Shown here piece by piece: positions 1 through 21,274 of a stretch of 21,274 nt of DNA. A program made the translations under genes and the position numbers. The notes under the pieces are model-generated. The model saw nothing but the letters and a program-made list of their open reading frames with translations. It ran no database searches and had not been told where the DNA came from. This stretch comes from a virus, in IMG/VR virus record IMGVR_UViG_3300036770_005176, positions 1-21,274 of that record; one strand, given 5' to 3'. Positions within the stretch are counted from its first letter, which is position 1. Every line of letters starts with the position of its first letter.

Positions 1-1
1 T

Positions 2-553
2 CCGGGGGTTACATCTTTCGGACCCCAAACTCAGTTTACAGTAGATGATATCTTTATGGATGGATCTACGATAGAAGTCACAGCACCGAATACTGATTTG
101 AATCTAATCATCGACGGAACTGGTGCGTTAAATCTGGGCAATAAGAAAATATCTAATCTCGCAACCCCTACGTCTAATCAAGATGCTGCTAACAAAGTTT
201 ATGTTGACAATACAGTAAGAAGTAGAAGCATAGTTTTAAGTATGGACATATCTGATGGTATATCTAATTCGGGTATTGCTTTGTTGCTCGAACAGATAGC
301 ACCGGTATCGGAATACACTTCGGGGACTATAGCAAGAGTTTTATGTTCGTTGTTAGTGAACGGCAACACTACTTTAGATATAAATCCTTTATTATCAACC
401 GGCACCACAGAATTTGTCACACCTACGGGTACAGCATTCGGTATTAGCAGTATTGCTTTTTCATCGGCATCTGTTGCAGCCCCCGGAATACTAGTTTCTA
501 GAACGATCAAAACCTTCCAGATAGTGAGTGGAGCATGGTCCTTTGTATCTTAA
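2..553 (+). CDS. Tail-fibre-like virion protein, C-terminal part (5' truncated by window edge)
   Basis: The reading frame is open from base 2 through the ATG at 56 to the stop at 551-553. The visible protein is therefore the end of a longer one, and the ATG at 56 is probably an internal methionine. Around bases 110-215 it encodes a segment with 'NLGNKKISNLATP' followed by 'DAANKVYVD', a signature common in fibre and baseplate-appendage proteins of T4-like and other tailed phages. The remainder is rich in Ser, Thr, Gly, Ile and Val and has no cluster of charged residues, consistent with an extended beta-rich virion protein. The next gene starts 17 bases downstream on the same strand. The virion role comes from the motif and the neighbours. 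The exact structure (fibre, whisker or baseplate appendage) cannot be determined. Confidence 0.75.
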   Translation, partial: PGVTSFGPQTQFTVDDIFMDGSTIEVTAPNTDLNLIIDGTGALNLGNKKISNLATPTSNQDAANKVYVDNTVRSRSIVLSMDISDGISNSGIALLLEQIAPVSEYTSGTIARVLCSLLVNGNTTLDINPLLSTGTTEFVTPTGTAFGISSIAFSSASVAAPGILVSRTIKTFQIVSGAWSFVS

Positions 554-570
554 TAAAATTGGAGCGATAG

Positions 571-2358
571 ATGGCCTACGTAATTAATAGAACTAACGGA
601 TCTCAGTTAGTAGTCTTAGAAGACGGAACAGTAAATACGTCTACCAGTGTGGGATTAGTTGGTAGAAATTATACTGGTTACGGAGAAATACAAAATGAAA
701 ATTTTGTAGGTTTGTTAGAAAATTGGGCTAACAATAATCCTCCAGCTAGACCCTTATCGGGTCAGACATGGTTTAATTCTCTTAATAAAACACTCAATGT
801 CTACAATGGAGCGGCCTGGTCTCCTGTCGGATCGGCAATTATTCAAAATTCTGCTCCGGAAGGAATACCTGGCACGTTATGGTTTAAAACTTCAACATCT
901 CAACTTTTTGTTTATAACAATAATGCTTGGAATTTAATAGGACCAGAAGGTGCAGAAGGATTTGGTGTAACAAAAATTAGATCTCGCCAAGTACTAGATA
1001 ATTTTGGTAGCCAGAAAATTATTTTAGAAGTTTTAGTAGATGGTGATGTGACAGGAGTTATCAGTAAAACAGCATTTCAATTGGATGATAGTACTCCGGT
1101 TTCGGGATTCAGCCAGATTGCTGCAGGATACAACATAGCACCGGCAAATAATTTTAACGGATCATTAAATGGAAATGCAGCATCGGCAACGAGATTAGCA
1201 ACTCCGAGATTCATTAATGGTATAGCATTTGATGGGCAGAATGATATAAACATTACCGCCCCTACAGTGGGAACACTATCTAGAGGATCGTATCTCACCG
1301 GATCTAACTTTAATGGCTCGGCGAACACGACTTGGCAGGTAGATGCCAGTTCGTCGAATTTAATCGGAAAAGTTGTAGCTAGAGACAGTGCCGGAGATTT
1401 TGAAGCAGGAACCATCACAGCCAATCTAATCGGAAACGTTACAGGTAATGTGACGACTGCTGAAGGACTAAGTTCTTTTAATGTCGTTCAAGCGAATCAG
1501 TTTGTTGGCGCTACATTAAGCGGAAATGCATCAACAGCAACACGATTGTCTACGCCCAGGAATATCAATGGTGTAGCCTTTGACGGTACAGCCGACATTA
1601 CGATCACCACGGCAGCCGACACTCTAACAGGAACTCAATTAGCCGCTAATATTGTTACGCTAGGTACATTAACGAATTTGTCAACTACCGGTCAAGGGAT
1701 AACAGTGGGATCTCAAGTAAGTCTCTTTTTAGAATCAGGATCACAGCCCACACTTAGATGTTTGACATCTAATAAAAGTTTAAATTTCGAAGTCAACGAT
1801 TCTACTCAGTCGAACGGATATGCACATGTTAGCTTATCGCCCAGTGATGTAGCACTATCTCTAGGTGGAAATAATAGTCCAGCATTTATACCGGAAGACG
1901 ACAATACAACTGATCTGGGAATATCTACTAAAAAATGGAAGTCCATCTATGCCGTTACTTTTGATGGAACAGCTACCTCGGCGAGATATGCCGATCTTGC
2001 AGAAAATTATCTAGCAGATGCAGATTATGAACCGGGTACAGTCTTAGAATTCAGCGGAAAATATGAAGTTACTCTAGCAGAAGATGAAACACGCAGGGTA
2101 GCAGGAGTAGTTTCTAGCAATCCTGCGTATCTAATGAACAGCAGTTTGCAAGGTGATTATGTAGTCTCACTAGCATTACAGGGTCGAGTTCCATGCAAAG
2201 TTAGAGGTAAGATACGTAAAGGGGATATGTTGGTCAGTGGCGGAAATGGCTATGCTAGACCCATACATGATCCCAAATTAGGTACTATTATAGGTAAAGC
2301 CCTTGAGGATTTTGACGGTCCAGATGGGCTTATTGAGGTAGTAGTAGGCAGAATCTAA
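571..2358 (+). CDS. Tail-fibre-like structural protein (595 aa), paralog of the next gene
   Basis: The ATG is preceded by GGAG at 561-564. The N-terminus (residues 1-90) contains 'GYGEIQNENF' and a GQTWFNS-type motif and aligns well with the start of the 2402-4147 product. Residues 200-230 and 317-346 are two copies of a motif of the form GNA(S/A)xATRLxTPRxINGxAFDG, typical of repeated fibre shaft modules. The C-terminal ~140 residues begin with 'FDGTATSARYADLAENYL' and share a domain with the next gene: VGxV(V/S)SxNPAxxMN, then GRVPxKVxGxIxKGD. From memory, this C-terminal domain recurs in cyanophage and pelagiphage fibre-like proteins and may relate to self-processing or trimerisation domains, but I see no identified catalytic residues. 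Most likely a virion fibre or appendage component. Confidence 0.8.
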   Translation: MAYVINRTNGSQLVVLEDGTVNTSTSVGLVGRNYTGYGEIQNENFVGLLENWANNNPPARPLSGQTWFNSLNKTLNVYNGAAWSPVGSAIIQNSAPEGIPGTLWFKTSTSQLFVYNNNAWNLIGPEGAEGFGVTKIRSRQVLDNFGSQKIILEVLVDGDVTGVISKTAFQLDDSTPVSGFSQIAAGYNIAPANNFNGSLNGNAASATRLATPRFINGIAFDGQNDINITAPTVGTLSRGSYLTGSNFNGSANTTWQVDASSSNLIGKVVARDSAGDFEAGTITANLIGNVTGNVTTAEGLSSFNVVQANQFVGATLSGNASTATRLSTPRNINGVAFDGTADITITTAADTLTGTQLAANIVTLGTLTNLSTTGQGITVGSQVSLFLESGSQPTLRCLTSNKSLNFEVNDSTQSNGYAHVSLSPSDVALSLGGNNSPAFIPEDDNTTDLGISTKKWKSIYAVTFDGTATSARYADLAENYLADADYEPGTVLEFSGKYEVTLAEDETRRVAGVVSSNPAYLMNSSLQGDYVVSLALQGRVPCKVRGKIRKGDMLVSGGNGYARPIHDPKLGTIIGKALEDFDGPDGLIEVVVGRI

Positions 2359-2372
2359 AAGAAAGCACTTGC

Positions 2373-2380
2373 GATAAATA
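2373..2380 (+). promoter_or_regulatory. Putative T4-type late promoter (GATAAATA)
   Basis: GATAAATA lies in the 43-base gap between two fibre genes, on their strand. It matches the T4 late consensus TATAAATA and the NATAAATA form described for T4-like cyanophages. With the usual geometry (motif ending at -6), transcription would start near 2386. That leaves a short leader carrying GGAG at 2391-2394 before the ATG at 2402. The position and exact match make this the clearest late promoter on the plus strand. No -35 element is expected for this class. Confidence 0.6.
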
Positions 2381-2401
2381 ACAGTATAACGGAGTTGATC
2401 A

Positions 2402-4147
2402 ATGGCATATCAAGTAGATAGATTTAATGGAACATTTTTAGTATCCGTAGATGACGGTACCATTGATACTACCACCGATATACGTTTTGTAGGTAAAAAT
2501 TATGCCGGTTACGGTGAAGTTCAAAACGAAAATTTCCTTCATCTGTTAGAAAATTTTGCTAATACCAGCGCACCACCTAAAGTAATCACCGGACAGATTT
2601 GGTACGACAGCGGAAACAAAAAATTAAAATTTTATGATGGCAGTAAATTTAGAACTGCCAGCGGCGCCGAAGTAGGACCCACTGCTCCCTCAGGACTTCA
2701 GACCGGAGATTTTTGGTTTGACACTAGTGCAGAACAATTATATGCTTACAATGGTTCTACATTCGTTCTTATTGGACCGGAAACTGCGCCTGAATTAGGC
2801 GCTTCTTCGCTGGTAGCACAAGTTGTAAAAGATAATGTAGGTGCTAATCACAGTATAGGTAAGTTTGTAACGGGCGGAGAAACTGTCGCCATAGTCAGCA
2901 AAGATGCTTTTACTTTAGATAGTTCTATCAATCCTATCACAGGATTCACGACTATCAAAAAAGGATTAAATCTAGTCAATACCAATAGTACTACAGGAGT
3001 AACTAGCACAGATCATTTCTATTGGGGAACAGCATCGAATGCTGCTAGACTCGGCGGATTTTTAGCGACTGAATATGTTAGAACTAGCGAAGTAAGATTT
3101 GACAGCGAAGTTAATTACTCAGACCCGGGATTTACAGTTGGAGGAAATTTTCCTGATTATTCCAAAGACCTTGTAATAAGAATAGAAAATGGCGACGAGC
3201 CGGTAATCGAATCGAAGTTAGGTAATTCATTAACATTAAGAGTACGAGCCCCTGGAAATGACTTACGAAATTTTTATATTACTAGCACTGGTTTTGTGCC
3301 CGGAAGTAACAATTTTTACTCTCTAGGTACCCCAGTCGAAAAATGGGCAAATGTTCATTCCTTTATTTTTACCGGCGATTTGACCGGCAATGTGACTGGG
3401 AATACGACCGGTTCTCACTCCGGTCCTGTGACAGGTAATGTAACAGGTAATGTAACAGGTAACGTAACAGGAACATTAACAGGTAATGTTATCGGATCTG
3501 TCACTGGTACTGCAACCAACGCATTAACATTGAATAGTTTGGCTGGAGAAATTGGTGCAGTTGCTACATCAGTGGTACTGAGAGATGCTAGTGCTAATAT
3601 CACAGCATCAAGATTTTTAGGAGTCTCAGATAGAACTGATAGATTAAAAATAGATGATAGTGCTGTAGACACTGATCCGGCATATCGTTCAGCAAAAACG
3701 ACAGCGACGGGCGATACTATTGCCGCCAGAGATAGTTCTGGAAATCTGTTTGCTGTATTATTCGATGGAACAGCCACTGCGGCCAAATATGCAGACCTGG
3801 CCGAAAAATATCTAACAGATAAAGAATACGAAGTTGGAACCGTAATGTCAGTTGGCGGTGAAAAAGAAGTAACTGCATCTAGATTTGGAGACAGAGCGAT
3901 TGGTGTTGTTTCTGCTAATCCTGCATTCATGATGAACAAGGATTTAGAAGGTGGTACATATATTGCTTTGAAAGGCCGAGTTCCTATAAAAGTTATAGGT
4001 AGAATTTCTAAAGGTGATAGATTAGTTGCCGATGATAATGGACATGCGGTCATGGCAAGTTATCACAGTCATCCTGATGTTTTTGCTATTGCATTAGAAG
4101 ACAGCGACAATGTTGGATCTAAGTTAGTTGAATCGGTCGTGTTATAA
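2402..4147 (+). CDS. Tail-fibre-like structural protein (581 aa) with TGNV repeats
   Basis: Starts at ATG 2402, eight bases after GGAG (2391-2394), below a late-promoter match. Residues 1-90 ('GYGEVQNENF', GQIWYDS) and the last ~130 residues ('ADLAEKYLTDKEYEVGTV', VGVVSxNPAFMMN, GRVPIKVxGRISKGD) are paralogous to the preceding gene; the middle differs. Residues 299-317 ('GSNNFYSLG' then 'EKWANV') form a motif commonly found before shaft repeats in marine phage fibres. Residues 324-372 are a Gly/Thr/Asn/Val repeat built from TGNV units. The pair probably arose by duplication with divergence of the central region, as expected if that region sets target binding. A role as a virion appendage component is well supported by architecture; receptor specificity is unknown. 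Confidence 0.8.
   Translation: MAYQVDRFNGTFLVSVDDGTIDTTTDIRFVGKNYAGYGEVQNENFLHLLENFANTSAPPKVITGQIWYDSGNKKLKFYDGSKFRTASGAEVGPTAPSGLQTGDFWFDTSAEQLYAYNGSTFVLIGPETAPELGASSLVAQVVKDNVGANHSIGKFVTGGETVAIVSKDAFTLDSSINPITGFTTIKKGLNLVNTNSTTGVTSTDHFYWGTASNAARLGGFLATEYVRTSEVRFDSEVNYSDPGFTVGGNFPDYSKDLVIRIENGDEPVIESKLGNSLTLRVRAPGNDLRNFYITSTGFVPGSNNFYSLGTPVEKWANVHSFIFTGDLTGNVTGNTTGSHSGPVTGNVTGNVTGNVTGTLTGNVIGSVTGTATNALTLNSLAGEIGAVATSVVLRDASANITASRFLGVSDRTDRLKIDDSAVDTDPAYRSAKTTATGDTIAARDSSGNLFAVLFDGTATAAKYADLAEKYLTDKEYEVGTVMSVGGEKEVTASRFGDRAIGVVSANPAFMMNKDLEGGTYIALKGRVPIKVIGRISKGDRLVADDNGHAVMASYHSHPDVFAIALEDSDNVGSKLVESVVL
3371..3517 (+). repeat. TGNV tandem repeat region in a fibre gene
   Basis: This in-frame stretch encodes successive TGxx tetrapeptides (TGDL, TGNV, TGNT, TGSH, then TGNV three times, TGTL, TGNV, IGSV, TGTA). 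At DNA level the central part repeats a 12-base unit close to acaggtaatgta at roughly 3429-3490 with few changes. Such short Gly/Asn/Val repeats are typical of elongated phage fibre shafts. The near-identity of the central units suggests the array can expand or shrink by slippage or recombination. Confidence 0.75.
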
Positions 4148-4157
4148 GGATTAGAGG

Positions 4158-5126
4158 ATGGCAAATAGTGTAGGCGGAATAATCGAAGCAGTCGACTACA
4201 ATAGCATTAGAAATAAAGTTATTGCAGTTCTCGGTGACGGATCGGGAAATACCGGATATGGTCAAACTCCAAGAATACAGAGTTCGGCGGTATCTGGCGG
4301 AGTTATAGTTTCAGCCACCCAATGGTCTAATCTTCGTTTTGATATTTTTAATTGTTTATTGCATCAAAACGGAACTAATCCGAGTATAGTTTCTGTGGCA
4401 GTAGGAGACGTGCTTAGGTATGGTGCAGCCCATCCTAACAATGCCTACGATACTTTGGCTAATACTTTAACTTCAAATAGATTTAATCTAGGTTCAGGAC
4501 GATTTTCTACAGAAGCATTGGCCAATACCAATTCCGGTGATATAACATGGTTTAGCACATGTTATGTAGATATCACATATACATTCAATACTGCAGACGC
4601 AGCACGACATTTTTTTAATAGTGGCGGTCAACTCCGTGTATCTAGCAGTTTTACACCTTCGGTAACTAAGGCACAGACTACTAGTTGGGCCAACCTATTG
4701 GCATCGGCTGGTTCTCGAGCATTTGGAAGCCAGACTCCGTCGTCGGGATTTTCACCTATGGACGGAACGAATTTTTATCGATTAACCAGTTCATTACAAA
4801 CCTACTATACCGCGACTGCTAGTAGTCCTTATTCAGCAAACAATTACAGATTACAAGCAAGATGTAATGTATCCAATAACTCATCTGGCACAGCCAATAT
4901 TGTAGTTATTAGGGCACTGTTTACTGATGGGTATGTAGATCCTCCACCCGGAGCAGGATCATTCCCTCCAGAAGATTCTGTCAACGGAACAATATCTGTA
5001 TCAACAGATATGATTAAACCAGGAGGCACGATGCAACCTGCTCCTGCAACAGGAAACTTCACAGTTCGGGGCCCTGATTCTGCAGGAGGCGGTTCTACAT
5101 CGTTTAGTTCGTTCGTTTATTCATAA
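4158..5126 (+). CDS. Putative virion structural protein (322 aa)
   Basis: ATG follows AAGGA (4146-4150) by seven bases and starts 10 bases after the preceding stop. The N-terminus 'GGIIEAVDYNSIRNKV' followed by LGDGSGNTGYGQ resembles, from memory, proteins encoded beside fibre genes in T4-like cyanophages and pelagiphages. The protein is rich in Ser, Thr, Asn, Gly and aromatic residues, with few charged residues and long predicted beta character. Near the C-terminus (residues 257-265) a proline-rich DPPPGAGSFPP-like linker leads into a Gly/Ser-rich tail. No enzyme motif or signal peptide is visible. It closes the structural block. An appendage or adhesin-like role is the best guess; the family has no function I can name. 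Confidence 0.65.
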   Translation: MANSVGGIIEAVDYNSIRNKVIAVLGDGSGNTGYGQTPRIQSSAVSGGVIVSATQWSNLRFDIFNCLLHQNGTNPSIVSVAVGDVLRYGAAHPNNAYDTLANTLTSNRFNLGSGRFSTEALANTNSGDITWFSTCYVDITYTFNTADAARHFFNSGGQLRVSSSFTPSVTKAQTTSWANLLASAGSRAFGSQTPSSGFSPMDGTNFYRLTSSLQTYYTATASSPYSANNYRLQARCNVSNNSSGTANIVVIRALFTDGYVDPPPGAGSFPPEDSVNGTISVSTDMIKPGGTMQPAPATGNFTVRGPDSAGGGSTSFSSFVYS

Positions 5127-5148
5127 ATTTAATACCCCAAAGACTTCA

Positions 5149-5156
5149 GGTAAATA
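5149..5156 (+). promoter_or_regulatory. Possible late promoter (GGTAAATA) for the glycosyltransferase/radical SAM unit
   Basis: GGTAAATA differs from NATAAATA at one position (G for A). It lies in the 57-base gap before the first gene of the long downstream unit, one of the few gaps on this strand able to hold a promoter. The predicted start, about six bases past the motif, is near 5162, in the loop of the overlapping hairpin. The one-base mismatch keeps confidence low. Confidence 0.35.
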
Positions 5157-5171
5157 AACTGCACAGTTTAT
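5154..5171 (+). promoter_or_regulatory. Perfect inverted repeat in a 5' leader (hairpin)
   Basis: ATAAACTG (5154-5161) and CAGTTTAT (5164-5171) are perfect reverse complements separated by CA. AGG at 5148-5150 and CCT at 5172-5174 could extend the stem past a 3-base bulge. The Shine-Dalgarno GGAG follows at 5175-5178 and the ATG at 5184. No U-run follows, so it does not resemble an intrinsic terminator. A leader hairpin next to the ribosome-binding site is the more natural reading. Confidence 0.5.
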
Positions 5172-5183
5172 CCTGGAGAGCAA

Positions 5184-5534
5184 ATGGACGATCGATTAAA
5201 AAATGCGCTAGATTTTTCTAATTATAGACAAACACTTTCTATACAACGTAAATCTCTTAAAGAAAGAATGCAAGGTAAACTAACCTATGGATTCAATGGA
5301 GGCATCTTTAAAATAGATCAAACTCTTTTATCTTTTGTTTCTATATTATGTACAGAAGGAAGGACTCGAGGTGTTGTTCTTTTAGATATAAATGAAAATC
5401 CTATATTGATAGAAAATCTTGAAGTTTTTAAAACTGAAATATTTGATAGATTTTTTACTGTTTCTTTTGAATATCAAGAAGAATATAACAAAATTAAAAA
5501 AAGTAGATCCGTAGAAAAACTAGTAGATCTATGA
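5184..5534 (+). CDS. Conserved T4-like marine phage protein of unknown function (116 aa)
   Basis: ATG follows GGAGAG (5175-5180) with good spacing, and the stop overlaps the next start as ATGA. Residues 35-50 ('TYGFNGGIFKIDQTLLSFV') form a compact hydrophobic core. Around residues 60-80, 'GRTRGVVLLDINENPILIENLE' reads like strand-turn-strand, and an acidic/aromatic helix follows. The C-terminus is a lysine-rich helix (EYNKIKKSRSVEKLVDL). From memory, similar proteins occur beside fibre genes in cyanophages. No catalytic motif, membrane segment or signal peptide is seen. As the first gene of a coupled unit it could be a small virion or assembly protein, but the sequence does not establish this. 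Confidence 0.7.
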   Translation: MDDRLKNALDFSNYRQTLSIQRKSLKERMQGKLTYGFNGGIFKIDQTLLSFVSILCTEGRTRGVVLLDINENPILIENLEVFKTEIFDRFFTVSFEYQEEYNKIKKSRSVEKLVDL

Positions 5535-6388
5535 AAAAAGGAATAGTAGTTATCGCGCACAATAATCGAGATGTCGATTATGCCAAAATGGCGGTCGTGT
5601 CAGCAAAATTCGCCAAGAAAAATTTACAATTGCCAGTTAGTCTTATAACTGATGAGTCGACTAAAGAGTGGATGGTAACTTCTAAATTGATGCCGACCGC
5701 GGTAGATATTTTTGAAAACATAATATCAGTGCCTAGACCTGTGTCAGGAAATCAAAGAATTTTACACGATGGAACGACATCATCGATAGTCCCTTTCTTA
5801 AACTCAAATAGATCTTCGATCTGGGATTATACTCCTTATGAAAAGACGCTGATGATAGATAGTGATTTTCTTATAATGACAGACGTCTTAAACAATTATT
5901 GGGAAATCGATCAAGATGTTTTATTAGGCCAACGATTCAATGATATACAGGGGGATCGAAAGGGATATCTAGATGATTGGACCAGTGAAACAGGAGTTCA
6001 CCTTTACTGGGCAACTACAGTGATGTTTACAAAAAATGAAAATAGTAGAATATTTTTTAAATTAATTGATTTCATAAAAGACAATTATAAATTTTATGCA
6101 GATCTTTTTAGATTTGATCCGAGGCAATATAGAAACGATATTACATTTAGTATAGCATATCATATACTGAATGGTTTTGAATTTAATAGATATTCTTTGC
6201 CCGCAATTTTAACTGTACAAGGAAAAGATATATTAGAAAAAATACATGAAAACGGAAGAATGATTTTTTCAATCAAATATTGGAATGATGATGTGTCTTT
6301 TTATCTAGCATCGATAAAAGACCAAGATATTCATATTATAAACAAGCAAAGTATCATTAGAAATTACGAAGGATTGATCAATCTATGA
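5531..6388 (+). CDS. Putative glycosyltransferase, GT-A-like, DxD motif (285 aa)
   Basis: Starts within an ATGA overlap with the preceding stop. Residues 3-9 (KGIVVIA) form a first beta strand, and the segment after it ('NRDVDYAKMAVVSAKFAK') resembles the nucleotide-sugar-binding start of GT-A enzymes. Residues 102-114 (PYEKTLMIDSDFL) carry a hydrophobic strand ending in D110-S-D112, the metal/nucleotide-binding DxD expected for GT-A folds. Residues 158-170 (HLYWATTVMFTKN) and the following helix resemble acceptor-side elements, and they match the next gene's product in order and spacing. Donor and acceptor are unknown. There is no transmembrane segment, so a cytosolic enzyme acting on virion protein or a soluble acceptor is plausible. 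Weak Shine-Dalgarno; translational coupling is likely. Confidence 0.6.
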   Translation: MKKGIVVIAHNNRDVDYAKMAVVSAKFAKKNLQLPVSLITDESTKEWMVTSKLMPTAVDIFENIISVPRPVSGNQRILHDGTTSSIVPFLNSNRSSIWDYTPYEKTLMIDSDFLIMTDVLNNYWEIDQDVLLGQRFNDIQGDRKGYLDDWTSETGVHLYWATTVMFTKNENSRIFFKLIDFIKDNYKFYADLFRFDPRQYRNDITFSIAYHILNGFEFNRYSLPAILTVQGKDILEKIHENGRMIFSIKYWNDDVSFYLASIKDQDIHIINKQSIIRNYEGLINL

Positions 6389-7227
6389 ATTTCGGATATC
6401 TGATAATTGTTTCTAAAAATGAATCTGTTGATTATTTAAAATTAGCATATGCTTTGGCCTTGAGTATTAAAAATACTCAAAAACCAGGATATGATAAAGT
6501 GGCATTGGTTATAGACGATAAGACTTTATTGGAAAACATCAAATCTCCTTGGGTATTCGATCATATAACAGAATGGAATCAAGAAACATTCTGGGACGGA
6601 AGATCCTGGATGGATAGATTGACTCCTTGGGAATATACAGTGTGCTTAGATGCAGATATGTTATTTTTAAGAGATTACAGCCATTGGATCGATTATTTTA
6701 TAGAAAATTGCGAATTGTATGTTCCGAATCGCAGTTTTACATATAGAGGAGAAGTCATTACCAATGACTTTTATAGAAGATGTTTTACTAGAAACGATCT
6801 TCCTAATTTATATTCCATGTGGACATGGTTTCGTAAAGATTCAAAATTAGTCGAAGAATTTTTTAGCCTAGGAAGATATATTCTTAAAAATCCTAAAGAA
6901 TTTAGTAACTTATTTTTAACCGAATTTAAACCTAAGGTGATAGGTACAGACGAAGCATTTGCATTATCATCGAAAATTCTAGACATACAAGATGATATTT
7001 CTTATGATTTAGAATTTCCTAGAATCGTGCATATGAAAGGTGAAATACAAAACTGGCCATGGCCTGCTGATAAGTTTACAAATCATATAGGGTTTTATTT
7101 AAACAAAGATGCTCAATTAAAAATAGGAAATTACCAACAGCACGACATCGTTCATTATGTAGAAAAAGATTTAATTACGGATGAAGCAGTTAGCATTCTT
7201 GAGGAGATAGCGTGGAAGCCGCGATAA
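6385..7227 (+). CDS. Putative glycosyltransferase, GT-A-like, DAD motif (280 aa)
   Basis: ATGA overlap with the preceding gene; AAGGA at 6369-6373 may help initiation. It is a divergent paralog of that gene: 'NESVDYLKLAYALALSIK' near the N-terminus mirrors the VDYAKMAVVSAKFAK segment. The key strand reads 'PWEYTVCLDADMLFLRDY', with D89-A-D91 as the predicted metal-binding DxD. A later GTDEAF (187-192) and 'RIVHMKG' (213-219) resemble the catalytic-side acid/His-Lys features of several retaining GT-A families. NWPW at 223-226 is distinctive. Two intact, differently diverged copies side by side suggest sequential sugar additions or different donors. Substrates are not readable from sequence. 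No signal peptide or membrane anchor. Confidence 0.62.
   Translation: MNFGYLIIVSKNESVDYLKLAYALALSIKNTQKPGYDKVALVIDDKTLLENIKSPWVFDHITEWNQETFWDGRSWMDRLTPWEYTVCLDADMLFLRDYSHWIDYFIENCELYVPNRSFTYRGEVITNDFYRRCFTRNDLPNLYSMWTWFRKDSKLVEEFFSLGRYILKNPKEFSNLFLTEFKPKVIGTDEAFALSSKILDIQDDISYDLEFPRIVHMKGEIQNWPWPADKFTNHIGFYLNKDAQLKIGNYQQHDIVHYVEKDLITDEAVSILEEIAWKPR
7201..7206 (+). promoter_or_regulatory. Strong Shine-Dalgarno (GAGGAG) supporting a GTG start
   Basis: GAGGAG lies five bases before GTG at 7212, inside the last codons of the preceding glycosyltransferase gene. It fixes GTG rather than a later ATG as the start of the 198-aa protein. Confidence 0.7.
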
Positions 7228-7808
7228 AAGATTTAATAGAATGGATGCAAAGTCTTCCTGTGACAGAAATTAAATATTATGCTGTGTTTGATCCCGCATC
7301 CGGAAATATTTTAGGCATCTATCCAGATCATTCATGTCCGACCGTTGCTAATAAAATAGAAGTTGACGAAGAAATTGCCCAGTCAGTGTTTGAAGGTAAA
7401 ACATTGTTGACTTCATATGTTGTTAATACAGATGATAATTCTTTAGAAATTATTGAAAACAAAAGTCTGACAAAAATCGATGATGTTTTACATAGAATTA
7501 TTGATAAATCTTGGGCGGACATTATAGATCCAGATGTAATTGTTTCGGTTTCTTCGAAAAAAATATCGATACAACTATCAGAAAAATTTTATAAATCTAG
7601 AAAAATCTATTGGGATGGTAGTACAGAAATGTTATTCCTCGTAACCGATTACAATGATCCAAACGGATTACACGAAACTTTCTCGACCACTGTAGATAAT
7701 TTGTTTAATTCGAAAATCATAGAATTTGAGATTACTGCGCCTTTGAATTTTAGTATCTATACCAGAAGAATTTTTAAAAATTATGTAATGAATTATGAAA
7801 ATAATTGA
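7212..7808 (+). CDS. Conserved phage protein of unknown function (198 aa), GTG start
   Basis: The start is GTG, supported by GAGGAG five bases upstream and a 16-base overlap with the preceding gene. Residues 20-35 (IKYYAVFDPASGNILGIYP) and 42-65 look like a small mixed alpha/beta fold. Residues 80-105 continue with an acidic helical region ('SLTKIDDVLHRIIDKSWADI'). The second half has 'WDGSTEMLFLVTDYNDPN' (about residues 134-151) and ends in 'FSIYTRRIFKNYV'. From memory, this arrangement recurs in cyanophage proteins of unknown function near fibre genes. No cysteine cluster, DxD or membrane segment. It sits between two types of glycosyltransferase-like genes, so an accessory or virion role in the same process is possible but unproven. 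Confidence 0.65.
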   Translation: MEAAIKDLIEWMQSLPVTEIKYYAVFDPASGNILGIYPDHSCPTVANKIEVDEEIAQSVFEGKTLLTSYVVNTDDNSLEIIENKSLTKIDDVLHRIIDKSWADIIDPDVIVSVSSKKISIQLSEKFYKSRKIYWDGSTEMLFLVTDYNDPNGLHETFSTTVDNLFNSKIIEFEITAPLNFSIYTRRIFKNYVMNYENN

Positions 7809-8703
7809 ATTTGATGTCGTTTTTTTAAGTTACGATGAACCTAATGCAGATCTGCACTATGCAGACCTCTGTAATAAAGTGCCTTGGGCAAAACGAGTTC
7901 ACGGAGTAAAAGGATCCGACGCTGCGCATAAGGCTGCTGCACAATTATCAGAAACTGATCGATTTGTTACAGTAGATGCAGATAACATCGTTTATAATTC
8001 TTTTTTTAATCTAGATTTAGCCGTCAAGGAAAATATTGATGTTTATAGTTGGGTCGGCAAAAATGTTATTAACGGATTAATGTATGGCAACGGAGGAGTC
8101 AAACTCTGGAAAAAAGATTTTGTTTTAAATATGCATACCCATGAGTCTAGCAACAGTGATAGAGCCCAGGTAGATTTTTGTTGGGAAAATGGTTATCAAC
8201 AATTTCCTGATTGTTTCAGTGATGTAATTATTACTGGTTCACCTTTCCAAGCATGGCGGGCAGGATTCCGTGAAGGTGTTAAGATGACATTACTCGACGG
8301 AGTCAAAGTTCCGCCTCAAGAAATTAAACAGCAGATATGGTGGCATAATTTACACAGATTACAGCAATGGGCGACAGTAGGGTCGCATATAGAAAATGGA
8401 ATCTATGCGGTATACGGTGCGAGATTAGGAACATGGTTAGCAAATTGCACAGATTGGAATTATGTAGAAGTTAGAGATTTTGAAATTTTAAAAAGCATTT
8501 GGAATCAATACGGAAAACCTTACGAGGAAGTAAACGGCGAAGGACTAATAACAGCCATTAAAGATCTCGGAGAAAAAATCAAACATCAGTTAGGATTAGA
8601 TTGGCCTTGGCTAGATTCTTCACAGAGTCAATATACATTAAATCTTTATCTAGAAACCATAGAGTTGTCTAAAACTTATTACAGGTCACCTAAAGATGTA
8701 TGA
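7795..8703 (+). CDS. Putative glycosyltransferase-like protein, 'SYxEPNAD' family (302 aa)
   Basis: Starts 14 bases inside the preceding gene. Residues 6-19 (FDVVFLSYDEPNAD) give an N-terminal strand and loop; 'PWAKRVHGVKGSDAAHKAAA' follows at 30-49. RFVTVDADN (56-64) is a hydrophobic strand ending in D61-A-D63, the expected DxD. Downstream are 'YGNGGVKLWKKDF' (97-109) and 'FQAWRAGFREGVKM' (151-164). The order strand, nucleotide loop, DxD, Gly-rich acceptor loop fits a GT-A-like transferase. The family is, to my memory, widespread in marine T4-like phages, often labelled hypothetical or glycosyltransferase. It is homologous to the C-terminal domain of the next gene. The transferase function is inferred from the DxD context; the substrate is unknown. 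Confidence 0.55.
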   Translation: MKIIEFDVVFLSYDEPNADLHYADLCNKVPWAKRVHGVKGSDAAHKAAAQLSETDRFVTVDADNIVYNSFFNLDLAVKENIDVYSWVGKNVINGLMYGNGGVKLWKKDFVLNMHTHESSNSDRAQVDFCWENGYQQFPDCFSDVIITGSPFQAWRAGFREGVKMTLLDGVKVPPQEIKQQIWWHNLHRLQQWATVGSHIENGIYAVYGARLGTWLANCTDWNYVEVRDFEILKSIWNQYGKPYEEVNGEGLITAIKDLGEKIKHQLGLDWPWLDSSQSQYTLNLYLETIELSKTYYRSPKDV

Positions 8704-9049
8704 TATTTTTTATGTTGCAAAGGGAAATGTCAATCAAATAAGGTGGGAAGAATTTAAAAAAAGATTTCCCAGATCTCAAAAAGTTGAAAATGCTAGTATA
8801 GAATTATTAAAATCAAAATCTCTCACAAAGTTTTTCTGGGTAGTCTGGGATGATATTATCGTCGAAAATGATTTTAATTTAAGTTATCGGGTTTCTAGTT
8901 ACGATGAAGGATACGTTCATGTTTTTAGAAACGGACAGTTTTACGATGGTGTGTGTTTAATATCTAAATTCCATCAGATTACTACAAAAGAATTTGACAA
9001 TAGATTTTTCACGGACAAAAAAGAAATAGACATATTGGCCTCTAACCCT
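8696..9049 (+). repeat. Degenerate module repeat 1 (encoding residues 1-118)
   Basis: The encoded segment starts YDIFYVAKGNVNQIRWEEF and includes RFPRSQKV, which aligns with YDIVFISYNEPNADENFEKL and RFPRAKRV of the C-terminal domain. It then has FFWVVWDDIIVENDFN against FYVVDGDAEIVDDFN. It is the only N-terminal copy that keeps the domain's first half. It ends KKEIDILASNP. Confidence 0.65.
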
Positions 9050-10348
9050 AGGCCTTATGATAAATTTAAAATTTCAGATTACAAAGATTATCTGCTGGCT
9101 ATAGAAAATAGTTCTACAGAAATGTTTTGGGCAATATGGAACGATTTACAACTTGTTGATGATTTTGATTTTAATTTTCAAGTACACAAACACAATCAGC
9201 ATATCACACATATCTTTAAAAACAAAGATTTTTTTGACGGATTATGCTTAATGTCTAAAAACAAACTGGTTACAAAAAAAGAACTGGACCATAGATTTTT
9301 TATAGAAAAAAAAGAAATAGATATATTAGCATCATATCCCTTGCCTTTCGAAAAATTTATAATAGATACTTACGAAGATTATTTGGATGCCTGTGATAAA
9401 AGTACCATGGAAATGTTTTGGATGATTCCCAAAGAAGTTGAAATTTTAAATTTTGATTTCGATTTATATTTCAATCATCACAATTCTTATGACAGAAATA
9501 TGAATCATGTATTTCAACATAAGTTTAAGAACGAATTGACTTATAACGGAATTTCTTGTATTCCTAAAAACAAAAAATTATCTAAAAAAGAAATCGATTT
9601 TAGATTTCCTATCGAAAAGAAACAGTACGAAATCGTTGCATCGAAATTAAAATCTTATGATATTGTCTTTATCAGTTATAACGAACCTAACGCAGATGAA
9701 AATTTTGAAAAATTAAAATTGAGATTTCCTAGAGCAAAAAGAGTGCATGGCATAAAAGGTATACATAATGCACACAAAGCCGCTGCTGAAATAATAGAAA
9801 CAAACATGTTTTATGTAGTAGATGGTGATGCAGAAATCGTTGACGATTTTAATTTTGATTATGAAGTATCTAGATACGAAAGAGATATTGTTTTTATCTG
9901 GCAATCGATCAATCCGATCAATGATTTAATTTACGGGTACGGCGGAGTAAAATTGTTACCAAGAGATTTAACATTATCGATGAATACAGATACCGTAGAT
10001 ATGACAATGTCTATAAGCGACAGAATAAAAGTAATAGAGACGGTTAGCAATAAAACTCGATTTGACACCGATGAATTTTCCACGTGGAAGTCTGCATTCA
10101 GAGAAAGTGTCAAATTATCTAGTAGACCAATCGATGAAACTTATGACGAGCAAACAGATTTTAGATTACAGACATGGTGCTCTAAAGGTTCAGATAGAAA
10201 ATTTGGGATATATGCTATAGATGGAGCAACGGCAGGCAGGGAATACGGATATAATAATATCGGTAACAACCAAGCATTGAAAAAAATAAACGATTTTTTC
10301 TGGTTAAGAGACTTATATGAGCAACGAACAAAAAATATTCATCCTTAA
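8696..10348 (+). CDS. Modular 'SYxEPNAD' glycosyltransferase-like protein with three degenerate N-terminal repeats (550 aa)
   Basis: Overlaps the preceding gene by 8 bases and the following one by 32. Residues 319-550 form a complete domain homologous to the 7795-8703 product: FISYNEPNAD (325-334), 'RAKRVHGIKGIHNAHKAAA', FYVVDGDAEIVDDF with D376-G-D378, 'YGYGGVKLLPRD' (413-424) and 'FSTWKSAFRESVKL' (461-474). Upstream are three copies of part of the same module (about 1-118, 119-216, 217-316). Each has the pattern FWxxW(or P)xx...DFDFxF...HxF...(D/N)GxxC...RFxxxKKxxxIxAS. In these copies the DxD position reads WDD, WND or PKE, so they have probably lost catalysis and may bind sugar or act as scaffold. 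No membrane or signal sequence. Confidence 0.6.
   Translation: MYDIFYVAKGNVNQIRWEEFKKRFPRSQKVENASIELLKSKSLTKFFWVVWDDIIVENDFNLSYRVSSYDEGYVHVFRNGQFYDGVCLISKFHQITTKEFDNRFFTDKKEIDILASNPRPYDKFKISDYKDYLLAIENSSTEMFWAIWNDLQLVDDFDFNFQVHKHNQHITHIFKNKDFFDGLCLMSKNKLVTKKELDHRFFIEKKEIDILASYPLPFEKFIIDTYEDYLDACDKSTMEMFWMIPKEVEILNFDFDLYFNHHNSYDRNMNHVFQHKFKNELTYNGISCIPKNKKLSKKEIDFRFPIEKKQYEIVASKLKSYDIVFISYNEPNADENFEKLKLRFPRAKRVHGIKGIHNAHKAAAEIIETNMFYVVDGDAEIVDDFNFDYEVSRYERDIVFIWQSINPINDLIYGYGGVKLLPRDLTLSMNTDTVDMTMSISDRIKVIETVSNKTRFDTDEFSTWKSAFRESVKLSSRPIDETYDEQTDFRLQTWCSKGSDRKFGIYAIDGATAGREYGYNNIGNNQALKKINDFFWLRDLYEQRTKNIHP
9050..9343 (+). repeat. Degenerate module repeat 2 (encoding residues 119-216)
   Basis: The encoded segment contains MFWAIWNDLQLVDDFDFNF, then HIFKNKDFFDGLCLMSKNK, and ends FFIEKKEIDILASYP. 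It is nearly collinear with repeat 1. The first half of the parent domain is replaced by a short helical stretch. Confidence 0.65.
9344..9643 (+). repeat. Degenerate module repeat 3 (encoding residues 217-316)
   Basis: The encoded segment contains MFWMIPKEVEILNFDFDLYF, then HVFQHKFKN, NGISCIPKNKKLSKKEIDFRF, and ends KKQYEIVASKL immediately before the intact domain. It is the most diverged copy at the DxD position (PKE). Confidence 0.6.
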
Positions 10349-11702
10349 GTCTAAAAGAGAAAAAATCAACACGGTTAGTCCTAGTTTCTGCACGGCTAAA
10401 TGGTTGCAAACCACGCTGTATCTACAGAACGGATATAACCATAGTTGTCATCATCCCAGCCCTCACAAGATTCCTATTCACGAAATAGAAGTCGATCCTG
10501 CAGCCTTGCATAATAGCAATTTTAAAAAATCTCAGAGAGAGTTAATGTTAAAAGGTGAAAGACCGTCGGAATGTGATTATTGCTGGAAGATCGAAGATCT
10601 TAATAAAGATTATTTTTCAGATCGACATTACAAGACGGCAGATTATTGGGCTTGGGATAGATTTGACGAGATAGCCTTTAAAGATCCGCGAGATAATGTT
10701 TATCCTGCTTATTTAGAAGTAAGTTTCTCGAATGCCTGTAATCTAAAGTGTAGTTATTGCAGTCCTGAGATTTCTAGCAAGTGGTTAGAAGAGATCAAAC
10801 AATATGGTCCTTATCCTATTTCAGAAAGCAATCAAGATATCGAATGGTACAAGAAAGTAGGTCGTTATCCTTATAAACACAGCGATGAAAATCCCTATGT
10901 CGATGCTTTTTGGAAATGGTTTCCTGAAGCATTGCCTCATCTTAGAGTATTTAGGATCACAGGCGGCGAACCTCTTATGAGCAAAGATACATGGCGTGTG
11001 TTTGATTACATTAGAGATAATCCTCAACCTGATTTAGAGTTAGCCGTCAATACTAATCTAGTGGTAGAGGAAAAACTCATAGAACGGTTTTTGTCTGCGA
11101 TAAACGATATAAAAGACAAAGTCAAAAAAATAGATATCTATACTAGTCTTGAAAGTGTAGGCGAACAAGCAGAATATTCCAGATTTGGATTAGATTACGA
11201 ATATTGGATCTCTAATGTACGTAGATGTTTAGAACAGACCGAGTGTACTGTTGCGGTCATGACAACCATAAACATCTTAAGTCTTCCTACTTTTTCGGAG
11301 TTCGTAGAATTAATAATGCAGTTAAGATGTGATTATAATGAGACTATGGATATTAATAGAATACCATTAAGTGTTAATTATCTCAGGTGGCCCGCACATC
11401 TCAGCGTTAAATTATTACCCTCTGATATGAGAAAGAAATTTAGCCAAGAGATATTCGACACGAGTCAAGCATGGTTAAAATATTATCGAAAACATCAGTA
11501 TGCTAGATTATATCTCGAAGAATGGGATCAGATAAAGAGGTTTTGTGATTACTTAATACAAGATGAGGATATCGGCCAAAGACGAACTGATTTTGTTAGA
11601 TATATACAAGAATATGATCGAAGAAGAGGAACCGATTTTTCTAAATCTTTTCCCGATTTCGCACATTTACTAAAGGAATGGAATGCCGAAGAGATCCAAT
11701 GA
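10317..11702 (+). CDS. Radical SAM enzyme, N-terminal twitch type, 'CHHP' subgroup (461 aa)
   Basis: The radical SAM core is clear: CNLKCSYC supplies C141, C145 and C148 (CxxxCxxC) for the AdoMet-binding 4Fe-4S cluster. GGEP (216-219) is the AdoMet-contacting motif. Residues 25-89 carry four further cysteines (C25, C44, C86, C89) in FC...SCHHP...CDYCWKIED, an N-terminal auxiliary-cluster segment. NCBI names such proteins 'twitch domain-containing radical SAM' with the twitch part preceding the core. Family signatures seen here are SSKW just after the core cysteines, a TNL motif, and AEYSRFGLDYEYW. The substrate is unknown; the chemistry should be AdoMet-derived radical modification of a peptide or sugar. 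Overlaps the preceding gene by 32 bases and the next by 20. Closest paralog is the next gene. Confidence 0.85.
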   Translation: MSNEQKIFILKSKREKINTVSPSFCTAKWLQTTLYLQNGYNHSCHHPSPHKIPIHEIEVDPAALHNSNFKKSQRELMLKGERPSECDYCWKIEDLNKDYFSDRHYKTADYWAWDRFDEIAFKDPRDNVYPAYLEVSFSNACNLKCSYCSPEISSKWLEEIKQYGPYPISESNQDIEWYKKVGRYPYKHSDENPYVDAFWKWFPEALPHLRVFRITGGEPLMSKDTWRVFDYIRDNPQPDLELAVNTNLVVEEKLIERFLSAINDIKDKVKKIDIYTSLESVGEQAEYSRFGLDYEYWISNVRRCLEQTECTVAVMTTINILSLPTFSEFVELIMQLRCDYNETMDINRIPLSVNYLRWPAHLSVKLLPSDMRKKFSQEIFDTSQAWLKYYRKHQYARLYLEEWDQIKRFCDYLIQDEDIGQRRTDFVRYIQEYDRRRGTDFSKSFPDFAHLLKEWNAEEIQ

Positions 11703-13185
11703 ATCGTTGGTTGATTATCGAAAACGTGTTATTGATATAAAAAGCGAAAGTTTTTGTGCGGCCAAATGGCTGAATGCTACTATATGGTTAGGCAGCGGTT
11801 CCACGACCAGTTGTCATCATCCACCGGCACACAACATTCCTCTAGAAGAACTCAAAGATAATTATACGGCTATACATAACACCAAGCATAAAAAACTGAT
11901 GCGTAAAATGATGATCGAAGGAGATCGTCCTCGCGAATGTGAATATTGTTGGAAGATTGAGGATATAGGCAAGGATCATGTCAGTGATCGTGTTTTTAAA
12001 ACTATCATCTATAAAGATCAAGAACTAGAAGATATCTATCAAAAACCTTGGGATCACAATGCAGAACTAAAAACACTAGAAATTAGTTTTGACAGAGTCT
12101 GTAATCTCGCTTGTTCATATTGTAATGCTAGTTTTAGTACTACATGGGCTCGTGATATTAAAAAGCACGGAGCCTATCAAAATTTAGTATCGGATGGTGC
12201 TGCTGCTTTTCAGCAAGATGGTTCATGGGTAGAGCCTTATAAGAATGATGAAGATAATCCTTATATTAAAGCGTTTTGGCAGTGGTGGAACAACGGACTA
12301 AGTACCAGTCTAGACGAACTACGTATCACCGGCGGCGAACCCTTGATGAGTGGTAACACTTGGAAATTGCTGGATTGGTTTAATGAACAAAATAGTACAA
12401 TGAGATTCGCCATTAATAGCAATCTCATAGCCAAAGATGATATAATAGATAAACTTATTGAAAAAACTAAAAATATACACGAGTTTCATCTTTATACTAG
12501 TTGTGAAGCAGTAGGTAAACAAGCAGAATATATCCGTGATGGATTAGATTACGATCAGTGGAAAAAAAATCTTGTGCGTATATTAGAGGCAGGTCATTGC
12601 CGAGGCGTACACATAATGATGACCATAAACAGCCTTTGCCTGTTTTCTATCACAGAGTTTTTCGACGAAGTCATGCAGATGAAAGCCAAATACGGAAAGA
12701 ATCCTACAGTTAGTGTAAATCTATTGCGTTTTCCTAGTTTTCAAAGTCCATTGGCCTTGCCTGATCATATCAAAGATTATTGTAGAATACGATTAGAAAC
12801 ATGGTATGAAAAAAATAAATCTAATCCGTTGATGCATGAATTTGAACGTGCTAGTATAGAGAGGTTAATTGATTATCTCATAGTAGTAGATGCTCCGCAT
12901 CGTCGTACAAGCAATAAGGTAACTTTGTGGAGAGACTTCAAGAGTTTTTATCGTCAATACGATCAACGAAGAGGTAAAGATATTTCAGTGTTTCCTACGA
13001 TTTTAACTGATTGGTTAGCACAGATTCCCGAAACTACCTTAGATAAGATACAGGTTTTAGTTGATGGTAACAGTACTAAGCAGTATGATGATGATGAGGA
13101 TCTTAAACGTTTGGCGGAAAAAGAAGGTTGGATATTAAATCCAGACAACAAAAATATCGACGATCCTTTGGCAAAATATGAATAA
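11683..13185 (+). CDS. Radical SAM enzyme, N-terminal twitch type, 'CHHP' subgroup (500 aa)
   Basis: The start at 11683 has AAAGGA (11672-11677) five bases upstream, inside the preceding gene. The N-terminal auxiliary segment has C25, C44 (SCHHP), C86 and C89 (CEYCWKIED) at exactly the same positions as the preceding paralog. The core has C140, C144 and C147 in CNLACSYC and GGEP at 217-220, and STTW follows the cluster. AEYIRDGLDYDQW matches the family motif. Similarity to the neighbour runs to the C-terminus, where both have a YDxRRGxD segment. This copy adds a C-terminal tail of roughly 45 residues rich in Asp, Lys and Glu. The pair looks like a tandem duplication and may act together or on different substrates. 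Overlaps the next gene by 8 bases. Confidence 0.85.
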   Translation: MPKRSNESLVDYRKRVIDIKSESFCAAKWLNATIWLGSGSTTSCHHPPAHNIPLEELKDNYTAIHNTKHKKLMRKMMIEGDRPRECEYCWKIEDIGKDHVSDRVFKTIIYKDQELEDIYQKPWDHNAELKTLEISFDRVCNLACSYCNASFSTTWARDIKKHGAYQNLVSDGAAAFQQDGSWVEPYKNDEDNPYIKAFWQWWNNGLSTSLDELRITGGEPLMSGNTWKLLDWFNEQNSTMRFAINSNLIAKDDIIDKLIEKTKNIHEFHLYTSCEAVGKQAEYIRDGLDYDQWKKNLVRILEAGHCRGVHIMMTINSLCLFSITEFFDEVMQMKAKYGKNPTVSVNLLRFPSFQSPLALPDHIKDYCRIRLETWYEKNKSNPLMHEFERASIERLIDYLIVVDAPHRRTSNKVTLWRDFKSFYRQYDQRRGKDISVFPTILTDWLAQIPETTLDKIQVLVDGNSTKQYDDDEDLKRLAEKEGWILNPDNKNIDDPLAKYE

Positions 13186-14509
13186 AAAAATTATTGAAAT
13201 AATATCTTCTAATCCAGAGTCTTTAGTTAAAAATAATAAAGCATTTTGTGCGGCACCATGGATGCATACACACGTATGGCCAGACGGTCGCGTTTTTCCT
13301 TGTTGTATGTCGGACTACAATGCAGTTTTGGGAAATATAAACCAGGTTGAATCATTTAATGAAATATGGAACAATAACAATTATAAAAATCTTCGTAAAG
13401 ATATGATCGACGGGACTCTGAGATCTGATGTGTGTAATAGATGTTACGCACAAGAAAACCATTCGATTACTAGTCTTAGACAAAAATTAACTAAAGAATT
13501 TTGGGATGATTTAGTAGATCAGTTAAAGAATACTGAAGAAGATTATTCGACAGATCTTAAAATACCGTATTGGGATTACAGATTTAATAATATTTGTAAT
13601 TTAAGTTGTAGAACCTGCGGTCCGGATTTGAGTAGTAGTTGGTATCAAGATCATGTTTCTATGTATGGTACACCACCAAAATATTCAACTACTAAGTTTG
13701 TTGTTTTTGATCCAAATAAAGAACGATCTTTTCATAAAGAGTTAATTGAAGATCAAATAGAATATGTCAAAGAAATTTATTTTGCCGGCGGCGAACCGAT
13801 TCTTATGCCAGAACATCTTGATATTATACAACGTTTGATAGAAAAGAATAAAACAGATGTTATAATTAGATATAGTACTAATTTAAGTGTATTATCTTAC
13901 AAAGGTGAAAATTTTTTAGATTTATGGCCTAAATTTAAAAGAGTTTTACTATATGTAAGTCTAGATGAAATTTTCGATCGTGCCGAGTATTGGAGAAACG
14001 GAACTAACTGGATTAGATTAGAAAAAAATATAAAATTAATAATTGAACTTAAAAGAAAACATCCAAATGTAATAGTAGGATATGCTCCTACTATTAGTAT
14101 TTTTAATGTTCATCGTATGGACGAATGTGTAAAATATTTAATTTCGACCGAATTAATGAATTCAACTACACCTTTCGTTTATAATATTTTACAGGGTCCT
14201 GCTGAATTTAATATTAAAAATGCTCCGCCTGAATTAAAAATCTTAGCCAATGATTCTCTAGAAAGATTAAAAAGTATAATAAAAGATTGGCCAAGACACA
14301 TTAATGATATTAATAGTGTTCAGAATTGGTTACACGAGCCGGTAGTTGATACAAAGATTTTTTATACAGCCTCAAAACATTTAGCCGAAATCGATAAAAT
14401 AAGAAATCAAAATTTACAAACAGTGGCTCCTGAGATATACAATATTTACAAAAAATATGGATATGACGAATACTATAATAACTTTACGCCTCGTAAACAG
14501 ATTATCTAG
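13178..14509 (+). CDS. Radical SAM enzyme, N-terminal twitch type, 'CC' subgroup (443 aa)
   Basis: N-terminal segment FCAAPWMHTHVWPDGRVFPCC gives C24, C42 and C43, with C86 and C89 in CNRCYAQE: the canonical N-terminal twitch pattern of this family. The radical SAM core has C140, C144 and C147 (CNLSCRTC), SSSW after it, and GGEP at 204-207. A YSTNLS motif and AEYWRNGTNW follow. 'LGNINQVESFNEIWNN' (51-66) resembles the substrate-side segment seen in SPASM/twitch proteins. All ligand residues are intact, so the enzyme should be active. It is visibly more AT-rich in codon use than the two preceding genes, suggesting a different history. Start overlaps the preceding gene by 8 bases; Shine-Dalgarno weak, so coupling is likely. 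Confidence 0.85.
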   Translation: MNKKIIEIISSNPESLVKNNKAFCAAPWMHTHVWPDGRVFPCCMSDYNAVLGNINQVESFNEIWNNNNYKNLRKDMIDGTLRSDVCNRCYAQENHSITSLRQKLTKEFWDDLVDQLKNTEEDYSTDLKIPYWDYRFNNICNLSCRTCGPDLSSSWYQDHVSMYGTPPKYSTTKFVVFDPNKERSFHKELIEDQIEYVKEIYFAGGEPILMPEHLDIIQRLIEKNKTDVIIRYSTNLSVLSYKGENFLDLWPKFKRVLLYVSLDEIFDRAEYWRNGTNWIRLEKNIKLIIELKRKHPNVIVGYAPTISIFNVHRMDECVKYLISTELMNSTTPFVYNILQGPAEFNIKNAPPELKILANDSLERLKSIIKDWPRHINDINSVQNWLHEPVVDTKIFYTASKHLAEIDKIRNQNLQTVAPEIYNIYKKYGYDEYYNNFTPRKQII

Positions 14510-15464
14510 CGACATAGAGCCATTTAATTTACAAATTAAGTTAGATAATAATCTTGCGGTAAATCAATGGCTTGATAGATTTATCTATGAATTAGAATCT
14601 GGTTCTATGCTAAAAAAAGAACATATCTTTATGAGTCATAGTCCGTTGACTGTAGAACAGATGATATCGCAAATTAACAGAACACTAGATGAAATAAGCA
14701 ATTATGATTTTATTACCAACCAGCATCCAAATTATCCTATCTATGCACAACCAGAAATAAATGAAAGATTAAACATTAACGATTTTTTGGAAGGTCCCAA
14801 CAATTCAAAAATGAATTTAATTCATAATTATTTTCCTATGCTTGCCGGATCTGCACACAGAACAAGCAATTATATGTATGCTGCTTCTTTGAGAATAAGA
14901 ATTAAAATTTGTAGATTAAATCTAGAAGTTCATGAACTTCATACGGTATTACAAAAAAATAACAAACATGATGGCATGCATCTTAATATTAGTTGGCAAA
15001 GGGCTCCTAATAAATTAGAAAGTTTACCAATAGAATTCGATGAAATTTTTACTAAATTTATAACCTTCGGCGATGTTTTATTAGGATACCCGCAGGTAGG
15101 AAAAACCCATTTTGAAGCATTTATCGAGGAAGATAATGAATTAGATTCTGAACATGTAGAACCTATTAAACTTCTAAGTGGAGATATGTTATTACATCTT
15201 AGTTCAGACATCGGTCAAAACACTATTGAAAAGTTTAATAATTGGCTTGTCGAAAAAAATTTAGATCCTAACGATAAGACTTTAAGATTAGGTTTTGCAA
15301 AATTGGGAAGAGTTATAAATGTAGATCCAATCATAGTTAAAGATAAATTATGTGAATATAATGATATTGATCAAATATCTGTCGGAGAAAAAGTTTTTAA
15401 TTTTATTTACAGTAGATTTGATGATGATTATGATGATATATGGTTAAAACATGTCGACGACTAA
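14457..15464 (+). CDS. Unknown protein inside the radical SAM run (335 aa)
   Basis: The first ATG (14457) gives a 53-base overlap with the preceding gene; ATG 14463 (MTNTIITLRL) is an alternative that trims only two residues. The frame then runs cleanly to a 14-base overlap with the next radical SAM gene. About residues 114-160 contain 'NLIHNYFPMLAGSAHRTSNY' followed by 'IRIKICRLNLEVHELH'; later comes 'FGDVLLGYPQVGKTHFEAF'. From memory, a similar arrangement (HxF...L.G, RxLNxxxHExE, GxVGKTxxEAF) recurs in marine phage proteins of unknown function, often beside radical SAM genes. The GK in QVGKTHF is not preceded by a proper P-loop, so I do not call an NTPase. No cysteine clusters. Its location suggests a partner, carrier or substrate of the flanking enzymes; that is inference. 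Confidence 0.7.
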   Translation: MDMTNTIITLRLVNRLSSDIEPFNLQIKLDNNLAVNQWLDRFIYELESGSMLKKEHIFMSHSPLTVEQMISQINRTLDEISNYDFITNQHPNYPIYAQPEINERLNINDFLEGPNNSKMNLIHNYFPMLAGSAHRTSNYMYAASLRIRIKICRLNLEVHELHTVLQKNNKHDGMHLNISWQRAPNKLESLPIEFDEIFTKFITFGDVLLGYPQVGKTHFEAFIEEDNELDSEHVEPIKLLSGDMLLHLSSDIGQNTIEKFNNWLVEKNLDPNDKTLRLGFAKLGRVINVDPIIVKDKLCEYNDIDQISVGEKVFNFIYSRFDDDYDDIWLKHVDD

Positions 15465-16791
15465 AAAAATCAGCGAATTTTTTTGTATAGCTCCTTGGAC
15501 TCATACCTATATAAGTCCGCAGAGTGAAAGAAGATTATGCTGTGCCAGCAGAGAAGAGGCTTCATGGACACAGCAATACATCGATGCCAAGGTTCCAGCC
15601 GCAAGTAAAAAATATATTCCTATGACTTTAGAACAACACTGGAACAGCGAACACATGAAATCCGTTCGTAAGAGAATTTTAGACGGAGAAAGAATTCCGG
15701 AATGTGAAGTCTGTCATAGTCAACAGTTAAATTTATACACCTATAGAAATTATTTTACTGAAACGTTATTTCCTCACAAAATCGAAGAGGCCCTGATTTC
15801 TACCGACGACACAGGACATACGACTATGAAGCCTATAAGTTTTGATTATAGGATACACAATCTCTGTAATTTTAAATGTCGTATGTGTGGAGAACAGTTG
15901 TCTAGCAGTTGGGAAACAGAAAAAAGATTGATGGATGTTTGGGATCCAAAAAAAGACGCCTGGATGATCCCAGAAAATAAAAAAGTTGTAGAAGATTTTC
16001 AAAAAACTGTGGTAGAAGAAGAATTATGGGCAGCAGTTAAAGAAGACAGGATAGAAGAAATCTACTGGGTAGGCGGTGAACCTTTGATGTATCAAATACA
16101 TTGGGATGTGATGAAATACTTAGTTGATAATAATCAAGCTCATAAGGTCGTCGTTAGGTACAATACTAATCTAAGCATTGTAGAACGCAATGGAATAAAT
16201 CTATATGATCTATTACCACATTTTAAACGTGTTAATATGTGCTGTAGTCAAGATGCCACAGGAAAAATAGCAGAGTTTGTAAGAACAGGGTTGAAATATG
16301 ATCGTTGGTTAGATAATTTCAAAAAAGGAATTTTTCTAAATTCTAAATACGGAATGGACGCTATGGTAATAGATGTTACCATTACTCTTCCAGGACTATT
16401 AGATATGAAATCGTTAATGAATCTTGCGGTCGAACTCGGAGTAAAAAGTTATGTAAAGATAACTTTTGATTTTGATAGTTCTATTTTAATGAGTCCTATG
16501 TGTCTTCCTAGAGATATTTTAGATCCTATACTTTATGATCTTATCGAATATGAAAAAAATTTAAATTCTCAACTAACTTTTGTCTATAGAGAGACATTTA
16601 AAAATATGTTATCTAGACCTACATTCGAAGAAAAATATTCCGATAATTATCAAAGAGGCTTAAAACACGGCAAAGATAGATTACAGAAAATAGCAGAATT
16701 TAGAAAAGATGGAAAAGATGGACATTCAATAACGATCGAAGATATTTTTTCTCATCATCCCGAAGTATTAAAATGGTGGCAGAATATATGA
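15451..16791 (+). CDS. Radical SAM enzyme, N-terminal twitch type, 'CC' subgroup (446 aa)
   Basis: ATG lies 14 bases inside the preceding gene. The N-terminal segment has FCIAPWTHTYI (C12), RLCCAS (C30, C31) and CEVCH (C85, C88). The core has C139, C143 and C146 in CNFKCRMC, SSSW after it, and GGEP at 208-211. YNTNLS and AEFVRTGLKYDRW match the family. The insertion between the CC pair and the CxxC pair (about residues 35-60) is longer than in the 13178 paralog. A second notable feature is a CC pair at 'VNMCCSQDATG' (about residue 263), beyond the usual ligand set; the other four paralogs have leucine, threonine or similar there. All core residues are intact. Substrate unknown. Confidence 0.85.
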   Translation: MSTTKKISEFFCIAPWTHTYISPQSERRLCCASREEASWTQQYIDAKVPAASKKYIPMTLEQHWNSEHMKSVRKRILDGERIPECEVCHSQQLNLYTYRNYFTETLFPHKIEEALISTDDTGHTTMKPISFDYRIHNLCNFKCRMCGEQLSSSWETEKRLMDVWDPKKDAWMIPENKKVVEDFQKTVVEEELWAAVKEDRIEEIYWVGGEPLMYQIHWDVMKYLVDNNQAHKVVVRYNTNLSIVERNGINLYDLLPHFKRVNMCCSQDATGKIAEFVRTGLKYDRWLDNFKKGIFLNSKYGMDAMVIDVTITLPGLLDMKSLMNLAVELGVKSYVKITFDFDSSILMSPMCLPRDILDPILYDLIEYEKNLNSQLTFVYRETFKNMLSRPTFEEKYSDNYQRGLKHGKDRLQKIAEFRKDGKDGHSITIEDIFSHHPEVLKWWQNI

Positions 16792-17951
16792 GCAATGATA
16801 TTACCTGTTGTCTACCGTGGAATCATTTGGCTACACATCCCAATGGCAATGTTAGTTTGTGTTGTCAGGCAAAACTAGATGATGGTTCGGGATTTGCAAA
16901 AACACAAGGCAATTTTTTAAATCTAGAAAACAGAAAAGTTATTGAAATTCTTAATTCCGATTCATTTGTTAATGTAAGAAAAAAAATGATAGCAGGTGAA
17001 AAGCCCGAAACCTGTATGAGGTGCTATGATGCAGAATCTAAAGGCGAATGGAGTAAACGTGTTTTTGAGAATCGACGATTTGATTGGAATCCTGGTAATT
17101 TAACAGAAATTGTTTCTCAAGGTAATTTAGAATTTTTAGAATTAAGATTAGGAAATGTCTGTAATTTAGCCTGCGCTACCTGCAATTCTATCAGCAGTTC
17201 TAAGTGGGTCAAAGACGAAATTGCTCTATCAAATAAACTATCTTGGTATAAAGATATAACACATATAGAAACTAAAAGATATAAATGGTTTGAGGATGAA
17301 TCTTTTTACGAAAAATTAGCAGAAGATAATCCTAACCTTAAAACAATTTATATAAATGGCGGAGAACCATTTTTGATAAAAGCACATAAAAGATTGTTAG
17401 AAAAATTAGTAGAAAATAATAAAGCTAAAAATATATCATTAGAGTATAGTACAAATGTCACGATTCTTCCGATTGATTATTTGCAATTGTGGAAAAATTT
17501 TAAATCTATTACTGTAATGTTAAGTGTTGATGATCTAGAAGAACGTAATGATTGGTTAAGATGGCCTAGCCAATGGAATGATATTGAAAAAAATATAAAT
17601 TGGTATATTGAAAATAAATTAGATAACTTAGATTTAATAATGTGCCAGACAGTTAATGCTCTTAATATATTTTATGTTGATCAATTTATAGAATATTGCA
17701 ATAAACTTAAAATAAAACATACCGCTAACTTTGTTTATTCACCTTCAATATTCAGTGCAAGATCTCTAAACGAACCTAAAAAAGAATATGTATTGAATAA
17801 ATTTAAAGATTTAAATCTTTCTCAATTAAAATCTTGGTTAGAAATACCATATGATATAGAATCTGAAAAGAAATTAATAGAATTTGTTACCGAATTAAGT
17901 TTTTTGAGAAATATTAATAGCGAAATATTTAATTTTAAAAATATTTACTAA
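16788..17951 (+). CDS. Radical SAM enzyme, N-terminal twitch type, 'CC' subgroup (387 aa)
   Basis: I chose ATG 16788, which forms an ATGA overlap with the preceding stop. ATG 16773 would add five residues. The N-terminal segment is shortest here: CCLPWNHLATHPNGNVSLCC gives C7, C8, C25 and C26, with C76 and C79 in CMRCY. The core has C125, C129 and C132 (CNLACATC), SSSKW after it, and GGEP at 191-194. YSTNVT follows; the usual AE(Y/F)xRxG motif is weaker (ERNDWLRWPSQW). It is the most diverged of the five at that site, which may reflect a different substrate. Very AT-rich. Last gene of the coupled unit, facing convergent genes across a palindrome. Confidence 0.83.
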   Translation: MSNDITCCLPWNHLATHPNGNVSLCCQAKLDDGSGFAKTQGNFLNLENRKVIEILNSDSFVNVRKKMIAGEKPETCMRCYDAESKGEWSKRVFENRRFDWNPGNLTEIVSQGNLEFLELRLGNVCNLACATCNSISSSKWVKDEIALSNKLSWYKDITHIETKRYKWFEDESFYEKLAEDNPNLKTIYINGGEPFLIKAHKRLLEKLVENNKAKNISLEYSTNVTILPIDYLQLWKNFKSITVMLSVDDLEERNDWLRWPSQWNDIEKNINWYIENKLDNLDLIMCQTVNALNIFYVDQFIEYCNKLKIKHTANFVYSPSIFSARSLNEPKKEYVLNKFKDLNLSQLKSWLEIPYDIESEKKLIEFVTELSFLRNINSEIFNFKNIY

Positions 17952-17967
17952 CTTTAAATTTTAAAGT
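17951..17967. terminator. AT-rich palindrome between convergent genes, possible bidirectional terminator
   Basis: ACTTTAAATTTTAAAGT is a perfect palindrome around a central T. It can form a 7-bp stem with a 3-base loop. It spans the stop codon of the last radical SAM gene and that of the convergent minus-strand gene. The stem is almost all A:T and no clear U-run follows in either direction, so termination activity is uncertain. Confidence 0.35.
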
Positions 17968-18266
17968 ATATCTTTAGATTGCTTTTTAATATCAGTTTTT
18001 AATCTTTCAACATCGATTTTAAAATCAATTTTTTTAATATCTTCTTTGAATTCTTGAAAAGTATCAACTAATCTAGTAGCGACTAATTCGTTGGGAATAT
18101 CGCATAATTGATCTTGCACATCGATTTCCCAAACTCGGCCATCTATGAATTCCATACGTATCATATCTATATAATGAATCGGCATGGTATTCATATACAT
18201 ATCTTCAAATACTTCGGGCCACTCCTCGACGAGATGTCGAGGAGGTTTAAACAGCGGTTTAGGCAT
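17961..18266 (-). CDS. Conserved T4-like marine phage protein of unknown function (101 aa)
   Basis: Minus strand; the start overlaps the end of the upstream gene by 8 bases. The N-terminus 'KPLFKPPRHLVEEWPEVFEDM' is followed by a compact alpha/beta region (IHYIDMIRMEFIDGRVWEIDV) and an acidic/lysine-rich helical tail (residues 60-100). From memory, near-identical layouts occur in cyanophages and pelagiphages. No catalytic motif or membrane segment. A strong GC-rich hairpin (18222-18244) lies in its first codons. Function unknown. Confidence 0.7.
   Translation of the reverse strand: MPKPLFKPPRHLVEEWPEVFEDMYMNTMPIHYIDMIRMEFIDGRVWEIDVQDQLCDIPNELVATRLVDTFQEFKEDIKKIDFKIDVERLKTDIKKQSKDIL
18222..18244 (-). 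promoter_or_regulatory. GC-rich hairpin inside the 5' coding region of the 101-aa gene
   Basis: CTCCTCGAC (18222-18230) and GTCGAGGAG (18236-18244) are perfect 9-base inverted repeats around a 5-base loop. In RNA of the minus strand the stem starts about 22 bases after the ATG. Six G:C pairs are unusual in this AT-rich region. It encodes PRHLVEE, so it may be a coding coincidence; it could also slow translation or mark an RNA-processing site. Confidence 0.4.
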
Positions 18267-18912
18267 CTAGAGTTTCTTTAGCCTTTGACGCTTTTTTTAC
18301 CGTCGGATCTAAATCTTCTGCTTCTTTTCGCAAACGTGCTGCTTCTTTATAAAGAGCATCTGCTTGGCTTCGTAGTCCTTTAGCGATATCTTTATCAGTT
18401 AACGCTTCATTAGATTTTGCTTGTATATTAGTAGGAGCAGATTTTGGCTCCCCTACATCTCGTCCTAGGTCTTTTACGCTGGCGATGTCTTCTACAGTAG
18501 TGTCGGACTTTCTTGGTGCACCTGATACGAATGTGCATAGGTCATCGACTGCACAATTTTTTTGTTCTGCGATTAAGGTGTTAAGAGAATGCAGCGGAAT
18601 AGTGTCATTTGGCGTAGGGGTCATAAGCACCGAGTCCGTAGTTACTTTTTCTAACATACCGTCGGCTCTCAATCCTTGCAACATGGGCCTACCGTCCGGA
18701 AAAGTGCGAGTGAATAAAATCTCTCCAAACTCGAATGACTCTTGTGCTTGATCACTTTCTACTACTTTCATAATAGAATCGTGATAAGAATCAGATAATC
18801 CTGCAACAGGGATCACCAATGCATAATTAGATTCGCCGGGAAGCGTTCTAAATGCCACCAAAACTTTCGCTCCCGACTTAATTATTCTTCCGATGTGTTT
18901 TAGTGCTTTCAT
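18259..18912 (-). CDS. Conserved T4-like marine phage protein of unknown function (217 aa)
   Basis: Minus strand; AAGGA lies about 8 bases before the ATG, and a 1-base gap separates it from the upstream gene. Residues 1-130 form a mixed alpha/beta domain starting 'MKALKHIGRIIKSGAKVLVAF' with 'RTLPGESNYALVIP'. Residues 130-170 are a Pro/Ser/Asp-rich linker. Residues 172-217 form a charged helix with Ala/Leu heptad character ('DALYKEAARLRKEAEDL'), likely a coiled coil. From memory, the same domain order occurs in T4-like cyanophages. It could be a small virion or assembly factor, but there is no decisive motif. Confidence 0.72.
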   Translation of the reverse strand: MKALKHIGRIIKSGAKVLVAFRTLPGESNYALVIPVAGLSDSYHDSIMKVVESDQAQESFEFGEILFTRTFPDGRPMLQGLRADGMLEKVTTDSVLMTPTPNDTIPLHSLNTLIAEQKNCAVDDLCTFVSGAPRKSDTTVEDIASVKDLGRDVGEPKSAPTNIQAKSNEALTDKDIAKGLRSQADALYKEAARLRKEAEDLDPTVKKASKAKETLDA

Positions 18913-18913
18913 A

Positions 18914-19147
18914 TTATTGTTCCTTTTTACTTACTGCTTCTAAGAATGCAGATAATTTGTTATATGTTTTTCCTACTACTTCTAATTCGGAAGCTTTAAA
19001 TGCTCCTCGTTGAGAAGCAATTTCAACAATATTTCTCAGTGCAGATAGATCAGTAATATTTAGATCAGGACCTGCAGGTTGTTGTGGAGTTCCGTTATTG
19101 GGTTGATCAGTTTCAGGAACTTCTTGGGCTTTCACTTCTTCAGTCAT
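18914..19147 (-). CDS. Conserved T4-like marine phage protein of unknown function (77 aa)
   Basis: Minus strand; a strong AAGGAG lies six bases before the ATG. The start overlaps the upstream stop as TAATG. The first ~28 residues are Pro/Gln/Glu-rich and probably disordered. The rest, 'LSALRNIVEIASQRGAFKASELEVVGKTYNKLSAFL' in pieces, forms a helical domain with GAFK and VGKTYNKL. From memory, cyanophages encode similar short proteins. No enzymatic motif. Function unknown. Confidence 0.72.
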   Translation of the reverse strand: MTEEVKAQEVPETDQPNNGTPQQPAGPDLNITDLSALRNIVEIASQRGAFKASELEVVGKTYNKLSAFLEAVSKKEQ

Positions 19148-19419
19148 TAATTTCTCCTTAAATATGGACAGGCTAATATAAAATAAGTTATCTCTTTTTG
19201 ATCTTCGAACCCTACGAATCTGGCTGTTTTAAGTTTACCATCGTCGGAGACATAGGGCTGGTCCAATAGGTAATATCGACCTTTGAGATTGGCAATAATC
19301 CAATCTTCAATTTGGTCATCGTTCCAACCTGATGTTCCGATATTAATCTTCGAAAAATGAGGAACCTCTGTTATCATTTTTCTACAATTTAGTATATCTA
19401 ATGCGTTAAGATCAAACAT
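19147..19419 (-). CDS. Conserved phage protein of unknown function (90 aa)
   Basis: Minus strand. No convincing Shine-Dalgarno precedes the ATG; the upstream 26 bases are AT-rich. The protein starts 'MFDLNALDILNCRKMITEV' and has 'GTSGWNDDQIEDWIIANLKGRYYLL' (about residues 28-54), then a mostly beta C-terminal half. The 'KGRYYL' and 'FVGFEDQKEITYFILACPYL' segments suggest a small globular fold. From memory, related proteins occur in T4-like marine phages. Function unknown. Its stop overlaps the next start as TAATG, so the downstream gene is likely coupled. Confidence 0.68.
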   Translation of the reverse strand: MFDLNALDILNCRKMITEVPHFSKINIGTSGWNDDQIEDWIIANLKGRYYLLDQPYVSDDGKLKTARFVGFEDQKEITYFILACPYLRRN

Positions 19420-19445
19420 AGCGAATTATTTACTACAAATAGACT

Positions 19446-19862
19446 TTATGAACTTGATTCTTGAATTAATCTTTTAGACATGGCTTTCGCTGATCCCATT
19501 TTTCTAACGTCCCCAGAAAAAAGATATAATTCAAATGCAGATTTTTCCGATAATACTTTTATATAACGTTTTTCTAAATGCCATGGGGTTTCTAAAAATT
19601 GATCTAACCAAATTAATATCTGTGGGCCTATTGTGAGATCTTTTGGTAATTCGATTTTATATGTTTTTATTTCTGCTTCTTTTTCAATAAATTCTAAACA
19701 TTGATCGGTAATCCGTAACCCGCCTTCTACTTTTTCACGAGTGCTGAACCACCATCTTCCTCGATAGTCTTTTATAATTTCTTTACTGTGGGGATGTTCC
19801 GCAGCCTTTAAAAAAATTTCAGTATATCTATCTTTTGAATCCATCGTCTCATTAGATTTCAT
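19446..19862 (-). CDS. Conserved phage protein of unknown function (138 aa)
   Basis: Minus strand; overlaps the upstream gene by 11 bases. A second ATG six codons in (19842-19844) is a possible start. Residues 33-55 ('GRWWFSTREKVEGGLRITDQ') and 78-98 ('TIGPQILIWLDQFLETPWHL') are the most distinctive segments. The C-terminus 'FELYLFSGDVRKMGSAKAM' is basic. From memory, cyanophages carry similar proteins containing GGLRxTD and FSGDVRK. No cysteine, DxD or P-loop. Function unknown. Confidence 0.68.
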   Translation of the reverse strand: MKSNETMDSKDRYTEIFLKAAEHPHSKEIIKDYRGRWWFSTREKVEGGLRITDQCLEFIEKEAEIKTYKIELPKDLTIGPQILIWLDQFLETPWHLEKRYIKVLSEKSAFELYLFSGDVRKMGSAKAMSKRLIQESSS

Positions 19863-20133
19863 CGCCGGATGTCAGTTTAAAAACACTGAAATCGCTGGTC
19901 TTAAAAAGTTTGTTTAATTTTTTTGCGAGATTGCGAGCATGGCCTGGATTGCTGAAAGATACTTTTTTATATTTAGGGCCCGGATAATTTGCTAACAGAC
20001 TTCCGCTTTTTAAGTTAAAGGGTTTTCCTTTATAAAAAACTGCCCAGATGGCGTCGCTTTCTAAAATTTGTTCTATTTTGTAATTCTCTTTGTTAGCATA
20101 TTCGAGAATTACTTTCGGTTTTGGTCTGCTCAT
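19852..20133 (-). CDS. Conserved T4-like marine phage protein of unknown function (93 aa)
   Basis: Minus strand. The leader holds a late-promoter match and a hairpin whose loop carries AGGA, about 12 bases before the ATG. The protein starts 'MSRPKPKVILEYANKENYK' and continues AIWAVFYKGKPFNLK and 'YPGPKYKKVSFSNPGHARNL', ending in a basic helix. From memory, this is a recognisable conserved cyanophage protein. Basic overall, with no enzyme motif. Expression is probably late if the promoter is real. Confidence 0.72.
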   Translation of the reverse strand: MSRPKPKVILEYANKENYKIEQILESDAIWAVFYKGKPFNLKSGSLLANYPGPKYKKVSFSNPGHARNLAKKLNKLFKTSDFSVFKLTSGDEI

Positions 20134-20135
20134 GC

Positions 20136-20166
20136 TATGTACGTATCCTAATTAACCACGTACATA
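20136..20166 (-). promoter_or_regulatory. Leader hairpin with Shine-Dalgarno in the loop
   Basis: TATGTACGT (20136-20144) and ACGTACATA (20158-20166) are perfect 9-base inverted repeats around a 13-base loop. On the minus-strand RNA the loop carries AGGA, and the stem ends two bases before the ATG of the 93-aa gene. The upstream arm overlaps the late-promoter match. The full hairpin can form only in RNA that begins upstream of the promoter. Confidence 0.55.
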
Positions 20167-20172
20167 TTTATC
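20165..20172 (-). promoter_or_regulatory. Putative T4-type late promoter (GATAAATA)
   Basis: On the minus strand the bases read GATAAATA, an exact NATAAATA match, upstream of the 93-aa gene. It lies in the 43-base gap between that gene and the 82-aa gene. The predicted start, about six bases on, is near 20159, inside the upstream arm of the overlapping hairpin. This is one of two exact matches found in gaps between genes. Confidence 0.6.
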
Positions 20173-20176
20173 AGAA

Positions 20177-20425
20177 TTAAAACGTTCCCCCATCGAATTT
20201 AACATCAACTTTAGTAGTAGATTCTTTGATTTCTGATAATAGATGATGTATTTCTTGTACGGTTTTGCCTAGTTTGTTGGTAAGAATTGCTAGTTCTGAT
20301 GTCAATTCTCTGGCTTCTTGTATAGTTATCCTGATTTCTTTCTGCTGACTTCTTTCGGCCACAGCAATTCTAGATATTAATTTTTCGATAGTAGGTAGCG
20401 TGTTTGGTAAATTATTTTGAGACAT
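20177..20425 (-). CDS. Conserved phage coiled-coil protein of unknown function (82 aa)
   Basis: Minus strand; starts 14 bases inside the preceding gene. Residues 12-70 look helical with Leu/Ile heptads ('EARELTSELAILTNKLGKTV'), and it ends in 'DVKFDGGTF'. From memory, a C-terminal DGGTF motif occurs in cyanophage homologs of this protein. No catalytic motif. Function unknown; likely coupled to its upstream neighbour. Confidence 0.68.
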   Translation of the reverse strand: MSQNNLPNTLPTIEKLISRIAVAERSQQKEIRITIQEARELTSELAILTNKLGKTVQEIHHLLSEIKESTTKVDVKFDGGTF

Positions 20426-20888
20426 TTGACAATACCTGTTTCATTTCTAATTCAGTTTTAAAAGGACCTTTATATGGATACCTTTGTAATGTAATTAATT
20501 TAGGACAGAATGATTTGACCCAACCTTTGTCAAATTTGATAATATAATATCCGGCACTATATAGACTTTTTGAATCGCCGCTCTTTGTAAACAACGGAAG
20601 TTTTCTTTTGACATCATATAATGGATTATGAGGTTTCGCTGAGGTAGCGTATCCGTGTACTTCATTCGGTTCTGCATTGTCTTTTTCTTTAATAATTTTA
20701 ACGACAAAGAAATTTTTTCCAAATTGGCGAGTGAGGCTTTCTTTATCGTCATATACTTTGATACCCGATTCGTTGCTCATCACAAATCGATTGTCCTCGT
20801 TTTTTCTCAGCGTGGCAATCTTTTCACCGCCTTCTTCTACGATCCAAAATTTATCTTTTATAATAGGCTTAGCATGAATCTCTGTCAT
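20412..20888 (-). CDS. Conserved T4-like marine phage protein of unknown function (158 aa)
   Basis: Minus strand; the start overlaps the upstream stop as ATGA, with GAGG eight bases before it. The N-terminal half is beta-rich ('IIKDKFWIVEEGGEKIATL'), and 'VHGYATSAKPHNPLYDVKRK' follows. The C-terminal half has a strongly conserved-looking stretch: LPLFTKSGDSKSLYSAGYY, then 'FDKGWVKSFCPKLITLQRY'. From memory, cyanophage homologs share KRKLPLxTKS and KSFCPKLITLQRY. Function unknown; no recognisable active site. Confidence 0.73.
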   Translation of the reverse strand: MTEIHAKPIIKDKFWIVEEGGEKIATLRKNEDNRFVMSNESGIKVYDDKESLTRQFGKNFFVVKIIKEKDNAEPNEVHGYATSAKPHNPLYDVKRKLPLFTKSGDSKSLYSAGYYIIKFDKGWVKSFCPKLITLQRYPYKGPFKTELEMKQVLSNVSK

Positions 20889-21274
20889 AGTGTGTACCTC
20901 GCATTAAGTGGTTCGGCATATGATTGTGCTTGCTCGGAGATCTTTTTTAGATCATAGAGATTACAGAACTTCATCAGCCTGATGCCGACTTGGCTGATAT
21001 TTTTGTTCGCGCCAGTTGCTTCGGCGATAGTGGTAGCAATAATTTCTTTGATATGATCTGGCTGATATGAAAGATCGATCAGTCTCCTATTTCTCTCATA
21101 GTCTTCCAAAACTCTGTGTTCCTTGCCTTCGTGATCAGTCCAACGTTGTAGCATAAGGTTATTCCACGCAAAGCCTTTTGTTTTTCTATCCTCAAACGCT
21201 TCAGTAAGACCAACCTTCTTGGATGTTCCTTTAGTTCTAACACCTGGGTATGCAGAGAAGACATTATCGGAAGT
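20885..21274 (-). CDS. Conserved phage protein of unknown function, 5' end outside window
   Basis: Minus strand. The frame is open upstream of the ATG at 21152-21154 to the window edge and encodes DNVFSAYPGVRTKGTSKKVG, then 'EAFEDRKTKGFAWNNLMLQR'. That ATG is therefore internal and the gene begins beyond 21274. The C-terminal part is a helical region ('DYERNRRLIDLSYQPDHIKE', then 'QVGIRLMKFCNLYDLKKI'). From memory, cyanophages encode a similar protein. I do not recognise a function. It ends as ATGA with the next gene. Confidence 0.7.
   Translation of the reverse strand, partial: TSDNVFSAYPGVRTKGTSKKVGLTEAFEDRKTKGFAWNNLMLQRWTDHEGKEHRVLEDYERNRRLIDLSYQPDHIKEIIATTIAEATGANKNISQVGIRLMKFCNLYDLKKISEQAQSYAEPLNARYTL

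Follow-up and report, generated by a model that had tools for sequence, protein, structure and literature searches.

Five genes in the fibre region of a viral genome encode distinct, probably active radical SAM enzymes with an N-terminal twitch domain, and they lie in a single overlapping operon. Such arrays recur in other viruses; their members are old paralogs that have been inherited together and did not arise by recent tandem duplication. That such phages carry genes of this kind, and many of them, is already known in outline; what is described here for the first time are the clades, their fixed order and the tie of the array to GT-A and GT8-like genes. The glycosyltransferase-like genes upstream of the array provide the best clue to the pathway.

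The window, i.e. the whole stretch of DNA that was analysed, comprises all 21,274 bases of the IMG/VR record IMGVR_UViG_3300036770_005176 and carries no tRNA genes. From 5′ to 3′, fibre/virion-type genes (2–5126) are followed by a small gene (5184–5534), a GT8-like pair (5531–7227), an unknown gene (7212–7808), a GT-A-like pair (7795–10348) and the array itself (10317–17951), which consists of radical SAM genes 1, 2 and 3, the intervening gene U, and radical SAM genes 4 and 5. Opposite-strand genes, a T4-type exonuclease among them, come after the array. The two tail-fibre genes resemble each other at their two ends but not in between. Bit scores in the following list refer to the NCBIfam model NF033640.

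571–2358, + strand: tail-fibre gene (PHROG tail fibre match)
2402–4147, + strand: tail-fibre gene (PHROG tail fibre match)
4158–5126, + strand: virion-type gene of family f3, which occupies this place in 78 loci
5531–6388, + strand: GT8-like glycosyltransferase of family f2 (87 loci), homologous to f1 by profile comparison
6385–7227, + strand: GT8-like glycosyltransferase of family f1 (92 loci), with a glycogenin-1 profile match
7212–7808, + strand: unknown protein of family f11, 198 aa (38 loci)
7795–8703, + strand: GT-A fold glycosyltransferase-like protein of family f0, by predicted fold (107 loci)
8696–10348, + strand: 550-aa protein, the C-terminal part of which is an f0 paralog (GT-A-like)
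10317–11702, + strand: radical SAM gene 1, 461 aa, clade E (38 sequences in 38 loci), 'CHH' type, 339.8 bits
11683–13185, + strand: radical SAM gene 2, 500 aa, clade A (89 loci, multiple copies in just 2), 'CHH' type, 309.0 bits
13178–14509, + strand: radical SAM gene 3, 443 aa, clade J (18 loci, single copy), 'CC' type, 353.8 bits
14457–15464, + strand: gene U, 335 aa, without family match, recurring next to or within arrays (45 loci)
15451–16791, + strand: radical SAM gene 4, 446 aa, clade D (51 loci, single copy), 'CC' type, 297.6 bits
16788–17951, + strand: radical SAM gene 5, 387 aa, clade G (29 loci, single copy), 'CC' type, 304.5 bits

The open frames bear out two points of a first-pass annotation of this DNA, namely five radical SAM frames of 461, 500, 443, 446 and 387 aa with one gene between the third and fourth, and an overlap of 4–53 bases at every junction. 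The successive overlaps are 20, 8, 53, 14 and 4 bases; an upstream ATG at 16773 gives gene 5 a length of 392 aa instead of 387, and with this earlier start the last overlap becomes 19 bases. All five proteins match NF033640 (N_Twi_rSAM) over nearly the whole model, with 297.6–353.8 bits against a curated cut-off of 170, so that the profile check proposed with the annotation speaks for an intact rather than a degraded family. Other NCBIfam models yield weak, superfamily-level matches only. The Pfam model Radical_SAM (PF04055) is matched over its cut-off by four of the five (protein 4 reaches 25.1 versus 29.5 bits), and Pfam SPASM matches the N-termini of proteins 3 and 5 over cut-off and that of protein 4 just under it, with proteins 1 and 2 unmatched.

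CxxxCxxC, GGEP and the four N-terminal (twitch) cysteines are invariant across the window's five proteins; SSxW, which all five had been said to keep, is present in four, the second protein reading STTW. The second twitch cysteine defines two types, CHH in proteins 1 and 2 and CC in proteins 3–5, and seven cysteines are invariant in a 48-sequence alignment of CC-type and other clades. Pairwise identity among the five is 19–29%, save 39% for the first versus the second. The full six-gene run has its nearest relatives at two loci, L009, where it is complete, and L008, which ends after gene 4, with 39–84% protein identity. Compared with these relatives the five genes evolve under purifying selection: dN/dS is 0.05–0.23 where computable and 0.40 for the fifth gene, with dS high or saturated. 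Degraded copies are ruled out by the NF033640 scores, motif retention and purifying selection, and chance resemblance is excluded as the source of the five matches.

From sequence, each protein is predicted to hold one AdoMet-cleaving 4Fe–4S cluster and one auxiliary cluster in its N-terminal domain. A single auxiliary cluster is suggested because this domain aligns with the C-terminal auxiliary-cluster (twitch) domain of BtrN, and the number of cysteines gives no sign of the three cluster sites that the first-pass annotation had proposed to look for. BtrN is a 2-deoxy-scyllo-inosamine dehydrogenase acting on an aminocyclitol (4m7s, 4m7t); the match is weak (E 1e-5) and the domain order reversed, with the twitch domain first in the viral proteins and last in BtrN. 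The radical SAM domain gives an equally weak profile match (E 1e-5) to cytosylglucuronate decarboxylase (7vob), an enzyme with a sugar nucleoside substrate, in which no counterpart of the N-terminal twitch was detected.

Clades were defined by depth in a tree of 551 sequences, and support for the main ones is 0.64–1.0. By clade, the window array reads E-A-J-U-D-G, and arrays in other viruses read B-A-C-F-D or E-A-(H or P)-D-G. Considering all pairs among nine main clades, the majority order is held by 571 of 587 gene pairs; CHH types stand first and CC types later. Loci with more than one copy of a clade are rare (2/89 for clade A, 0/51 for D, 0/38 for E and 0/29 for G), the exception being clade I with tandem duplicates in 8 of 12 loci. 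Within-clade identities correlate between clades across loci (Mantel-type r 0.58–0.92). Recent tandem duplication of one gene is ruled out as the origin of the window array, given that the clades recur across loci and that most window copies share 19–29% identity. It is reasonable to infer joint function of the array members, although common ancestry by itself could preserve their order as well. The first-pass annotation had offered a multi-step pathway, or several enzymes acting at different sites or on different targets; distinct clades in fixed order, with about one copy per clade per locus, fit several enzymes, and the pathway stays conjectural.

The same annotation had called a run of five intact, diverged copies unusual, and this has to be given up. 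Viral contig searches with two alignments of these genes returned at least ~590 confirmed relatives among the matches listed. About 160 viral loci were retrieved using these genes as queries, and cluster counts there do not represent prevalence: two or more copies are clustered at 120 of the 150 retrieved loci with scorable copies, clusters of four to eight are common, and the longest has eight. An unbiased sample is provided by 32 records picked solely by their T4-type exonuclease gene; copies over the cut-off occur in 21 of these, and 11 have three or more, as counted from the listed places. NF033640 matches number up to 21 in a single viral record, under-cut-off ones included, as seen in the records G006 and G008 (347 kb and 519 kb, both viral; 21 matches each), to which the loci L076 and L137 belong. 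For the T4-like ocean virus TARA_ERS488813_N000010, passages of a 2017 paper report 12 radical SAM genes linked to Fe–S assembly genes (PMC5332604). Array rarity is thus rejected, and clusters of three or more copies, for which a survey had been proposed, are common in viral contigs.

The genes upstream of the array, on which the first-pass annotation is silent, appear to encode two pairs of glycosyltransferase-like proteins. The f1 and f2 profiles are homologous to each other (probability 99.8), and their joint profile matches glycogenin-1, a GT8 enzyme, at positions 3–115 (E 6e-9); single f1 or f2 members give no match to Pfam GT8. Judging from its predicted structure (pLDDT 87.3), f0 (7795–8703) is a GT-A fold, glycosyltransferase-like protein: residues 1–147 of the model match GT-A enzymes with Z 9–11 over 135–140 residues, and nucleotidyltransferases of the same fold match too. 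Present in 107 loci, f0 is the commonest gene directly upstream of arrays (48/120). Among the exonuclease-picked records it is found in all 21 radical-SAM-positives and 1 of the 11 negatives (Fisher p 1.7e-7, a value overstated because f0 adjoins the array and many records are fragments); conversely, a radical SAM gene accompanies f0 in 21 of the 22 records of this set where it is seen. A search of 50,697 phage records at E 1e-5 returned no f0 relatives. The product of the adjoining gene (8696–10348) shares 38% identity with f0 over 216 aa in its C-terminal part. Its N-terminal part seems by eye to consist of about three look-alike modules, with no repeats reported by a blastp self-comparison, and its relatives vary in length (441, 550 and 569 aa).

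Gene U (neighbour family 8) recurs in 45 loci, within or just after arrays. It has no Pfam, NCBIfam or PHROG match, no relatives in phage records at E 0.01, and no match in the 32 exonuclease-picked records in a search that lacked a positive control. Its model (pLDDT 87.6) gave no Foldseek match against the PDB at E 0.001, and uncharacterised phage proteins only in a viral structure library. With a second aligner cyclophilins rank top, at Z up to 9.4 where Z 7–8 is usual for unmatched models, and a helical insertion spans residues ~64–171. Gene U may therefore have a cyclophilin-like barrel with a helical insertion, which is to be taken as a lead only.

Neighbour families in general were obtained by clustering 2,253 neighbouring genes. 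Members of f0–f2 are absent at 46 of the 123 loci with two or more copies, and desaturase and Asp/Asn hydroxylase genes are found nearby there. Sugar genes next to arrays elsewhere include a carbamoyltransferase (42 loci), a UDP-glucose/GDP-mannose dehydrogenase (22) and an NAD epimerase (19). The carbamoyltransferase was rejected as a constant partner, since it occurs in 2 of the 32 unbiased records and in none of those with three or more copies. The A-type Fe–S carrier PF01521 is present in 15 of 30 records selected for radical SAM genes; we claim no association, as the unbiased set has it in 3 of 11 records with three or more copies versus 3 of 11 with none. Another family, f5 (e.g. L076:7449-8630; 143 members in 73 loci), is a frequent array partner with a conserved TEK...KPI...HPF stretch and without family or PDB match. 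A B12-binding radical SAM family, f14 (e.g. L085:5607-7850), occurs near some arrays (24 loci). The bacterial neighbourhoods of single copies are diffuse, with no clear sugar theme.

Several known systems come close to the array. NF033640 is matched over nearly the full model by all five proteins; the family record holds no function, and a tandem ordered array lies outside its definition. The pelagimyophage host recognition cluster, as described in passages of one paper, combines tail fibres, GT8 transferases and radical SAM cassettes, the latter appearing as additions to an otherwise similar cluster, and its authors suggest modification of the host surface (PMC7029224). These phages and the ocean virus with 12 copies resemble the window in having many radical SAM genes, or cassettes of them, in the fibre and glycosyltransferase region of T4-like environmental phages; in the passages concerned they are given as counts or passing mentions, and clades, fixed order and a GT-A gene adjoining the array are absent there (PMC5332604, PMC7029224). 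The open-licence literature, taken without supplements, yielded no description of the order, clades or function of the arrays. Cultured relatives are seawater Vibrio phages. One of them, Vibrio phage K566 (OZ196521.1), has four N-twitch genes (161548–168284) interleaved with GT8 and GT4-like genes, and six NF033640 matches genome-wide; its genes differ in having 26% identity, in falling outside the main clades and in having no annotated tail-fibre gene beside them.

The explanation that we prefer, and to which we give about an even chance, is a multi-enzyme pathway for glycan or sugar modification in the host-recognition region of the phage. Every step beyond the radical SAM identity of the proteins is our inference, be it the clusters they hold, the reaction, its substrate or a tie to host recognition. 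The radical SAM set would work with the upstream transferases, two GT8-like and two GT-A-like. In each enzyme, a 5′-deoxyadenosyl radical would take a hydrogen from a sugar carbon, and the auxiliary cluster would bind the substrate or accept an electron. In twitch enzymes such as BtrN, the auxiliary cluster binds the substrate or takes up an electron. Most probably, radical chemistry (oxidation, dehydration, epimerisation or similar) alters step by step an activated sugar or a glycan which the transferases use or build, and the clades would differ in the carbon they attack or in the sugar they accept. The product would then decorate the surface of the infected host or the phage's own fibres; the place in the genome is where T4-like environmental phages keep their host-recognition genes. 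The physically linked glycosyltransferase-like genes favour a sugar substrate, as do BtrN and cytosylglucuronate decarboxylase, which act on sugar-like substrates; against it, the profile match to viperin, which modifies nucleotides, is somewhat better than those to the latter two enzymes (E ~1e-5). The sugar genes near other arrays and the interleaved GT8 and GT4-like genes of phage K566 also speak for sugars, while the arrays without f0–f2 and the diffuse bacterial neighbourhoods speak against them. A bolder version is tentative and somewhat unlikely to hold in full: a widespread, ordered viral pathway in which up to eight clade-distinct radical SAM enzymes and dedicated glycosyltransferases would build glycans with undescribed sugars, and so remodel host or virion surfaces.

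The main rival to a glycan or sugar substrate is protein modification, which seems rather unlikely. The enzymes would here modify amino acids in a protein of the phage or its host, with the adjoining tail-fibre or virion proteins as the likeliest targets, possibly in addition to protein glycosylation by the GT8-like genes. Most characterized SPASM/twitch enzymes have peptides as substrates, and glycogenin, the GT8 enzyme that f1 and f2 match, glycosylates itself on a tyrosine. Immediately upstream of the cassette are tail-fibre genes, with virion-type f3 in that place in 78 loci; yet many other arrays have no fibre genes around them. No RRE-type domain or precursor-peptide family is matched in the operon by Pfam or NCBIfam, and since 10317–17951 contains no intergenic space, a separate precursor-peptide gene could not fit there, although the substrate could be encoded elsewhere. 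Asp/Asn-hydroxylase-like genes near other arrays would fit modified proteins, and so would a cyclophilin-like fold of gene U, but that resemblance is weak (Z 9.4 against an unclear background) and Foldseek gave no PDB match.

Alternatively, the substrate could be a small molecule or nucleotide apart from glycans, in viperin-like or cofactor chemistry that aids the phage during infection. Viperin is the best solved-structure profile match of the radical SAM proteins (E 3.6e-7), MoaA is matched as well, and the B12-binding radical SAM family occurs in 24 loci. Nevertheless, the proteins score ~22–24 bits with the prokaryotic viperin model NF038283, whose cut-off is 180, and the genes linked to the arrays are glycosyltransferases, not nucleotide genes, which makes this alternative very unlikely. 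It is also improbable, if slightly less so, that there is no common pathway at all, and that a tail-region island gathers interchangeable radical SAM genes with targets of their own, their order reflecting shared descent. Array make-up does differ among loci, clade I is tandemly duplicated in 8 of its 12 loci, and correlated divergence attests co-inheritance, for which joint function is not required; radical SAM cassettes added to a similar host-recognition cluster, as in the passages on pelagimyophages (PMC7029224), point the same way. Against this, a fixed order with near single copies across strongly diverged viruses exceeds what would be expected from free cassette exchange.

Radical SAM enzymes carry out otherwise difficult chemistry and demand iron and costly iron–sulphur clusters. 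At such a cost, 5 to 21 of these enzymes must bring a large benefit to the phage that carries them. A starting point for working out their function, and a definite list of genes to express, is now available in the clades, in the order that these keep and in the linked glycosyltransferase. If unusual sugars are made, as the sugar- or glycan-modification pathway would have it, the arrays would bear on how the most abundant viruses of the ocean recognize their hosts or seal them off, and they would be a source of novel enzymes; if proteins are modified, they would represent one of few virus-encoded protein-modifying radical systems.

N-twitch radical SAM genes, often in runs of four to six, also occur on many contigs assigned to one Elusimicrobia bin, which may be bacterial or misbinned viral DNA (CAIRTQ01... 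contigs L189, L197, L199, L202, L209–L211, L214, L219, L229 and L236–L238). In three further contigs from bacterial bins (L180, L182 and L183, assigned to Verrucomicrobia, Rickettsiales and Candidatus Pelagibacter), gene lengths and order are like the phage array layout, and these are probably phage contigs sitting in bacterial bins.
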